DNA of 64,000 nucleotides from an uncultured Bacteroidales bacterium (lineage in GTDB: Bacteria > Bacteroidota > Bacteroidia > Bacteroidales > F082). Below the pieces are notes generated by a model, which was not told the DNA's origin, ran no database searches, and saw only the letters and a list, made by a program, of their open reading frames with translations. The translations under genes were made by a program, and so were the position numbers. The DNA lies in NCBI GenBank assembly GCA_905234645.1, contig CAJOIS010000001.1:1-64000 (forward strand), written 5' to 3'. This document shows, piece after piece, positions 1-64,000 of this stretch; position 1 is the first letter of the stretch, and each line of letters starts with the position of its first letter.

Positions 1-2
1 AC

Positions 3-1256
3 AACCACAAGGTGGAGTCGGGCCAGGGGCTTGGCAGTTTTGTGTGCAATATCAGCGGGATGAGCGCCCATACGAAATACTATGTCCGCGCGTATGCCAT
101 CAACAGCAGGGGCACGGCATACGGGGACGAGGTGAGCTTCACCACGTTGGCTGAGTTGCCCACGGTGTTGACGGGGAGTGTGACCAACATCGGCGCCACC
201 ACAGCCACGGGTAGCGGCAACGTGACCTCCGATGGTGGGGCCGCTGTGACGGAACGCGGCGTATGCTGGAGCACGAGCCACAACCCGACCGTCAGCGGTA
301 GCCATGACAGCAATGGTACCGGGACGGGCGAGTATACGGTGAACATGTCGGGCTTGACGCCCAACACCACCTACTATGTGCGGGCCTATGCGAAAAACAG
401 CCAGGGAACGGCATACGGCGAGGAGGTGAACTTCACGACGGAAGACATAAGTAAACCTGTCGTGACGACGTTGGATGTGAATACATTCACGGCTACTACG
501 GCTACGGGTAGAGGCAAGGTGACTTCTGATGGTGGAGCTCCTGTGACGGAGCGTGGCGTCTGCTGGAGTACAAGCCACAACCCGAGCCTTTACAATCACT
601 ATAATACGAGCGGTACGGGAACGGGAGAGTTTTCGGTGAACATGACGAATTTAACCCCTTCCACCACCTATTATGTAAGGGCTTACGCCACTAACATCAA
701 AGGCACATCGTATGGAGAAGAGAAGTATTTCACCACAGCTGCGCTACCGACCTATACCATCACTGTTTCAGCCAACCCGAGTAATGGTGGCGCGGTGAGT
801 GGCGGCGGCACTTTCGAGCAAGGCCAAGCCTGTTCGTTAAGTGCGATACCTGTCACGGGTTATCATTTTGTAAAATGGACGAAAAACGGAGTACAAGTCT
901 CGACCAACAATCCATACACCTTTGCGGTGACGGGAGATGGCGCTTATGTGGCGCAGTTCCAAAAAAACACCTACACAATTAGTGTTTCAGCCTATCCCAA
1001 TGCTGGTGGTACGGTGAGTGGAGGTGGAACTTATAACTATGGACAAACATGTACATTACATGCTGTGCCAAATAGCAACTATACTTTCTCTAAATGGTCG
1101 GAAAACGGTAGTGAGGTCTCAACGAATCCCACTTATACATTTACTGTAACAGGTGACCGAACTTTGGTTGCTAGATTCATCTATGGCTCCGGCAAAAATG
1201 AAGAGGAGACTGCGTCTGAAGAGACAGGCGATGTCTCTGACACTTCTGAACCGTAG
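3..1256 (+). CDS. Surface protein with FN3-like and InlB-type repeats, 5' partial
   Basis: The frame is open to the left edge, so the N-terminus is missing; at least 414 residues remain. Seen: a partial and then two full FN3-like repeats carrying YYVRAYA and GTAYGEEV-type motifs (roughly residues 15-240), each with a conserved GVCWSTSHNP segment. Two repeats of the Listeria-Bacteroides (InlB B) type follow (roughly 248-391), with GGTVSGGGTY, FSKW and a final VARF. The tail is short and acidic (SEETGDVSDTSEP) with no visible T9SS sorting domain or membrane anchor. These repeat types are common in Bacteroidetes extracellular proteins. A role in adhesion or display is inference. The gene is convergent with tsaD, with only 2 bp between the stop codons. 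Confidence 0.8.
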   Translation, partial: NHKVESGQGLGSFVCNISGMSAHTKYYVRAYAINSRGTAYGDEVSFTTLAELPTVLTGSVTNIGATTATGSGNVTSDGGAAVTERGVCWSTSHNPTVSGSHDSNGTGTGEYTVNMSGLTPNTTYYVRAYAKNSQGTAYGEEVNFTTEDISKPVVTTLDVNTFTATTATGRGKVTSDGGAPVTERGVCWSTSHNPSLYNHYNTSGTGTGEFSVNMTNLTPSTTYYVRAYATNIKGTSYGEEKYFTTAALPTYTITVSANPSNGGAVSGGGTFEQGQACSLSAIPVTGYHFVKWTKNGVQVSTNNPYTFAVTGDGAYVAQFQKNTYTISVSAYPNAGGTVSGGGTYNYGQTCTLHAVPNSNYTFSKWSENGSEVSTNPTYTFTVTGDRTLVARFIYGSGKNEEETASEETGDVSDTSEP

Positions 1257-1258
1257 TA

Positions 1259-2281
1259 TCACTCCTTCAAACTCTGCCGCGCATAAGGCACCAAGTCCTG
1301 CGAGGCGAACTCGCCCTTCAAGAACTTGAAATACCCAGCTACGGCGACCATGGCGGCGTTGTCGGTCGAGTAGGAGAGACGCGGGATGAAGACCTTCCAG
1401 TGATACTTCTCGCCAAGGCGAAGCATGGCGTCGTGCAAACCGCTGTTGGCACTTACGCCACCGGCGATGGCTACCGTCTTGATGCCCGTCTGCTTGCTGG
1501 CTTTCACCAACTTGTTCATCAGAATGTCAATGATGGTCTTTTGCACCGAGGCGCAGAGGTCGGCTTTGTTCTCTTCGATGAAGTTCGGGTTGACCTTCAG
1601 GTTATCTCGAACGGTGTATAAGATGCTGGTCTTCAGTCCGCTGAAGCTGTAGTCCAAATCGGGAATCTGGGGTTTGGCGAAGGTGAAGGCGTCTGGGTTG
1701 CCCAGCTTGGCCAGCTTGTCGATGACGGGTCCGCCAGGGTAGGGTAGGCCGAGGATCTTGGCGGTCTTGTCGAAGGCCTCACCAGCAGCGTCGTCGATGG
1801 TCTTGCCGATGACTTCCATGTCGAAATAGTCCTTCACCACCACAATTTGCGTGTGGCCGCCAGAGACGGTGAGACACAGGAACGGGAAGTCGGGCACCTC
1901 GGTGTGGGTTTCATCAGTGGCGAAATGCACGAGGATATGCGCATTCATGTGGTCGATCTCCACCATGGGGATGTTCAGGGTCTGCGCAAAGGCCTTTGCA
2001 AACGAGGTGCCTACGAGCAACGAGCCCAAAAGACCGGGTCCACGGGTAAAAGCGATGGCGGATAACTGATTTTTTTCTATTTTTGCAGTCTTCAAGGCCG
2101 TGTCGATGACGGGGATGATATTTTGCTGGTGCGCACGGGAAGCGAGTTCGGGGACAACGCCTCCATATTGCTCGTGAACCTTCTGTCCGGCAATGACGTT
2201 GGAGAGCACGCGCGTGCCTTGCAGCACTGCGGCAGAGGTGTCGTCGCACGAGGATTCGATGCCTAAAATATATTCGTTCAT
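1259..2281 (-). CDS. tsaD: tRNA N6-adenosine threonylcarbamoyltransferase TsaD
   Basis: TsaD transfers threonylcarbamoyl from TC-AMP to A37 of ANN-decoding tRNAs, together with TsaB and TsaE in the cytoplasm. The start ILGIESSCDDTSAAV is the ASKHA phosphate-binding segment. The HMNAH metal-binding motif, VSGGHTQ, the DDAAGEAFDK segment and AGGVSANSGL are all present. The length (about 340 residues) is normal for the family. An in-frame ATG three codons upstream (2290) is possible, but MNEYILGIESS is the usual family start. It also leaves a leader of about 14 nt after the -7 box at 2301-2308. It is divergent from the tamB-like gene, and the tsaD promoter overlaps that gene's possible N-terminal codons. 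Confidence 0.97.
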   Translation of the reverse strand: MNEYILGIESSCDDTSAAVLQGTRVLSNVIAGQKVHEQYGGVVPELASRAHQQNIIPVIDTALKTAKIEKNQLSAIAFTRGPGLLGSLLVGTSFAKAFAQTLNIPMVEIDHMNAHILVHFATDETHTEVPDFPFLCLTVSGGHTQIVVVKDYFDMEVIGKTIDDAAGEAFDKTAKILGLPYPGGPVIDKLAKLGNPDAFTFAKPQIPDLDYSFSGLKTSILYTVRDNLKVNPNFIEENKADLCASVQKTIIDILMNKLVKASKQTGIKTVAIAGGVSANSGLHDAMLRLGEKYHWKVFIPRLSYSTDNAAMVAVAGYFKFLKGEFASQDLVPYARQSLKE

Positions 2282-2300
2282 GGGTCTCATTTTGGAGGGT

Positions 2301-2308
2301 CAAAATTA
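2301..2308 (-). promoter_or_regulatory. -7 promoter box for tsaD
   Basis: The minus strand reads TAATTTTG, matching the Bacteroidetes -7 consensus TAnnTTTG, about 20 nt upstream of the tsaD ATG at 2281. No clean -33 TTTG was identified. Confidence 0.5.
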
Positions 2309-2346
2309 TTAAAAAAAAGATTATCCATAGCATCCTAATCGTTATT

Positions 2347-5300
2347 GTGGTGATTCTAGCCGTCATCGCAAGCCTTTTCGTTGCCATACAAGACCCTATC
2401 GTTCAGAAGTTTGCGGTGCGTTTTGCGAGCGGCTACCTTTCCGAAAAAACTGGTGCCGACATCAAGGTGGGACGTTTGATCGTCACCCCCGATTTGCGTG
2501 TCATCATCGATGATGTCACCGTCAAAGATTTGAACGACAATATTTTGGCTAGCGTCGGCGCACTGCGGACGAAAATCGATGTGGGGGAATTGATGGAGGG
2601 TAAGATTCATCTAGAACGTGTGGAACTGCGTGACACCGAGGCCAATCTCATACAATATGAAGGCGACGACAAGTGGAACTTCAACTTCTTGGTGGATGCC
2701 TTTGCTTCTGAAACGCCAAAAGAGAAGGAGTCGAATCCGATAGAGATTGTCATTGACAAGATTTCGTTGAAGCATGTCGACTTTATGCTGTGGATGCAAG
2801 ACAGGGCCGATTCGCTGAAGACCATCAATCATCTTATGGACTATTTCCATCTTGATATTGACGACATCTGCTTGGAAGCCAGTGATTTCTATATGTTCGG
2901 TGACTCCATCCATGCCAATATCTCTAGCCTGACGGCTAAAGAACAAAGTGGCTTGGATGTAAAAAGTTTTCAAAGTGATGCCATCGTGTCGCAAAGCGGC
3001 ATCCGTCTCAAAGGCCTGCAGATGGAGGCCAACAACAGCCGTTTCGACTTGGACCTCAACATGCTGTACAATGGTTATGACGACTTCAACAGTTTTGTGG
3101 ATTCTGTCGTTTTCGATGCTACCATTCGTCCCACCGACATGATGCTGTCGGATATCGGCGTCTTCGCAGATGTGATGTACCAGATGCCCGATAGGGTGAA
3201 GTTTGAAGGCCGATTCACTGGTCCTATCGAGCATTTCCGTGTTGATGACATCAAGGCACAGGTGGGTAAATCCACCTCGTTCCAAGGCAGCATCAGCATG
3301 CATCCGCTCGATTTCGAGAATGGCTATCACACGCTGAACGTTAGGAACATGCACTTCACTTATGACGATTTGGCCAATTTCTATATCCCCTCTAAAACGA
3401 AGACCATCCCGCTGCCCGAGTCGCTGCGAACTTTGGACCAAGGTGTGGTTTCTATGGATTTCAAAGGCTCGTACAACAATTTTGTCTCCGACATCAACCT
3501 CGCCTCGGGCATCGGAAATATCGACGCCTCTGTGGCGCGTTCATGCAATGCCAAGGGCGACAACGTCTTTTCCGGCAATATCAATGCCGAAAACGTGAAG
3601 GCTGGTACGATAGCTAATGCCACGAAATATGTTGGCGACCTCGACCTGGATGCCAACTTCTCGGCCACTTTCCCGAAAAACGGTGATCCCGAGCTTTATC
3701 TTGACGGGACGATGTCGAATGCACAGCTTCTTGGCAACCATATTGATGCAATCAAGTTGGACGGCGACATGAAGGAAAACCGTTTCAACGGCAAGATCAG
3801 GATCGACGACGATGACTTGTCGATGGATTTCAATGGACTGATAGACTTTCGGGACAAGAAACACCCCAAGTCAGACTTTGAGGCGGTCATCCGCAATGCC
3901 GACTTGCGTGCGCTCAACATCTTGAATGAGGATTCCATATCGCAAATCAGCACCAAGTTGTATGTGAACCTCAACGGCTTCGATCTCGATGACCTGCAAG
4001 GTGTGGTGCAGCTCGACAGTACGACCTATGTCAATAGCAAGGGTAGTTATTTCATGAGAGAGTTCAACGGCTCTATCGTCAATGACAACCTGATGCAGCG
4101 CCGTATCAAGATGAACTGCGACTTCTTCAATTTCGAGATGGCAGGACAGATCAATTTCGCCAGCCTGATGATGTCGCTCAATGAATATGCCGATTCCTTC
4201 GTGCATTTCCCGAAGTGGGAAGGTAACCGCGAGAAATTCCAGGAGTACAAGAAGAAGCATGATGTGAATCAGGACTTCACGCTTCAACTGACGCTGAAAG
4301 ACACAAACACGCTCAGCCGCTTGTTGATGCCTTCGGTGGCGATCGCCCCGAACACGACCATCAATGGCACCTACACCTCGCGCACCAACTCGTTGAACTT
4401 GACTGCCCGCTCTAAGAATGTCCAGGTGGGAACGGTGAATCTCAAGGATATTGAGCTGAAACACTTCAACTTTATGTCGACCGCCATGACCTCCTTGTCG
4501 TTAGGTGAAGTCCTTTATGGCAGTGAGGGCGAAAACGATACCACAGCTTATGGCCTGGACAATATCTCTCTGGTTACAAGAATGACCAACGATACCGTTT
4601 ATGCACGTATCAAATGGGATGACGAGAGCCAAGAAGACCATAACAAATCCCTTATCGAAGCCTATTTCCATCCTCACGAACAGGGTGGGGTCTTTTCTTT
4701 GCCGAAGGCGGATTTGGTTGTCAATGATACCTTGTGGACAATTTCGCCCCGCAACTATATCGACCTAAGCGATGGACGTACCACATTGTCCAATATCATG
4801 CTGAGCCATGATTCCCAGTTCATCAGGTTGGATGGCTTTGTGCCTATGGCAGCAGGGGATACGCTGTCGGTGATGATGCGCCAGTTTGACCTTTCCAACC
4901 TTGACGTGCTCTTGAAAGCCAAGGGCATCGACGTCGACGGCTATGTCTCTGGTGATGCCTTGGTGAGCAACCTGAAAGAGAAGCCGATGATTCTGGCCAA
5001 CCTTGAGGTGGAGAACCTTGGCTTGAATGGCAATAGTGTCGGCGATGCCGTTATCGAGAGCGTGTGGAACAACGATGACAAATCCATCGATCTTAATGTG
5101 GACATCCTCAACGACACGAGAAGGACATTGAACCTGAATGGCTCGTATTATACGGCACGAAAGACGGATAACCTGGACTTTATGGTTGAACTGGATTCCT
5201 TGCAGCTCAACATACTCAGTCCCTTCCTGACAGGCATTGTGACGGGTATGAAGGGCTTTGGTAACGGTAAGATCGCCGTAACGGGTTCACTGGAAGAGCC

Positions 5301-6792
5301 TGACATCCAGGGACGACTGACGTTGAAAGATGGCGGTTGCAAAATCGATTATCTGAACACCTACTACACCTTTGAGCCTACGATTTTGGTGGACAACAAA
5401 ACCATTTCCTTCCAAAACATGGTTTTGACCGATACCTTTGGCAACAAGGCACGCGTCGATGGCATGATACACCATAATAAGCTGAAAGACTTCAACTTGA
5501 ATTTGCGACTCTATCCGCGTGAGTTCTTGGCTTTGGCCACAACAAGCAAGGATAACGACACCTTCTATGGCGATGCCGTTGCCACGGGCATCATCAGCGT
5601 GACGGGACCGTTCAACGACATTAAGTTGAGTATCGGAGCGCAAACGTGTAAAGGCACCAATATCACCATCCCGCTCAACAGTTCTGCCAAGGTGAAGGAC
5701 AACGACTTTATCGTATTCGTCAATAATGCCGAGGAAAACGAAGAAGAAGGCGAACATGAAGCGGCGGCGAGGAGTAACTTTAGCCTGCAGATGAATGTGA
5801 ACGCCACAGACAACGCCAACCTGAAAATCATACTTCCCAATAACCTGGGCACCATTGACGCATCGGGCAACGGCAATATGAAGTTGAGCACGGCTACATC
5901 GGAAGACTTCACCATGTATGGCGACTATACCATCAAGAACGGTCGTTTCCAGCTGACGTTAATGGAATACCTGAACAGGACGTTCAACTTGAAATCGGGA
6001 GGCACGCTGAAATGGACGGGTGATCCTACCGATGGACGTATCGATGCCACAGGTGCCTATTCTGTCAGGGCTTCGTTGTCGAGCTTGGGTATTCAGGTGG
6101 ACTCCACTTCAAACAATAGCAATGTCAACGTGGAGTGCTTGATCCACCTTAAAGGCGCCTTGCTCAACCCCACTTTGACGTTTGGGATGAGACTGCCCAA
6201 CGCATCGGAAGACATTACGCAAACGGTGTTCTCGCTTGTCGACACCACCAACCAAGCCGTTATGACCCAACAGGCCTTGTCACTGCTGGTGTTGAATTCA
6301 TTCCAATATGTGGGCAGTGGCGTCAGCGATATCGGCGATATCAGCATCGCCAATATTCTTGGTGGCGGTATGCAAATGAACATCACCGACAACTTGAATG
6401 TGGGGGTCAGCTATCATGCAGGCGATGCGAATTCGTATGACGAGTACCAATTGGCATTGCGCACCCAATTGTTTGAGAACCGTTTGACCATCGAGACGAA
6501 TGTGGGTATGATGACGAGTTACGATGCGGCCAACGCCTCTAGCATCGTTGGAGAGTTTGACATGTATTATAAGTTGTCGCAGGATGGACGATTGCAAGCC
6601 CATTTCTACAACCATTCCAACTACAACTCCAATTTCAACAGTGCGGCGTTCGACCGGCGATCCCCCTACACGCAAGGCTTGGGCTTGTCGTATAGCCGTT
6701 CGTTCAATGCCCTTCGCGACCTGCTCAAGAAACAGAGCACCATTAACTCGAGCCGGCCCTTGATTAGGCCGAAGCAAAATGAAAGCAACTGA
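2347..6792 (+). CDS. TamB-like translocation/assembly module protein (DUF490)
   Basis: A giant inner-membrane-anchored, mostly beta-strand protein of the TamB/AsmA-like group. These span the periplasm and are linked to outer-membrane protein assembly or lipid transport. Seen: an N-terminal hydrophobic anchor, then about 1,400 residues of repetitive short beta-strand patterns (G.I..D, L.L.G.., LDG.M). The C-terminal part (about 1050-1450) has the DUF490 look: ASGNGNMKLST, YTIKNGRFQLTL, GRIDATGAYSV, FGMRLPN, LLVLNSF. The first usual start codon is GTG 2347, which leaves out a lysine-rich stretch (IIKKKIIHSILIVIVV) that would make a better anchor. ATT at 2305 or 2308, just after GGAGG, may be the true start. 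Five bp separate it from the AddA-type gene, so the two are probably cotranscribed. Confidence 0.85.
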   Translation: MVILAVIASLFVAIQDPIVQKFAVRFASGYLSEKTGADIKVGRLIVTPDLRVIIDDVTVKDLNDNILASVGALRTKIDVGELMEGKIHLERVELRDTEANLIQYEGDDKWNFNFLVDAFASETPKEKESNPIEIVIDKISLKHVDFMLWMQDRADSLKTINHLMDYFHLDIDDICLEASDFYMFGDSIHANISSLTAKEQSGLDVKSFQSDAIVSQSGIRLKGLQMEANNSRFDLDLNMLYNGYDDFNSFVDSVVFDATIRPTDMMLSDIGVFADVMYQMPDRVKFEGRFTGPIEHFRVDDIKAQVGKSTSFQGSISMHPLDFENGYHTLNVRNMHFTYDDLANFYIPSKTKTIPLPESLRTLDQGVVSMDFKGSYNNFVSDINLASGIGNIDASVARSCNAKGDNVFSGNINAENVKAGTIANATKYVGDLDLDANFSATFPKNGDPELYLDGTMSNAQLLGNHIDAIKLDGDMKENRFNGKIRIDDDDLSMDFNGLIDFRDKKHPKSDFEAVIRNADLRALNILNEDSISQISTKLYVNLNGFDLDDLQGVVQLDSTTYVNSKGSYFMREFNGSIVNDNLMQRRIKMNCDFFNFEMAGQINFASLMMSLNEYADSFVHFPKWEGNREKFQEYKKKHDVNQDFTLQLTLKDTNTLSRLLMPSVAIAPNTTINGTYTSRTNSLNLTARSKNVQVGTVNLKDIELKHFNFMSTAMTSLSLGEVLYGSEGENDTTAYGLDNISLVTRMTNDTVYARIKWDDESQEDHNKSLIEAYFHPHEQGGVFSLPKADLVVNDTLWTISPRNYIDLSDGRTTLSNIMLSHDSQFIRLDGFVPMAAGDTLSVMMRQFDLSNLDVLLKAKGIDVDGYVSGDALVSNLKEKPMILANLEVENLGLNGNSVGDAVIESVWNNDDKSIDLNVDILNDTRRTLNLNGSYYTARKTDNLDFMVELDSLQLNILSPFLTGIVTGMKGFGNGKIAVTGSLEEPDIQGRLTLKDGGCKIDYLNTYYTFEPTILVDNKTISFQNMVLTDTFGNKARVDGMIHHNKLKDFNLNLRLYPREFLALATTSKDNDTFYGDAVATGIISVTGPFNDIKLSIGAQTCKGTNITIPLNSSAKVKDNDFIVFVNNAEENEEEGEHEAAARSNFSLQMNVNATDNANLKIILPNNLGTIDASGNGNMKLSTATSEDFTMYGDYTIKNGRFQLTLMEYLNRTFNLKSGGTLKWTGDPTDGRIDATGAYSVRASLSSLGIQVDSTSNNSNVNVECLIHLKGALLNPTLTFGMRLPNASEDITQTVFSLVDTTNQAVMTQQALSLLVLNSFQYVGSGVSDIGDISIANILGGGMQMNITDNLNVGVSYHAGDANSYDEYQLALRTQLFENRLTIETNVGMMTSYDAANASSIVGEFDMYYKLSQDGRLQAHFYNHSNYNSNFNSAAFDRRSPYTQGLGLSYSRSFNALRDLLKKQSTINSSRPLIRPKQNESN

Positions 6793-6797
6793 TTGTT

Positions 6798-9700
6798 ATG
6801 GGAAAAGCTGACAATTTCAAGGTTTTTCAGGCTTCGGCAGGGGCAGGGAAAACATTTACACTCATTAAGGAATACTTGAAGCTTTGCCTTGGTAGCGCAG
6901 GCGAAGTGGATAACTACAAGAACATACTGGCCATTACTTTTACCAATGCCGCCGCCAATGAGATGAAAGCCAAGATCGTAAAGGCACTTCAAGAGATCAT
7001 CGACAGTAAGGAACTTGATCCGAAGTCAATGGAGGCGGCACTGACGGAGGAACTCGGCATCAGCGATGCGAAGCTGAAACAGAATGCCCGACGCCTGATG
7101 ACCTGTATCATGCACGATTACAGCAGCTTTTGTGTCAGCACCATTGATGCCTTCGTGCAGAAACTGTCGCGAAGCTTTGCTCATGACTTGGGATTGCCCA
7201 GCCAGTATACCGTCAGCATCGACACGGATGAGGTGGCAGAGACGATCACAGCCAACCTGGGCTTGAAAATCACCGACAAGGACGACTATCTTACAAGCCT
7301 CCTCATTGACTTCAGCAACAACCAGTTCGACAACCAACGCTCTACCGCAATTGAGGGTCAGCTTGGCGAGTTCATCAAAAAATTGATGTCAGAGAAAGCT
7401 TACCAGAAGGAGGGGAGTAACACCATACAAAACGCAGAGCAGTATAAGGAAACGCTTGATTTCCTGAATCGCAAGACCGTGCTATTTGAACAACGGGTAA
7501 AGGCAATCGTTGATGATTTCAATGCATTGGAACGGCAATTCAACCTTGACGATTCCTGTTATTCCTATGGGAAGGGAGGCTTTGTCTCTTTTATTAGGAA
7601 GCTATCAAACAAGGACTATGTGCAGCCTGGTAGCCGTTTCAACGCTGTGATTGAAAAGCGGAACTGTTTCTCGAAGGATGCTGAAAAGCAGCTAGGCAAG
7701 GCACAGGTGGAAACTATCAACGCTGCGTTGTTATCAGTTCTGGAGCCTTTGGCTGCATTTTATGGAGATGAATACGGTAAGTACTGGTTCTACAAGTCGC
7801 AACGCAATCTCTTGTATCTTTACGCGCTTCGTGCGCAAATTAGGACGGCGTTCAATGAATTGGTCGAGGATGAGGAAGTGGTACATATCTCGGAGTTCAA
7901 TAAGCTTCTCAATACGGTGATGGGCGACTTCTCGGTGCCTTTTGTGTATGAACGTATCGGCGAGCGGTTCAAGCATGTCTTTGTGGACGAGTTCCAAGAC
8001 ACCTCGGTGCTGCAATGGCAGAATCTCCTTCCGCTGATAGACAATGGCTTGGCTAATGGCAACATGAGCATGGTGGTAGGCGACGGCAAGCAGTCCATCT
8101 ACCGTTTCCGCAGCGGCGAGGTGGAGCAGATTGTCAACCTGCCTGAGATTTATGCCTTGCCTAAGGATGAGCGCGAGGCGGCGTTTCGGCAGTATGAGCA
8201 GAACCTGAAGGACAACTTCGCCTTTAGGAACCTCGACACCAACTACCGCTCGTTCGCCAATGTAGTGGATTTCAACAACGCTTTCTTTGAAGCAGCCTAT
8301 AAGAACCTGTCCCCGGAATCGCAAAAGGTATATGTGAATGAGAAGCCGGGCACAGAAGAGGGTGTTGCTATTTTCCAAAAAAAGGCAAAGAGCGATGCGG
8401 GCTTGGTGCAGGTGGAGCTTTTTGATCATGAAAACCAGCCTGATTATTGCCTTGATAGGATAGAAGCCCTTGTCCGGGAACTGGTGGAGGAACGAGGTTA
8501 TCGTTATGAAGACATCACCATCTTGACCCGCAAGTCGGATTTGGGCTCGGAGATTGCGAATTTCCTGAACGGCAAAGGAATCCCTGTCATCTCACAAGTG
8601 TCGATTTTGCTGAAGTCATCCGATAAAGTACAGTTATTGGTCAACACGCTGCGCCATCTGATGCATGACGACAATGAGGTGTACGTTGCCAATGTGTTGT
8701 ATTACTGGATGCTGACCCAGAATCCCGATTTTGAAGGCGATATCAGCCAATGTTTCGATGAGGTGAAGGCTATCGCCGAGGGAAAGACTGCAATCGAGAC
8801 GGTGACGGGCATTGGCGAGGCTGGCCTTTTGAGAACAACCCTTTCCAAGGCGACATGCCTCTATGACCTCTGCGCTTCTTTGATGCGTGTCTTCCGTTTC
8901 GACACCATCAGAGATGCCTTTTTGAATTACTTCATGGACGAGGTATTCAGATGGCAGTCCGGACCTATGGAAGGCATAGCCGGTTTCCTTACCTTCTGGG
9001 ACAAGAAGGAGGATGTGCTTGCCGTGAAGTCGGTGAGTGGCAATGCGGTGAATATCATGACGATACACAAGTCGAAAGGCTTGGAGTTCCCCGTGATCAT
9101 CTATCCCGAGGCTATCGTTGACTTGGACGAGAAGCTGAATGCCAGCAAGGTCGCCGAGGAATGGCTGCGTCCCGAGGAATTGGGCTTTGAGGCTATCCCT
9201 AACCTCGACAAGGTGCTGTTCAAGATGGACAAGAACGCCGAGAACATGGGCGAATTGGCCATGCAACATATAGAAAAGGAGAAGGGAAGCAACCGTTTGG
9301 ACAACCTCAACTTGTTGTATGTGGCCTTCACTCGTCCCGTGCAACGCCTCTATGTCATCGCCAAGCAAGGTAAGGCCGACAAACCGAATCTTTTACGTGA
9401 GTTTTGTGCCAGTAAGGAGAATTGCAAGGTTCTGGGAAATGACGATGTGTTAGTGTATCGTTTCGGCAGTCCTGATTTCAGGAATCCCAAGGAGAAAGCC
9501 GAGGAGATTAAAGACGAGCCGATGACTGATTCCGTGGCTTCGGATTGGTTTGAGAAAATCACTGTCGACCCCAATCCGACCATGGTGTGGCAATCGAAGA
9601 GCGACAAGTTACTGCCGCGTGAATTCGGCGAGTTGGTGCATGGTATTTTGTCGAAGATCCGTACTGTCGACGATGTGGAACGGGTGTTGTCTCCTGTGGT

Positions 9701-10037
9701 TTCTGATGCCACAATCGACACGGAGACTGCCACGTGGATTCGTGAACGCTTCACTCAGATGGCCAAACATCCGCAGATTGCAGCAGCTTTTGATGCATCC
9801 GCCAAGGTAAAGACGGAATGTGAAATCCTTCATCAAGGCAAAGTCTTGCGTTTGGATCGTTACGCCGAGCTTCCTAATGCCATCTATCTTATTGATTACA
9901 AGACGGGCAAGGTCGAAGAGGAACACCGTAAGCAAGTGCAAAATTATTCTCATGCCTTGAAGGAAATGACCGACAAGGAGATTCGGGCATTTTTGGTGTA
10001 TCTTTCCGATGACATTTTCGTTGAAAAAGTATGCTAA
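6798..10037 (+). CDS. AddA/RecB-type UvrD helicase with C-terminal PD-(D/E)XK nuclease
   Basis: A superfamily 1 helicase-nuclease for double-strand-break end processing. Motif I ASAGAGKTF is at residues 12-20, motif II FVDEFQDTS near 395, motif III VGDGKQSIYRF near 427, LDTNYRS near 478, TIHKSKGLEFP near 754 and LLYVAFTRP near 839. The last 150 residues hold the RecB-family nuclease: LVHGIL, then LDRYAEL and LIDYKTGK near 1031, then a Q..Y helix. The length (1,079 residues) suits AddA-like proteins of Bacteroidetes. An AddB partner would be expected beside it but none is in the window; ppdK lies downstream in the opposite direction. It starts 5 bp after the tamB-like stop codon. AddA is the best name; a stand-alone RecB-like helicase is the alternative. 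Confidence 0.9.
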   Translation: MGKADNFKVFQASAGAGKTFTLIKEYLKLCLGSAGEVDNYKNILAITFTNAAANEMKAKIVKALQEIIDSKELDPKSMEAALTEELGISDAKLKQNARRLMTCIMHDYSSFCVSTIDAFVQKLSRSFAHDLGLPSQYTVSIDTDEVAETITANLGLKITDKDDYLTSLLIDFSNNQFDNQRSTAIEGQLGEFIKKLMSEKAYQKEGSNTIQNAEQYKETLDFLNRKTVLFEQRVKAIVDDFNALERQFNLDDSCYSYGKGGFVSFIRKLSNKDYVQPGSRFNAVIEKRNCFSKDAEKQLGKAQVETINAALLSVLEPLAAFYGDEYGKYWFYKSQRNLLYLYALRAQIRTAFNELVEDEEVVHISEFNKLLNTVMGDFSVPFVYERIGERFKHVFVDEFQDTSVLQWQNLLPLIDNGLANGNMSMVVGDGKQSIYRFRSGEVEQIVNLPEIYALPKDEREAAFRQYEQNLKDNFAFRNLDTNYRSFANVVDFNNAFFEAAYKNLSPESQKVYVNEKPGTEEGVAIFQKKAKSDAGLVQVELFDHENQPDYCLDRIEALVRELVEERGYRYEDITILTRKSDLGSEIANFLNGKGIPVISQVSILLKSSDKVQLLVNTLRHLMHDDNEVYVANVLYYWMLTQNPDFEGDISQCFDEVKAIAEGKTAIETVTGIGEAGLLRTTLSKATCLYDLCASLMRVFRFDTIRDAFLNYFMDEVFRWQSGPMEGIAGFLTFWDKKEDVLAVKSVSGNAVNIMTIHKSKGLEFPVIIYPEAIVDLDEKLNASKVAEEWLRPEELGFEAIPNLDKVLFKMDKNAENMGELAMQHIEKEKGSNRLDNLNLLYVAFTRPVQRLYVIAKQGKADKPNLLREFCASKENCKVLGNDDVLVYRFGSPDFRNPKEKAEEIKDEPMTDSVASDWFEKITVDPNPTMVWQSKSDKLLPREFGELVHGILSKIRTVDDVERVLSPVVSDATIDTETATWIRERFTQMAKHPQIAAAFDASAKVKTECEILHQGKVLRLDRYAELPNAIYLIDYKTGKVEEEHRKQVQNYSHALKEMTDKEIRAFLVYLSDDIFVEKVC

Positions 10038-10041
10038 AAAA

Positions 10042-10067
10042 GAAAGCCTCCGTTTCCGAAGGCTTTC
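10042..10067 (+). terminator. Hairpin after the AddA-type gene
   Basis: GAAAGCCT and AGGCTTTC form an 8-bp stem starting 5 nt after the stop codon. The following tract (AAGGTTTGTTGTT) is only partly T-rich, so it is a moderate terminator at best. Confidence 0.5.
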
Positions 10068-10090
10068 AAGGTTTGTTGTTCATTGTCGGT

Positions 10091-10161
10091 GTTTCGACAA
10101 GCTCAGCAACCTTCACTTTTTAATTCATTATAGCAAAGGTCCCTGAGCCTGTCGAAGGGCC
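10091..10161. repeat. Inverted pair of CCCTTCGAC-type palindromic elements
   Basis: One arm at 10091-10111 contains TTCGACAAGCTCAG; the other at 10138-10161 contains the reverse complement of CCCTTCGACAGGCTCAGGG. The pair lies between convergent genes, and its right copy ends 6 bp before the ppdK stop codon. Two more copies of the same 19-24-bp element lie inside coding sequences at 16195-16218 and 48297-48320. Confidence 0.75.
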
Positions 10162-10166
10162 GATTC

Positions 10167-12873
10167 TCACTTGGCTCTCTCTTCCTCAATAGCGGCCTGT
10201 GCTGCAGCCAGACGTGCGACGGGCACGCGGAACGGCGAGCAGCTCACGTAGTTCAAACCGGTCTTGTAGAAGAAGCGGACCGAGGCGGGGTCGCCGCCGT
10301 GTTCACCGCAGACGCCACACTTCAGGTTGGCGCGCTGGCTACGGCCACGGTCGACACCCAATTTCACCAACTGGCCAACTCCTTCTTGGTCGAGGGTGTT
10401 GAACGGGTCGGCGGGGATGATCTTCTCTTCGATGTAGTCCTTCACGATGGCGTTGACGTCGTCGCGGCTGAAGCCGAAGGTCATCTGGGTGAGGTCGTTG
10501 GTGCCGAAGCTGGATCTGGTCGGCCACGAGGGTGGCTCTCGGGATCTCGATCATCGTGCCGTACATGTAGTTGATCTTCACACCGAACTTCTTCTCGACT
10601 TCAGCTTGCACGCGGTCGGCGATGGCCTTCTGGTGCTCAAGCTCCTTGACGTTGATGGTCAGCGGAACCATGATTTCCAGATGCGGGTCGAAGCCTTCCT
10701 TCATCAGTTCTGCGGTGGCCTGGAACAGGGCGCGGAACTGGGTCTCGGTGATTTCGGGATAGACGATGCCGAGGCGGACACCACGCAGACCCATCATCGG
10801 GTTCACTTCGTGGAGGGCCGAGATGCGCTTGACCAGTTCTTTCTGGCTCATGCCACGCTCTTTGGCCAAAGCGGCGATCTTTTCTTTCTCGTCGATTTTC
10901 GGCACGAACTCATGCAAGGGCGGGTCCATCAGACGGAAGGTCAGCGGTTTGCCGTCCAACACCTTCAGCGTGCCCTTGGCGGCCTTTCTGATGAAGGGCT
11001 CGAGTTCCTTAAGGGCGGCCTTACGGTCAGCGGTGGTGTTGGTCAGGATCATGTTACGCAGCTTGGCCAGCGGCTTCTCGCTGTTCTTGCCGTAGAACAT
11101 GTGCTCGATACGGAACAGGCCGATACCTTCGGCGCCGAAGTTGACGGCGTTCTGGGCATCTTCCGGGTTGTCGGCGTTGGTGCGGACACCCATCTTGCGG
11201 TACTTGTCGACGAGCTTCATGAACTTCTTGAAGAGCGGGTTCTCAGTGGCGTTGATCATACCCACGGGCTCGGCATAGACCCAACCCTTGGCGCCGTTCA
11301 GGCTGATGACGTCGCCTTCCTTGAACTGCTTGTCGCCGATGTGGACAATCTTCTTCTCGAAGTCGATCTTCACGGCGTCACAACCCACGATGCAGCACTT
11401 ACCCCAGCCACGGGCCACGAGGGCGGCGTGTGAGGTCATACCGCCACGGGCGGTCAGGATACCGTCGGCGGCACGCATGCCTTCGACGTCTTCAGGGTTC
11501 GTTTCCTCACGGACCAGCACGTTGGCGATCTTAGCGGAACGATATTCCTTGGCTTTCTCGCTGGTGAGGGCGATGCGACCGACAGCGCCACCAGGACCTG
11601 CGGGCAGACCCTTGGCGATGACGGTGTGCTTCTTCTCGTCGGTGGTGTCGAGGATGGGGTGGAGCAGCTCGTCGAGTTGCTCGGGGCTGAGGCGCATGAC
11701 GACTTCCTTCTCGTCGATACGGCCTTCCTTCAGCATGTCGAGAGCCATGGTCAGGGCAGCTACACCGGTACGCTTACCGACACGGCACTGCAGCATATAG
11801 AGTTTGCCATCTTGGATGGTGAACTCGATGTCGAGCATGTCATGGTAGTTGTCTTCGAGGATGCGGCGCACTTCGCAGAGTTCCTTATAGGTCTCAGGCA
11901 TGAGCTCCTGCATGGATTTCATATGCTTGTTCTGCTCGTTCTTGGTGTCATCGTTCAATGGGTTGGGGGTACGGATACCGGCCACCACGTCTTCGCCTTG
12001 GGCGTTGATGAGCCATTCACCATAGAACTGGTTGTCGCCAGTGGCGGGGTTACGGGTGAAGGCCACGCCAGTGGCGGAGGTGTCACCCATGTTGCCGAAC
12101 ACCATGGTCTGCACGTTGACGGCAGTGCCCCAGTCGTCCGGGATACCTTCGATGCGACGATAGGAGACAGCCTTCTTGCCGTTCCAGCTCTTGAACACGG
12201 CCTTGATGCCGCCTTCGAGTTGAGCCTCGGCGTCGTCGGGGAATTCGGTGCGGAGCACCTTCTTGATGCGAGCCTTGAAGGCCTCGGCCAACTTCTTAAG
12301 GTCGTCGGCGGTCAGTTCGGTGTCGCTCTTGTAGCCTTTCTTCTCCTTGTAAGCGTCCAGCATGTCATCCAGCTGCTTGCGGATGCCTTTGCCGTCGGCA
12401 GGCTCGATACCTTCAGCCTTCTCCATGACGACGTCGGCGTACATCATGATCAGACGACGGTAGGAGTCATACACGAAACGCTCGTTGCCACCGGTCTTCT
12501 TGATTAGGCCGGGGATGGTCTTGGAGCAAAGACCAATATTCAAAACGGTGTCCATCATGCCGGGCATCGACTTGCGCGCGCCTGAACGGCAGCTGACGAG
12601 CAACGGGTTGGCGGGATCGCCATATTTCATGCCCATGATTTTCTCCATCTTCTTGATGCCTGCGTGAACCTCGTCCATCAAGCCCTTAGGAAGTTGGCAG
12701 TTGTTCTTGTAGTAGGCAGTGCAGCATTCGGTAGTGATGGTCAAGCCAGCCGGTACGGGCAGCTTGAGCAAGCACATTTCGGCCAGGTTGGCACCCTTGC
12801 CACCCAGCTCGTTCTTCATCGAAGCATTTCCTTCAGCGGTCTTTCCACCAAAGGTGTAAACGTACTTTGTCAT
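10167..12873 (-). pseudogene. ppdK: Pyruvate, phosphate dikinase, interrupted by a frameshift
   Basis: PPDK interconverts pyruvate + ATP + Pi and PEP + AMP + PPi. The first frame (12873 down to about 10513) carries the nucleotide-binding domain (FGGKTAEGNASMKNELGGKGANL), the phosphohistidine domain (GGMTSHAALVARGWGKCC) and most of the PEP/pyruvate barrel up to [13 protein letters not shown]. At 10512 the frame changes: sense continues in another frame as [19 protein letters not shown] and ends with the catalytic-Cys segment CGVCGEHGG. The seven or so residues usual between DQI and SFG (about AEEAEFF) are missing and one base remains. This indicates a deletion of about 20 bp (21 bases reduced to 1). 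As it stands, the ribosome would read out of frame to 10339. It could be a true mutation or an assembly/consensus error; everything else in the gene looks intact. A -7 box lies at 12931-12938. Confidence 0.9.
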
Positions 12874-12930
12874 TGATTTAACTGATTATTAGTGATTTAA
12901 TTGATATTCATTAGTCTAAAAATGAAGCTG

Positions 12931-12938
12931 CAAAAATA
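12931..12938 (-). promoter_or_regulatory. -7 promoter box for ppdK
   Basis: The minus strand reads TATTTTTG, a match to TAnnTTTG, about 58 nt upstream of the ppdK ATG. The rest of the 175-bp gap is AT-rich and otherwise featureless apart from the terminator at 12989-13020. Confidence 0.5.
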
Positions 12939-12988
12939 GAAATTTGTGAAACACAATGCAATAGGATTTTTCACTTTTTTTTCGGACA

Positions 12989-13020
12989 CAAAAAAAGCCT
13001 CGGAACATTCGTCCCGAGGC
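12989..13020 (-). terminator. Rho-independent terminator for the C25 protease gene cluster
   Basis: On the minus strand, GCCTCGG ... CCGAGGC forms a stem and is followed by a run of T residues, 28 bp past the stop codon of the most distal protease gene. The plus strand also has a short T-run (GCGTTTTTGG), so it may act in both directions. Confidence 0.8.
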
Positions 13021-13047
13021 GCGTTTTTGGGTATGCAGAAACGATCT

Positions 13048-15348
13048 TTATTCCTTCACAAATTTCAACGTCTTAACAACGTTCTCTGACTTCACCGTGA
13101 TGAAGTAAATTCCGTCGCTCAGGCGCTCAAGGTTGAGGTTCGTAAGGCCTTTGCTCGTGCTGTGATGTACCTCTTGTCCGAGGCTGTTGTAGACGACAAT
13201 GTTGCAGTCTTCCTCGGGCAGACTGAGGCTGAACTGACCCTTGTTCGGGTTGGGGTAGAGGGCTACGTTGTGCATTGTGTTTTCTTCACTTCCAGCGAGG
13301 TATAATGCTATTGACTGTGGCCACGCGTCGCAGCCGGTGACGATGAGGTTCATCTGTGGGAAATGTCCCAAATTGTCGTCAAACTCAATGGTTGCCATAC
13401 CGTTTTCGTCGGTATAGGCTACACCAACGAGAAATTGGTTGTTGTCGACGGATATGGCACAGCGGAAGTTCTTTAGCCCAACACCATTGTCGTCAGTGAC
13501 AATCACATTTATGGAGTTGACGCCTTCGACGTAATCGATCGGGCAATCCACGTTGGGTGTGAATGGCTCGTCATGCCAGGGGCTGACGGCCACGTCGCCC
13601 ATCATGTTGAGGTCGTAGAAGTTCCAGCGCAAGGCGCCTTCTTCCCATTGGCCTGGGGCGTTGACCCATGGCGCGGTCATGATCTTACCTTCTCTCAAGG
13701 CCATGCCACCGTATGGAATGCGGTCGTGGTAGTAGGCGTCTTCCGTCTCACGGTGCAGGTGGATGGCGGGACCTTCGGTCTGGCCTTCGTTGAACCAGCC
13801 GTAGCGCGAGTTGCCGAAGGTGGCCACAGCGAAGTTGCTGATTTTGGTCATGCGCTCAAGGATGCAGTCGTCGCTGAAGTCGCCGCAGATGCAGCCTGAG
13901 GTGTGGAAGAAGGTGTAGTTGTGGTCGACGCCGTTGGGCCCGTAAAAGTTGTCGTCGGTGATGTCCCAGGTGAGCCATCCCGCCACATAGTATGTGTTGG
14001 CGTGGCCGTCGTGGTGCACGTATTGTGTGCCGTCGTTGATGGCCATACACAGGGCGTAGCCGCTCCAGGTGCCTTCCTCTTCGTAGAGTCGGGTGAAGTT
14101 GTAATTCTCTGGGATGCCTGTGGTGGTGTAGCCGTTGTCGTCGTGCGTGCCGATGAGCAACTCAAGGTATTGGCTGCCGTTGCTCAGATAGGGCTCGTCA
14201 TAGAGGTGCTCGCCCGCCATGATGACGTTGTGGAACTCGCCAAGGACAGGTTCGGCTTGATAGGTCATGGACTTGTGTAGCATGTTGTCCAATTCCGTCT
14301 GGTCGCTGAAGCACATGCGGCCGATGCCGATCTCGGGCAGCAGGTCGTCTTCGCCGATTTCGCCCCAAAGGTCGTCATTGTCGTCGTTCCAGTTGCCATC
14401 CAATGCGGCATAGTAAAGGTCTGCTGGGATGCCGTAGTCATCTTCGCCGTCGCCACTGTCTACATGGCAGTAGAAGCCACGGAATGGAATGTCTGGCACG
14501 TCGCCGGCGAGGTTCACCATCATGATGCCGTTTTCCTCGTATTCTTGGATGATGAAATTACGTAGTTTTTCGGCGTCGTCGCGGCCACTCATCGTGCTAG
14601 TGATGGTTTCCAAGGCGACGACATGGGTGCGGAGACCGCGATCCAGATAGAAGGCGACATAATCGTCGAAGGCGTTGACATACTGCTGTCTGGTGACCAC
14701 GAGCAGGTCATAGCCGCCCATGACACGACCTTTGGTATCGTAGGTTTGCAGCATTTCGGGGTTCTGGGCAAGGCGCATGGCACGTGTGGTGTTGTCGCTG
14801 TTGAGCCACAGCTTGCGGCTGTTGTCGGCCTTGGCGGCTGTAGTGGTGACTCTTACCTTGGCTTTGGTGGCGTAACGCACTTCACCGCTGCCAGGCACAT
14901 ACTGCACGGGTGTGAAGGCCGAGAAGGCGAAGCCGACACCGTTCATGTATTGGGTGCTCAATTTGCCGTAGGCTTGGGTGGGATAGATGCTCTTCGATGC
15001 GTAGAGGGCTTCGTCTTTCACAAACTCCTTGCGCACGGGGTCGGAGTAGGTGAGGGCCGTCTGGTAAGGATACAGGTTATGGCTGCCTTCCAACGTTTGA
15101 AAGTCGGAGAGTTCCACTTCGATACTGGCGGCTTCGGTGCCTTGGGGCAACATCAGGCTGACGCTGTGCCAGGGCAGCGAGGGCTGACCAGCAAGGGCAC
15201 TCTGCATACAGCCTTTAAACTGTATTTGTTCATAGTCTTGTATCTGGCTGACAGTGGGTTGCCCCAACTCATAGGTCATCTCGATGGTCTGTGCCGTTGC
15301 GAACAGGTTGACCATCAAGGCGATAAGGATTAGGCTTGGTTTCTTCAT
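13048..15348 (-). CDS. C25 (gingipain-type) cysteine protease with T9SS sorting domain
   Basis: A secreted peptidase. Signal peptide MKKPSLILIALMVNLFATAQ. A gingipain-like propeptide region follows (to about residue 200), then the C25 catalytic domain with HHDGHAN (His near 445) and SGCICGDF (Cys near 485). These correspond to the gingipain His/Cys dyad. An Ig-like module (about 600-680) precedes a type A T9SS C-terminal sorting domain starting at YPNPNKGQFSLSL and ending in TLKFVKE, so export and surface attachment or release through T9SS are expected. At 766 residues it is the shortest of three paralogs and lacks their extra C-terminal modules. Substrate specificity cannot be read from sequence. 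A strong terminator follows. It is separated from the other two paralogs by a toxin-antitoxin pair. Confidence 0.92.
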   Translation of the reverse strand: MKKPSLILIALMVNLFATAQTIEMTYELGQPTVSQIQDYEQIQFKGCMQSALAGQPSLPWHSVSLMLPQGTEAASIEVELSDFQTLEGSHNLYPYQTALTYSDPVRKEFVKDEALYASKSIYPTQAYGKLSTQYMNGVGFAFSAFTPVQYVPGSGEVRYATKAKVRVTTTAAKADNSRKLWLNSDNTTRAMRLAQNPEMLQTYDTKGRVMGGYDLLVVTRQQYVNAFDDYVAFYLDRGLRTHVVALETITSTMSGRDDAEKLRNFIIQEYEENGIMMVNLAGDVPDIPFRGFYCHVDSGDGEDDYGIPADLYYAALDGNWNDDNDDLWGEIGEDDLLPEIGIGRMCFSDQTELDNMLHKSMTYQAEPVLGEFHNVIMAGEHLYDEPYLSNGSQYLELLIGTHDDNGYTTTGIPENYNFTRLYEEEGTWSGYALCMAINDGTQYVHHDGHANTYYVAGWLTWDITDDNFYGPNGVDHNYTFFHTSGCICGDFSDDCILERMTKISNFAVATFGNSRYGWFNEGQTEGPAIHLHRETEDAYYHDRIPYGGMALREGKIMTAPWVNAPGQWEEGALRWNFYDLNMMGDVAVSPWHDEPFTPNVDCPIDYVEGVNSINVIVTDDNGVGLKNFRCAISVDNNQFLVGVAYTDENGMATIEFDDNLGHFPQMNLIVTGCDAWPQSIALYLAGSEENTMHNVALYPNPNKGQFSLSLPEEDCNIVVYNSLGQEVHHSTSKGLTNLNLERLSDGIYFITVKSENVVKTLKFVKE

Positions 15349-15371
15349 AGGTGGTATTTTAAAAGATTATC

Positions 15372-15683
15372 TTATTTCAGTTCTTTGATAAGAGATTTTG
15401 GCTCACGTCGTGTATCCCATAGAACCACGATTTCTATAGTATTATCGTGGTTGTAATAAACCAATTTATTGATGTGGTTTACTACCATGCTTCTGTATTC
15501 AACAGGGGCTTCATCTAACAAAGGTTCAATCTGACCTAGATATGGATTGCTTTCCAATAAAACAGCTACATGCAACACTTCGTCGAGGAATTTCTGCTTT
15601 GATTTCTTGCCGAACTCTTTCCTGATGTAATTAGAAGTTTTCTGTAGGTTTTCCTTGGCTTGAAGAGACCAAATTACTTTCAT
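15372..15683 (-). CDS. ParE/RelE-family toxin
   Basis: 103 residues with the ParE/RelE fold pattern: start MKVIWSLQAKENLQKTSNYI, a helical pair with FGKKSKQKFLDEV, then strands EYRSMVVNHINKLVYY and a C-terminal IEIVVLWDTRREPKSL. Toxins of this family attack gyrase or mRNA; which applies here is unknown. It starts 5 bp after the stop codon of the upstream small gene, as is typical for a toxin-antitoxin operon, and shares its promoter at 15953-15960. Confidence 0.85.
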   Translation of the reverse strand: MKVIWSLQAKENLQKTSNYIRKEFGKKSKQKFLDEVLHVAVLLESNPYLGQIEPLLDEAPVEYRSMVVNHINKLVYYNHDNTIEIVVLWDTRREPKSLIKELK

Positions 15684-15688
15684 GACAA

Positions 15689-15934
15689 TTATTTATAATT
15701 TGGTTCTTCTGCGCAAGCAGATATCACTTCTTCCGTCGTGTAATAATATCCTTCGGCAATCTGTTTTCTCCCTGCTTCAGCCATTTGGAGAAGTTCATCT
15801 TTTGTGTATGGCTTCATGGGATCTTCTTCTAGTTTTGCATGCTCTATCAGGTGTTCTCCCAACCATTTTTGATTGCTAGGTGTAAGGGTCGCAAACAGAT
15901 ACTCAAGTAGTCCATTTAAAGTTGCTGTACTCAT
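15689..15934 (-). CDS. Antitoxin of the ParE-type pair
   Basis: An 81-residue acidic protein directly upstream of the toxin. The N-terminal half is a short helical segment (LEYLFATLTPSNQKWLGEHL); the C-terminal tail has the YTKDELLQMAEAGRKQIAEG pattern seen in many Bacteroidetes antitoxins that wrap ParE/RelE toxins. No DNA-binding fold could be named with confidence. The antitoxin role rests mainly on gene position. Confidence 0.75.
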   Translation of the reverse strand: MSTATLNGLLEYLFATLTPSNQKWLGEHLIEHAKLEEDPMKPYTKDELLQMAEAGRKQIAEGYYYTTEEVISACAEEPNYK

Positions 15935-15952
15935 TTTTATCAGGTTTTAGGG

Positions 15953-15960
15953 CAAAAGTA
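15953..15960 (-). promoter_or_regulatory. -7 promoter box for the toxin-antitoxin pair
   Basis: The minus strand reads TACTTTTG (TAnnTTTG), 18 nt upstream of the antitoxin ATG. This implies that the pair has its own promoter inside the protease cluster. Confidence 0.5.
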
Positions 15961-15981
15961 CACATTTCTTCTAAATATGGT

Positions 15982-18900
15982 TTATTCCACCACCACTTTC
16001 TTCGCTTCAACACCATTAGCATTGCTAATCCTAACGAAATAAACACCCGCTTCATCCAAATGGAGATGCTGCAAGCCATTCACCTCGTTGAGGCTGCGGA
16101 TCTGTTGTCCCATGACGTTAAACACGTTGACCTGTGAGGTTTGACGCAGTTCAACAGTAAAGTCACCATTCGTGGGGTTGGGGTATACCGTTGCGGTCCC
16201 TAAGCCCGTCGAAGGGCCGTCTTCTTCCACATCAAGGACGACACTCATGGGCGGCAGCACGATATAATCCACCCAGACGCAGTCTTCACCGCCTACAGCA
16301 CCGGCGTCCTTGACATAGCTCCAAGTAAGGTGGTGGCTGCCTTGTGGAATCATGTAGGATACCAGCGTCCAGTCGGTCTCGCCCGCCCAACGCCCCATGC
16401 GCTCACCGTCGACGTAGAAGTTGAGGAAGTCATAGCCCGTCTCGGTGGAGGTCTTTACATAGAAGCTGATTTCGTTGTCACAGGCGAAGTCATAGTCAAG
16501 GCTCATGTCGGCATGGCTGAGGTGACCCATAGGCGTGGTGTGGGCGCAGTATTGGCCTTCGTAGGTGCCGTGGGAGACAATGTCCCAGCCTCCATTGCCA
16601 TCAAATTGCCAGTCGAACTTGCTGAAGTTGCCCGTCTCGAAGTCTTCAATCTCACAATCCACGTTGAGGAAATAGGAGTCCATCACGAGGTAATGGCCAG
16701 AGTAGGTGGCTAGTATGAACTCGTAAGCCGTGGCATTTCTGGTGGCGATGCTGCAGGTGAAGTCGACGGAGAAGGTCTCGCCCGGGGCGATGTCTTCGAC
16801 ATTGAAGACGTTCTCGTCAAACAGGATCTCGGGGGCAGAGCAATACACGCCGAAGTGGGTGTCGGGCGACAGGCTGTGGCCCGTGTTCATGCCTGTGAAG
16901 TGCAATGTGATGGTCTCACCGTTCTCGGCATGGCCGTTGCCATCGCCTTCCGTTTCTTCCAAAACCGTTGAGATGGGGCCATAGTCGGGTGCGTTGACGG
17001 TGACGTCGAAGTAGCTGACCCAGGTCTCGTTGCCATCAGTGCAAGTCAATGTGAAGGTCACCACGGTTTGGTCGGGCACGTCGTCGCTGACGGTGAAGGC
17101 AAAGGCATTGTCGAGGACCTTGGTTTCGTGGCTGCTGACGTTGCCGATGGTGGCCTGTCCCTGCGTGATGGTGATGTATTCCATCTGTTCGCAGGTCAGC
17201 ATGGCACTCACGTTGCTGGCGTTGAGGTTGCCGACATTGCGGAAGCCCATATTGAATGACAGGTTCTCGTTGAAGTCCACCTGGCCATCGGGGTCGTTGA
17301 TGGTGTAACTGTCAAAGAGCACATGGGCACAGTTGGTGTTGTCGAAGTCGATTTGGAGTTGCTGCGGCCAGCCGTTCATGCCGTTGACGTAGAGGTCAAG
17401 TACATCGGTGTTGTTGACGGCGTTGAAACGCAGCTCAGCCTCTCCATTCTCGTCAGTGGTAGCCATGGCAATCAGGGTGTTGCCTTTGAAAAGGCGGCAC
17501 TCGAAGTTGTATAGGCCATTGCCGTTATCGTCCTTTACAGTGACGGGAATGCGGTTGGTGCCCACGGGTAAGGTGGTGGCACATTCTATGGTAGGCGTGA
17601 AGGGTTCGTCGAACCAGGCGTTGAGGCCAACGTCACCCAGGGCATTAAGGGCATAAAACACCCAACGCAGCACACCGATTTCGCCGTTCATCGTGATGAA
17701 AGGCGCGGTTTGAATCTTACATTCTCTTAAGGCTTGGCCGAGACCGGCGATGCGCTCGTGGCAGTAGGCGTCGATGAGCTCGCGGTGGTAATGTGCAGAG
17801 GGACCGTCACCAGCTTGGTTGTACCATCCGTAGCGCGAGTTGCCTATGGCAGCCACGGCACCGGTGCTGTTCACCACCATGCGTTCCAGGATGCAGTCGT
17901 CAGCAAAGTCGCCGCAGATACAGCCTTGGCTCTTGAAGATGAAATAGTTGTGATCTACGCCATTGGCGCCATAGAAAAACTCAGGGGTGATGTCCCATGT
18001 GTACCAACCTGACACAGTGTAGGTGTTGGCGTGACCGAAGTGGTTCACATATTGCGAGCCTTCGTTGATGGCTTGGCGCAGCTCTTCGGGATCCCATTCG
18101 TGGTATTCGGAGGCATAGACGCGTACGAAGTTGTAGTCCTCGGGATAGCCGTGGGTCGTGTAGCCATTGAAGTTGACGGTGCCGATGATGTGCTCCAAGT
18201 CGTTGCTGGCATAGTAACCTTCACCGAGGTGCTCCCCGGCGAGGATGGGCTTGCGGAACTCGCCTAAAACAGGAGAGGTAAGGTAGCTGAAGGTCTTGTT
18301 GAGGATGGTTGTCAACTCATTGGCATTGTTAAACGGTAAACGAGCGATGGCCAGCTCGGGCAGCAAGTCGTCTTCACCCACTTCGCCCCAAAGGTCGTCA
18401 TTGTCGTCGTTGAGGGTGCCGTCAAGACAGGCGTAGTAGGTGTCGGAAGGCACATTGTCCTCATAACCCGTTTGGGCGTGGCACCACAGGTTACGGTGGG
18501 GCACCAAACTCACGTCGCCACCTATCAGCACCATAGAGATGCCATTGTTTTCGTATTCCTGGATGATGTATTTGCGGATTTTCTCTTGGCGGTCGAGGCC
18601 TTGCATGGTGGCGTAGATGTTCTCCGTGGAGGCGAGACGCACGCGGATTCCTCTGCCTGAGTACAGGGAGATGTAATTGGCGAAGCTACCCCAATAGCTC
18701 GATGGGGTGATCACCAGAATGTCATAGACTGGCAGGGCGCCATCGCGGCGAGCGTAGCTGTCGAGCATCTCGGCGTTCTGTGCCATGCGGTTGATGCTGT
18801 TTTGGGTCTCAGGACGCAGCCAGAGTTTGCGGCTGTGGTCGGCGCGCGAGGCTTGGTAGTCGACGGTGACCGTCACGGTTTGGGCATAGCTTACCTGACC

Positions 18901-19362
18901 TGATGCGGGTTTGTATATTACAGGCGTGAAGCCGCCAAAGGCAAATGATACGCCATTGAGCACCTGCGTGCTGACATTATCGAATGTAGTGTTGGGATAG
19001 GCTTCATTGGAGCGGTACAGGGCTTCGTTCTTCTCGAAGACAAAGGGGCTGTCGTCCGAGATGGGACGCGTCTTTTGCGTAGGCAAAAGGTTAAATTGTC
19101 CTTCCAGCGCCACAAAGTCGCCCAAGCTGACATGAATGGCCGTGGCATCGGTGTTTTGTGGCAGTATCAGGCTGATGCTCTGCCATGGCAGGGAAGGCTC
19201 GCCGACGGTGCCGTTGGAGACAGTGCCATCGAAAGATAGCGTTTGGTATTCCCCGACTTGCTGAACCTCGGGCTTGCTGAAATGATATGTGTGTGTGACG
19301 TTTTGTGCCGTGGCAAAGACACAGGCGACAAGGAATAATAAGGTGATGCTGAGTTTTTTCAT
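15982..19362 (-). CDS. C25 (gingipain-type) cysteine protease with long C-terminal modules and T9SS sorting domain
   Basis: Paralog of the 13048-15348 gene with the same N-terminal plan: signal peptide ending VFATAQ, propeptide, C25 domain with NHFGHANTY (His near 442) and SQGCICGDF (Cys near 481). Unlike the short paralog it carries about 400 extra residues: several Ig/CARDB-like beta modules (about 640-870), a MAM/jelly-roll-like segment (FETGNFSKFDWQFDG onward, about 915-1050) and a T9SS sorting domain from VYPNPTNGDFTVEL to the end. The linker just before the sorting domain reads GPSTGLGTA and is encoded by a palindromic repeat (16195-16218). Its start is 7 bp after the stop of the next protease gene, so those two are probably cotranscribed. 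Confidence 0.92.
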   Translation of the reverse strand: MKKLSITLLFLVACVFATAQNVTHTYHFSKPEVQQVGEYQTLSFDGTVSNGTVGEPSLPWQSISLILPQNTDATAIHVSLGDFVALEGQFNLLPTQKTRPISDDSPFVFEKNEALYRSNEAYPNTTFDNVSTQVLNGVSFAFGGFTPVIYKPASGQVSYAQTVTVTVDYQASRADHSRKLWLRPETQNSINRMAQNAEMLDSYARRDGALPVYDILVITPSSYWGSFANYISLYSGRGIRVRLASTENIYATMQGLDRQEKIRKYIIQEYENNGISMVLIGGDVSLVPHRNLWCHAQTGYEDNVPSDTYYACLDGTLNDDNDDLWGEVGEDDLLPELAIARLPFNNANELTTILNKTFSYLTSPVLGEFRKPILAGEHLGEGYYASNDLEHIIGTVNFNGYTTHGYPEDYNFVRVYASEYHEWDPEELRQAINEGSQYVNHFGHANTYTVSGWYTWDITPEFFYGANGVDHNYFIFKSQGCICGDFADDCILERMVVNSTGAVAAIGNSRYGWYNQAGDGPSAHYHRELIDAYCHERIAGLGQALRECKIQTAPFITMNGEIGVLRWVFYALNALGDVGLNAWFDEPFTPTIECATTLPVGTNRIPVTVKDDNGNGLYNFECRLFKGNTLIAMATTDENGEAELRFNAVNNTDVLDLYVNGMNGWPQQLQIDFDNTNCAHVLFDSYTINDPDGQVDFNENLSFNMGFRNVGNLNASNVSAMLTCEQMEYITITQGQATIGNVSSHETKVLDNAFAFTVSDDVPDQTVVTFTLTCTDGNETWVSYFDVTVNAPDYGPISTVLEETEGDGNGHAENGETITLHFTGMNTGHSLSPDTHFGVYCSAPEILFDENVFNVEDIAPGETFSVDFTCSIATRNATAYEFILATYSGHYLVMDSYFLNVDCEIEDFETGNFSKFDWQFDGNGGWDIVSHGTYEGQYCAHTTPMGHLSHADMSLDYDFACDNEISFYVKTSTETGYDFLNFYVDGERMGRWAGETDWTLVSYMIPQGSHHLTWSYVKDAGAVGGEDCVWVDYIVLPPMSVVLDVEEDGPSTGLGTATVYPNPTNGDFTVELRQTSQVNVFNVMGQQIRSLNEVNGLQHLHLDEAGVYFVRISNANGVEAKKVVVE
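16195..16218 (-). repeat. CCCTTCGAC-type palindromic element inside a coding sequence
   Basis: Minus-strand CCCTTCGACGGGCTTAGGG with flanks matches the element at 10138-10161. It is translated in frame as PSTGLGTA in the linker between the jelly-roll-like module and the sorting domain. The copy at 48297-48320 encodes PSTGSGTA in the same reading frame of the element. Confidence 0.8.
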
Positions 19363-19369
19363 TAGTGTA

Positions 19370-22300
19370 TTAGTCTATGATTAGTTTTTTGACTTCGTTT
19401 TGACTGTCACTATGAATTCGTACGAAATACATTCCCTTTGGGGAATTTTCCATGTGGATTTGTTGGTTGCCTGACACTTTCTCAAGATGCATGATGCTTT
19501 GGCCCAACATGTTGTAGATGCTGATGTCGCTCTCTTCGATCAGGTCGATGGTGAAGGTGCCCTTCGTCGGGTTGGGGTAGAGGGCGTTTTCTTTCTTCGT
19601 CACCTCTTCTTCCACGCCGGTGATGATGCAGGTGCGTGGGAAGGTGATGTCGTCGATCCAGGCGCAGTCGGCACCAGATTGGTTGATTCTGTTCTTGTCG
19701 TACAGCCAGAGGAAGACATGGCTGCCGGCGGTGAAGCTGTAACTGGTGTAGGTCCAGTCGTTTTCGCCCGACCACCAGTCTTGCTTCTTGTTGTCGATGA
19801 AGAAGGCGAAGTAGTCTTTGCGATATTCCGTCGAGGTCTTGAACCAGAAGCTGATTTCGCCGTCACTGATAATGTCGGCATAGACGATGAGTCGGGAGAC
19901 TTCGTCGTCGCCGATGGCTCCCGAACGGGCACTGTAGGTGCCGTTGTGGGCTTCTTCGTCGGTGACGGTCCAAGGCAAGTCGCCCTCATGGAACCAGTCA
20001 AGGAAGCTGAAGTCGGCACTTTCGAAGGTCTCTACGACGAGGCCCACGGACATGGTATAATCCAACGGGGTGGTGTAGCTGCTCGTGACGAGTGTCATGT
20101 CGAGGTGGAAGATGGTACCGCTGACGATGTCGGGATCGGCAGTGATAACAAGGTCGGCGATGAAGTCTTCGTCGCTGTCGACGTTGCCGACTTGGACGGT
20201 ATTGCTGGCGAACTGCAGGCGGTCGTCGTCGCAATAGGCTGTCAGATAGGCGTCGGGAGCGGTGGCATGGCCGTTATTCTTGCCATGGATGCGCATGATG
20301 ACCTGCTCGCCTGGGTCGAAGTAGCCGTTTTGGTCGCCTTGGAGCTCGATCACTTCGAATTCGCCATACTGCAAATTGGGAGCCAAAGCAAGGAAGGAGC
20401 GCTGCGTGCTATTGCTGTCCATCTCGTCGGAGAAAGTGGTCAGGTTCAGGGTGAAGATGGTCTGGTCGGGGATATTGTCGGCAATGGAAATCGACCCCAG
20501 CTCGTCGAAATGCATAGTGCTGTTGGGCTCAAACTCGCCAATGGTGATGCTGCTGCCTTGCGAGACAACGTATTCACAGTCGGAAGTAATGGCCGCCATG
20601 ACACCATGGGCGGAAATATCACCCTTGTTAAAGATGTCACCGATGACAAGGAGATCGGATCCGAATTCGGCTTCACCGTCAAGGCCGATGATGTCGCCAT
20701 AGACGTAAGCCTCATTGCTGTCGAAGCCCATGACTTTAAGGCTCTGAGGCCAAGCGTTCTGTCCCGTGACGATGAGTTGCATCTCGCCAATGACGTCAAG
20801 TGCGGGGGAGAAAACAAGCTCGGCGTCGCCATTTTCATCAGTGACGGCAAAACCCAGTAAAGTCTCTCCGTCGAACAAGCTGACACGGAAGTTGTCCAAT
20901 GGGGCGTCGAAATGACTCACGTGGACGGTGGTAGCGGTGGTGCCAGTCTTCAAGCCTTGCTCAAAGACCACATTAGGTGTGAAAGGCTCATCAAACCAAG
21001 GATACAAGGCAGCGTCGCCCAATACATTAAGGCAGTAGATGTTCCAACGCAGGCAGCCGTTTTCCTCTCCTGTGGGTTCTCCGTTCTCAACATAAGGAAT
21101 GGCAACCCATGGCGCAGTGGCGATCTTGGCTTCGCGCAGGGCCATGCCAACGCTGGCGATGTGGTCGTGGCAATAGGCATCCACGAATTCGCGGTGGATA
21201 TGTGCTGCCATGCCGTCGCCCCACGGCACATACCAGCCGTAGCGTGAGTTGCCTGTGGTGACCACGAAGCCGTTCGGCACGGTGACCATCTTCTCAAGGA
21301 TGCAGCTTGAAGGGAAGTTGCCACAGATGCAGCCGTGCGAGTGGAACAGCATGTAATTGTGGTTGACGCCGTCATTGTCAGAGAAAAAGCTGCTGTTGAC
21401 GTAGGTGCCCTCCCATCCGGCCACATAGTCGCTGTTGGCGTGGCCTACATGGTGCACGTATTGTCCGCCAGTGCCGATGAGTCTCTTGAATTCGCCAGCA
21501 CTCCAGATCTTGTTGGGCGAGGCGTAATAGCGCTTGAAGTTGTAGTCTTCAGGGTAGCCGTATGTGGTGTAGTCGTAGTCGCTGTTTTCGCCGATGAGAC
21601 GTTCCATGTCGGTGCTGCCATAATAGCCGTCGCCGAGGTGCTCGCCGCCGAGGATGGGGGCGGTGAACTCACCCAAAACCGGGGTCTGTAGGTAGCTCAG
21701 CGTCTTGCTCATGATGTTGTTGAACTGCGTCTCGTTGTTGAAGGGCAGACGGCCGATGCCGACTTCGGGCAATAGGTCGTCTTCGCCCACTTCACCCCAG
21801 CGGTCGTCGTTGTCGTCGTTGAGGGTGCCGTCGAGGCAGGCATAGTACATGTCAGAGGGCAAGTTGTCTTCTTCACCTTCCTGTGCCCAGCAGTAGAGGC
21901 TGCGGTAAGGCACGATGCTGACATCGCCGCCGAGGCTCACCATCTGGATGCCGTTGTCTTCGTATTCCTGGATGATGTAATTGCGGATCTGCTCCTGAAC
22001 GTCACGGCCTTCCATGGTGGCATAGATGTCCTCAAGGGCAACGATGCGGGTGCGAATGCCTTTGGCATTGTAAAGGTTGAGGTATTCGCTGAAATGGTCG
22101 ATCCAATCCGCGCTGGTGATGACCAGCATGTCGTAGCCGCCGATGTCACGGCCACGCTTGCTGTAGGTGTTTAATTCATTGGGGTTTTGTGCCAGACGCT
22201 GCAGCGAGGCTTCGTTTTCGGGGCTGAGCCACAGCTTGCGGCTATGGTCGTCACGACTCGTAGTGGTCTCGATGGTCACCGTTACCGTCTGTGCGTAGCT

Positions 22301-22771
22301 GACCTTGCCTGTGGCAGGCACATAACGCAAGGGCGTGAAGCCGGCGAATGCCAACGAAACGCCATTCAGATATTGTGTGGAGACATGACCGTAACTTGTT
22401 GTAGGATAGGTTGCTTCTGAACGATAAAGGCCTTCGTTCTTGGCGAAAGGGATCTCTTTTTCGATGGAATATGGCCTAGGTTGCTGATAGGGATAGAGGT
22501 TGAAGCTGCCTTCAAGCTCTACGAAATCAGCATATTCCACGTTTGTTCCAACGGCTTCCTGACCTTGGGGCAGGATGAGGCTGACGCTCTGCCATGGGAG
22601 GGTGGGCTCGCCAACGGTGCCATAGGGTAAGCAGCCTTGGAAGCCAATCTGCTGGTAACCATCGCGTTCGCTGATGGTGGGCTGACTGAAATGATAGGTT
22701 TGTTCAATAGTTTGGGCCTGTGCAAAAATACTGAAGGCCAATAAGATAAGTGCGGATAGTGCTTTTTTCAT
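19370..22771 (-). CDS. C25 (gingipain-type) cysteine protease with long C-terminal modules and T9SS sorting domain
   Basis: Third paralog and first gene of the cluster. Signal peptide MKKALSALILLAFSIFAQAQ; C25 domain with HHVGHANSD (His near 443) and SHGCICGNF (Cys near 482). Ig-like modules occupy about 640-900 and a MAM/jelly-roll-like segment follows (FESADFSFLDWFHEG onward). The tail is a T9SS sorting domain (LYPNPTKGTFTIDL to KKLIID). Its size (1,133 residues) and module order match the 15982-19362 gene. Conserved blocks such as LDGTLNDDNDD.WGEVGEDDLLPE show recent duplication. A -7 box on the minus strand at 22794-22801 places the promoter directly upstream, back to back with that of ddh. 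Confidence 0.92.
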   Translation of the reverse strand: MKKALSALILLAFSIFAQAQTIEQTYHFSQPTISERDGYQQIGFQGCLPYGTVGEPTLPWQSVSLILPQGQEAVGTNVEYADFVELEGSFNLYPYQQPRPYSIEKEIPFAKNEGLYRSEATYPTTSYGHVSTQYLNGVSLAFAGFTPLRYVPATGKVSYAQTVTVTIETTTSRDDHSRKLWLSPENEASLQRLAQNPNELNTYSKRGRDIGGYDMLVITSADWIDHFSEYLNLYNAKGIRTRIVALEDIYATMEGRDVQEQIRNYIIQEYEDNGIQMVSLGGDVSIVPYRSLYCWAQEGEEDNLPSDMYYACLDGTLNDDNDDRWGEVGEDDLLPEVGIGRLPFNNETQFNNIMSKTLSYLQTPVLGEFTAPILGGEHLGDGYYGSTDMERLIGENSDYDYTTYGYPEDYNFKRYYASPNKIWSAGEFKRLIGTGGQYVHHVGHANSDYVAGWEGTYVNSSFFSDNDGVNHNYMLFHSHGCICGNFPSSCILEKMVTVPNGFVVTTGNSRYGWYVPWGDGMAAHIHREFVDAYCHDHIASVGMALREAKIATAPWVAIPYVENGEPTGEENGCLRWNIYCLNVLGDAALYPWFDEPFTPNVVFEQGLKTGTTATTVHVSHFDAPLDNFRVSLFDGETLLGFAVTDENGDAELVFSPALDVIGEMQLIVTGQNAWPQSLKVMGFDSNEAYVYGDIIGLDGEAEFGSDLLVIGDIFNKGDISAHGVMAAITSDCEYVVSQGSSITIGEFEPNSTMHFDELGSISIADNIPDQTIFTLNLTTFSDEMDSNSTQRSFLALAPNLQYGEFEVIELQGDQNGYFDPGEQVIMRIHGKNNGHATAPDAYLTAYCDDDRLQFASNTVQVGNVDSDEDFIADLVITADPDIVSGTIFHLDMTLVTSSYTTPLDYTMSVGLVVETFESADFSFLDWFHEGDLPWTVTDEEAHNGTYSARSGAIGDDEVSRLIVYADIISDGEISFWFKTSTEYRKDYFAFFIDNKKQDWWSGENDWTYTSYSFTAGSHVFLWLYDKNRINQSGADCAWIDDITFPRTCIITGVEEEVTKKENALYPNPTKGTFTIDLIEESDISIYNMLGQSIMHLEKVSGNQQIHMENSPKGMYFVRIHSDSQNEVKKLIID

Positions 22772-22793
22772 TTTTGATGAAGAAATTTGGGCG

Positions 22794-22801
22794 CAAAGTT
22801 A
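22794..22801 (-). promoter_or_regulatory. -7 promoter box for the C25 protease cluster
   Basis: The minus strand reads TAACTTTG, 23 nt upstream of the first protease ATG. It matches TAnnTTTG. Confidence 0.55.
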
Positions 22802-22814
22802 ATATAAAAATTCA

Positions 22815-22822
22815 TATTTTTG
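22815..22822 (+). promoter_or_regulatory. -7 promoter box for ddh
   Basis: TATTTTTG, 19 nt upstream of the ddh ATG at 22841. A TTTG at 22786-22789 is too far upstream (25 nt spacer) to be a clean -33 element. Confidence 0.5.
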
Positions 22823-22840
22823 CATTTTAATAACAATTCT

Positions 22841-23734
22841 ATGAAGAAGATCAAAGCCGCCGTAGTTGGATACGGCAATGTGGGTCGCTTCGCGCTTGAA
22901 GCCCTTGAAGCTGCCCCCGATTTCGAAGTGGCTGGCATCGTCCGCCGCAATGCTAACAAAACTATTGAACTCTCTCCCTATCAAGTGGTAAAAGACATCA
23001 AGGAGCTGAAGGACGTGGACGTGGCCATCTTGGCATGCCCCACACGTAGCTGTCCCGACTATGCCAAGCAGATTCTGCCGCTCGGCATCAACACTGTGGA
23101 CTCTTTCGACATCCACACGTCCATCATGGACTACCGCCGCGAGTTGATGCCTATCAACAAGGAGACAAAGACCGTCAGTGTCATTGCTGCTGGCTGGGAC
23201 CCAGGCTCGGACTCCATCGTCCGCACCCTGATGCAGAGCCTCGCTCCTAAGGGCTTGTCTTACACTAACTTCGGCCCCGGCATGTCGATGGGCCATAGCG
23301 TCTGCGTGCGCTCCAAGAAAGGCGTGAAGAATGCCCTCTCGGTGACCATCCCGCTGGGTGAAGGCATCCACCGCCGCATGGTGTATGTGGAGCTCGAAGA
23401 TGGCGCCACCCTCGAACAAGTGACCAAGGACATCAAGGCTGACCCATATTTCGCCAGCGACGAGACCCATGTGTTTGCCGTCGACAGCGTTGATGCCGTC
23501 CGCGACATGGGCCATGGCGTCAACCTGGTGCGCAAGGGCGTGTCGGGCAAGACCCAAAACCAACGCATGGAGTTCAACATGAGCATCAACAACCCCGCCT
23601 TGACGGGACAGGTGCTCGTCAACGTGGCCCGTGCCACGATGCGTCTGCAGCCCGGATGCTACACGATGGTGGAGATTCCCGTCATCGACATGCTGCCTGG
23701 CGAACGCGAGGATTGGATTGGATGTCTGGTGTAA
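22841..23734 (+). CDS. ddh: meso-Diaminopimelate dehydrogenase
   Basis: Ddh makes meso-DAP from tetrahydrodipicolinate, ammonia and NADPH in one step, supplying lysine and peptidoglycan. Seen: Rossmann start KIKAAVVGYGNVGRFALEAL, then SCPDYAKQILPLGINTVDSFD, AAGWDPGSDSIVRTLMQ, and FGPGMSMGHSV in the substrate domain. Length 297 residues from the ATG at 22841, normal for the family. A TTG start 7 codons upstream overlaps the -7 box and is unlikely. Six nt after the stop lies a perfect palindrome (23740-23766) that may end transcription before the GH3 gene. Confidence 0.95.
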   Translation: MKKIKAAVVGYGNVGRFALEALEAAPDFEVAGIVRRNANKTIELSPYQVVKDIKELKDVDVAILACPTRSCPDYAKQILPLGINTVDSFDIHTSIMDYRRELMPINKETKTVSVIAAGWDPGSDSIVRTLMQSLAPKGLSYTNFGPGMSMGHSVCVRSKKGVKNALSVTIPLGEGIHRRMVYVELEDGATLEQVTKDIKADPYFASDETHVFAVDSVDAVRDMGHGVNLVRKGVSGKTQNQRMEFNMSINNPALTGQVLVNVARATMRLQPGCYTMVEIPVIDMLPGEREDWIGCLV

Positions 23735-23739
23735 TCCCC

Positions 23740-23766
23740 GTAGAGACGCGATTATCGCGTCTCTAC
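23740..23766. repeat. GTAGAGACGC palindromic element
   Basis: A perfect inverted repeat of 13 bp with a 1-nt centre (GTAGAGACGCGAT ... ATCGCGTCTCTAC) between ddh and the GH3 gene. Related copies lie at 46782-46855, and a half-copy starts the insertion at 25731. It could act as a transcript hairpin. Confidence 0.8.
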
Positions 23767-23777
23767 AGGCAAATACG

Positions 23778-26099
23778 ATGAATAAGGTTTATTCTATATT
23801 ACTGGTTCTGACCATTTTGTTTTGTTCTTGTTCCAAGAATCAAGACCCCGTTGAGTCGTTGCTCTCCCGAATGACCCTAGAGGAGAAATGCGGTCAACTG
23901 ACCTGTCCCATAGGCTTCGGCTTCTATGGCAAGGACGGCGACTCGCTCTGGCTCTCTGACGATTTCCTCGGCAGGATGGACACCATGCCGCTCGGTTCCT
24001 GTTGGGCAGTGCTACGTGCTGATCCATGGTCGAAGAAGACGGTGGAGACGGGCTTGCATCCCCGTGAGTCGGCGAGGCTACTGAACAAAATGCAACGCCA
24101 CGCCATTGAAAACAGCCGCCTTGGTATCCCCATGCTTTTCTGTGAGGAGACGCCGCATGGCCACATGGCAGTGGGGACGACGGTCTTCCCGACGGGCATC
24201 GGACAAGCCAGCACTTGGGACCCTGAATTGCTTGAGCAGATGGGCGAGGTGATGGGCCGTGAGGTGCGCTTGCAAGGGGCTCATATCGGCTATGGCCCCG
24301 TCCTCGACATCGCCCGCGACCCACGCTGGTCGAGGGTGGAGGAGACCTTTGGTGAAGACCCGTATCTCTCCGGGACACTGGGTGCTTCCGTCGTGAAGGG
24401 GATGCAAAAGCATGTCTGCGCCACATTGAAACATCTCGCTGCCTACGGCATCCCGCAAGGCGGACACAATGCCGCCACGGCAGAGGTGGGCCAAAATCGT
24501 TTGATGAGCGACTACTTGCCATCATTTGAAAAGGCCATCTGCGAGGGTGGTGCCAATAGCGTAATGACTTCCTACAACACCATCGACGGCGTTCCTTGTT
24601 CTGCCAATGACTGGCTGCTGCAAGAAATCCTGCGCCAAACGTGGGATTTCAAGGGTGTGGTCTTCTCCGACCTCAACGCCGTCAATGCCATCTATGCCAC
24701 GCAGCATGTCGCCGCCGACCCTGCCGAAGCCGCTGCCTTGGCCCTAAAGGCAGGCGTTGACATCGACTTGGGCGGCTTCAATTATGGCGGTTATCTGAAG
24801 CAGGCCTTGCAACGAGGGCTCGTTACCGAAGCCGACATCGACCGTGCTGTGCGTCATGTATTGCAGCTGAAAAACGACCTTGGGCTATTCGACAATCCCT
24901 TTGTCGACGAGGCATTGGCTGAGGCGGAAGTGGGCACGGAAGAGAGCGCACAACTGGCCAAACAGGTGGTGCTTGAATCTGCCGTTTTGTTGAAAAACGA
25001 CGGCATCCTGCCTTTTGGAGCATTTATAAATAAGGTGGCCGTCATTGGGCCGAATGCCGACAACATGTACAACCAGTTGGGCGATTACACTGCACCGCAA
25101 GAACCCGACCGCATCGTGACGATGCTGGAAGGCATCCAAGTGAAGGGCAGGGCAGAGGTGACTTATGCCAAAGGTTGTGCCGTGCGTGACGAGAACGACG
25201 CCGACATCGACGAAGCCGTGCGCATCGCCAAGGCAGCCGACGTCGTTGTGTTGGTGGTAGGTGGTTCTTCCGCCCGCGACTTCAAGACGAGTTATGAGGA
25301 AACAGGTGCCGCTGTCGTAAATGAATCCATCTCCGACATGGACTGCGGCGAGGGCTACGACCGATCCTCTTTGAAATTGTTAGGCAAACAAGAGGAGTTG
25401 ATGCAACGCATCTATGCCACAGGCAAGCCCGTCGTGACAGTTTATATCCAAGGCCGTCCTATGGACATGAACCTTGCCCTTGAACAAAGCAACGCCTTGC
25501 TGACGCTGTGGTACCCTGGCATGGAAGGCGGCTCCGCCTTGGCCGACATCCTTTGGGGCGACTATAACCCCGCTGGCCGTCTGCCCATTTCCGTGCCACG
25601 CTCTGTGGGACAGATCCCTGTCTATTATTCCCAGCCTACCACCAGCGATTATGTGGAGGAATCGGCCCAGCCCTTGTTCCCCTTCGGTTACGGCCTGAGT
25701 TACACCCAATTCGAATACAGCGACCTCCTTGTAGAGACGCCGTCGGCCATGTCATCCCTGCAAGGGGATGCGAGGGGGATGGGATCTATGGCCGACACTA
25801 TTTGTAAAGTTACCTGTACCGTCACAAACATCGGTCCCTGTGATGGCAGCGAGGTCGTCCAACTATACGTCCGCGATGAGGTAGCTTCCATTGCTCCTGC
25901 CTCAAAGTTGCTGAAAGGCTTCCGACGCATCCATATTAATAAAGGTGAAAGCCAACAGGTGAATTTCTACCTCACGTGTCGTGATTTGGCGGTGTATGAC
26001 ACGCAACAGGGATGGCATGTCGAAGGTGGCACGTTTCTTGTCATGGTGGGTAATAATTCGGGAAATATTCAGTTAAGTAGTAAGATAACGATAGAATGA
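23778..26099 (+). CDS. GH3 beta-glucosidase (BglX-like), lipoprotein
   Basis: A glycoside hydrolase that releases terminal beta-glucosyl or related residues. Lipoprotein signal MNKVYSILLVLTILFCSCSK with Cys near 17-19. GH3 N-domain: RDPRWSRVEETFGEDPYL, KHLAAYG; the nucleophile Asp lies in GVVFSDLNAV (near 297). The C-domain has VAVIGPNAD and LTLWYPGMEGG, and a C-terminal FN3-like domain follows PFGYGLSYTQFEY. Length 773 residues, usual for BglX. The start at 23778 was chosen because the signal peptide begins there; the 49 codons upstream overlap ddh and the palindrome. An insertion of about 20 residues (near residue 652-673) after EYSDLLV looks repeat-derived. The outer-membrane barrel gene begins 1 bp after its stop, so they share an operon. 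Confidence 0.93.
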   Translation: MNKVYSILLVLTILFCSCSKNQDPVESLLSRMTLEEKCGQLTCPIGFGFYGKDGDSLWLSDDFLGRMDTMPLGSCWAVLRADPWSKKTVETGLHPRESARLLNKMQRHAIENSRLGIPMLFCEETPHGHMAVGTTVFPTGIGQASTWDPELLEQMGEVMGREVRLQGAHIGYGPVLDIARDPRWSRVEETFGEDPYLSGTLGASVVKGMQKHVCATLKHLAAYGIPQGGHNAATAEVGQNRLMSDYLPSFEKAICEGGANSVMTSYNTIDGVPCSANDWLLQEILRQTWDFKGVVFSDLNAVNAIYATQHVAADPAEAAALALKAGVDIDLGGFNYGGYLKQALQRGLVTEADIDRAVRHVLQLKNDLGLFDNPFVDEALAEAEVGTEESAQLAKQVVLESAVLLKNDGILPFGAFINKVAVIGPNADNMYNQLGDYTAPQEPDRIVTMLEGIQVKGRAEVTYAKGCAVRDENDADIDEAVRIAKAADVVVLVVGGSSARDFKTSYEETGAAVVNESISDMDCGEGYDRSSLKLLGKQEELMQRIYATGKPVVTVYIQGRPMDMNLALEQSNALLTLWYPGMEGGSALADILWGDYNPAGRLPISVPRSVGQIPVYYSQPTTSDYVEESAQPLFPFGYGLSYTQFEYSDLLVETPSAMSSLQGDARGMGSMADTICKVTCTVTNIGPCDGSEVVQLYVRDEVASIAPASKLLKGFRRIHINKGESQQVNFYLTCRDLAVYDTQQGWHVEGGTFLVMVGNNSGNIQLSSKITIE
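25731..25796 (+). repeat. Probable palindromic insertion inside the GH3 gene
   Basis: The segment begins with GTAGAGACGC, the same half-site as the 23740 element. It then contains the inverted pair GTCGGCCAT (25742-25750) and ATGGCCGAC (25788-25796). It is in frame and encodes a stretch rich in Met, Ser and Gly where GH3 proteins normally pass directly from the PFGYGLSY strand into the FN3-like domain. Confidence 0.5.
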
Positions 26100-26100
26100 T

Positions 26101-26724
26101 ATGAAGAAATCCATCTTTTTTGCGGCCTTGGCGACGCTGCTGTTGCTGGCCGTTAACGCCAAGGCGCAGCTGGGCTTCCATGCTGGCTATGCCCCACAAA
26201 CCTTGGCCGTCACCCTTGACAACAACACCGCGACTCCCCGAGTCCCTATGCATGGCTTTTTCGGCGGCGTGCATTACAACCGTGCCATCTTCGGTGGCAT
26301 GGGTTTCACCGCTGCCTTCCAAATCCGCATGAACTCCGCTACCGTCGACGCGGAAGACTACACCACACAGGACTGGCAGTTCCTCGCCGACCTGCCCTTG
26401 CTGTTGAACTACGGCATCGCGGTGGCTGACAGACTTACCCTTGGAGCTTTCGCCGGTCCTATACTGTCGTATGGCATCAGCTACACACAGAAGACCACCG
26501 ACGCCGAGACTTATGAGGTCATCACCTCCACTGACCGTTATGGCACCTCGGTGCCGGCCTATGCCCTCAAGCGCTTCGAGCTGGCTGCCGCCGGTGGCAT
26601 GTTCCTCAAATTCAGGGGCTTCGTGTTGTTTGGTGGCTACCGTCTCGGCCTCAACGACCTCGACGGCATGAATGGCTGCACCACTAAGCCTAGGGGCTTC
26701 TTCGTCGGCATCGGCGTCGATTGA
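26101..26724 (+). CDS. Outer-membrane beta-barrel protein
   Basis: 207 residues with signal peptide MKKSIFFAALATLLLLAVNAKAQ. Alternating amphipathic strands follow (LGFHAGYAPQTLAV, GFTAAFQIRM, LTLGAFAGPILSYGIS), ending in a final strand RGFFVGIGVD, as in the porin/OmpW/PorT-like small barrels of Bacteroidetes. The exact family was not identified. It starts 1 bp after the GH3 stop codon, so translation is probably coupled. A link to glycan uptake is inference only. Confidence 0.75.
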   Translation: MKKSIFFAALATLLLLAVNAKAQLGFHAGYAPQTLAVTLDNNTATPRVPMHGFFGGVHYNRAIFGGMGFTAAFQIRMNSATVDAEDYTTQDWQFLADLPLLLNYGIAVADRLTLGAFAGPILSYGISYTQKTTDAETYEVITSTDRYGTSVPAYALKRFELAAAGGMFLKFRGFVLFGGYRLGLNDLDGMNGCTTKPRGFFVGIGVD

Positions 26725-26770
26725 CCCGCCTTTTTGCCGAAAAAATGATGCTTTTTCAAAGATTTTACAT

Positions 26771-26778
26771 TATCTTTG
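26771..26778 (+). promoter_or_regulatory. -7 promoter box for the rSAM/lipoprotein operon
   Basis: TATCTTTG, 23 nt upstream of the lipoprotein ATG. It matches TAnnTTTG and separates this operon from the GH3-barrel operon. Confidence 0.6.
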
Positions 26779-26801
26779 CCACGCAATAACACTATCGAAA
26801 G

Positions 26802-27299
26802 ATGAAAAAGATTGTTCGAACCGTTTGGATTGGCGCCCTGTCGGGGCTGGCATTCCTTGCCGCCTGCTGCTCCACCAATGGCCTCACCAGGGCCGAACGG
26901 CGGCAGCTGATCCGCGAGCGTGACTCCATCCAAGAGATGCTGAGCTACCGCGAAGGTGCCTGCGTCTACGGCACGCCTGAGGTCATGCAACGCTACAGCC
27001 TCGAGACCCTGCGCCTCCGCAACCAGCTCGACTCCATCAACTACCGCCTTGGCGAGGATGTCGACCTGGAAGCCAGCGCACAACGCCTGAAAGCCAAAGA
27101 GCAACAAATCGAGAAAATGAATAAAATCAACGCATTGAGGGAACGCCTCGACATCCTTCGCAACACCATCATGGAGCGCGAAAGCTCCTGCGTCTACGGC
27201 TCGCCCGAGATCATACAAGAGTACGGACAAGAGACGATGCGCTTGAAGGAAGAGGCAGGCCTGCTTGAAATGGAACTGAAGGAGCTCGAAAACCAGTGA
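26802..27299 (+). CDS. Lipoprotein of the rSAM/lipoprotein system
   Basis: 165 residues. Lipobox LAAC with Cys22, then Cys23. The mature part is helical and charged and contains a near-exact internal duplication: C54-VYGTPEV followed by Y.LETLRLR, and C130-VYGSPEI followed by YGQETMRLK, 76 residues apart. Each copy is preceded by a heptad-like RER/LRERLD segment. The stop codon overlaps the upstream in-frame GTG of the radical SAM gene. The Bacteroidetes pair of a lipoprotein with a radical SAM/SPASM enzyme is known as the rSAM/lipoprotein system; as far as I recall, its chemistry is unassigned. The duplicated Cys-Val-Tyr-Gly motif is a plausible modification site, which is inference. Confidence 0.85.
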   Translation: MKKIVRTVWIGALSGLAFLAACCSTNGLTRAERRQLIRERDSIQEMLSYREGACVYGTPEVMQRYSLETLRLRNQLDSINYRLGEDVDLEASAQRLKAKEQQIEKMNKINALRERLDILRNTIMERESSCVYGSPEIIQEYGQETMRLKEEAGLLEMELKELENQ

Positions 27300-27304
27300 C
27301 TTCC

Positions 27305-28381
27305 ATGAAGGAGCGTTTCGGCTTTTACAAGAGGGTGATGCTCGAACTCAACCGTGCCGTGCTGCAAAAGCGCACCGACGAGCACGAGCTGCACCAGCTG
27401 TTTTGGGAGTGCACGCTGCGGTGCAACCTCAACTGCCGCCATTGTGGCTCCGACTGCCGTATGCTCTCCGAGAAAGACGACATGCCGCTTGAGGACTTCC
27501 TCAAGGTGCTCGACGACGTCCGCGCCCACCAGGACTCGTCGAAGGTGACGGTCATCACCACGGGTGGCGAGCCCACCATGCGCAACGACTTGGCGCATTG
27601 TGGGGAAGAGATCACCAAGCGTGGCTTTGTGTGGGGCATGGTGTGTAACGGCATGCTGCTGTCACCAGAGAAACTGGACGAATTCGTCGCGGCAGGGTTG
27701 AAGACCATCGCCGTGAGTTTCGATGGCTTCGAGGAAGACCACAACTGGATGCGCGGCAATCCACATAGCTACAAGAACGTGCTGCGTGCCGTGGAAGGCC
27801 TGAAACAGCATCCCAGTCTCACCTGGGATGTCATCACCTGCGTCAACCAGCGCACCATCAAATACTTACCTGAGTTTCGCGACTTCCTGATTTCGTTGGG
27901 CATACGCCGTTGGAGGCTCTTCACCGTGTTCCCTTCGGGGCGTGCCGCCAACGACCCTGAGTTAAGGCTCTCCAACGAGCAGTTCGTCGAGATGATGGAG
28001 TTCATCAAGCGGACGCGGCAGGAGGGGAGGATACGCGCCGACTACGGCTGCGACGGTTTCCTCGGACATTACGAAGGCGAGGTGCGCAACCATTACTACT
28101 CGTGCAGCGCTGGCATCAACGTGGCGTCTGTCCTCGCCGATGGCTCCATCTCGGGCTGCCTCAGCATCCGTGCCGACTACCATCAGGGCAACATCTACAA
28201 GGACAGCTTTTGGGACGTTTGGCAGAACAAGTTCCAGGTCTATCGCGACAGGAAGTGGATGAAGACCGGGCAGTGTGCCGACTGCAAGATGTGGCGCTAT
28301 TGCCTCGGCAACGGCTTCCACCTCCGCGACGGCGACGGAAAACTACAGATTTGCCAATATAATATGATTGCTAATGGATGA
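27305..28381 (+). CDS. Radical SAM/SPASM enzyme of the rSAM/lipoprotein system
   Basis: The CX3CX2C cluster motif is in CTLRCNLNCRHCGSDC (C40, C44, C47 from the ATG at 27305). Then come VITTGGEPTMRND (GGE motif) and a TIM-barrel core. The C-terminal SPASM cysteines include CSAGINVASVLADGSISGC and GQCADCKMWRYC...C. Such enzymes use SPASM Fe-S clusters for peptide or protein modification. The neighbouring lipoprotein (stop overlapping the alternative GTG start at 27296) is the likely substrate or partner. Start choice: ATG 27305 gives the usual KERFGFYKRV opening; GTG 27296 would give 3 more residues and a coupled GTGA overlap. Confidence 0.9.
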   Translation: MKERFGFYKRVMLELNRAVLQKRTDEHELHQLFWECTLRCNLNCRHCGSDCRMLSEKDDMPLEDFLKVLDDVRAHQDSSKVTVITTGGEPTMRNDLAHCGEEITKRGFVWGMVCNGMLLSPEKLDEFVAAGLKTIAVSFDGFEEDHNWMRGNPHSYKNVLRAVEGLKQHPSLTWDVITCVNQRTIKYLPEFRDFLISLGIRRWRLFTVFPSGRAANDPELRLSNEQFVEMMEFIKRTRQEGRIRADYGCDGFLGHYEGEVRNHYYSCSAGINVASVLADGSISGCLSIRADYHQGNIYKDSFWDVWQNKFQVYRDRKWMKTGQCADCKMWRYCLGNGFHLRDGDGKLQICQYNMIANG

Positions 28382-28486
28382 ACTATGGCTAATAGCCTAT
28401 GGCCGATGGCCCGCTTCGTTCAAAGGCACGAAGTCCTACGCTTTGGGAGAAGCAAGGCTATAGGCCACGAGCCATAGGTATAGTTC
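28380..28486. repeat. CTATGGC-type inverted repeat between rSAM gene and aroK
   Basis: The left arm begins GAACTATGGCTAATAGCCTA and the right arm (28456-28486) ends CCATAGGTATAGTTC, forming a long imperfect hairpin. The left arm overlaps the end of the rSAM stop codon. A related copy is at 30461-30539. Confidence 0.7.
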
Positions 28487-28500
28487 AAAACAGAGAAACC

Positions 28501-29007
28501 ATGAATAGGATCTACCTCGTCGGTTATATGGGTGCGGGAAAGACCACCACAGCAAAGCGTCTCGCTGGGCGTCTCGGATGGCAGGTGGTCGACACCGATG
28601 CGTTGTTTGAGGAGAAATACAAGATTTCCGTTTGTGATTTCTTCAACAAATACGACGAGCCACTCTACCGAAAGTTGGAGTCGGAGGTGCTGAAAAGCAC
28701 GGAGAGTATGGAGAATACGGTGATTTCCACGGGTGGTGGCACGGCATGTTATTTCGACAACATGGAATGGATGAACCATCATGGCTTGACCGTGTTTCTG
28801 AAAATCAGCGAGAAGGCGGTGACTGACAGGCTGTTGCATGCCAAGAGGAAGCGTCCATTGGCGGAGGGCAAGAGCGAGGCCGAACTGACCGAGTTCGTCC
28901 AACAGCACTACACTTCACGTCTGCCTTTTTACGAGCGGGCACAAATCACCGTGAAGGCCGAGGATCTGGATATAGATTCATTATTGGAGCGCATCAAGGA
29001 GTGCTAA
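28501..29007 (+). CDS. aroK: Shikimate kinase
   Basis: Phosphorylates shikimate at the 3-OH with ATP in the chorismate pathway. P-loop GYMGAGKTTTAKRLA at residues 8-22, shikimate-binding DTD near 33-35, STGGGTA near 78-84 and lid-region KRKRPL near 118. Length 168 residues, typical. The 34 codons upstream of 28501 in the same frame are encoded by the palindromic repeat and are not part of the gene. aroE lies about 1.5 kb away on the other strand. Confidence 0.95.
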   Translation: MNRIYLVGYMGAGKTTTAKRLAGRLGWQVVDTDALFEEKYKISVCDFFNKYDEPLYRKLESEVLKSTESMENTVISTGGGTACYFDNMEWMNHHGLTVFLKISEKAVTDRLLHAKRKRPLAEGKSEAELTEFVQQHYTSRLPFYERAQITVKAEDLDIDSLLERIKEC

Positions 29008-29009
29008 GA

Positions 29010-30446
29010 TTATCGAAGTTCCAGCAGACATACATTCTCCACATGCTGTGTGTGCGGGAACATGTCGACGGGCTGCACTGCCATGACCTTATATGCTGTA
29101 TCAAGCAGTTGTAGGTCGCGCGCTTGCGTGGCAGGGTTGCAGCTGACGTAAACGATTTTTTTCGCTCTTATCTTCAGCAACTGCTCAACCACTTTTTCGG
29201 CCATACCCGCACGCGGCGGGTCGGTGACGATGAGGTCGGGACGGCCGTTGGTTTCAATGAAGTCGTCAGTGAACACCTTTGCCATGTCGCCAGCGTAGAA
29301 GGTGCAGTTGGTGATGCCGTTGATCTCAGCATTGACTTTGGCATCCTCGATGGCGGCCTCCACATATTCGATGCCGACAACCTTTTTCACAAAGCGTGAG
29401 AAATACTGGGCAATGGTGCCTGTGCCCGTGTAAAGGTCGTACATCAGTTCGTCGCCCTGCACCTCGGCGAGGTCGAAGGCGGTCTTGTAGAGCCTTTCGG
29501 CCTGGAAGACATTGGTCTGGAAGAATGAAACCGGCCCAATGCGGAATTTTAGGTCGTCGTGGCCTGCACGCGGCGAGGCCATGGTCTCGATGAGATAAGG
29601 CTCGCCCTTGAGGCACTCAAACGGCAAGTCATTGATGATGTCGTTGAGCTTCGGGTTGATGACGAGCAGCAACGAGACAATCTGAGGGAAGGCCATCTCC
29701 AAGGCAGGTATCAGCTCGTGGCGCACCACCTCGTTTTCCTCACCGATGACGAGGATGACCATAAACTCACCCTTCGAGTTGCAGCGGATGACAAGGTTAC
29801 GAAGCAGACCCTCATGGCCGCGGAAGTTATAGTAAGGGAGATGACGCTCCATCGTGAAACGCCTGACAAAGAGGCGGATGGCGTTGGAAGGGTCAGCCTG
29901 CAGGTGGCATTGCTCAATGTCGACGACGCGGTCGAAGAGCTGGGGCAGGTGGAAGCCGAGGCCCTTGCAGGCCTCTTCGTCGTGGGTGCCGGTGGGGGCG
30001 CCGTCGGTGAGCCACTTGCGGTTCGAGAAGGTGTATTCCAGCTTGTTACGGTAATAAAACTGTCTCTCGCAGCCCAGAATCGGACGAATTTCGGGGTATT
30101 CAATCTTGCCGATGCGGTCGAAGTTGTCCTTCACCTGCTTCTGCTTGTAATAGGTCTGCCATTGGTAGTCCATATGCTGCCACTTGCAGCCTCCACACAG
30201 TCCGAAGTGTTGGCATACAGGTTCCACGCGCTTTTCGGATTTCTTCTTGAAGTTCATGATCTTGCCTTCGAAGAAGTTCTTCTTACGCTTGTAGACCTCG
30301 ATGTCGACCACGTCGCCAGGCACGCCAAAGGGGATGAAGACCACGCGCCCTTCGGGCTTGGCGACGGACATGCCTTCGGAGCCGGCATCGATGATTTCGA
30401 CGTCTTCCAAGTATTCCGGTTCTCGTTTTACTTTATTTCTTGCCAT
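29010..30446 (-). CDS. rlmD: 23S rRNA (uracil-5-)-methyltransferase, RlmD/RumA type
   Basis: SAM-dependent m5U methyltransferase. An N-terminal TRAM-like domain (about 15-75) is followed by an Fe-S cysteine set in CQHFGLCGGCKW and a fourth Cys later. The SAM site is YDLYTGTGTIAQYF and the catalytic block is VTDPPRAGM; the nucleophile Cys is in VYVSCNPAT. Length 478 residues, normal for the COG2265 group. RlmD and RlmC-type enzymes are hard to separate by eye, so the position specificity is uncertain. The stop is 2 bp from the convergent aroK stop. Confidence 0.9.
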   Translation of the reverse strand: MARNKVKREPEYLEDVEIIDAGSEGMSVAKPEGRVVFIPFGVPGDVVDIEVYKRKKNFFEGKIMNFKKKSEKRVEPVCQHFGLCGGCKWQHMDYQWQTYYKQKQVKDNFDRIGKIEYPEIRPILGCERQFYYRNKLEYTFSNRKWLTDGAPTGTHDEEACKGLGFHLPQLFDRVVDIEQCHLQADPSNAIRLFVRRFTMERHLPYYNFRGHEGLLRNLVIRCNSKGEFMVILVIGEENEVVRHELIPALEMAFPQIVSLLLVINPKLNDIINDLPFECLKGEPYLIETMASPRAGHDDLKFRIGPVSFFQTNVFQAERLYKTAFDLAEVQGDELMYDLYTGTGTIAQYFSRFVKKVVGIEYVEAAIEDAKVNAEINGITNCTFYAGDMAKVFTDDFIETNGRPDLIVTDPPRAGMAEKVVEQLLKIRAKKIVYVSCNPATQARDLQLLDTAYKVMAVQPVDMFPHTQHVENVCLLELR

Positions 30447-30460
30447 GTTTTTCTTCTTTT

Positions 30461-30539
30461 GAACTATGGCTTATGGCCTATGACTATGGCTTGCTCACAC
30501 ATGAAAGCAAGCCATCGGCCATAGTCATCGGCCATAGTC
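30461..30539. repeat. CTATGGC-type repeat upstream of rlmD, overlapping the aroE stop
   Basis: Repeated GAACTATGGC, GGCTTGCT ... AGCAAGCC and CGGCCATAGTC units form a hairpin. The end of the repeat supplies the last codons and the TGA stop of aroE (30525-30527), so AroE ends DYGR from repeat sequence. Same family as 28380-28486. Confidence 0.7.
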
Positions 30540-31268
30540 GCCATTAAATATCTCCCATGTCATTTTAGCTTGTTCCTCAAACATCTGCATGCCGTTAAAC
30601 ACCTTCGCGCCCCAGCTTTTGCCCAGCTCCATGAATGCTGTCTCCTTCGGGTTGTAGATCAAGTCGATAAGGACATGTTTGTTGCTTAGCGCTTGGTAGT
30701 GGATGTCGGGGAAGTTGTCGGTTTGCGGGGCCATGCCCAGCGGAGTGGTATTGATGATGAGGTGGTTTTGCTTTAGGATGTCGTCGCTCAGGGTTTCGTA
30801 GGTGAGGTCGCCTTTTTCGGCGCTGCGGCTAACGGTGGAATAGGGGATGCCTTTCTGTTTCAGTACGTACTGCACGGCTTTGGAGGCGCCACCTGTGCCC
30901 AATACCAAGGCATGGGCTATGGCCTTGCCGTTGATGGCGCGGTTGAGCAACTGTTCGAAGCCATAGACGTCGGTGTTGTAGCCTTTCAGCTTGCCGTCCT
31001 TGAGGGTCACCACATTCACCGCGCCGATTTCCTTGGCCACGGTGTCGATGTCGTCGAGCAACGAGATGATGGCTTCCTTGTATGGTATCGTCACGTTGAA
31101 GCCACAAAGGTCGGGATAGCGCTCCATCACCTCGTGGATTTCTTCCACGTTCTTCAGGTCGAAGTTCTGGTAGCGGCAGTCCAACCCCTCGTAAGCGAAT
31201 TTCGCCTCAAAAAGAGCCTTCGACTGCGAATGCTTCAACGGGTGTCCGATCAATCCGTAACGTTTCAT
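30525..31268 (-). CDS. aroE: Shikimate dehydrogenase
   Basis: NADPH-dependent reduction of 3-dehydroshikimate. The substrate-binding start is YGLIGHPLKHSQSKALF, catalytic Lys in NVTIPYKEAI (near 65), NTDVYGF near 99-105 and the nucleotide loop LGTGGASKAVQ near 126. Length 247 residues, slightly short but complete. The C-terminus is set by a palindromic repeat that provides the stop codon. Confidence 0.95.
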   Translation of the reverse strand: MKRYGLIGHPLKHSQSKALFEAKFAYEGLDCRYQNFDLKNVEEIHEVMERYPDLCGFNVTIPYKEAIISLLDDIDTVAKEIGAVNVVTLKDGKLKGYNTDVYGFEQLLNRAINGKAIAHALVLGTGGASKAVQYVLKQKGIPYSTVSRSAEKGDLTYETLSDDILKQNHLIINTTPLGMAPQTDNFPDIHYQALSNKHVLIDLIYNPKETAFMELGKSWGAKVFNGMQMFEEQAKMTWEIFNGDYGR

Positions 31269-31282
31269 TATCTTTTTGTTTG

Positions 31283-31352
31283 ACTCGGGACGCGGGACTG
31301 CGAGACGCGAGACAAACTAAAGTCTCGCGTCTCGTGTCTCGAAGTCTCGTGT
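31283..31352. repeat. GCGAGACGCGAGAC inverted repeat
   Basis: GCGAGACGCGAGAC (31300-31313) faces GTCTCGCGTCTCG (31322-31334), with further GAGTC/GTCTCG copies around, between the aroE start and the export-protein stop. A strong transcript hairpin is likely. Confidence 0.7.
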
Positions 31353-31378
31353 CCAATGCAATAGTTCATTAATTCGTC

Positions 31379-31873
31379 TTATTGAATCCCAAATATCGCC
31401 CCAAATCCCAAGGTGCATAACACCCCGACAATCACGCTGGCGAGGATGACGCCTCCCACGACGGCCAACACGCTTTTCTTGAAGTCCATGTCGAGGAAGC
31501 TGGCGGCAAGTGTGCCCGTCCAGGCGCCTGTGCCAGGCAGCGGTATGCCGACGAAGAGCAGCAGTGCCCAGTAAAGGCCGCGTCCCGCCTTGGCTTGCAG
31601 CTTCTCGCCACCTTTCTCGCCTTTTTCGAGGCACCAGTTGCAGAATCTGCTGAAGAAACGCACCTTTCCGTTTTTCCCCCATTCCAGCACCTTGCGGGCG
31701 AAGAAGAAGATGAAAGGCACGGGCAGCATGTTGCCGATGGCGATGATAATGTAACTCCACAGCAAACTAAAGTCGGGATTGGCGGTGTGGATTCCGTAGG
31801 CCACAGGAAGTGCGCCGCGCAGCTCGATGAGGGGTATCATCGCGATGAGGAAGATATAGATATAGTTCTTCAT
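31379..31873 (-). CDS. Small multidrug export family membrane protein (COG2426)
   Basis: 164 residues with four hydrophobic segments: IFLIAMIPLIELRGALPVA, YIIIAIGNMLPVPFIFFFA, GLYWALLLFVGIPLPGTGAW and VLAVVGGVILASVIVGVL. The ELRGALP and PLPGTGAWTG motifs mark the 'putative small multi-drug export protein' family. The transport role is a family label; the substrate is unknown. The start overlaps the TPR gene's stop by 4 bp (31870-31873), so they are translationally coupled. Confidence 0.85.
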   Translation of the reverse strand: MKNYIYIFLIAMIPLIELRGALPVAYGIHTANPDFSLLWSYIIIAIGNMLPVPFIFFFARKVLEWGKNGKVRFFSRFCNWCLEKGEKGGEKLQAKAGRGLYWALLLFVGIPLPGTGAWTGTLAASFLDMDFKKSVLAVVGGVILASVIVGVLCTLGFGAIFGIQ

Positions 31874-33318
31874 TCGATTTTGGTGTTTGGGGCTTGGTTT
31901 TTCTTATGCTGTTCGATGAGTTCGAGGATGTCGTTGTCGTTGGCCAACAGCTCTTTGTCATATTCCAAAAAGTCGGGCCAAAGCTCAAAATCGGCTTCCA
32001 AGGCTTGCTCCAAGGCTTCGAGCCCTTCTTGCCGGCTGCCTTTGACGAAGTAGGCGTAGGCCAACAGGTAAAGCAGCGAGCTGTCATTGTCGGTTTGCAG
32101 CAGCCCGAATTTGATGGTGTTGATGGCTTCGTCGATCTTGTCCTGTTGTCCGTAGAGGTCGGCGATATAGTAATATGCGTCGGCGTCGTTGGGTGTCTGT
32201 TCCTGAATCTTGCGCAGGCAGTCCATCGCCGTGTCGTATTCCTTGAGTTTCATGTAGTCGGTGGCCATGGAGTAGAGGTGATCGGTCTCCCAAGGCTCCA
32301 GCTCCAAGGCTTTCTCGAAATATTTGATGGCCTTTCTGCTGTTGCCTCTGTCACTGAACACATAGCCTAGGCCGGCATAGCCAGAGCCTATCATCGGGTT
32401 GATCTCCAAGGCTTTGCTGAAATGCTCCTCGGCGGTCTGAAGGTCGTTGAGGCGGTAGTAGCAGTCGCCCAGGGTGGTATGTATCATCGAAGTCTCCACG
32501 CCGTTGCGCAGGGCTTCTTCAAGGGTGTCGATGGCTTCCTTGTAGCGGCCTAGGTCGTAGTAGATGTCGGCCAGGTGCATGTTGGTCCAGAGGTCTTCCG
32601 GGTCTATGCTGAGGGCGTATTCATACGGGTCGATGCTCTCTTCGTATTGGCCCATCATGCGGTACACGTCGCCTATGTTGGTCCAGGCCTTGCTGTTGTA
32701 AGGGTCTTTGTCAACCAGCTGTTGGAAGTAAGCGATGGCATCTTCCTTACGGCCGGCACTGAGGTAACAACAGCGGATCTCGTGATAGATGGTGTCCTTG
32801 TCGTCGGCGAGTTGTATGGCTTTGTCGTAGAACTCAAGGGCTAGGTCGTACTTCTGCATGTGCTGGTATTCGTAGGCGATGGCGTTGTAAAGCTCGAACT
32901 TCTCGTCTTCATCGAAGTAGGGCAGGGCACTGAAGTAGTTCTCCAGAGCCTCTTCCGACTTGCCAAGTACTGCTAAACAAGAACCTAAGGTGAGGAAATA
33001 GTCGGGGTCCTCGTCATCGTCGACACGTTCCACATGTTGCATGATGTCGAAGGCACGTTGGGCGTCGTTCTCAAGAAGGTATTGCCGTGCCAGCTTGATT
33101 TTCAGCATATTGCTTTCGGGATGCTGGGACATGGCCATCTCCACGGCCTGACGCGAGCGCTTCAGCTGGTTGTGCTGCGTGTAGTGGTCGATGATGTATT
33201 CAAACTCCTCGCTGTCGAAATATGCCGAATCGTGCGTCTTAAGCATTGACTCGTACTTTTCGATGGCTTTTTCCATCTCCTCTTCTCGCTCAAAAAACTC
33301 TTCTTCGTCCTCAAACAT
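31870..33318 (-). CDS. Tetratricopeptide repeat protein
   Basis: 482 residues, about 11-12 TPR units in tandem (for example AWTNIGDVYRMMGQYEESID, GSGYAGLGYVFSDRGNSRKA). There is no signal peptide from the chosen start MFEDEEEFF, so it is probably cytoplasmic. The start at 33318 fits a -7 box at 33339-33346; the longer frame to 33393 would begin upstream of that promoter. Partner unknown. Coupled to the export-family gene downstream. Confidence 0.88.
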   Translation of the reverse strand: MFEDEEEFFEREEEMEKAIEKYESMLKTHDSAYFDSEEFEYIIDHYTQHNQLKRSRQAVEMAMSQHPESNMLKIKLARQYLLENDAQRAFDIMQHVERVDDDEDPDYFLTLGSCLAVLGKSEEALENYFSALPYFDEDEKFELYNAIAYEYQHMQKYDLALEFYDKAIQLADDKDTIYHEIRCCYLSAGRKEDAIAYFQQLVDKDPYNSKAWTNIGDVYRMMGQYEESIDPYEYALSIDPEDLWTNMHLADIYYDLGRYKEAIDTLEEALRNGVETSMIHTTLGDCYYRLNDLQTAEEHFSKALEINPMIGSGYAGLGYVFSDRGNSRKAIKYFEKALELEPWETDHLYSMATDYMKLKEYDTAMDCLRKIQEQTPNDADAYYYIADLYGQQDKIDEAINTIKFGLLQTDNDSSLLYLLAYAYFVKGSRQEGLEALEQALEADFELWPDFLEYDKELLANDNDILELIEQHKKNQAPNTKIE

Positions 33319-33338
33319 GTTCTTGCTGAAATTTTGTG

Positions 33339-33346
33339 CAAAAATA
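33339..33346 (-). promoter_or_regulatory. -7 promoter box for the TPR gene
   Basis: The minus strand reads TATTTTTG, 21 nt upstream of the TPR ATG at 33318. This supports the shorter start. Confidence 0.5.
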
Positions 33347-33376
33347 ATAAAAAGTGCGGAATATGTGCTTCTTTTG

Positions 33377-33384
33377 TATCTTTG
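33377..33384 (+). promoter_or_regulatory. -7 promoter box for the TPM gene
   Basis: TATCTTTG, 21 nt upstream of ATG 33405; divergent from the TPR promoter. Confidence 0.55.
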
Positions 33385-33404
33385 TGCTTTCAAAACGACG
33401 ACAT

Positions 33405-34961
33405 ATGAGGAAATACTGCTTGATTTTGATGATAATGTTCTTGAGTGTCATGATGATGGCACAAAAGGTATGGACAGTACAGACCGTGCCCAATACACGC
33501 TTGGAAAGCAACGACATCCACGTCAGCGACCCCGACGGCTACCTCTCCGACAGTATTGAGACTACCATCAACACGACCTTGTGTTCTATCCGTGATAAAG
33601 CCGATGTCTTCGTGGTGACTTTGACCAGCATTGGCGATGCCGACCCGAAGCACTTTGCCACGACACTGTTCAACTACTGGGGCATTGGCGACGCTGAGAC
33701 TAACAATGGTGTGTTGCTGCTTTTTGTCGAAGACCAGCATGCCTTGGAGATGGAGACGGGCTACGGCGCAGAGGAAACGCTGACGGATGCCAAGTGCGAG
33801 CGCATCTTCACCAACAGCATGATGCCTTATTTTCGTGCCGGCGACTATGAAGGCGGCCTTTGTAATGGCGTGGCCGAAATCGTCACCGTCTATGGCGGCG
33901 ATGTGCCGATGGCGCTGAAGACAACATTACCTTCCGTCGGTGACTATGAGGATGAAGACAGCGGGTTGGAAGACGTAAGTGTCATCTTCATATTGTTCGC
34001 TTTTTTGATGGCTCTGCTGCCGTTTTTCGGCCTCATTTTTTGGGCGGTCAAGCATAAATCGAAAGCTGCGACGTCAGATAGCTACAGTGCCAAGGAGGAA
34101 GACGGCTCCACCTATGTCGAGGGCTTCAAGACCTCGTGGTCGGGTTCGCCTTGGGACGGCAAAGGCTGTCTCGGCGGCATGACGATAGGCCTCTCGGTCT
34201 TTGTGGTTCTTTTTGTCGTCATCTTCTTTATGGTCGTCTTTTATCCCGACCTTGAAGAGAAGCGGATGTTCGATTGGGCTGCCGTTGGCACCTTGGTGTT
34301 GTATCTTTCCTGGGTGTGCTTCCGCCATAATCAGCGTGTCCTGAAGACCGCCAACATGCTGGCCTTGAGTTCCGTCAATCCGAAGTCGGTCTATGAGGCG
34401 GCGCAAAACCACGAGGCCAACAAAGTGGCGATGTGGATGGCACCTTGGCTGGGTTGGGTGTATTACCTTATATTGAAGAAAAAAGTCAATGCCCACGACG
34501 AATGCCAATGCCCTAAGTGTGGAGGAATACTGCACAAGGACAATCTGTTTGGATTGCCTGAAAGCCATTTGGTCGAAGAGAGGGTAGGGGCCTATACGTT
34601 CACGCCATACTACTGCACCAACGGCCATAGGATTGTGGTAAAGGAAAAGGGGAGCCAGTTCTCGAAGTTCATTACCTGTGAAAAATGCGGTGCCTACACT
34701 ATGAAGCTCGTCGATACAAAGATCGTAAAGCAAGCCACATATTCAAGCAGTGGCGAGAAGGAAGAGACCTATGCTTGCCAGTATTGCGGCGAGACTTTTA
34801 CCAAGACGGCCGTCATCCCCATGCTGGTGCGCTACACCGGCGGCTCTTCCTCCGGTTCCTCCAGTGGCAGAAGCCATTCCAGCCACAGCTACCATTCCAG
34901 CTCCCACGGCTCCTTCGGAGGCGGTCGCAGCGGTGGCGGCGGACATTCGGGGAGGTGGTAA
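33405..34961 (+). CDS. TPM domain membrane protein with zinc-ribbon-like region
   Basis: 518 residues. Signal peptide MRKYCLILMIMFLSVMMMAQ, then a TPM domain (about 35-165: DPDGYLSDS, WGIGDAETNNGVLLLFV, LEMETGYGAEETLTDAKC). Transmembrane segments follow near 190, 268 and 300. Next is a cysteine-rich part with CQCPKCGG, CEKCGAY and CQYCGETF, likely zinc ribbons, and finally a Ser/Gly/His-rich tail ending GGGHSGRW. TPM proteins (YgcG group) are often linked to membrane or photosystem maintenance; the function here is not known. Start at 33405 chosen from the signal peptide and promoter. Confidence 0.88.
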   Translation: MRKYCLILMIMFLSVMMMAQKVWTVQTVPNTRLESNDIHVSDPDGYLSDSIETTINTTLCSIRDKADVFVVTLTSIGDADPKHFATTLFNYWGIGDAETNNGVLLLFVEDQHALEMETGYGAEETLTDAKCERIFTNSMMPYFRAGDYEGGLCNGVAEIVTVYGGDVPMALKTTLPSVGDYEDEDSGLEDVSVIFILFAFLMALLPFFGLIFWAVKHKSKAATSDSYSAKEEDGSTYVEGFKTSWSGSPWDGKGCLGGMTIGLSVFVVLFVVIFFMVVFYPDLEEKRMFDWAAVGTLVLYLSWVCFRHNQRVLKTANMLALSSVNPKSVYEAAQNHEANKVAMWMAPWLGWVYYLILKKKVNAHDECQCPKCGGILHKDNLFGLPESHLVEERVGAYTFTPYYCTNGHRIVVKEKGSQFSKFITCEKCGAYTMKLVDTKIVKQATYSSSGEKEETYACQYCGETFTKTAVIPMLVRYTGGSSSGSSSGRSHSSHSYHSSSHGSFGGGRSGGGGHSGRW

Positions 34962-34998
34962 ATTTTTGTTTTTTTCGTGAAACATGTACTTCTTTTTG

Positions 34999-35006
34999 TA
35001 ACTTTG
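34999..35006 (+). promoter_or_regulatory. -7 promoter box upstream of a small-ORF region
   Basis: TAACTTTG (TAnnTTTG), about 30 nt before a possible broken mini-ORF and 140 nt before the 35145 ORF. Confidence 0.45.
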
Positions 35007-35034
35007 CAAGCATAAAACAAAAAACTCATTTTGA

Positions 35035-35131
35035 TTGAAACTCAACAAAGACGAATTCCAAATAGGATGACCGTGCCCTCGCCGCCACTGAACAAGTAAT
35101 GAAAAGCGAAAGGGAGAGAGTTTATTTATAA
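35035..35131 (+). other. Possible frameshifted mini-gene
   Basis: TTG at 35035 opens KLNKDEFQIG and then hits TGA. If one base near 35069 is skipped, the frame continues as DRALAATEQVMKSERERVYL and stops at 35131. The joined 31-residue peptide would be a coherent charged helix downstream of a promoter box. It could equally be chance. Confidence 0.25.
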
Positions 35132-35144
35132 TCAATACAATATA

Positions 35145-35360
35145 ATGACACATTGCTGTCCACTAAAAAATCGATATCGTTCTTTGAATTTGTTCTACGT
35201 GCAGCGGGGCGACGAAGACGAAATCGAGAGCGCGCTCCACACGCCTTGCTGGTATCCCATTTTATATAGCCGCCTCACCAACGCCAACACCCATCTCTAC
35301 CGTTGTAAAGACTACGACGACGCGGTGAACAAGATTGTAGATTGGGAGGGGAAACTATAA
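35145..35360 (+). CDS. Hypothetical small protein
   Basis: 71 residues, not recognised. The C-terminal part (LYSRLTNANTHLYRCKDYDDAVNKIVDWEG) is rich in aromatic and charged residues and looks like a folded fragment rather than random sequence. The N-terminal part is less convincing. It ends 2 bp before the convergent YoeB-type toxin. It could be a remnant of a longer gene. Confidence 0.4.
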   Translation: MTHCCPLKNRYRSLNLFYVQRGDEDEIESALHTPCWYPILYSRLTNANTHLYRCKDYDDAVNKIVDWEGKL

Positions 35361-35362
35361 AC

Positions 35363-35638
35363 TTATTTGTCGTCATAGTGCCCATATGCCGAGAGCACGA
35401 GAACCACGACCTCGTTGTCGTGAATCTCGTAAATCAGGCGGTGCTTCTTTGAGATACGGCGACTCCATTGACCAGCGCGGTCGCCGGAAAGAGGTTCGGG
35501 ATGGCCAGTGCCCGTGCGGGGATGCTCCTTCAGCTCAGGCTCAAACTTCAAAAGCTTCATAAAGGCTTTGGGTTCCTCGGCTTGGAGATTCTTGGCATCT
35601 TCGATGGCTTGTTTTTGGTATTTGAGGGTGTATGCCAT
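35363..35638 (-). CDS. YoeB/Txe-family toxin
   Basis: 91 residues: start AYTLKYQKQAIEDAKNL, then a central segment around ELKEHPRTGTGHPEPL, the conserved WSRRISKKHRLIYEI and a C-terminal VLSAYGHYDD. These are the YoeB features, including the Arg/His/Tyr catalytic set at the end. Family members cleave mRNA at the ribosome. Its ATG overlaps the antitoxin's stop codon by 1 nt (TAATG), so expression is coupled. The longer open frame to 35848 is antitoxin sequence in another frame. Confidence 0.92.
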   Translation of the reverse strand: MAYTLKYQKQAIEDAKNLQAEEPKAFMKLLKFEPELKEHPRTGTGHPEPLSGDRAGQWSRRISKKHRLIYEIHDNEVVVLVLSAYGHYDDK

Positions 35639-35886
35639 TATCCTACGCGCTTGATGAGGTCTTCGATGGTTTCTCCTTCTTTCAGCTCGTATGAAGGCCC
35701 TTTTTTGGCCTCGTCGATACGAGCGAAAAACTCTTCTTTGGTGAAAAGAGTGGGGTCGTTTTCCTTTTCTTTTGCCAGTTTCTTGGCATACCGGGTCAAA
35801 CGTCTCATCAGAGGCTCGCAGTCGGCAATGGCTCCAATGCTTTGCCACAGTTCCGTGTTCATGGTGTTAAGTTGTACGGCTGTCAT
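35638..35886 (-). CDS. Antitoxin of the YoeB-type pair
   Basis: 82 residues from ATG 35886. The N-terminal helices (TELWQSIGAIADCEPLMRRL) are followed by YAKKLAKEKEND and a TKEEFFARIDEA tail, the usual Bacteroidetes antitoxin arrangement. The start was chosen because the -7 box at 35916-35923 lies downstream of the longer start at 35955. The 48-residue mini-ORF at 47578-47724 matches the first half of this protein in pattern. Confidence 0.85.
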   Translation of the reverse strand: MTAVQLNTMNTELWQSIGAIADCEPLMRRLTRYAKKLAKEKENDPTLFTKEEFFARIDEAKKGPSYELKEGETIEDLIKRVG

Positions 35887-35915
35887 AACTGCTTGTGTTT
35901 TATTGTTATCTGTTG

Positions 35916-35923
35916 CAAAGATA
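35916..35923 (-). promoter_or_regulatory. -7 promoter box for the YoeB-type pair
   Basis: The minus strand reads TATCTTTG, 30 nt upstream of the antitoxin ATG at 35886. Confidence 0.55.
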
Positions 35924-35995
35924 GACAATATTTCTGAAACGATGTTTGTTTTCAAAGAAAAACCGTGTCGAGGGCGAGTGTATTTGTTTTTTTTC

Positions 35996-36003
35996 TAAAT
36001 TTG
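35996..36003 (+). promoter_or_regulatory. -7 promoter box for transketolase genes
   Basis: TAAATTTG, 28 nt upstream of the transketolase N-subunit ATG; divergent from the toxin-antitoxin promoter. Confidence 0.5.
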
Positions 36004-36031
36004 CCCCATCGAAAATTAAAACACATTCACT

Positions 36032-36874
36032 ATGACTATCAACGAATTAGAAAGAATCGCCTCACAGGTGCGCCGCGACATTATCCGTATGGTGCATGGC
36101 TGCCAGTCGGGTCACCCGGGCGGTTCACTGGGCGCGACAGACATTGTTACCGCCCTTTATTTCGACCAGATGGAAATCGACCCCGCCAACTTCAAGATGG
36201 ATGGCGTGGGCGAGGACCTGTTTTTCCTTTCTAACGGCCACATCAGCCCGATGCTGTATAGCATCCTGGCACGTCGTGGCTATTTCCCCATCAGCGAGCT
36301 GGCTACCTTCCGCCGCCTTGGCACACGTCTGCAAGGCCATCCCACGCCCATGGAAGGTCTGCCGGGCATTCGCATGGCCTCTGGCTCCTTGGGACAGGGA
36401 CTGTCCGTTGCCGTTGGTGCGGCACAAGCCAAACGACTCAACGGCGACAAGCACCTCGTCTTCGTCCTTATGGGTGACGGCGAGCAGGAAGAGGGCCAGA
36501 TTTGGGAAGCCGCCATGTATGCCCCCGCCAAAGGCGTCGACAACCTCGTCGCCATCATCGACTACAACAAGAAGCAAATCGACGGCTCTACCGACGACGT
36601 GCTGAATCTTGGTGATCTGCGCGCCAAATACGAGGCTTTTGGATGGGAGGTCATCGAAGTCAGCGGCAACAACATGCAGGCTGTCGTCAACACGCTCAAG
36701 TTCGTCCGCGAGAACGCCTTCCAAGGCAAGCCGCAGCTCATCCTCGCCCACACGGTGATGGGCAAGGGCGTCGACTTCATGGAGAACAACCACAAATGGC
36801 ACGGCACGCCGCCTAACGACGAGCAAGCCGCCAACGCACTTTCACAATTGGAAGAGACTCTAGGGGATTATTAG
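36032..36874 (+). CDS. Transketolase, N-terminal subunit
   Basis: The thiamine-diphosphate-binding half of a split transketolase of the non-oxidative pentose phosphate pathway. Seen: QSGHPGGSLGATDIVTALYF near 28-47, SNGHISPMLYS, GSLGQGLSVAVGAA and the TPP motif GDGEQEEGQIWEA...N (GDG-X26-N) near 149-179. At 280 residues it is exactly the N-terminal half. The C-subunit follows after 123 bp that contain an inverted repeat; both must associate to form the active site. Confidence 0.95.
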   Translation: MTINELERIASQVRRDIIRMVHGCQSGHPGGSLGATDIVTALYFDQMEIDPANFKMDGVGEDLFFLSNGHISPMLYSILARRGYFPISELATFRRLGTRLQGHPTPMEGLPGIRMASGSLGQGLSVAVGAAQAKRLNGDKHLVFVLMGDGEQEEGQIWEAAMYAPAKGVDNLVAIIDYNKKQIDGSTDDVLNLGDLRAKYEAFGWEVIEVSGNNMQAVVNTLKFVRENAFQGKPQLILAHTVMGKGVDFMENNHKWHGTPPNDEQAANALSQLEETLGDY

Positions 36875-36960
36875 TTGGCTTCTGGCAGTCTCACGAGGAT
36901 GTAGGGCTTTTACCCTCGGTTAAAGCTGCCAAAAGCCAGTAGCCAAGAGCCAACAGCAAT
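36875..36960. repeat. Inverted repeat between transketolase subunits
   Basis: TTGGCTTCTGGCAG near 36875-36889 faces CTGCCAAAAGCCAGTAGCC and CAAGAGCCAAC downstream, giving an imperfect hairpin between two cotranscribed subunit genes. It may modulate mRNA stability; no function is shown. Confidence 0.6.
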
Positions 36961-36997
36961 TCAACAGTTAAACAATCAACGATTCAACGTACACAAT

Positions 36998-37951
36998 ATG
37001 GATTTCACAGTACAAAACCAAAAAGATACAAGATCGGGATTCGGTGAAGGCTTGCTCGAGGCGGGCCGCCGCAACCCCAAGGTGGTGGCATTTTGTGCCG
37101 ACCTCACGCCCTCGCTGAAGATGGGTGACTTCGCTAAGGAGTTCCCCGAGCGTTTCTTCCAGACGGGCATCGCCGAAGCCAACATGATCGACATGGCGGC
37201 GGGTATGGCCATGAGCGGATTCGTGCCGTTCACGGGCACCTTCGCAGCCTTCTCGACGGGACGTGTCTACGACCAAATCCGCCAGTGTGTGGCCTATTCC
37301 AACAAGAACGTGAAGATTGGCGCTTCCCATGCTGGCGTCACCCTCGGTGAAGACGGTGCCACGCACCAGATCCTCGAAGACATCGCCTTGATGAAGGTGT
37401 TGCCCAACATGACCGTCATCGTGCCTTGCGATTTCAACCAGACCAAAAATGCCACCATCGCCGCCGCCGAGTACGAAGGCCCAGTGTACCTGCGTTTTGG
37501 CCGCCCGAAAGTGCCGAACTTCACTCCCGTGGACGAGAAGTTCGTCATCGGCAAGGCCCAGATGCTGCAAGAAGGCACGGATGTGACCATCTTTGCCTGT
37601 GGCCACCTCGTATGGAAGGCCGTTGAAGCCCTGCCGATACTGAAGGGGATGGGCATCAACGCGGAACTGATCAATATCCACACCATCAAACCTTTGGATG
37701 TGGAGGCCGTGCTGAAGTCGGTGAAGAAGACCCGTTGTGTGGTCACCGCCGAAGAGCATCAGCGCAATGGCGGTCTGGGCGACAGCATCGCGCAGGTCTT
37801 GGCCTTGAACATGCCTTGCCCGATGGAAATGGTGGCCGTCAACGACGTGTTCGGTCAGAGTGGAACGCCCGAAGAACTGCTGAAGTTCTTCCACCTCGAC
37901 ACACCCGACATCGTTGAGGCTGTGAAAAAAGTAATGGCTAGAAAGCAATAA
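36998..37951 (+). CDS. Transketolase, C-terminal subunit
   Basis: 317 residues holding the pyrimidine-binding and C-terminal domains: RKNPKVV-like ADLTPSLKMGDFAKEFPERFFQTGIAEANMIDMAAGMA, SHAGVTLGEDGATHQ, YLRFGRPKVP and VVTAEEHQRNGGLGDSIAQVL. It pairs with the preceding N-subunit. Split transketolases are common in Bacteroidetes and archaea. Confidence 0.95.
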   Translation: MDFTVQNQKDTRSGFGEGLLEAGRRNPKVVAFCADLTPSLKMGDFAKEFPERFFQTGIAEANMIDMAAGMAMSGFVPFTGTFAAFSTGRVYDQIRQCVAYSNKNVKIGASHAGVTLGEDGATHQILEDIALMKVLPNMTVIVPCDFNQTKNATIAAAEYEGPVYLRFGRPKVPNFTPVDEKFVIGKAQMLQEGTDVTIFACGHLVWKAVEALPILKGMGINAELINIHTIKPLDVEAVLKSVKKTRCVVTAEEHQRNGGLGDSIAQVLALNMPCPMEMVAVNDVFGQSGTPEELLKFFHLDTPDIVEAVKKVMARKQ

Positions 37952-37978
37952 AGGCCAAATTATTAAGTTGTCTTGTTG

Positions 37979-38071
37979 TCGCTTCGCGTCATTGTAAGGA
38001 GAAACGACGAAGCAATCCAGGGGGAAAACTTGTTTTCTGGACTGCTTCGTTCCTCGCAGTGACGCAAAGCG
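37979..38071. repeat. CGTCATTG...GACGAAGCAATC palindromic element
   Basis: Left arm 37979-38020 (GCGTCATTGTAAGGAG and ACGACGAAGCAATCCAG); right arm 38037-38071 (CTGGACTGCTTCGTTCCTCG and CAGTGACGC). It fills most of the 151-bp gap before the alkaline phosphatase gene. A second copy is at 45542-45642. Confidence 0.8.
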
Positions 38072-38101
38072 GGAGTCAGACGAAAAGTTAATAGAAACCC
38101 A

Positions 38102-39277
38102 ATGAAAAAAACATTTGCATTATCCCTAATAGCCCTCGCGATGATGGGCATATTGTCTGCTTGTTGCGACAAAAAAGAAGATGCTCCCGAGCCTCCCAAG
38201 GCCATGAATGTCATCTATTTGATTGGCGACGGTATGGCATTGCCGCAAGTCTATGCTGCCATGTTGACGTCGCACGAGAAGATGACTTTCTCCCAATTCC
38301 CCTACATTGGTGTGGTGGATACGCACTCTGCCAGCAACGACATCACTGATTCGGCTGCGGGTGGCACGGCTCTCGCCAGCGACCATAAGACCAAGAACGG
38401 CATGGTGGGCATGAACCCCGACACCATCCCGATGAAGACCGTCCTTGAAGCCCTCGCCGAACAAGGCAAGGAGACAGGCGTCGTCGTGACGAGTTATGTC
38501 ACTCACGCCACACCTGCAACTTTCTATGCAAAGGTGCCGAAGCGTAGCATGTACGAGGACATCGCTGTGCAGATGGCGGAGAATCCTTATCTCAACCTCA
38601 TCATCGGCGGTGGCATGAAGCACTTCAACCAGCGGGAGGACAGCCTCGACCTCGTGGCTCGTATGGAGAACGAGTTGGGCTGGAAGGTGTACGATACCCT
38701 CGCCGACATCGACGTCACCTGCAAGAAATACGCCGTGATGGCTGCCGAAGACCACATGCCGCATGCGGCAGAGCGTGGCGACTTTCTGCCTCGTGCCGTG
38801 AAGACGGCGTTAAAGACCCTTGACGGTGCAGAAAACGGCTTCTTCCTCATGGTGGAAGGCTCGCAGATCGACTTCGCCTGCCATGCCAACGACTCCACCT
38901 GGATGATGGATGAGATGCTGGATTTCGACTATGCCATCAAGGTGGCTCTCGACTATGCCAAGGAGAAAGGCAACACCCTCGTCGTCGTCACTGCCGATCA
39001 CGAGACGGGCGGACTTTCACTGCCTGATCCGCAAGGCAAATACACCAATGTGGTCTTTGACTATTCCTCGCATAGCCACACCTGCCTGCCCGTGATGGTC
39101 TTTGCCTACGGCCCTGGCGCCGAGCAATTCACAGGCTGGATGCAAAACAGGGATTTGAAGGCCAAGATCATGAATGCATGTGGCTTCGAAAATATCGGCG
39201 ACAGCCTCCCTGAATACAACGGTCCTCACATCAAGGCCGTCAAAGTCAACCACGATTCCTATTCTGGTCCGAAATGA
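38102..39277 (+). CDS. Alkaline phosphatase (PhoA family), lipoprotein
   Basis: 391 residues. Lipoprotein signal MKKTFALSLIALAMMGILSACC with Cys near 21. Metal-binding NVIYLIGDGM; the catalytic Ser is in NDITDSAAGGTALASD (near 82). Further: VVTSYVTHATPATFYAKVP, EGSQIDFACHAND, VVTADHETGG and SHSHTCLPV.VFAYGPGA. It is placed on the cell surface or in the periplasm to release phosphate from monoesters. No pho-type box was recognised; the 151-bp upstream gap is mostly a palindromic element. Confidence 0.95.
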   Translation: MKKTFALSLIALAMMGILSACCDKKEDAPEPPKAMNVIYLIGDGMALPQVYAAMLTSHEKMTFSQFPYIGVVDTHSASNDITDSAAGGTALASDHKTKNGMVGMNPDTIPMKTVLEALAEQGKETGVVVTSYVTHATPATFYAKVPKRSMYEDIAVQMAENPYLNLIIGGGMKHFNQREDSLDLVARMENELGWKVYDTLADIDVTCKKYAVMAAEDHMPHAAERGDFLPRAVKTALKTLDGAENGFFLMVEGSQIDFACHANDSTWMMDEMLDFDYAIKVALDYAKEKGNTLVVVTADHETGGLSLPDPQGKYTNVVFDYSSHSHTCLPVMVFAYGPGAEQFTGWMQNRDLKAKIMNACGFENIGDSLPEYNGPHIKAVKVNHDSYSGPK

Positions 39278-39285
39278 TTTGACGC

Positions 39286-41241
39286 ATGAAGCTCTCTGTC
39301 GTCATCGTCAACTACAACGTCGAGTACTTCCTCGAGCAGTGCCTCTACTCGGTACGCCGTGCCATGCAAGGCATCGAGGGTGAGGTGTTTGTCGTCGACA
39401 ACAACTCCGTTGATGGCTCGTTGAAGATGTTGGCGCAGAAGTTTCCCGAGGTGAAGGTCATTGCCAATAAGGACAATGTAGGTTTTGCCAAGGCGAACAA
39501 CCAAGCGATCAGGATTTCGACAGGAGAATACGTGCTGCTCCTCAACCCCGACACGGTGGTGGAGGACGACACCTTCTCGAAGTGCATTGCCTTCATGGAC
39601 AGCCACCCCGATGCAGGCGGCCTCGGCGTGAAGATGGTGGATGGCAAGGGACAGTTCCTGCCCGAGTCGAAGCGTGGCTTGCCTACGGCAAGGACGGCAT
39701 TCTACAAGATGTTCGGCCTAACCAAGCTCTTCCCGCACAGCAAGCGCTTTGCGAGGTATTACATGGGTCATCTCTCCAACGACGAGACCAACGAAGTTGA
39801 AATTTTGGCCGGTGCCTTCATGCTGATGCGTAAAGAGACCTTGGACAAGGTCGGCCTCCTCGATGAGACCTTCTTCATGTATGGCGAGGACATCGACTTG
39901 TCGTACCGTATCACGCAGGGCGGCTATAAGAATTATTATTTCCCCGAGACCCGTATCATCCACTATAAGGGCGAGAGCACCAAGAAGACCAGCGTCAACT
40001 ATGTGTTTGTCTTCTATCGTGCCATGGAGATTTTCGCCAAGAAGCATTTCGGCAACACCTGGGCCAAGTCGTTCTCTTTCCTTATCAATATTGCCATATA
40101 TATCAAGGCTTTCTTTGCCTTGGTGTCACAGTTCTTCCATAAGGCGGCGGTGCCTTTCTTGGATGCTGTGTTGGGCTATGGTGGCTTGGCAGCCATCAGT
40201 TATCTCTGGGGTAGAAGTGTCGTCTACGAAGGCGCTGGCAGCTATCCCGCCGTGCTCTTCGCCGTAGTGTTGCCGGCCTATATCTTGATATGGCTGCTCT
40301 CTACTTATTTCTCTGGAGGCTATGACAAGCCTTACAATATCGGGAAAGCCATCCTCGGCGTTGCCTTTGGCAGCGCCATCATCTTGGTGTTGTATGCCTT
40401 GCTGCCCGAGAGTCTGCGTTTCTCGCGTGCCTTGATCCTTTTCGGCATGGTCTGGCTGGCCTTGGAGATGAGCCTTACGCGCTTTGTGGGGATTATGCTG
40501 GGCAATGAGAACTTCCAGTCGAAGAAGACGGAGAAGAAGCGTTTCCTCGTCATCGGCAGCCCAGAGGAGACGCAACGCGTCAACGCCATCTTGGAGAGCA
40601 CTTCCATCAAGCCCGATTTCATTGGTTTGGTGAGCTCGGAGATGCATGGAGAGGTCCCCGAGGGTTTCATCGGCAACCTCTCTCAAGTTCCCGACATCAT
40701 AGAGATTTACAACATTACTGAGGTCATCTTTTGTTCTAAGGACGTGCCACACCAGGTCATCATTGACAAGATGGTGGACTGGCATGCCACCAATGTGGAC
40801 TATAAGATTGCTCCCGAGGATAGTCTCTCTATCATCGGCAGCAACAGCATCAACACGCGAGGAGACTTGTATACCATCGACATCAAGGCCATCGACACGG
40901 TGGCCAACCGTCGCAACAAACGTCTCTTCGACGTGATGATGAGTGTCTTTAGCCTGGTGTTCTGGCTGCCTTTGGCCTTGGTGGTGAAGAAACCCGTTCA
41001 ATTCTTGAAGAACGCTTTTAGGGTGTTGTTTGGTCGTCGCACCTGGGTGGGCTACTGCTCGCCTGCCGACGAATCGCAGAAACTGCCTAAGATCCGTAAG
41101 GGTGTCTATAGCCCTGCATCGCCTTTGGAGAAGCCTGTTGACGACACCGATTTCGTCAATCAGCTGAACTTGCTTTACGCAAGAGACTACACGGTTTGGA
41201 AAGACGCCGAGATTTTCTTCAAGTCGGTGGTGACGAAATAA
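39286..41241 (+). CDS. GT2 glycosyltransferase fused to a sugar-transferase-like membrane region
   Basis: 651 residues. The N-terminal GT-A domain (1-250) has LSVVIVNYNV, VVDNNSVDGS, NVGFAKANN, LLNPDTV and GEDIDLSYRI, as in rhamnosyl/galactofuranosyl transferases. Four or five membrane segments follow (about 255-405). A Rossmann-like stretch comes next (RFLVIGSPEETQRVNAIL, about 420-530), resembling the N-terminal CoA_binding_3 part of WbaP-type phosphoglycosyl transferases. Then NKRLFDVMMSVFSLVFWLP and LYARDYTVWKDAEIFFK resemble the start and end of the Bac_transf domain. The catalytic middle of that domain is largely missing. It probably acts in cell-surface polysaccharide synthesis. The gene starts 8 bp after the phosphatase gene. 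Confidence 0.85.
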   Translation: MKLSVVIVNYNVEYFLEQCLYSVRRAMQGIEGEVFVVDNNSVDGSLKMLAQKFPEVKVIANKDNVGFAKANNQAIRISTGEYVLLLNPDTVVEDDTFSKCIAFMDSHPDAGGLGVKMVDGKGQFLPESKRGLPTARTAFYKMFGLTKLFPHSKRFARYYMGHLSNDETNEVEILAGAFMLMRKETLDKVGLLDETFFMYGEDIDLSYRITQGGYKNYYFPETRIIHYKGESTKKTSVNYVFVFYRAMEIFAKKHFGNTWAKSFSFLINIAIYIKAFFALVSQFFHKAAVPFLDAVLGYGGLAAISYLWGRSVVYEGAGSYPAVLFAVVLPAYILIWLLSTYFSGGYDKPYNIGKAILGVAFGSAIILVLYALLPESLRFSRALILFGMVWLALEMSLTRFVGIMLGNENFQSKKTEKKRFLVIGSPEETQRVNAILESTSIKPDFIGLVSSEMHGEVPEGFIGNLSQVPDIIEIYNITEVIFCSKDVPHQVIIDKMVDWHATNVDYKIAPEDSLSIIGSNSINTRGDLYTIDIKAIDTVANRRNKRLFDVMMSVFSLVFWLPLALVVKKPVQFLKNAFRVLFGRRTWVGYCSPADESQKLPKIRKGVYSPASPLEKPVDDTDFVNQLNLLYARDYTVWKDAEIFFKSVVTK

Positions 41242-41243
41242 AC

Positions 41244-41280
41244 AAAAAAGCCTTCGCGGTTGCGGAGGCTTTTTCGTTTT
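41244..41280 (+). terminator. Rho-independent terminator between convergent genes
   Basis: AAAAAGCCT-TCGC ... GCGG-AGGCTTTTT stem with A- and T-runs on both sides, starting 3 nt after the GT2 fusion stop. It overlaps the stop end of the nucleoside hydrolase gene and may work in both directions. Confidence 0.85.
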
Positions 41281-42665
41281 TAATGCTGAATGGTCATCAG
41301 CCGAATGTATTTCAGCAGTTTGTCGCTCCAGCTGGCGTCGCCCGGCAATTGGTAGCGGGCGTTGCCCTTGGGATCGGGAGTGAAGATGGTCTCACCCGTA
41401 GGCGTGAGCGTGATCCATCCGCGTTCCGAAATCTGGTAGATGGCATCGTCGCCTTCCACAGCGTTGATAACAGCCAACGGGTCCCACATCTTCTGGAACT
41501 TGTCCTCGACGAGGAACTCATAGATCCATTTGATGGGATGGCTGTTAGTCCAGCTGAGGTCTTCGATGATTTGTGCCGCTGAATAGTAGAGCGGGTCGCC
41601 CACTTCACCAGGGGAGAAGATGATGTCAATGTCCTTGGGCATGAGTTCAAAGAACTTGAGCGAGAAGTCGATGGCTGCAGTAAAGTTATAGTCGTGCTCG
41701 AACGAGTCGCCGAACACGCCGCCCATGGCATAGACGTCTTTCACCTTGCGCTGCACCAGCTCCACGCCGTTCAATGGCGAGAACTCGTCTGGGCCGGATT
41801 GCAGGAGTTCTGCCAAGCAAGTGACAAAGCCTACCGAGACGATGGTCACGGACTTGTCAGGTTGTTCAGCAAGCAGCTTGCGGTAAAGCTTGTAGCCGTC
41901 CATGTACTCGCCGTCGTCGCCAACGGTGCGCTTGAAGAGAGGACGGGCCTCGATGTCGCGGGCATACGCCATGTTGTGGTAGGGGATGAAGACGCGCGGA
42001 GCGGCAACGCCTGTACGCTCCAACCCGATGGGGATGTTGGGATAGCCGTAGTAGTTGTTCATCACGTCCACTGCGTCGGCATTAGCGCGGTTCATGCGGT
42101 CGACGATGACGCCGAGCAACGTACAGCGTTTCATGTCCATGTAACGGTAGAGCATCATCAGCGCAAACAGGTCGTCGGTAGAACTGCCCATGTCGCAGTC
42201 AAAGATGATGCGGAGGTCTTTTTGTTCGTAGTTGGACTTGACGTTGATGCCGAACTTGGTGGAGTAGACCGTATGCTGTCCGTTCTCGCGAGCAAAGGCG
42301 AGGGCGGCGGCAAGGTTATCTTCCGCGAAAGGCTTGTTGCTGTCGAAGTAGTAGTCGCCCTTGTCGGGATCGTACCAACCGCCAACGATGTTCTCGTGGG
42401 CATGGGCGTGCTTGAGGACTTTCTTGATGTCATTGATGCCGAAGCTGTTTTGTGTCTCCTTGTACGACACCATCAGTCCCTCGGTGGGCTGACGCATGGT
42501 GTTGAGGTCCAAAGTGAAGCCTTCGGGATACATCTGGCCCATGACGTAGACGACATTGGCCAAGTCCTTGTCGGAGAGGCGGTAGTCTTTGGCGTCTTTC
42601 TTCTGCGCGAAGCCCATCGGAATGGCTAGAGCGAAGGCCAGAAGAATGAGTATGTTGCGTTTCAT
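41280..42665 (-). CDS. Nucleoside hydrolase-like secreted protein, copy 1
   Basis: 461 residues with signal peptide MKRNILILLAFALAIPMGFA. An N-terminal domain (about 30-140: MGQMYPEGFTLDLNTMRQPT, SYKETQNSFG, GGWYDPDKGDYYFDS) precedes an inosine-uridine nucleoside hydrolase-like domain from about 150. This has FDCDMGSSTDDLFALMMLYRY, DVMNNYYGYPNIPIG, VTIVSVGFVTCLAELL, MGGVFG and WDPLAVINAV near the end. The Asp usual after Gly in the D.DMG.D.DD signature is Ser here. An export signal on a nucleoside hydrolase suggests periplasmic nucleoside scavenging; substrate unknown. It lies head-to-tail with copy 2, with 38 bp between. Confidence 0.85.
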   Translation of the reverse strand: MKRNILILLAFALAIPMGFAQKKDAKDYRLSDKDLANVVYVMGQMYPEGFTLDLNTMRQPTEGLMVSYKETQNSFGINDIKKVLKHAHAHENIVGGWYDPDKGDYYFDSNKPFAEDNLAAALAFARENGQHTVYSTKFGINVKSNYEQKDLRIIFDCDMGSSTDDLFALMMLYRYMDMKRCTLLGVIVDRMNRANADAVDVMNNYYGYPNIPIGLERTGVAAPRVFIPYHNMAYARDIEARPLFKRTVGDDGEYMDGYKLYRKLLAEQPDKSVTIVSVGFVTCLAELLQSGPDEFSPLNGVELVQRKVKDVYAMGGVFGDSFEHDYNFTAAIDFSLKFFELMPKDIDIIFSPGEVGDPLYYSAAQIIEDLSWTNSHPIKWIYEFLVEDKFQKMWDPLAVINAVEGDDAIYQISERGWITLTPTGETIFTPDPKGNARYQLPGDASWSDKLLKYIRLMTIQH

Positions 42666-42668
42666 AAC

Positions 42669-42706
42669 ACTCTAAATTTAATCTCTAAACTCTAAACTCT
42701 AAACTA
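42669..42706. repeat. Short tandem CTCTAAA repeats
   Basis: Four to five imperfect units of CTCTAAA fill the gap between the two nucleoside hydrolase paralogs. Confidence 0.7.
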
Positions 42707-44068
42707 ATGTTGGATGGCCATAAGGCGGATGTACTTGAGCACCATGTCGCACCATACGGCATCGCCAGGATACTGGTAGCGGGCATTACCCTTCGGGTCG
42801 GCTTTGAAGATCGTCTCGCCATTCGGGGTGAGGGTGACCCAGCCGCGTTCGGAGAGCTTGTAGAAGCCGTCGCCTTCCACGGCATGGATGACCGCCTGCG
42901 GGTCCCACATCTTCTGGCCTGTGTCGCAGTTGAGGAACTGATAGATCCACTTGATGGGATGCGTGTCGGTCCAGTTCATGTCGGCGATGACGGTCTCGGG
43001 ACGGTAGTCGAGAGGGTCGCCCACCTCACCGGGAGAGAAGACGATGTCGACTTCTTTGGGCAGCAGCTCGAAGAATTTCAGAGAAAAGTCGATGGCAGCC
43101 TTGAAGTTGTAGTCAGGCTCGACGGCTTCGCCGAACACGCCACCCATGGCATAGATGTCCTTGACTTTGGCTCTAACCAATTCCACACCATTGAGGGGCG
43201 AGAATTCGTCAGGTCCGGATTCCAGCAGGCGTGCCAGTGAGGTCACGAAGCCAATGGAGGCGATGGTGACGGAATGGTCGGGCTGCTCGCTGAGGAGCTT
43301 ACGATAGAGTTTGTAGCCTTCCATATAGGTGCCGTTGTCGCCAACGCTGCGCTTGAACATCGGCTCGGCCTCGGTGGTGCGGGCATAGGGTGCGTTGTGG
43401 TAGGTGATAAACACATGCGGCGTTTCAACACCTTTCGTCTCCAAGCCAATGGGGATGTCGGGGTAGCCGTAGAAGTTGTTCATCATGTCCACCAAGTCGG
43501 CATTGGCTTTACCCATGCGGTCGACGACAACGCCAATCAGGTTGCAGCGTTTCATATCCATGTAACGGTAGAGCATCATCAAGGCAAACAGGTCGTCGGT
43601 GGAACTGCCCATGTCGCAGTCCAAGATGACGCGGATGTCCTTTTGCTCGTAGTTCGTCCAAATGTTGATGTCTTTAGAGGCCACATAGACGGTGTGCTGG
43701 TCGTTGTCGCGAGCGAATTGCACTGCGGCGGCGAGACTGTCCTCGGGAAAAGACCTGTTACTGTCAAAGTAATACTTGTCTTCTTCGGGATTGTACCAGC
43801 CACCCACGAGGTTGTTGTGGGCACGGGCGTGCTTGATAACAGCAGGGATACTCTTGCGGTCGAAACTGTTTTGCGTTGCCTTGTAGGAAACGATCAGGCC
43901 CTCTGTGGGTTGACGCATGGTGTTGAGGTCAAGGGTGAAGCCATCCGGATACATCTGTCCCATGGCATAGATGACGTTGACCAACTCATTGTCTGTCAGC
44001 TTCTCTTGGGAGAAGCAGAAAGGTGTCAAAAAGAAGAACAACAATAAGAGAATGTTTGTTTTTTTCAT
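42704..44068 (-). CDS. Nucleoside hydrolase-like secreted protein, copy 2
   Basis: 454 residues, closely related to the 41280-42665 gene over the whole length, including the N-terminal GFTLDLNTMRQPTEGL domain and the same DCDMGSSTDDLFALMMLYRY signature. Signal peptide MKKTNILLLLFFFLTPFCFSQ. The C-terminal KYIRLMAIQH nearly equals copy 1 (KYIRLMTIQH). A tandem duplication followed by divergence is the simplest reading. Both copies carry the same Gly-Ser-Ser change, so it predates the duplication. Confidence 0.85.
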   Translation of the reverse strand: MKKTNILLLLFFFLTPFCFSQEKLTDNELVNVIYAMGQMYPDGFTLDLNTMRQPTEGLIVSYKATQNSFDRKSIPAVIKHARAHNNLVGGWYNPEEDKYYFDSNRSFPEDSLAAAVQFARDNDQHTVYVASKDINIWTNYEQKDIRVILDCDMGSSTDDLFALMMLYRYMDMKRCNLIGVVVDRMGKANADLVDMMNNFYGYPDIPIGLETKGVETPHVFITYHNAPYARTTEAEPMFKRSVGDNGTYMEGYKLYRKLLSEQPDHSVTIASIGFVTSLARLLESGPDEFSPLNGVELVRAKVKDIYAMGGVFGEAVEPDYNFKAAIDFSLKFFELLPKEVDIVFSPGEVGDPLDYRPETVIADMNWTDTHPIKWIYQFLNCDTGQKMWDPQAVIHAVEGDGFYKLSERGWVTLTPNGETIFKADPKGNARYQYPGDAVWCDMVLKYIRLMAIQH

Positions 44069-44105
44069 GATGATTAAGAATTTGATTGATTTAACATTTT
44101 ATGCG

Positions 44106-45524
44106 TCATTCGGCGTGCTTATAGCCTTGCACCTTGTTCCAGTCACCGCGTGTGAAGTCGGGCATTTGGACAGGCATGCCGCCATTGGCGATGGAGGCAG
44201 CGGTCAGCTCGCCGAGGCAGGACCATTCTGCGGCGTCGTAGACGTCTTGGTCGAGCGGCAAACCGTGTTGCAGGCAATAGATGAGGCGGTAGTCCATGAC
44301 GAAGTCCATGCCGCCGTGGCCGCCCACTTCCTTGGCTTTCTCTTCAATCTCTACGGCGATGGGGTGGAGGTAATCCTTCAGGATCTTGTCGCGCACCTCG
44401 GCAGGCACAAAGCCGTGGGGGTTAAGGTGTTGTCCCTCGGCAAGGAAACCGGCGGGCAGCTTGTCTTCCATCACCGTGAAGCCTTCGATGGGGTATTTGT
44501 TGGCGAAGCCTTCGGTGCCCGTGAGCTGATAGAGACGGTTGTAGGGTCGGGGTGTGTAGACGTCGTGCTCGATGAGCAGGGTCTTGCCCTTCTCGGTCTG
44601 GATCATCGTGGTGGTCATGTCGCCGTTGGCGAAGTCTTCGGTGCCCATCATCTCCTTGGCGATCTTCTTGCCGTTGTAGGAGGGCGTGCTCATGCACACC
44701 AGGGTCTTCATGCGGTCGCCGCGGTGGATGTTGAAGGCCTGGCAGAGGGGCCCGAGGCCGTGGGTGGGATAGACGTCACCGGCGTGGCTTTGGTTGAACT
44801 CAAGGCGCCAATTTTCATAGTATTCGTGCCAATAAGGTTCGAGGTTGTGGATGTAGGCACCTTCGCCATGGACGAGTTCGCCGAACATGCCTTGTTGGGC
44901 CATGTTGAGCGCCGTCAGCTCGAAGAAGTCGTAGCAGCAGTTCTCAAGCATCATGCAGTGGCGTTGCGTCTGTTCGGCCACGTCGACGAGCTTCCAGCAG
45001 TCTTCGATGGAGGTGGCAGCCGGCACTTCAATGGCCACGTGTTTGCCACATTGCATGGCATAGACCGCCATCGGGACGTGCGTCTGCCAGTTGGTGCAGA
45101 TGTAGACGAGGTCGATGTCGTCGCGCTCGCAGAGCTCGCGCCAGGCTTCACGACCCGTGTAGGCAGCGGCACGAGGAAGGCCTCTGGCCTCCAGGATGTT
45201 GGTTTGTACGGCTTCGACGCGGTCGGGCTCGATGTCGCACAAGGCCACGACGGTCACACCGTCGATGTAGGTGATGCGGTCGACAGCGTCATAGCCGCGC
45301 ATGCCAAGGCCGATGTATCCGATGCGGACGTTCTCGATGGGATCGACGGTGAATTGAAGGACACTCTTCTGTCCTTCGATGCGTTGCGGCTCGTCGAAGA
45401 CGATGGCGTTGTCAACGATGCGGTAGTTGTCCTTGCGGACTTCAGTTTCCTGCTTCTCGCAGCAGCCCGTAAAGAAGGCCATCATAATCAGGCTGATGAT
45501 GAGATGTAGAGCTTTGTTTTTCAT
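44106..45524 (-). CDS. GH109-like (Gfo/Idh/MocA fold) glycosidase, lipoprotein
   Basis: 472 residues. Lipoprotein signal MKNKALHLIISLIMMAFFTGCC. Rossmann NAD site VRIGYIGLGMRGYDAV, ALCDIEP, YICTNWQTHVPMAVYAMQCGKHVAIEVP, then the EN.CYDFFEL.ALNM, PTHGLGP and GGHGGMDFVM motifs that mark GH109 enzymes. GH109 hydrolyses alpha-N-acetylgalactosaminides by an NAD-dependent mechanism. The longer frame to 45584 adds codons from a palindromic repeat and was not used. It is divergent from a hexosamine-kinase-like gene. Confidence 0.88.
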   Translation of the reverse strand: MKNKALHLIISLIMMAFFTGCCEKQETEVRKDNYRIVDNAIVFDEPQRIEGQKSVLQFTVDPIENVRIGYIGLGMRGYDAVDRITYIDGVTVVALCDIEPDRVEAVQTNILEARGLPRAAAYTGREAWRELCERDDIDLVYICTNWQTHVPMAVYAMQCGKHVAIEVPAATSIEDCWKLVDVAEQTQRHCMMLENCCYDFFELTALNMAQQGMFGELVHGEGAYIHNLEPYWHEYYENWRLEFNQSHAGDVYPTHGLGPLCQAFNIHRGDRMKTLVCMSTPSYNGKKIAKEMMGTEDFANGDMTTTMIQTEKGKTLLIEHDVYTPRPYNRLYQLTGTEGFANKYPIEGFTVMEDKLPAGFLAEGQHLNPHGFVPAEVRDKILKDYLHPIAVEIEEKAKEVGGHGGMDFVMDYRLIYCLQHGLPLDQDVYDAAEWSCLGELTAASIANGGMPVQMPDFTRGDWNKVQGYKHAE

Positions 45525-45541
45525 ATTGTGCTTTTTGTTTT

Positions 45542-45642
45542 GCGTCATTGCGAGGAGGAACGACGAAGCAAATCGAAGATTCAACGTAGTTAATCTAGGG
45601 ATGAAGTTTTCTTATCTGGATTGCTTCGTTCCTCGCAATGAC
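45542..45642. repeat. GTCATTGCGAGGAGGAACGA palindromic element in a 5' leader
   Basis: Left arm 45542-45574 (GCGTCATTGCGAGGAGGAAC, ACGACGAAGCAAATC); right arm 45618-45642 (GGATTGCTTCGTTCCTCGCA, ATGAC). It lies between the -7 box at 45654-45661 and the GH109-like start, so it would be transcribed as a leader hairpin. Same family as 37979-38071. Confidence 0.8.
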
Positions 45643-45653
45643 TAAATAATGGG

Positions 45654-45661
45654 CAAAAATA
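45654..45661 (-). promoter_or_regulatory. -7 promoter box for the GH109-like gene
   Basis: The minus strand reads TATTTTTG, 130 nt upstream of the ATG, on the far side of the palindromic element. Confidence 0.45.
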
Positions 45662-45683
45662 TGAATTTGAACGATTAATTCAG

Positions 45684-45691
45684 TATCTTCG
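45684..45691 (+). promoter_or_regulatory. -7-like promoter box for the hexosamine-kinase-like gene
   Basis: TATCTTCG, one mismatch to TAnnTTTG, with TTTG at 45666-45669 but a spacer shorter than usual; 17 nt upstream of ATG 45709. Confidence 0.35.
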
Positions 45692-45708
45692 CAGAAATTT
45701 TAATTCCC

Positions 45709-46785
45709 ATGAACGAACTTTTCAACATCGCGGGACATTTCATCGACCAGACAACCATAGAAAGCATCGAGCCTTTGGGCAATGGCCTCATCAACGACAC
45801 TTATAAAATTATGGTAGAAGGCATGCCGCGATACGTCCTCCAACGCATCAACAACGCCGTGTTCACCGACGTGGACATGCTGCAAAACAACATCGAGGCG
45901 GTGACGGACCATATAAGGCAAAAATATGAACGTCAAGGTGTTACGGATATCCATCGCCGCGTGCTGCATTTCCTGAAGGCCGACACGGGCAAGACCTACG
46001 TCTTTGAGGACGGGAAATACTGGCGCGTGATGGACTTCATCGCCGACAGCTACACCTACGAGGCCGTCACTCCAGGGTATGCCTATTACGCAGGCCGTTC
46101 GTTCGGTGACTTCGAGTCGCTGCTGACGGACCTTGAGACGCCGATAGGGGAGATTATTCCTGATTTCCACAACATCGAGTTCCGCCTGAAGCAGTTGGAT
46201 GACGCCGTTGCCAAGGACCCTGTCGGGATGATGCGTGAGGTGGAGGTGCAGAAGCTGGTGTACAGGATCCGGGCGGTGGCCGACGACATGTGTCTGGGCG
46301 AGCGACTCTATCGCGAGGGCAAGCTGCCGAAACGCATCTGCCACTGCGACACCAAGGTCAACAACATGCTCTTCGACAAGGACGGCAACGTCCTCTGCGT
46401 CATCGATTTGGATACCGTGATGCCGAGTTTCGTCTTTTCCGACTTCGGCGACTTCCTGCGTTCGGCGGCCAACACGGGCGCCGAGGACGATCCCAATTTG
46501 GACCGCATCCATTTCAACATGGAGGTCTTTGAGGCCTTCGCCAAGGGCTATCTGGAAGGCACGAAGTCCTTCCTGTTGCCGATAGAGAAGGAGCACCTGC
46601 CTTATGCTGCCACGCTGTTCCCCTATATGCAGGCGGTGCGTTTCCTGACGGACTATATCAACGGCAACACCTATTATAAAATAAAGTATCCCGTCCACAA
46701 CCTGGTCCGCACGCGGGCACAATGGAAATTATATGAGGAGGCGGTGGCGAAAAAGGAGGAAATGAAACGGATATTGTCTTTGTAG
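45709..46785 (+). CDS. N-acetylhexosamine 1-kinase-like (APH family) protein
   Basis: 358 residues with an aminoglycoside-phosphotransferase fold: an N-lobe IEPLGNGLINDTYKI, RYVLQRIN, then Brenner motif HCDTKVNNMLFD (near 211) and VIDLDTVMPSFVFSDFGD (metal-binding Asp). The opening 'I..LGNGLINDTY' and 'VLQRINN.VF' are typical of NahK-like kinases, which phosphorylate GlcNAc/GalNAc at C1. The divergent GH109-like gene would release GalNAc, so a salvage pair is plausible (inference). The stop codon TAG (46783-46785) is part of a palindromic repeat. Confidence 0.85.
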   Translation: MNELFNIAGHFIDQTTIESIEPLGNGLINDTYKIMVEGMPRYVLQRINNAVFTDVDMLQNNIEAVTDHIRQKYERQGVTDIHRRVLHFLKADTGKTYVFEDGKYWRVMDFIADSYTYEAVTPGYAYYAGRSFGDFESLLTDLETPIGEIIPDFHNIEFRLKQLDDAVAKDPVGMMREVEVQKLVYRIRAVADDMCLGERLYREGKLPKRICHCDTKVNNMLFDKDGNVLCVIDLDTVMPSFVFSDFGDFLRSAANTGAEDDPNLDRIHFNMEVFEAFAKGYLEGTKSFLLPIEKEHLPYAATLFPYMQAVRFLTDYINGNTYYKIKYPVHNLVRTRAQWKLYEEAVAKKEEMKRILSL

Positions 46786-46855
46786 AGACGCAATGCTTTG
46801 CGTCTCAAATGACAATAATATCGTTTTTGAGACGCATAACAATGCGTCTTTACAA
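46782..46855. repeat. Two GTAGAGACGC-type palindromes
   Basis: GTAGAGACGCAATG ... TTGCGTCTC (46782-46806), then GAGACGCATAAC ... ATGCGTCTTTACA (46829-46853). They fill the 64-bp gap between convergent genes, provide the TAG stop of the kinase-like gene and end beside the stop of the thioredoxin-like gene. Confidence 0.8.
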
Positions 46856-47581
46856 CAATAACGGTATTTGTTTCGCCCGTATTTTTTTTCCAATAATCCG
46901 TTTGTCCCTGTCAAGGACATAGATCAACGGCGTGGTTTCGATGTCGTAGAGGTCGTACAGAATATCGACATGGACATCGTCTGTGTTCAGGTCGATTTTC
47001 AATGCCGTGACGTTGGGATGCACGGCACAAATGGAATCCAGGTCCTGCAATTCCTGTTGGCATACCCCGCAGTCGTGGTCATAGAAGAAAAGCACTGTGT
47101 GTTTGTTTTCAACGGATTGTAAATCAATTGAATCGTTGATTTTGAAATTGGGTGCGGGGATGAACAACGCCAGTCGTCGGAAGCGTTCGGCCTTGTCGCG
47201 GATCAAAGCCAGGTTGGCGGCATTCAGGTCTTTGATTTCCAATTGCGAGAAGTAGTGGTCGTAGAGCCAGACGAACACTTGGTCTTGGCTCATGTATTCG
47301 GGGTGGCGGTACCGCTCCAACAGGTGCCAGAGGATGAAGTCGCGCAAGTCGGTATTGTCTCCGGTTCTCTCAACCAATCGGTTGATTTCCATAGTGATGG
47401 AGTCGGGTAGGGGAGCCACCAGTTTATCGAAATAGAAATCGATCTGTGCGGCCAGCACAGGGTTTTCGTCCGTCGGGCCGTCAAAGGCTTCAATACCGTC
47501 CCAGAAATGGGCGTTTTGCGCCTTGATTGGAGTCAATGGCAACAAAATGAAGAGCAGTATGATAATTGGTTTTAGATTCAC
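46850..47581 (-). CDS. Thioredoxin-fold exported protein (DUF5106-like)
   Basis: 243 residues, signal peptide MNLKPIIILLFILLPLTPIKA. An N-terminal helical DUF5106-like region (about 25-150: FYFDKLVAPLPDS, WHLLERYRHPEYMSQDQVFVWLYD) precedes a thioredoxin-like domain with FFYDHDCGVCQQELQDL (CxxC) and ETTPLIYVLDRDKRIIGKKI. Probably a periplasmic thiol-disulfide protein. The start is GTG 47581, which overlaps the stop of a 48-residue antitoxin-like ORF (GTGA), so translation is coupled. Confidence 0.8.
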   Translation of the reverse strand: MNLKPIIILLFILLPLTPIKAQNAHFWDGIEAFDGPTDENPVLAAQIDFYFDKLVAPLPDSITMEINRLVERTGDNTDLRDFILWHLLERYRHPEYMSQDQVFVWLYDHYFSQLEIKDLNAANLALIRDKAERFRRLALFIPAPNFKINDSIDLQSVENKHTVLFFYDHDCGVCQQELQDLDSICAVHPNVTALKIDLNTDDVHVDILYDLYDIETTPLIYVLDRDKRIIGKKIRAKQIPLLL

Positions 47582-47724
47582 AAATCCTTTTTGCTTGATT
47601 CTTTTTCTTTAACCAAACGGCGCAGATATTTGACTAATTGATTGAGCTTCTTCTCATCGTCAACAATTAAACTAAGATTATAGTATAATTCAGAATAGAG
47701 AGATTTTGTTTGTTTTGTTTTCAT
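47578..47724 (-). CDS. Antitoxin-like 48-residue protein without toxin
   Basis: ATG at 47724 to TGA at 47578-47580. The sequence SLYSELYYNLSLIVDDEKKL then LVKYLRRLVKEKESSKKDL matches in pattern the first half of the antitoxin at 35638-35886 (TELWQSIGAIADCEPLMRRL, YAKKLAKEKEND). It stops before the toxin-binding TKEEFFARID tail. A -7 box lies directly upstream (47741-47748). No toxin follows; the thioredoxin-fold gene overlaps it by 4 nt. It may be a remnant or a small regulator. Confidence 0.6.
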   Translation of the reverse strand: MKTKQTKSLYSELYYNLSLIVDDEKKLNQLVKYLRRLVKEKESSKKDL

Positions 47725-47740
47725 GGTGATGTTTTCGCCG

Positions 47741-47748
47741 CAAAGTTA
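47741..47748 (-). promoter_or_regulatory. -7 promoter box for the antitoxin-like ORF and thioredoxin-fold gene
   Basis: The minus strand reads TAACTTTG, 17 nt upstream of ATG 47724. Confidence 0.55.
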
Positions 47749-47769
47749 CGAACTTTTCTCGAAAAAGAC

Positions 47770-47777
47770 TAATTTTG
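47770..47777 (+). promoter_or_regulatory. -7 promoter box for the EEP gene
   Basis: TAATTTTG, 22 nt upstream of ATG 47799, back to back with the box at 47741-47748. Confidence 0.5.
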
Positions 47778-47798
47778 TCCCGAAAAACGCTTTCCCCT

Positions 47799-48878
47799 AT
47801 GAAAAAGTCCCTCGTTTTGCTCTGTTTTGCGTGTTTTGTGATTACAAATACGCTTTCAGCCCAAGAGTCCGTCCGCGTGGCCTTCTGGAACATGGAGAAC
47901 TTCTTTGATCCTTATGTGGACAGCACCAAGACTTATAACGCCTTCACCGAGGATGGCATGCAGCATTGGACGAAGAGCCGTTTTTACCGCAAACGTAATA
48001 ATATGTACAAGGCCATTCTGGCCCTATCGGAGAACCGTCCTTTGGGCATCCTCGGCATGTGCGAGGTGGAGAATGAATATGTGTTGAGTGCCCTCTTTGA
48101 GCAGACACCGCTCAAAAAGCACAATTATCGCTGGGTGCATTACGAAGGTCCCGATAAGCGCGGCATCGATCCGGCCATCGTGTATTCCTTGGACCATTTC
48201 CAACTGGTGGAGAGTGCAGTGATACCTTATTATAATCCTGAGGATACGGCGTATCATTCTAGGGATATATTGTATGCGAAGTTCATCGCTAAGGGCAGCC
48301 CTTCGACGGGCTCAGGGACCGCTGTGGCAGACACCATCCACGTCTTCGTCAACCACTGGCCGAGCCGTTACAGCGGCGAGTTGGAGACGGTAGGCTCGCG
48401 TTCGTGCTCGGCAGCCATTCTGCGTTCCAAGGTGGACTCCATCATGGCAGTAGCCCCCGAAGGCTATCAGCCCAAGGTCATCATGATGGGGGACCTCAAC
48501 GACTGTCCCACCGACCCGAGTGTGTACGATGTGCTAAGAGCCCGCCATTCCTCCGAGAGGGAGGAAGGCTGCCTCGTCAACCTGTTCGGAAAGAACGACG
48601 GCCTGGGTTTCGAAGGCACCTTGAAGCATCAGTCCGACTGGCAGATCTTCGACCAGATTATTATCACGCCTGCCGTGATGGACGATAGGGAAGGCCTTCA
48701 TTATCAAGAAGGTAGTGCCCGCATCTTCCATGCCGACTTCCTGCTCGAGGACGACGAGACCTACCACGGCAAGAAACTCTTCCGCACCTACATCGGCCCA
48801 CGCTATTTCGGCGGCTTCAGCGACCACCTTCCAGTTTACATTGATTTGGAACAAAATGTTTCCCAAATTGAAAAATAG
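47799..48878 (+). CDS. Exported endonuclease/exonuclease/phosphatase family protein
   Basis: 359 residues. Signal peptide MKKSLVLLCFACFVITNTLSAQ. EEP fold motifs: VAFWNMENFFDP, LGMCEVENE, IDPAIVYS, VFVNHWPSR, MMGDLNDCPTDPSV and a final GGFSDHLPVYID. These are the metal-binding and His residues of the superfamily; the substrate (nucleic acid, phosphoinositide or other) is not determined. A GSPSTGSGTA stretch just before DTIHVFVNHWPSR is encoded by a palindromic repeat (48297-48320). ATG 47799 was preferred over the TTG at 47775, which lies inside the promoter box. Confidence 0.9.
   Translation: MKKSLVLLCFACFVITNTLSAQESVRVAFWNMENFFDPYVDSTKTYNAFTEDGMQHWTKSRFYRKRNNMYKAILALSENRPLGILGMCEVENEYVLSALFEQTPLKKHNYRWVHYEGPDKRGIDPAIVYSLDHFQLVESAVIPYYNPEDTAYHSRDILYAKFIAKGSPSTGSGTAVADTIHVFVNHWPSRYSGELETVGSRSCSAAILRSKVDSIMAVAPEGYQPKVIMMGDLNDCPTDPSVYDVLRARHSSEREEGCLVNLFGKNDGLGFEGTLKHQSDWQIFDQIIITPAVMDDREGLHYQEGSARIFHADFLLEDDETYHGKKLFRTYIGPRYFGGFSDHLPVYIDLEQNVSQIEK
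48297..48320 (+). repeat. CCCTTCGAC-type palindromic element inside the EEP gene
   Basis: Contains CCCTTCGACGGGCTCAGGG, in frame, encoding PSTGSGTA in a surface loop before a core strand. Same 24-bp element as 10138-10161 and 16195-16218. Confidence 0.8.
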
Positions 48879-48881
48879 TTG

Positions 48882-48889
48882 TATTTTTG
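48882..48889 (+). promoter_or_regulatory. -7 promoter box for the YafQ-type pair
   Basis: TATTTTTG, 21 nt upstream of ATG 48911. Confidence 0.5.
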
Positions 48890-48910
48890 CTGCCGTAACA
48901 CAAACGAAAA

Positions 48911-49117
48911 ATGGAAACAATCACTTTGCAATATGATGCTACTAATCCGGCATTGAAGGGGTTGATAGCTGCTTTGCTGAAACTTGATGGCATTAGTAAA
49001 GCAAAACCGACAAAAAAGAAGAAATCGGGTCTTGATGAAGCTATCGACGACTTCAAGAAAGGTCGAACTGTTAAATGTAAAGATTTTGCAGATTATATGG
49101 AGAAAATAAATGCTTAA
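48911..49117 (+). CDS. Antitoxin of the YafQ-type pair
   Basis: 68 residues: a short N-terminal strand ETITLQYDATNPALKGLIAA, a Lys-rich linker (AKPTKKKKSG) and an acidic-basic tail LDEAIDDFKKGRTVKCKDF. This opening is common in Bacteroidetes antitoxins of YafQ/RelE-type toxins. It lies 6 bp upstream of the toxin with its own promoter box. Confidence 0.8.
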   Translation: METITLQYDATNPALKGLIAALLKLDGISKAKPTKKKKSGLDEAIDDFKKGRTVKCKDFADYMEKINA

Positions 49118-49123
49118 AAAACC

Positions 49124-49396
49124 ATGATGAGCATTGAATTTTCAAGCCGATACAAAAAGTCATATAAATTGGCAAAGAAACGGGGTCTTGACGTTTCCTT
49201 GCTTGACGAAGTGGTGCATCAATTGGCAGAAGGTATTCCTTTGGATCCGAAGTATAAGGATCACCAACTTTCGGGTAACTATAAGACTTTTCGCGAGTGT
49301 CTCATTCAATTTGATTGGATGTTGGTATACCGTATTGTAAGAAATCGTTGTATGCTTTACTTGTTTGATACCGGAACTCACGAAGATGTTTTTTGA
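49124..49396 (+). CDS. YafQ-family mRNA interferase toxin
   Basis: 90 residues: FSSRYKKSYKLAKKRGLD, LDEVVHQLAEG, YKDHQLSGNYKTFRECLI, FDWMLVYRI and the C-terminal LFDTGTHEDVF. The DH.L.G and final TGTH..(L/V)F motifs (with the catalytic His and Phe) identify YafQ-type RNases. The second ATG (49127) is equally possible as start. Confidence 0.92.
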   Translation: MMSIEFSSRYKKSYKLAKKRGLDVSLLDEVVHQLAEGIPLDPKYKDHQLSGNYKTFRECLIQFDWMLVYRIVRNRCMLYLFDTGTHEDVF

Positions 49397-49423
49397 TGTT
49401 AGTTAAATCTCAATGAATGACTT

Positions 49424-50329
49424 ATGTGGGTAATCCTTTCCTTGATCTCAGCCTTCTTGTTGGGCTTCTACGACATCTTCAAGAAGCAGACTGTCGTCAA
49501 TAACGCCATCATCCCTGTCCTTTTCTATAGCACCCTCATCAGTGGACTGTTGTTCGTGCCTTTCGTGCTGCTGTCGCAGTTCAAGCCCTACGTCTTCGAG
49601 GGCGACTTCATGCAGAAGCTCTTCATCGAGCCGCTGACGGGAAGGCAGCACTTGCTCATCTTGGGCAAGACCGCCCTCATTCTGGCCTCGTGGATGTTCA
49701 GCTACTCGGCCATGAAGCACCTGCCCATCACCGTGGTGGGACCCGTCAACCAGCTGCGTCCCGCCATTACCGTCATTTTGATGTTTCTGGTGTTTCGCGA
49801 GAGCCTGACCTGGCTTCAGGGCACGGGTGTGGTCTTGGCCATCATCTCGTTCTACTTCATGAACCGTTCGGGCAAGTTGGAGGGCATCCGTTTCGGGTCG
49901 AACAAGTGGGTGTACATGCTGCTCGGCTCGGCCGTGCTGGTGGCTTTGAGCGGCGTCTACGACAAATTCCTGCTCAGTAAGGAGAGCATCTCGCCCGCCA
50001 CCATCCAGGCTTGGTACACCATTTATGACTTCCTCATGATGGCCGTGCTGTTTGGGCTCATTTGGTTTCCGAAGCGGAAAGAATTACGGTTTGAATGGCG
50101 TTGGGGTATCGTGGCCATGGCGGTGTTCGTCACGGTGGCGGATGTCATTTACTTGACGGGTCTGAAGCAAGACGCGGCGGTGGTGGTGCTCATCCCGCTC
50201 ATCCTCTACGGCGTGCGTCTCGTCGTCTCGTTCGTCTACGGCATCTTCGGCTTCAAGGAGCAGAACATCAAGAGCAAGATCATCCCGCTGCTGATGGTTC
50301 TGGCCGCGCTGGTGTGCTTGTGCATATAA
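49424..50329 (+). CDS. EamA-family (DMT superfamily) transporter
   Basis: 301 residues, ten hydrophobic segments in two EamA-like halves. Starts VILSLISAFLLGFYDIFKKQ; the first half ends with GPVNQLRPAITVILMFLVFRES and the second with YLTGLKQDAAVVVLIPLILY. Such carriers export or import small metabolites across the inner membrane; the substrate is unknown. It begins 28 bp after the YafQ-type toxin gene. Confidence 0.9.
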   Translation: MWVILSLISAFLLGFYDIFKKQTVVNNAIIPVLFYSTLISGLLFVPFVLLSQFKPYVFEGDFMQKLFIEPLTGRQHLLILGKTALILASWMFSYSAMKHLPITVVGPVNQLRPAITVILMFLVFRESLTWLQGTGVVLAIISFYFMNRSGKLEGIRFGSNKWVYMLLGSAVLVALSGVYDKFLLSKESISPATIQAWYTIYDFLMMAVLFGLIWFPKRKELRFEWRWGIVAMAVFVTVADVIYLTGLKQDAAVVVLIPLILYGVRLVVSFVYGIFGFKEQNIKSKIIPLLMVLAALVCLCI

Positions 50330-50396
50330 TCCTTTTATATCCAACTGATTTCCAGTCGTTTCTATTGCGTTTCTTTATTTATAAAAAAAGTCCTTG

Positions 50397-50413
50397 AAAA
50401 ATGGCCCATTTTT
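50397..50413. promoter_or_regulatory. Perfect palindrome upstream of the GG-repeat gene cluster
   Basis: AAAAATGGCCCATTTTT (8 bp arms, 1 nt centre), centred 23 nt upstream of the -7 box at 50428-50435. This puts it over the expected -33 position. It could be an operator, or a weak terminator of the transporter gene. Confidence 0.4.
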
Positions 50414-50427
50414 AGGGATACTATTCG

Positions 50428-50435
50428 TATTTTTG
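50428..50435 (+). promoter_or_regulatory. -7 promoter box for the GG-repeat gene cluster
   Basis: TATTTTTG, 78 nt upstream of ATG 50514. The presumed leader begins with a short hairpin-capable stretch (GACCATAG ... TGTGGTC). Confidence 0.5.
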
Positions 50436-50513
50436 CGCGCTCAAAAGACCATAGTATGCCTTGTGGTCGTGAGGAAAAAGTAAATTATTGAAAGTCAATT
50501 ATATTGTAGAGTA

Positions 50514-53500
50514 ATGAATAAAGTTTTACGCAGTAACTTGGAGAACAAAACTTCAGTTTTAAAGGTTGACAATGGTGGCAGAAAGCAGGGGAGAGGCGTG
50601 CTCGGCTTCTTCATGATGGCTTTCTTGGCCCTTTTCCTGAACGGAAATGCTTGGGCACAGACTACAATCACCAGTTTGAGCACGATTGCCGATGATCTAA
50701 GCGGCAATTATATTATCACTGCCGATATTGATGCCTCAGGTTTTACCTCTAGCATTGCCTCTTTTTCTGGTACCTTGACGGCCCAGGCTTTCACATCGGG
50801 TGATCATAAAGGAGAGTTTCCTGTTATCTCGAATCTAAGTTGTCCTATTTTCACCACGGTTAGTGGAAGCGCTCATATCAGCAACATCATGCTGAAGAAT
50901 GTGTCTGTCACCGGAAGCGGTAGCGTGGGTGCTATCGCAGGCACCGCCAGCGGCACCTCCCGTATCTACAACTGCGGCATCCTGCCGGACGCCATCTCGT
51001 ATGATGCGAACGGAGTGATTAGTACGGGTAGCACGGTGTCCAGCTCCGATGGTTACTGCGGCAGCCTTGTGGGCAAGCTTGAAGGTAACGCCAGGGTCAT
51101 CAATTGCTTCAGCTATGCCGTTATCACGGGAGGAACTACGGTTGCTGGCTTGGTAGGTTACATTATCGGTTCGGGCAACCAGCAAACTACGGGAATCACA
51201 CAGAGTACTGTGGGAACACTTCCTGTGGTGGTCAACTGCATGTTCTATGGCGACATTACCGGTGGAACGAGTGCAACGACGAGATACCCCGTGTATGGCG
51301 GAGCGATGATTAAGAATGATGCGACGAATGGCGTCAATCCCTATAATTATTTCCGAAAGAACGCTAAATTTGATAACGATTATAGTCCCAGCGATATTGA
51401 ACGATATAACCGCTCATGGCCTGCCGAGGAGAAGAACCTGGTGCGCTTCGAGTATTACCGCAGTGTCCTCAACAGCAACCGTAAGCTCTGTACCTATTGG
51501 GTCACAGACAAACAATATGGTTCGACAACGAATGCACCTACTGCAGACGATGAAGCGTTGATCGCCAAGTGGGTGCTCGATCCGAGCATCGCCCCCTATC
51601 CTATCCTGAAAAAATGGGGTAAGTATCCTTCCATCATCAACCCTGACAAGGAGAAAGTGTGGAATTCCCGTACCAACAGTTGGGTGCAACGTGACAATGC
51701 CAACGAATGGGAAGGAAAGAGTTGGGGCACAATCACCGTAAACATCAACGGTGGGGAGAAAAATTCCTCTGCCTCTGATTCGAAGGTTCTCCCCATCACC
51801 GATATGGACACCTTGAACTATGACTACTGCGCCTACAAGGTGCAGTTGCCCTACTACAATGAAATCTTCGGCAATCCCAATGGAGCCACCCATGCTGAAA
51901 AGTACGCCAACAACTATACGGATTATGTGGTGACGGGTTGGATGATTGATGCGGTTTCGTCGGAAGGAACAACTCATTTTGTGGCCAACTGGCAGACGGG
52001 CTATAACTTTGCCGACCGCAAATGCACCGATAAGGACCTGTATCTTACCAGTGGCCGAATATTCGCCCAAGGCGGCTATTACTATGTACCGGAAGGCGTT
52101 ACAAGCATCACCATCACCGCCAAATGGGGCAAGGCCATCTATTTGGCCAACCGTGGCCATAGTATTGATCAAGTGAATGTTACTAGATCAAATAGTTTTA
52201 AGTCAGGTAGTCATTTCGCTCCTGCTGGTTCGGTAGCGACCACTTTCCAAGGCCAAGACGTTTACAATGACCTTCAAGCGGCTATAAAAGCATTGGATGT
52301 AGCCACCGTCTCCAATAATGTTCCGAGTCTCACGGTTTTCGACCAAGCCATTGTGTTGATCAGCAATCATCAGGTGAAGAATGGCGGTACCAAAAATCAG
52401 GGTACTCAGAGTATTGGCTATCAGAGCGTAGGTTATAATTTGGACAATAAGTGGCATCCTTTCACCATTATGAGTGCTGACTTCGACTTTGACAACGAAC
52501 CAGACTATTGCTTGGAACTCCAATTCAGGGAAAACACAGATCGTCCTGGCATCCAGCCGGTTCGCTTTGATTTTTTGCCCGTTGTGGAACTGGGTCTTGC
52601 CGTGCGTCATAACAATTTGGCCTACGCCATTGGTATCTTCGTCCCGCAAGGGTATTTTGAAATTACCGAGACTTCTTTCATGCGTACTACCCAGTTTGAG
52701 TATGATGCGGACCTTAATAAAATTGAGACCCAATCTCCTGTAATTATTAATGGAGGCGAACATGAACTGTTCAATATAAGGTATACGGTTAATACTATTC
52801 ATAATAGAACCAGTTATTTCCTTTTGGGTGGTCATGCTTGGATCCACCGTTTTGCTCCAGGCCCGCACCCCAACAATGGTAATGCAGCTGTTGCTAAAGT
52901 GTGTTTGTGCGCCGTCAATGCCATAGGCGGTGAGTATCCTGAGTTCTACCTGTCGGGCATCAACCGTCCGGACTATACTCCGCCTACCCTTCAAAAGCCC
53001 CACTGCTATACCAACGGAGGAAAGTTTGGCATGATGGCGGGTGCAGGCTACGAAAAAGTCGAAGGCGATGTCACTTTCAGAATTAACCGCTCGCTGATTG
53101 ACGAGTTCTACGGAGGAGGCATTAACGCTTCCAAACCTGTTGGTGGTGATATTGATATCGTCGTTGACAACAGTAAGGTGAGGAAGTTTTGTGGTGGTCC
53201 TCGTGTGGGCTCTATGGCAAGCGGCAAGAAAGTCACCACGAGTGCCACGGGAACCATTTTCGGTACCTTCTATGGGGGTGGCAATGGCGGCAACAGCTAT
53301 TTCAGACAGAACCAAGACGATGGTGACTGGAATGCCCAAAGTACTACAGAGGGTATTGATCAATGGAATCATAGAAAATACAATTGGGGAAAATTCAATC
53401 CCTTGAATCACTTCACTGAAGGAACAACAACCCCAGTAGTTTTTGATGATGGCACCGGCGGCACTAACAACACTGATAACAAAGGCTACCACTGTGAATA

Positions 53501-54203
53501 TGAGTGCGAGGTGTTCAACCAATCCAATGGTTTGGCTGACCAGGTAACAAAGCGTGGCTATATCCATTGGATTCAGTTTGGCACCACCATCACAGGTAAT
53601 GTCACCAATACGCTTAGCGGCTGCACCGTCGAGCACAACTTCTATGGTGGAGGCAATTTGGGTAATGTGACGGGTACTGTTACCTCAACGCTGACCGACT
53701 GCACCGTGAAAGGCAGCGTTTTTGGTGGCGGTTATTCAGCTACAGTTCCTACTTTCAATGCTGAAGACAAGGCGGCATCCACTTTCCCATCCATGGATGC
53801 TGCCGGTACGATTACCGAGGGCACCATCCCTTATATGACAGATGAAAATGGGGTGATTTCCTATGAATGGACCAATGATTTGAATGGCGAGACCTTAGCT
53901 AACAGGAAAAAGCATCCCACTTATAAGATTGGTGACAAGTGGTATTGCTATACATGGAAATCGCTTTCCGGACTCGGTGTCGTGACCAGCGATGTCGACT
54001 TGACCATCAAGGGCAGTAGCCGCATCGATGGCAACGTCTTTGGTGGCGGCGATATGAGTGAGGTAGAGGGCAAGACCACCGTCCAGCTGCAGGGTGGCAC
54101 CCATGTGGGTGGCAACGTGTATGGCGGCGGCAACGAAGGCAAAGTCCATGGCGACGCGAAGGTGTTCATCCAGGACGAATCAAATGCAACTTCGGAACCC
54201 TGA
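50514..54203 (+). CDS. Large exported GG-repeat protein, gene A
   Basis: 1,229 residues. A long signal peptide: about 28 polar/basic residues (MNKVLRSNLENKTSVLKVDN then GGRKQGRG), then the core FFMMAFLALFLNGNAWAQ. The N-terminal part (50-260) is GLUG-like beta-helix sequence (GSVGAIAGTASGTSRIYNCG, GSLVGKLEGNARVINCFSY). The middle (about 260-830) is unassigned and includes Tyr/Trp-rich stretches and a DNEPDYCLELQF block. The last third has at least seven [VIL/F][YFC]GG units: EFYGGGINASKPVGGDIDI, KFCGGPRVGSM, TFYGGGNGGNS, VFGGGYSATV, VFGGGDMSEV, VYGGGNEGKV. It ends DESNATSEP without a recognised anchor. First of three consecutive related genes; 66 bp to the next. Confidence 0.85.
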   Translation: MNKVLRSNLENKTSVLKVDNGGRKQGRGVLGFFMMAFLALFLNGNAWAQTTITSLSTIADDLSGNYIITADIDASGFTSSIASFSGTLTAQAFTSGDHKGEFPVISNLSCPIFTTVSGSAHISNIMLKNVSVTGSGSVGAIAGTASGTSRIYNCGILPDAISYDANGVISTGSTVSSSDGYCGSLVGKLEGNARVINCFSYAVITGGTTVAGLVGYIIGSGNQQTTGITQSTVGTLPVVVNCMFYGDITGGTSATTRYPVYGGAMIKNDATNGVNPYNYFRKNAKFDNDYSPSDIERYNRSWPAEEKNLVRFEYYRSVLNSNRKLCTYWVTDKQYGSTTNAPTADDEALIAKWVLDPSIAPYPILKKWGKYPSIINPDKEKVWNSRTNSWVQRDNANEWEGKSWGTITVNINGGEKNSSASDSKVLPITDMDTLNYDYCAYKVQLPYYNEIFGNPNGATHAEKYANNYTDYVVTGWMIDAVSSEGTTHFVANWQTGYNFADRKCTDKDLYLTSGRIFAQGGYYYVPEGVTSITITAKWGKAIYLANRGHSIDQVNVTRSNSFKSGSHFAPAGSVATTFQGQDVYNDLQAAIKALDVATVSNNVPSLTVFDQAIVLISNHQVKNGGTKNQGTQSIGYQSVGYNLDNKWHPFTIMSADFDFDNEPDYCLELQFRENTDRPGIQPVRFDFLPVVELGLAVRHNNLAYAIGIFVPQGYFEITETSFMRTTQFEYDADLNKIETQSPVIINGGEHELFNIRYTVNTIHNRTSYFLLGGHAWIHRFAPGPHPNNGNAAVAKVCLCAVNAIGGEYPEFYLSGINRPDYTPPTLQKPHCYTNGGKFGMMAGAGYEKVEGDVTFRINRSLIDEFYGGGINASKPVGGDIDIVVDNSKVRKFCGGPRVGSMASGKKVTTSATGTIFGTFYGGGNGGNSYFRQNQDDGDWNAQSTTEGIDQWNHRKYNWGKFNPLNHFTEGTTTPVVFDDGTGGTNNTDNKGYHCEYECEVFNQSNGLADQVTKRGYIHWIQFGTTITGNVTNTLSGCTVEHNFYGGGNLGNVTGTVTSTLTDCTVKGSVFGGGYSATVPTFNAEDKAASTFPSMDAAGTITEGTIPYMTDENGVISYEWTNDLNGETLANRKKHPTYKIGDKWYCYTWKSLSGLGVVTSDVDLTIKGSSRIDGNVFGGGDMSEVEGKTTVQLQGGTHVGGNVYGGGNEGKVHGDAKVFIQDESNATSEP

Positions 54204-54269
54204 TAAAGACCACGATAGAGAAAGGCAAGAACAGACACCTTATTAATATATATAGAAGCATATTGACGA

Positions 54270-56549
54270 ATGACAACAAACAACAAACGATCCATGAATA
54301 AGAGATTCGGAAATATCATACCCAAAGTCCTTTTGGCCGCCTTGCTGCTCTCCGGCGGTGCAGCGATGGCACAGCGTAACGAAGCGCCACATGTCTCCGT
54401 GAGCGGCAATGTGTTCGGAGGCGGCAAAAAAGCCAACGTGGGGGGCAACAGCTCTGTGGTGATTGACCAGAGCGACGCCATCATTGGAACCGATGTGTAT
54501 GGCGGCGGCGAAGAGGCCAAGGTGAATACCCTCGATGGTACCACCTATACTGATGGCAAGTCTGCCAGCGTCCTCGTCCATTCGGGTACGGTTCGTGGCA
54601 ATGTCTTTGGCGGAGGCCGCGGCACTACAGGCGTCGCTGCCGACGTGCTTGGCCCTGCGACGGTCACCATCGAAGGTGGAACGGTCATTGCAGGTGTCTA
54701 TGGAGCCAACAACATCAACGGCAATGTAGGTGGCGATGTCGTCGTGGATATCACTGCAGGCACCATCGGGTCTTCCGAAAATCTGGGTCAGACTACACCT
54801 GTGGTTGCCATGGTGTGTGGCGGCGGCTATGGTCAGCTTACCACCACTTCGGGTGATGTTGAGGTCAATATTGGAAACACCTCATCGGGTCCCACCCTCT
54901 ATGCCGACGTCTATGGCGGCTCGGCTTTGGGTAACGTCAATACTCCCAATGGCAACAATAAAACTACCGTCAATATCATGAATGGTACCCTGAACACAAA
55001 CAGGAAAGATGGACAGAATTACCTGGGAGCCCTTTGCTATATCTATCATGGCGGCAATGTTTTTGGCGGCGGACTGGGACAGAAAGCCAGTGCTGCAGTA
55101 GGTAATCCGGGTGATCCAGGCTATGTCCCCGCTCAAGAAGCCATCGAATCCAAGGTTTACGGCGATGTGACCGTCAATATCGGCACGGGAGATGTGGGAC
55201 TGCCAATGGAGATCGAATTAACCGGCTCATTAGCCGGCATAACATTGCACCCGGCATTTACTTTGACAACGCAAGGCTTTGCTACCATCAAAGGCAACAT
55301 CTATGGCTGCAACAACCAAAACGGTGCCCCACAGAAAAGTGTTACCGTGAACGTCTTTAAAACGGCGCACACCCCGAAAGACGAATATGATTACGTTTAT
55401 GCATATTTAGATGACCAAACGGGAAATACTAATCCTGACGCCACCTTCGCCCTCGCCAATGTGTTCGGCGGTAGCAAACAGGCTGACTTCCTCACAGGTG
55501 TAATACCTTATGTGAACATTTATGGCTGCGACAATACCATCGAGCGTACCTTTGGCGGCTGTGATGCAGCGGCATCCAATACTGTGCAAACCATGATTCA
55601 AGGAGGGTGTGTTCGTCAAGCATACGCTGGTGGTAACGGCGAAATCAGCCCGGCCGACGTTAATGGTTCAGTCACCCTTGAAATCCACGGAGGAAAGGCT
55701 GGTAGTACGTTTGGGGGTAGTAACTTGCAAGGAAACATTTCTATTCAACCCTCAATAATGTACACAGGTTCAGAAGGCGGCTGTGGCGCTACCCACGTCA
55801 ACGAGTACTTCGGCGGAGGCAATTTCGCCGACTATCATGGTGATATCGACGCCACCGTCTATTGTGCTGACGGATTGTTCATCGACGATTTGTATGGCGG
55901 CTGCAAACAGGCGGATGTCTTGCCCAGCGGTGAACACATTGGCAATGTGCATTTGGTGGTGGAAGGCGGTACCTACAACAATATCTTCGGCGGCTCACAA
56001 GGAAGACTTCCAGGGACAAACGGAACAGACGACCCGGGGAAATCCGCTGACATTAATGGTTGCATCCTCCTTGAGATTCACGGTGGAAAGGTCAACAATG
56101 CCATCTATGGCGGTAGCCATATCTTGGGCAAAGTTAAGGGTACCATCACCGTCAATATCGAGAACATGGACGGAAGTTGTCCTCTCGATGTGTCGACGGC
56201 CGATGTGTATGGCGGCGGCAACGAGGCCGACTATGACACCGCACCTACTCAAGGTGAGCATGGATACAATTATACCCATCCCAATTATCCTGTGATTAAT
56301 ATCAAGAACGCCACCGTGAGGAATGTGTATGGCGGTGGCTATAAGGCCAATGTCATGGGCAACCCGCAGATTAACCTCAAGCAGGGTGCCAAGGTGCTTG
56401 GCAACGTGTATGGCGGCGGCAACATGGGTGAAGTAAAAGATAGTCCTAATACTACTACAATAGTTGAAGGCAATCCGAAGGTGAACATCGACGGCAAGGA
56501 CACTAGCGAAAACCCGCACGAGATCCCAGAGCATCCGCAGAATGAATGA
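54270..56549 (+). CDS. Large exported GG-repeat protein, gene B
   Basis: 759 residues (751 if ATG 54294 is used). Signal peptide NIIPKVLLAALLLSGGAAMAQ. Almost the whole mature protein consists of about 19 units of roughly 38 residues, each with [VIL][YF]GG[GCS] plus N/K.A.V and then a strand pattern like (V/T)V.I.GGT. One long cassette (54812-55320) with GGGYGQ, GGSALGNVN, GGGLGQ and GCNNQNG also occurs in gene C. It ends NPHEIPEHPQNE with no sorting signal. The regular alternation of Gly-rich turns and short strands suggests a solenoid such as a right-handed beta-helix (inference). Gene C starts 15 bp downstream. Confidence 0.85.
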   Translation: MTTNNKRSMNKRFGNIIPKVLLAALLLSGGAAMAQRNEAPHVSVSGNVFGGGKKANVGGNSSVVIDQSDAIIGTDVYGGGEEAKVNTLDGTTYTDGKSASVLVHSGTVRGNVFGGGRGTTGVAADVLGPATVTIEGGTVIAGVYGANNINGNVGGDVVVDITAGTIGSSENLGQTTPVVAMVCGGGYGQLTTTSGDVEVNIGNTSSGPTLYADVYGGSALGNVNTPNGNNKTTVNIMNGTLNTNRKDGQNYLGALCYIYHGGNVFGGGLGQKASAAVGNPGDPGYVPAQEAIESKVYGDVTVNIGTGDVGLPMEIELTGSLAGITLHPAFTLTTQGFATIKGNIYGCNNQNGAPQKSVTVNVFKTAHTPKDEYDYVYAYLDDQTGNTNPDATFALANVFGGSKQADFLTGVIPYVNIYGCDNTIERTFGGCDAAASNTVQTMIQGGCVRQAYAGGNGEISPADVNGSVTLEIHGGKAGSTFGGSNLQGNISIQPSIMYTGSEGGCGATHVNEYFGGGNFADYHGDIDATVYCADGLFIDDLYGGCKQADVLPSGEHIGNVHLVVEGGTYNNIFGGSQGRLPGTNGTDDPGKSADINGCILLEIHGGKVNNAIYGGSHILGKVKGTITVNIENMDGSCPLDVSTADVYGGGNEADYDTAPTQGEHGYNYTHPNYPVINIKNATVRNVYGGGYKANVMGNPQINLKQGAKVLGNVYGGGNMGEVKDSPNTTTIVEGNPKVNIDGKDTSENPHEIPEHPQNE
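54812..55320 (+). repeat. GG-repeat higher-order cassette, copy 1 (gene B)
   Basis: Order seen: CGGGYGQLT, GDVEVNIG, VYGGSALGNVN, TTVNIMNGTL, VFGGGLGQ, VYGDVTVNIG, IYGCNNQNG. The same order recurs at 61060-61440, 62958-63290 and 63671-64000. Confidence 0.7.
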
Positions 56550-56564
56550 TAATGGTTGAACTAC

Positions 56565-59500
56565 ATGAAGAAACAGTTGAATATACCCAATAGTGAATTG
56601 AAAATGAGAAGGAACAACATAAATATGAGAACATTGTTACAACGCTTGGCAATATGTTGTCTTTTACTGTGGTGTTTCATGGGAAGCACGATGGCACAGA
56701 CCGACAAACCGTATGTGCTGAAGAGGCAGATAGGGGAGACGCACCATTATCTGACTCACGTCAACAACGGAGGGACCTGGTCACTTCAGGATGCCACTGA
56801 ATTCAATCCTGAGACCTGCCTCTGGTATTCCGGCCCCGTGTTTAACGTCTCCGGTACCCACCACAACTATTATTTCTATGACCAAACTGCCGACAAGTAC
56901 CATTTCCTCTCGGCACCCTTGGCAGGCAACCAGGACTTGGGCTTTTCCGCTGAACTGCCCACCACTTCCCATCTGAAAAACCCTGAAGAGATCTACTACT
57001 TCTACGACTGGGACCAGGATGAGTATGGTGGCGGTGTGGCCCGTGGTCACGACGACAACGGCTGGTGGACGGTGCACTGGGTGTCCTATAGCAATCATTA
57101 CCATAAATGGTTGACATCAGAGGATCATTATAATGTTGTGGATAGTGCTGCGAGGTATCGTGAAGTGACCATTACCGAGCATGACAAGTATTTCAACTGG
57201 ACCCAAAACAATATTGGCAATTTGGAGGAGCCTTTTGCGATGAACTGGCATGAAACCCCATCATCGAACGGACACGCACTCTCGATTACCATTGGCAATT
57301 ATTCCTATACTTGCACTCCCGCTTACACTACCTATAATTTCGAGGGTAGTAGCTACAACTTCCAAGGCAATACGCCTTATACGCCCACTCCAAGTAGTCC
57401 CATTCAGGGTAGTGGTTCGGCGGCGTCCTACACTTGGACGATTTTGGGCGAAGGCAATGATTACCTTTCGTTCAGCTCTGAGCCCAATAGTAATGACACG
57501 GTCACCACAGGTGCTACTCCGACCCTTTACTATACCAGAGAGAACACGCAAGGCCGCAAGACGGCTACCTTGACGCTCACCATGACCTTCGGTTCGGGAG
57601 ACAACATCGCCACGGTGGTGCGCACGACTACTGTCACGGTGAACACGCTCTGCCAAAACCCGGCACAGGCCGCGAACCCTGTGGTCAACCACAACGACGT
57701 CACCGTGACATGGTATCCCACCGCCTCACATTATAAGGTGGAATGGAAGAAAGCCTCGGAAAGCGACTGGACTCATGCCAGTTATGCTGAGGTCGGCGAT
57801 GTTACTTCCTATACCATCCACGACTTGGACCAAGTCTTATACCAATATAGGGTGATTGCAAAGTGCGGTGATGACTATCAGACTCCTCCGACGAATCCTA
57901 CAGGCTCGTTTACACCCCAGGCGGCTCCCGATCTGCTGATCTACGGCTCCGTCTTTGGCGGTGGCCGTGCTGCCGACGTGACGGGCAAGGTCGAGGTGAT
58001 CATCGTCAACTGCGACAGCATCGGTGCCGTGTATGGCGGCAACGACATCGCCGGTACGGCCGGTGGTGCTGACGGCGCAATCATCACCTTGGGTGTTAAT
58101 GGCTCGGGTACCGCTCCCCATACCCAGGCTCCCATCAGGATTGGCTCGGTGTATGGCGGCGGCAACGGCTACTATGCCTACGGCAGCCAAGCCTTTGCGC
58201 CTGCCACGGCAACTACCAATACTGTCGCTGCGGGTGCCAGTGTGTATGCCATGTCACTCTCCAACCAATGGGATAACTTAGTATGGACCAACTCGGGCAC
58301 AACGGCTGTCTCGAAACCCTCCATCTCCAAGACTTCCATCACGGTGACCAACGACTATGTGAAGATTGACTCGCTCTTCGGCGGCGCCAAGAATGCTTTT
58401 GTGACCCAAAACAAAGCCAACGATGATGACGTGACCACGACCAACACGAAGACCACCATCAACGGCGGTACCATCTTTGCCGTGTTTGGCGGCAACAACG
58501 TGGGCGGTACCTTGGGAACAGCCCGACAGAAAATCGATGTCACCGCGACGACGGAAGACCGTGACCCCGTCACGGGTACGATAAAATTGGGCCGTACCCA
58601 CGGCATCGGCTACCTCTTCGGTGGCGGCAACATGGTGGCGGGTACGACCACCGAGGTCAACATCACGGGCGGCCAGCTGGACACCATCTTCGGCGGCGGC
58701 AACCGTGAAAGCGTTGTCGCAGCTTGGCTGACGGTCAATTGCGCTGGTGACAAGAAAATCTCCAGTGCGTTGGATGGCAGCGGCAATATCCTTTCCACAT
58801 ACGGTTGGGATGGCGATGCCCTCTATAACGTACACACCCTCTTTGGTGGCAACAACCGCGCTCACATGGACGGCGTGCCTCACATCACCCTGACTTCGGG
58901 CGGCGTGGGCACAGCTTACGGCGGTGGCAATGCCGGCGACATGTTGGCACACATCCATGAACAGATTGAGGAGAATGGCCCTTATGTGGATTACGGCACG
59001 CACATGGTGCTGTCAGAAGACAATATGATTGTCGATTTCCTCTATGGCGGCTGCCAGATGAGTAATGTGGAATACAGCACTTGGGTGGAAATCCAAGGTG
59101 GACACGTGGGTTCTGTGTATGGCGGCTGCAACGTCAGCGGCGATGTGGGCAGCATACGTACAGATCCTGAAGCAACAGCATTCACTGGCGAGGAACCAAA
59201 TCAAGAACCCAATGAAAACTATCAAAAGGTTAAAGGTGCCACCTATGTCAAGGTGACGGGCGGCACCATCTATAGGGATGTCTTCGCGGGCAGTAATGGC
59301 TACTACCACTGTAACGACGGTGTCTACTATGTAGAAGGCTTGAAATTTGGCGATCAAGACGGATCTCCGGAGTATTACGACCCGAACAATCTCTATGTCG
59401 GTCTTCGTGTCCCCACCCACAACGAGACCAATGTGAAGATTTGTGGCGGTACCATCAAAGGCAACGTCTATGCGGGCGGCAACTTGGCTTGCGTGGGCTT

Positions 59501-62500
59501 CACCGACTATACCGTTCCTGAAGAGTTTACTTCTGGCGACAAATTGTATCCCACCTTCGTCGGCTTGACCTTGGTGGAAATGTCGGGTGGCCATGTCGAG
59601 GGCGATGTGTATGGCGGCGGTAGAATGGCTTCCGTCTTCGGCAGCAACTCGGTGAAGGTGTCGGGCGGCACCATCGACGGTGCCCTCTATGGCGGCAACG
59701 ACCGTACCGGCCAGGTGGCCCAGATTACCAACCGCGTCTTGTCTGATGATTATAAATGGGCATCCGATAACATCACCAATTTGAACCAACTCAACGTCAA
59801 GACCTATGTCTGTGTCATGGGTGCTCCTCAAGTCGGCACGGTGTATGGCGGCGGTAATGGCGACTACGACTATACGAGTGAGGATGCCATTCAGTTCTGC
59901 GGCATCACCCCCGACGAGCCCATCCAATCCAACACCTTTGTCGATATCAACATTGATGGCAGTGCCAACGGCCACACTGCCGGTCACATCGGCACGGTGT
60001 ATGGCGGCGGTAACGGCGTCACCGTCATCAACGGCATTACCGTTTTCCTCAATGTCCAAAATGTGGATTACGAGCATGACGGCGACCATGTGGGGACCAT
60101 TTTTGGCGGCAACAACAAAGGTTCGCTGACCCTGGTTCCTGACATCATCCTGAAGGATGGCAAGGTTCACACCGTGTATGGCGGCTGCAACAAAGGCGCC
60201 ATGTATGGCGACTATACATTCAAAACTGGAAGTGGAAACAGCGAACATACTTATCCCAACGTAGGCAGTTTGGTGCGCCTGCGTGATCAATATGTGTTTA
60301 CTCTCAAAGGAGGACAATATAATGCTCAAAATGAGTGGATTGCTAACAATACCGATTATACCCAACCGGTCCATGCCCAAGTGACGGGCGCAGTGTATGG
60401 TGGCTGCCGCATGAACGGCGTGACCACCAACAGTATGGTGCTCGTTGAAGGTCACGGCAACGACCACGTCAATGCGGAACTCTTCGGTGGCAGCGATATC
60501 AGCGGCGTCGTGGGCGGCACCTCCATGGTGGTGATCAACGGTGTCAACACTACCAGTGGTGACTTAATCGCCACGCAGGTAGGTAATGTGTATGGCGGTG
60601 GCAACGGCCACTATGTATATGAAAACAACAATGTATATGTGTTGAACGACGACGGCACGACCGGCGATTTGATCGACCAGGGTACGGCACTGAATCCCAT
60701 TCAGGCCCCTTATTGCAAAGAGACGCTTGTCGAGATGATCAATGGCAACTCGGATCATAACCTCTTCGCGGGCGGTTATGCTGCTCTGTCGGGTAAGACC
60801 ACGATGAATGTCTACGGCGGCACGGTGAACGAAAAGATCTTCGGCGGCGGCAACTTGGCCGGCACGACGAAGGCCAGCTATACGTTCGAAGGCAACTCAT
60901 ATTCTGGCGATGGTACCAGCACCGTCAATGTGACGGGCGGCATGGTGAAAGGCGGCGTCTATGGTGGAAACAACCTCCAAGGCACCATCGCTGACGACAT
61001 CACTGTCAACATCTTGGGCGGCACCTTCGGAACTAGCACCGTTCCGATGACCGATGGCATCTTCGGCGGCGGCTACGGTAACCAAACGCGTACCACCGGC
61101 GACGTCACGGTCAACGTTGACAAAGTGAGTGGTGGCGTGGCTCCTGTCATCTACGGCGACGTGTATGGCGGCTCGGGCTATGGCGATGTGAATACGGAAG
61201 ACGGTAACGACATCACCATGGTCAACATCCTTGACGGTACCATCCACGGTGACATTTACGGCGGTGGTCTGGGACAAAACCAGATTGGTGATGACCCCAC
61301 CACAGCTTATCCTGCCAAAGTCAACGGCAAGGTCTATGTCAATATCGGTAGCGGCGAACTGAATCAAGGCTGCGTCGAGAATCTCACCGGCAACGCCACC
61401 ATCGGTGGCGCGGTGTACGGCTGCAACAACATCAACGGCACGCCGCTCGACGATGTGTTCGTGAATATCTATTCCACTCACCATGAGGGCAACAATGTCT
61501 ATCCCACCAATCCACCGACTACTGTGGTGGGTTTGTCAGCATTGCCACACACTGATGATTATTTTGCCCTTAGCGCGGTCTATGGTGGCGGCAACCGTGC
61601 AGCCTATCTGCCTCCGTTGAACGGAGAAAACCGCAGGTGCGCCACGGTGCATGTGTGGGGTTGCCACGAGAATACCATTAAGGACGTTTACGGTGGCGGC
61701 AACGCTGCCGACGTGGGTAGCACCGGCACCAATGGCGTTGCGGCCAACACGCACGTGATTATCGACGGCGGCCGCATCTACCGCTCGTTTGGCGGTGGTA
61801 ACGGCTACAGCGCCATAGGCAACCACAATGATCCTTCTGGACAGGATTATAACCCCGGTGCCAACATCTACGGCAAGGCCTCTTCACACATCTATTCTGG
61901 CCTGATCGAAGAGGTGTATGGCGGCGCCAACCAGTATGGTTCCATCGATGACATCGACCTCAACGTCTTGTCGTCCAGCTGCTGTCAGGACAAAGCGGTT
62001 TACTGCAAGGTGTTCGGCTGCGCCAATGAGGCCCCCATCAACCACGACATCGTCACGACCATCGGTTGCGGTGTGGGTGAGATTGGCGAACTTTACGGCG
62101 GCTCCAACTTGGCTCCCATTGGCGTCAATGACCCGAACCATAAGGCCAACGTCACGCTCAACCTCTATGGCGGCGAATATGAGAGAGTGTTCGGCGGCTC
62201 GAAAGGCCGTCTCGAGGGCGGCGGGTTATCAGCTGTTTCGGCTGACATCTATGGCGACGTCACACTCAACCTCTATGGCGGTACGGTCCACGATGCCTTT
62301 GGCGGTTCCGACCAATTGGGCAGCATCAAGGGTATCATCACCGTCAATGTGCTTGACGATGAAGGAAGTTGCAAACTTGACCTCACCAACGTGTACGGCG
62401 GTAGCAATCTGGCTGATTACGACCCCTGGACGGTCAATGGTGCAGTAGTGGAAAGCCCCATTGTCAACGTGATGCATATCAATAATGTGGATGTAGTAGG

Positions 62501-64000
62501 GGAGCAGCAAGTCATGCAGGGCATCCGTGGCAATGTGTTTGGTGGCGGCTATCAGGCTACCGTGACCTCCAAACCGGTGGTCAACATCGGCTATGATGCC
62601 GAAACGGTTGTCTATGGCACCACCACTATGGCTCAACTCAAACCCGAAGGCTATCCTGAGGAAAGCACGCTCACCAACTTCCCGCTGGCTTACATCACGG
62701 GCGACGTGTTCGGCGGCGGCGATGAAGCTAATGTGTCGGGCAAGGCCACAGTGAACATGCGTCAGGCCCAAAGCCGTGTGACCAAGATTTTCGGCGGCGG
62801 CAACGAAGCCGGCGTCGGTGCCACTGAGGTCAATGTCTATAATGGCAAGGTGGCTACCGCTGTGTATGGCGGCTGCAACACCAAAGGCAATGTGACTAAC
62901 GACGTCGCCGTGAACGTCTATGGCGGCACCTTGGGCACGACGACCAACCCCATCAGCATCTTCGGTGGCGGTTATGGTGGCCCTGTCCCTGCCGACAACA
63001 ATCCTGGCACCACCACTGGTGGCAACGTCATCGTCACCATCGGTGGTACGGGCTATACACCTACCATTTATGGTCCTGTCTATGGCGGCTCGGCCTTGGG
63101 TAGCGTGAACGCTGCAGGCAAATTTACCAAGGTTGAACTCAAGAGCGGTACCGTCAATGGTAATGTGTTTGGCGGTGGTTTGGGTAATAACACCACTGCA
63201 GCCATTGTGAACGGCGACATCCAAGTGGTCGGCAATGGCGGCAACGTCAACGGTTTGGTCTTCGGCGCCAACGACCAGAATGGCGACCCCGCAGGCAAGG
63301 TGGAAGTCGTCATCAACGGTGGCACCATCACTGGCGATGTGTTCGGCGGCGGCAACGTGGCCGCCTACAGTTCGCCTATAGTTAATAACAATTACACCAA
63401 TTATCCCTATGTCAACATCACGGGCGGCACGGTGACCCATAAGGTGGTGGGCGGCGGTAACAACGCCAATGTCGTGGGCAACCCGTTTATCCTTATCGAA
63501 GGTGGCACCATAGGCATCAACGATGCATCCGATGCCGGCATTTACGGCGGCTGCAACACCTGGGGCACCGTTACCGGCAATACGATTGTTACGCTTACGG
63601 GTGGCAGCATCGGCGAAGAGGTAAACACTGGTACCCTTGAGGACCCTGAGTATGTAGTTCACCACGCATACATCCACGGCGGCGGTTATGGTAAGGATAC
63701 CTATGTCACTGGCAACGTTACCGTCAGTTTCGGCGCTGTTGAGATTAATGAAAGTACGGGCGAAGAAGTGCATACGGACGACCTTGTCCTCTATGGCGAA
63801 CTTTATGGTGGATCGGCTCTTGGGAATGTCAACACCAATATCGAAAACAACTCCGACCTTAAGACTATCGTCAACCTGATGAACGGCATCATCATAGGTG
63901 AAGTTTACGGTGGCGGCTTGGGACGCTTGGACGACCAGAGTACTACTGATGAAAACGAAGCCGTTGCAGCTACTGTATTTGGCGAGGTTCACGTCAATGT
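56565..64000 (+). CDS. Giant exported GG-repeat protein, gene C, 3' partial
   Basis: Open from ATG 56565 to the right edge, over 2,470 codons; the frame was checked at several points and at the end. A signal peptide core LAICCLLLWCFMGSTMAQ follows an N-region of about 28 residues (a later ATG, 56604 or 56625, would shorten it). The N-terminal domain (50-270: YVLKRQIGETHHYLTHVNNG, NYYFYDQTADKYHFLSAPLA) is unassigned. Next is an Ig-like stretch with WTILGEGNDYLSFSS and an FN3 domain (about 365-460: VNHNDVTVTWYP, YKVEWKKASESDW). From about residue 462 the protein is all GG units: 52 were counted by eye in about 2,010 residues (mean about 39). Gene C is the largest of the trio; any C-terminal anchor lies outside the window. 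Confidence 0.85.
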   Translation, partial: MKKQLNIPNSELKMRRNNINMRTLLQRLAICCLLLWCFMGSTMAQTDKPYVLKRQIGETHHYLTHVNNGGTWSLQDATEFNPETCLWYSGPVFNVSGTHHNYYFYDQTADKYHFLSAPLAGNQDLGFSAELPTTSHLKNPEEIYYFYDWDQDEYGGGVARGHDDNGWWTVHWVSYSNHYHKWLTSEDHYNVVDSAARYREVTITEHDKYFNWTQNNIGNLEEPFAMNWHETPSSNGHALSITIGNYSYTCTPAYTTYNFEGSSYNFQGNTPYTPTPSSPIQGSGSAASYTWTILGEGNDYLSFSSEPNSNDTVTTGATPTLYYTRENTQGRKTATLTLTMTFGSGDNIATVVRTTTVTVNTLCQNPAQAANPVVNHNDVTVTWYPTASHYKVEWKKASESDWTHASYAEVGDVTSYTIHDLDQVLYQYRVIAKCGDDYQTPPTNPTGSFTPQAAPDLLIYGSVFGGGRAADVTGKVEVIIVNCDSIGAVYGGNDIAGTAGGADGAIITLGVNGSGTAPHTQAPIRIGSVYGGGNGYYAYGSQAFAPATATTNTVAAGASVYAMSLSNQWDNLVWTNSGTTAVSKPSISKTSITVTNDYVKIDSLFGGAKNAFVTQNKANDDDVTTTNTKTTINGGTIFAVFGGNNVGGTLGTARQKIDVTATTEDRDPVTGTIKLGRTHGIGYLFGGGNMVAGTTTEVNITGGQLDTIFGGGNRESVVAAWLTVNCAGDKKISSALDGSGNILSTYGWDGDALYNVHTLFGGNNRAHMDGVPHITLTSGGVGTAYGGGNAGDMLAHIHEQIEENGPYVDYGTHMVLSEDNMIVDFLYGGCQMSNVEYSTWVEIQGGHVGSVYGGCNVSGDVGSIRTDPEATAFTGEEPNQEPNENYQKVKGATYVKVTGGTIYRDVFAGSNGYYHCNDGVYYVEGLKFGDQDGSPEYYDPNNLYVGLRVPTHNETNVKICGGTIKGNVYAGGNLACVGFTDYTVPEEFTSGDKLYPTFVGLTLVEMSGGHVEGDVYGGGRMASVFGSNSVKVSGGTIDGALYGGNDRTGQVAQITNRVLSDDYKWASDNITNLNQLNVKTYVCVMGAPQVGTVYGGGNGDYDYTSEDAIQFCGITPDEPIQSNTFVDINIDGSANGHTAGHIGTVYGGGNGVTVINGITVFLNVQNVDYEHDGDHVGTIFGGNNKGSLTLVPDIILKDGKVHTVYGGCNKGAMYGDYTFKTGSGNSEHTYPNVGSLVRLRDQYVFTLKGGQYNAQNEWIANNTDYTQPVHAQVTGAVYGGCRMNGVTTNSMVLVEGHGNDHVNAELFGGSDISGVVGGTSMVVINGVNTTSGDLIATQVGNVYGGGNGHYVYENNNVYVLNDDGTTGDLIDQGTALNPIQAPYCKETLVEMINGNSDHNLFAGGYAALSGKTTMNVYGGTVNEKIFGGGNLAGTTKASYTFEGNSYSGDGTSTVNVTGGMVKGGVYGGNNLQGTIADDITVNILGGTFGTSTVPMTDGIFGGGYGNQTRTTGDVTVNVDKVSGGVAPVIYGDVYGGSGYGDVNTEDGNDITMVNILDGTIHGDIYGGGLGQNQIGDDPTTAYPAKVNGKVYVNIGSGELNQGCVENLTGNATIGGAVYGCNNINGTPLDDVFVNIYSTHHEGNNVYPTNPPTTVVGLSALPHTDDYFALSAVYGGGNRAAYLPPLNGENRRCATVHVWGCHENTIKDVYGGGNAADVGSTGTNGVAANTHVIIDGGRIYRSFGGGNGYSAIGNHNDPSGQDYNPGANIYGKASSHIYSGLIEEVYGGANQYGSIDDIDLNVLSSSCCQDKAVYCKVFGCANEAPINHDIVTTIGCGVGEIGELYGGSNLAPIGVNDPNHKANVTLNLYGGEYERVFGGSKGRLEGGGLSAVSADIYGDVTLNLYGGTVHDAFGGSDQLGSIKGIITVNVLDDEGSCKLDLTNVYGGSNLADYDPWTVNGAVVESPIVNVMHINNVDVVGEQQVMQGIRGNVFGGGYQATVTSKPVVNIGYDAETVVYGTTTMAQLKPEGYPEESTLTNFPLAYITGDVFGGGDEANVSGKATVNMRQAQSRVTKIFGGGNEAGVGATEVNVYNGKVATAVYGGCNTKGNVTNDVAVNVYGGTLGTTTNPISIFGGGYGGPVPADNNPGTTTGGNVIVTIGGTGYTPTIYGPVYGGSALGSVNAAGKFTKVELKSGTVNGNVFGGGLGNNTTAAIVNGDIQVVGNGGNVNGLVFGANDQNGDPAGKVEVVINGGTITGDVFGGGNVAAYSSPIVNNNYTNYPYVNITGGTVTHKVVGGGNNANVVGNPFILIEGGTIGINDASDAGIYGGCNTWGTVTGNTIVTLTGGSIGEEVNTGTLEDPEYVVHHAYIHGGGYGKDTYVTGNVTVSFGAVEINESTGEEVHTDDLVLYGELYGGSALGNVNTNIENNSDLKTIVNLMNGIIIGEVYGGGLGRLDDQSTTDENEAVAATVFGEVHVN
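61060..61440 (+). repeat. GG-repeat higher-order cassette, copy 2 (gene C)
   Basis: IFGGGYGNQTRTTGDVTVNV, VYGGSGYGDVN, MVNILDGTIHGDIYGGGLGQ, VYVNIGSGEL, VYGCNNINGTP. Closest in order to copy 1 in gene B, including the GCNN.NG unit. Confidence 0.7.
62958..63290 (+). repeat. GG-repeat higher-order cassette, copy 3 (gene C)
   Basis: FGGGYGGPVPADN, GGNVIVTIG, VYGGSALGSVN, SGTVNGNVFGGGLGNNT, GDIQVVGNGG, VFGANDQNGDP. Confidence 0.7.
63671..64000 (+). repeat. GG-repeat higher-order cassette, copy 4 (gene C, cut by window end)
   Basis: IHGGGYGKDTYVTGNVTVSF, LYGGSALGNVN, TIVNLMNGIIIGEVYGGGLG, VFGEVHVNV, then the window ends. Confidence 0.7.

What the first reader, a model, noticed from the sequence alone, without database searches (positions are those of the whole stretch)
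50514..64000. Three consecutive giant exported GG-repeat proteins
Seen: genes A, B and C each have a signal peptide and together contain about 78 units with the core [VIL][YF]GG[GCSN] (7 in A, 19 in B, 52 in the visible part of C). The spacing is about 38-39 residues in B and C. The three genes are tandem on the plus strand with gaps of 66 and 15 bp. Parts of gene A (FYGGGINASKPV, KFCGGP) resemble hypothetical proteins I have seen in other Bacteroidales, but I know no named domain or function. A beta-solenoid fold and a role in surface structures or adhesion are inference.
Basis: partly seen in the sequence, partly recalled or inferred. Interest (0 to 1): 0.8.

Follow-up and report, generated by a model that had tools for sequence, protein, structure and literature searches.

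The report
Operon of giant split-solenoid surface proteins
A bacterium whose close relatives come from ruminant guts carries a row of four exported giant proteins built from the same unnamed repeat; only the last has a known export tag while the others end in a shared repeat turn, so they may assemble into one very long surface fibre.

Summary
A (1229 aa), B (759 aa) and C (3091 aa) are followed, just outside the window, by a fourth gene, D (7955 aa). The strict core occurs 3/12/39 times in A/B/C within the window, not 7/19/52; spacing averages 40-42 in B and C but is not fixed. The repeat has no Pfam, NCBIfam or PDB-sequence match; AlphaFold gives mature B an almost all-beta model, read as a beta-solenoid (pLDDT 84, pTM 0.86). 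D ends in a T9SS type A sorting domain; A, B and C show none. Fifteen of 99 genomes searched in the genus have a long C match; in all 13 whose cluster can be read to D on one contig, only the last GG gene has the sorting domain. Proteins without it mostly end in one conserved coil, the best-scoring coil of its own protein in 38 of 39, nine of ten in other families. A and B modules are fused in some relatives. Best reading: subunits of one modular surface fibre, D exported by T9SS, the others perhaps docking through the end coil. Assembly, export of A-C and adhesion are inferred; a mere folding cap remains a close rival.

The parts
50514..54203 (+). gene A, 1229 aa: signal-peptide-like N-terminus, M26_N-like stretch, 7 GG cores (looser core), ends in the conserved terminal coil; no CTD match
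54081..54179 (+). conserved C-terminal coil of A (lowest E-value of the terminal-coil model in the order sample; A's coil is itself one of the model's 23 rows)
   Evidence: E 8.5e-15
54270..56549 (+). gene B, 759 aa: signal-peptide-like N-terminus, then GG coils only; AlphaFold model read as a beta-solenoid; last coil carries a short insert; no CTD match
56556..63998 (+). gene C (ATG start possible at 56565), window part 2481 of 3091 aa: N-terminal beta domains, then GG coils; outside the window it ends in InlB-like B-repeats (Flg_new_2)
56700..57971 (+). N-terminal domains of C (residues 49-472), also in 17 named Bacteroidales/Bacteroidetes loci (one partial); fn3 (PF00041) found in 15 of 18 members, not in the window's own copy
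60582..62750 (+). B-like supermodule of about 700 aa inside C

Best explanation
The locus is a co-directional set of four genes (probably an operon) for one modular, very long surface fibre built from GG beta-solenoid coils. Shown or well supported: a repeat family without a name in the libraries searched; an almost all-beta model for B, read as a solenoid; the set continues into D (7955 aa); D has a T9SS type A sorting domain and A, B and C show none; the T9SS translocon and sortase are encoded in the genome; most CTD-less members share one conserved C-terminal coil, while B and D begin directly after their signal-like stretch at a complementary point of the coil; A and B modules form one chain in some relatives. 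Inferred: D crosses the outer membrane by T9SS and is anchored there; A, B and C, which have only Sec-type signals, dock in the periplasm or at the surface through exposed solenoid ends, on each other or on D, and travel or stay with D; the fibre then carries the beta/Fn3 head of C and the M26_N-like head of A outward to bind plant particles, mucus or other microbes.
For: (1) Only the last GG gene has a CTD in all 13 clusters readable to D on one contig (CTDs called with my own model from five D-type ends, over 15 bits). D's CTD passes TIGR04183 (25.8 bits, cut-off 23), as do 7 of the 9 giant ends tested. Ten of the 47 CTD-less C-termini were scanned: no sorting domain over a cut-off. (2) The terminal coil ranks first among the coils of its own protein in 38 of 39 CTD-less proteins, leave-one-genome-out; a matrix from this genus alone picks it in 9 of 10 proteins of three other families. 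(3) Natural fusions: G034 carries the A module, a B-like module, the D end and CTD in one chain; G116, G307 and G435 carry A and B modules in one chain. At these four junctions the chain runs on in coil register (by eye) and no junction coil scores above 17.4, while 37 of 39 terminal coils score 25 or more. (4) SprA and PorU over cut-off in 12 of 12 genomes tested. (5) Model of B.
Against: No protein-protein contact was predicted or measured; only single chains could be folded. C starts with other domains, so a coil-to-coil junction cannot hold for A to C or B to C. In 8 of 47 CTD-less proteins (all C genes) more repeats follow the array, so they have no free terminal coil. Gene order need not be assembly order; in family f111 the giant with the CTD or CTD-like end comes first in the row. 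Terminal and internal scores overlap: with the matrix of all terminals the best internal coil reaches 35.2 and the lowest terminal 8.4. The G307 junction coil is the second best of its protein (17.4) and beats the true terminal coil of G208's A (15.7). The B profile also matches the last coils of unfused A proteins (G000, G101). Many terminals come from close relatives (34 of 39 remain when coils with 24 or more of 27 residues alike are merged). A cap needed only for folding would give the same conservation.
Confidence: 0.45

Rival explanations
1. The conserved last coil is only a folding cap. A, B and C are separate periplasmic or vesicle-borne solenoid proteins; D alone reaches the surface, and the genes are neighbours because they arose by duplication.
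For: A-C have Sec-type signals but no T9SS domain over a cut-off. Free solenoid ends commonly need caps (general knowledge). B-like modules recur in B, C and D, as expected from duplication. 8 of 47 CTD-less proteins do without a free terminal coil.
Against: Fusion of A to B modules and of A to the D end and the kept order in 13 clusters argue for joint function. Giant proteins with Fn3 and InlB-like repeats left in the periplasm would be odd (inference).
Confidence: 0.3
2. The terminal coil is itself a C-terminal export signal (a further T9SS signal type or another route) specific to GG proteins, used in place of the CTD.
For: It sits where a CTD would sit in 39 of 47 CTD-less proteins and is the best-scoring coil in 38 of 39. 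T9SS signals are already diverse: types A, B and C (passages of PMC10202324).
Against: In 393 genomes of the order the coil model hits only nine, the same nine that match the GG profile, so it is no general signal; it is a variant of the ordinary coil, unlike the known CTDs. In 8 C proteins the array is followed by further repeats.
Confidence: 0.15
3. GG giants are tip or accessory proteins of type V fimbriae, as Mfa5 is in P. gingivalis, and the window's genus keeps a fimbria-free derivative.
For: In G205 the GG giant follows fimbrillin-like genes (Mfa_like_1 in 3 of 4 neighbours tested), and other small exported genes precede the giants of G388, G307 and G208 (by eye). Mfa5 has a type IX C-terminal signal domain and belongs to the mfa1 fimbrial operon (PMC7835359: start of abstract, passages).
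Against: In G388 0 of 4 tested neighbours match a fimbrillin family. No fimbrillin was recognised by eye beside the operon of the window's genus (Pfam not run on all neighbours). Fimbrillins are common in Bacteroidales (general knowledge), so adjacency may be chance.
Confidence: 0.1

Closest known systems
T9SS type A cargo (TIGR04183/PF18962)
   Same: D has a Sec-type signal (by eye) and a CTD over the NCBIfam cut-off when its last 476 aa are scanned; PorU and SprA present
   Different: A, B and C of the same gene set show no such domain over a cut-off
SprB/RemA adhesins of Flavobacterium johnsoniae
   Same: very large surface adhesins sent out by T9SS (SprB: several hundred kDa, PMC10202324 passages)
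   Different: [quoted passage not shown] here type A, another repeat, several co-ordered genes; gliding genes not tested
Autotransporter passengers (IgA1 protease, Ag43, EspP, pertactin)
   Same: solenoid stalk; among the best Foldseek neighbours of B
   Different: weak similarity (query TM 0.1-0.2), no autotransporter barrel in the Pfam output for A-D, different exporter
Mfa5 fimbrial tip protein of P. gingivalis
   Same: CTD-bearing adhesin-type protein in a multi-gene surface-structure locus
   Different: Mfa5 has a von Willebrand factor domain and fimbrillin neighbours; no such domain in the Pfam output for A-D
M26 IgA1-specific metallo-endopeptidase N-terminal region (PF05342)
   Same: residues 56-153 of A match it (E 3.1e-10)
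   Different: 98 residues of A only, not the GG repeat; no peptidase domain found

Membership tests
T9SS type A cargo (protein D) | C-terminal sorting domain TIGR04183 over cut-off | tested here: met
   25.8 bits against 23 for the last 476 aa; 22.6, just under, when a 2572-aa piece is scanned; PF18962 14.0 against 27, not over
T9SS type A cargo (protein D) | Sec signal peptide | tested here: inconclusive
   hydrophobic stretch ending ...GGIASAQ near residue 32, judged by eye; no predictor run
T9SS type A cargo (protein D) | T9SS translocon and sortase in the genome | tested here: met
   SprA and PorU models over cut-off in G000; over the cut-off in none of 14 control genomes
T9SS type A cargo (protein D) | CTD cleavage and surface anchoring | not testable with these tools
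   needs experiment
T9SS cargo (proteins A, B, C) | any known CTD | tested here: not met
   none over a cut-off in NCBIfam or Pfam scans; sub-threshold TIGR04183 hit (14.7 bits, cut-off 23) in the last 200 aa of C
any Pfam family (GG repeat) | match of the GG segments to a Pfam model | tested here: not met
   34 members of A4 scanned singly: only 4 families, in 1-2 members each, best E 0.054
SprB-type gliding adhesin | type B CTD | tested here: not met
   the end of D matches only the type A model in NCBIfam at E 1
SprB-type gliding adhesin | SprF-like partner and gliding genes | not tested
   no search made
Mfa5-like fimbrial tip protein | fimbrillin genes in the locus | tested here: inconclusive
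   G205: 3 of 4 tested neighbours; G388: 0 of 4; none seen by eye beside the window operon
Autotransporter (type Va) | C-terminal autotransporter beta-barrel | tested here: not met
   no barrel family in the Pfam output for A-D at E 1

The most novel reading that the evidence does not exclude
A surface fibre split over three to five genes: its subunits are pieces of one solenoid that complete each other's coils at their ends, so that a single sorting domain on the last subunit exports or holds the whole. The T9SS passages I saw describe no such assembly or partner export.
Probability: 0.3. Interest if true: 0.85.

Novelty: new variant of a known kind. Interest (0 to 1): 0.6.

Why it matters
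D alone takes 23.9 kb, nearly 1% of a 2.59 Mb assembly, and the four genes about 39 kb, yet the repeat has no family name in the libraries searched. If the CTD-less members reach the surface, T9SS export must allow partner proteins or a further signal, which bears on how Bacteroidota build surface structures. The terminal coil gives a short, removable element to test. The repeat profile (hits in 5 of 206 genera sampled in the order, and in none of the 295 other genomes of the phylum sample, at E 1e-10) can also be used to find and name such proteins.

Tried and rejected
Known domain for the repeat: none found. The Titin and antibody hits in PDB sequence searches are weak (E 0.24-0.6). Fixed period of 38-39 residues: rejected. 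An order of coil sub-types in D was tested: 'xG' coils (b) neighbour a or c coils in 70 pairs against a shuffle mean of 41 (maximum 57 of 5000), and bb occurs once against 11; the sub-type rules were written after looking at D. Gene splits as assembly errors: rejected for the main splits, since the parts have their own signal-like starts and the pattern recurs in 13 clusters; but G099's C (three ORFs) and G097's D look broken and were only described. Terminal coil as a general sorting signal: rejected for the order sample. Terminal coil wholly absent at fusion junctions: too strong; G307 and G034 have intermediate junction coils (17.4 and 12.5, each second best of its protein), G116 and G435 low ones. 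A beta-trefoil head on C: only a by-eye impression; Foldseek hits of that model are led by Ig/Fn3 proteins, so left open. Literature: five searches (listings only; open-licence PubMed Central papers) listed no paper on such repeats or on CTD-less partners of T9SS cargo; this does not show that none exists. Papers: PMC10994853, PMC10202324 and PMC7835359 seen as passages, the start of the last one's abstract in a listing; PMC12618676 searched for terms with no passage shown, start of its abstract in a listing.

Rows dropped before counts: in the terminal-coil tests six GG ORFs without a CTD by my genus model were left out by hand, after looking: three from broken genes (G099|8, G097b|0, G097b|3) and three giants with CTD-like ends (G388|6, G307|4, G208|1; TIGR04183 later over cut-off in G208's, under it in G388's, none in G307's). 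ORFs open at the 3' end and ORFs with fewer than four cores were also left out. G388|7 is the one terminal coil of 39 not ranked first.

Full report
What is there. The window ends inside a four-gene set. A (50514-54203), B (54270-56549) and C (56556 or 56565 to 65831) are followed, 20 bp later, by D (65852-89719 in contig coordinates), 7955 aa; then comes an acyl-CoA-synthetase-like gene, named by eye. The genome is a 2.59 Mb assembly in 77 contigs, 83.7% complete. Strict cores number 3/12/39 in A/B/C within the window, against shuffle means of about 0.3 or less, and 3/12/47/84 in whole A/B/C/D, against means of 0.9 or less. The looser core occurs 7/17/61/113 times. Its spacing averages 41.6 in B, 40.2 in C and 55.2 in D, with medians of 34, 34 and 49 and wide ranges.

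What the repeat is. At E 1, Pfam and NCBIfam find nothing in B or in the window part of C; A has PF05342 (Peptidase_M26_N, E 3.1e-10, 98 residues); the end of C has Flg_new_2 and List_Bact_rpt repeats. Scanned singly, 34 GG segments give only four chance-level Pfam families, best E 0.054. A profile of them finds one PDB sequence, an antibody chain at E 0.24. AlphaFold2 on mature B with those 34 rows gives pLDDT 84 and pTM 0.86: short strands and loops, with a few short helical stretches; segments under pLDDT 50 are the two ends and three internal stretches. The best PDB neighbours are IgA1 protease, Ag43, EspC, EspP, pertactin and a beta-helical antifreeze protein, but no match reaches E 0.001 and the query TM is about 0.1-0.2.

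Where it occurs. With C as query, 26 of 99 genomes of the genus match at E 0.001; 15 have a match of 400 aa or more (counted). A named-genome scan gave 17 loci, titled Bacteroidales, Bacteroidia or Bacteroidetes; three titles name goat reticulum, goat omasum or yak abomasum, and codes such as RUG and RGIG I recall as rumen and ruminant-gut collections. The window's own source is not named, so 'ruminant gut' is inferred from relatives. With the GG profile at E 1e-10, 9 of 393 genomes drawn from the order match (5 of 206 genera); in the phylum sample only G000 of 296 does. In the family of G388 7 of 15 match.

Layout. In 13 of the 15 genomes the cluster can be read to D on one contig: G000, G012, G018, G022, G024, G066, G069, G082, G094, G099, G101, G102, G116. 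In all 13 the last GG gene alone has the CTD by my own model. G022 begins at B at the contig start; G012 and G018 were read from inside A; G099's C is broken into three ORFs; an unrelated ORF lies between GG genes in G022 and G094. G119 is cut by the contig end; G097 is spread over two contigs with a broken D. D varies from 4452 to 7955 aa. Single-gene forms with a CTD occur elsewhere in the genus, e.g. G034, G003, G103, G076. In family f111 (G388, G307, G208) the row runs the other way: a giant with a CTD or CTD-like end first, then CTD-less members.

Export. D's last 476 residues pass TIGR04183 (25.8 bits, cut-off 23); 7 of 9 giant ends tested pass. SprA and PorU are over cut-off in 12 of 12 genomes tested. 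Ten of the CTD-less ends were scanned and show no sorting domain over a cut-off; the closest is a 14.7-bit TIGR04183 hit in C.

The terminal coil. Of 47 complete CTD-less GG proteins, 39 end within 50 residues of their last core; the other 8 are C genes with further sequence after the array, InlB-like by eye (tested by Pfam only for G000). Six ORFs were left out (see Tried and rejected). The last coil reads about [TAV]x[VI]xGN[VI]YGGGNxGxVxG[NDS]TKV[IV][IV]. Scored with matrices from other genomes, it is the best coil of its own protein in 38 of 39 cases, among 4 to 81 coils. A matrix from this genus alone ranks it first in 9 of 10 proteins of other families. Leave-one-out scores have a median of 35.4; the two lowest are -10.4 (G388|7) and 15.7 (G208|2), the rest 25 or more. 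With the matrix of all terminals, internal coils (2823) have a 99th percentile of 21.2 and a maximum of 35.2; the maximum and several others are the coils just before the extra repeats of C proteins: 7 of the 8 (G116, G094, G097, G012, G000, G101, G024) are among the 40 internal coils scoring 20 or more, G082's is not. A profile of 23 such coils hits 9 of 393 genomes of the order, the same nine as the GG profile. B proteins, the 13 D proteins and the extra members G116|5 and G069|4 begin within about ten residues of the signal-like stretch at VxIxGxV[YF]GG. Thus free C-termini stop after one strand of the coil and these N-termini start before the next; that they complete each other is inference.

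Fusions. G034 holds the A module, a B-like module, the D end and a CTD in one chain; G116, G307 and the second locus of G435 hold A and B modules in one chain. The B profile also matches the last coils of some unfused A proteins, so the call rests on length and number of coils too. Read side by side, the fused chains pass from A to B coils in register (by eye). Junction coils score -12.4 to -6.8 in G116, -15.6 to -3.8 in G435, up to 12.5 in G034 and up to 17.4 in G307. So a coil of full terminal type is not kept at these junctions, but G307's is the second best of its protein and exceeds the terminal coil of G208's separate A (15.7). Boundaries that move while order is kept are what interacting parts would show, but duplication alone could also give this.

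Domains of C. Residues 49-472 give a model of pLDDT 83.5, pTM 0.60. Foldseek's best hits are Ig/Fn3 proteins (best E 2.7e-5, query TM about 0.2), and Pfam fn3 is found in 15 of 18 members, not in the window's own copy. The first 200 residues remain unassigned.

Verdict. The feature is real and larger than reported: a repeat family without a name in the libraries searched, a CTD on one member only, and a shared end coil on most of the others. The fibre model is the reading I would test first; the cap rival remains close.

Noticed in passing
window 15982-22771 (-): Two tandem gingipain-like peptidases (Peptidase_C25, C25 propeptide, PF18962 CTD over cut-off): other T9SS-type cargo in the same window.
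   Followed up: partly
window 2347-10037 (+): TamB-like gene (PF04357, E 1.8e-46) followed by a UvrD-type helicase gene.
   Followed up: no
window 42704-45584 (-): Neighbouring genes for a nucleoside-hydrolase-family protein and a GH109-type protein; both start with signal-like stretches by eye.
   Followed up: no
G022:C60:9337-10983; G094:C71:50151-51695; G435:C2:244002-245540: An ORF of about 510-550 aa of similar look (recalled as the ATP-binding PD-(D/E)XK kind common in Bacteroidales; not scanned) lies between GG genes in three genomes.
   Followed up: no
G069:C2:186021-200075: A second GG cluster with two A-like genes and a B-like array; no CTD gene seen in the 20 kb read.
   Followed up: partly
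G435:C2:216120-216215: A 79-codon open frame with a good terminal-coil match (E 4.9e-13), perhaps a gene remnant.
   Followed up: no
D, residues about 44-6170: Coil sub-types alternate: 'xG' coils are almost never adjacent (1 against 11 expected), giving a higher-order pattern.
   Followed up: partly
G000:C20:25714-32450: Two PorU-like sortase genes in tandem, both over cut-off; such a pair is seen in all six genomes of this genus among the twelve tested.
   Followed up: no
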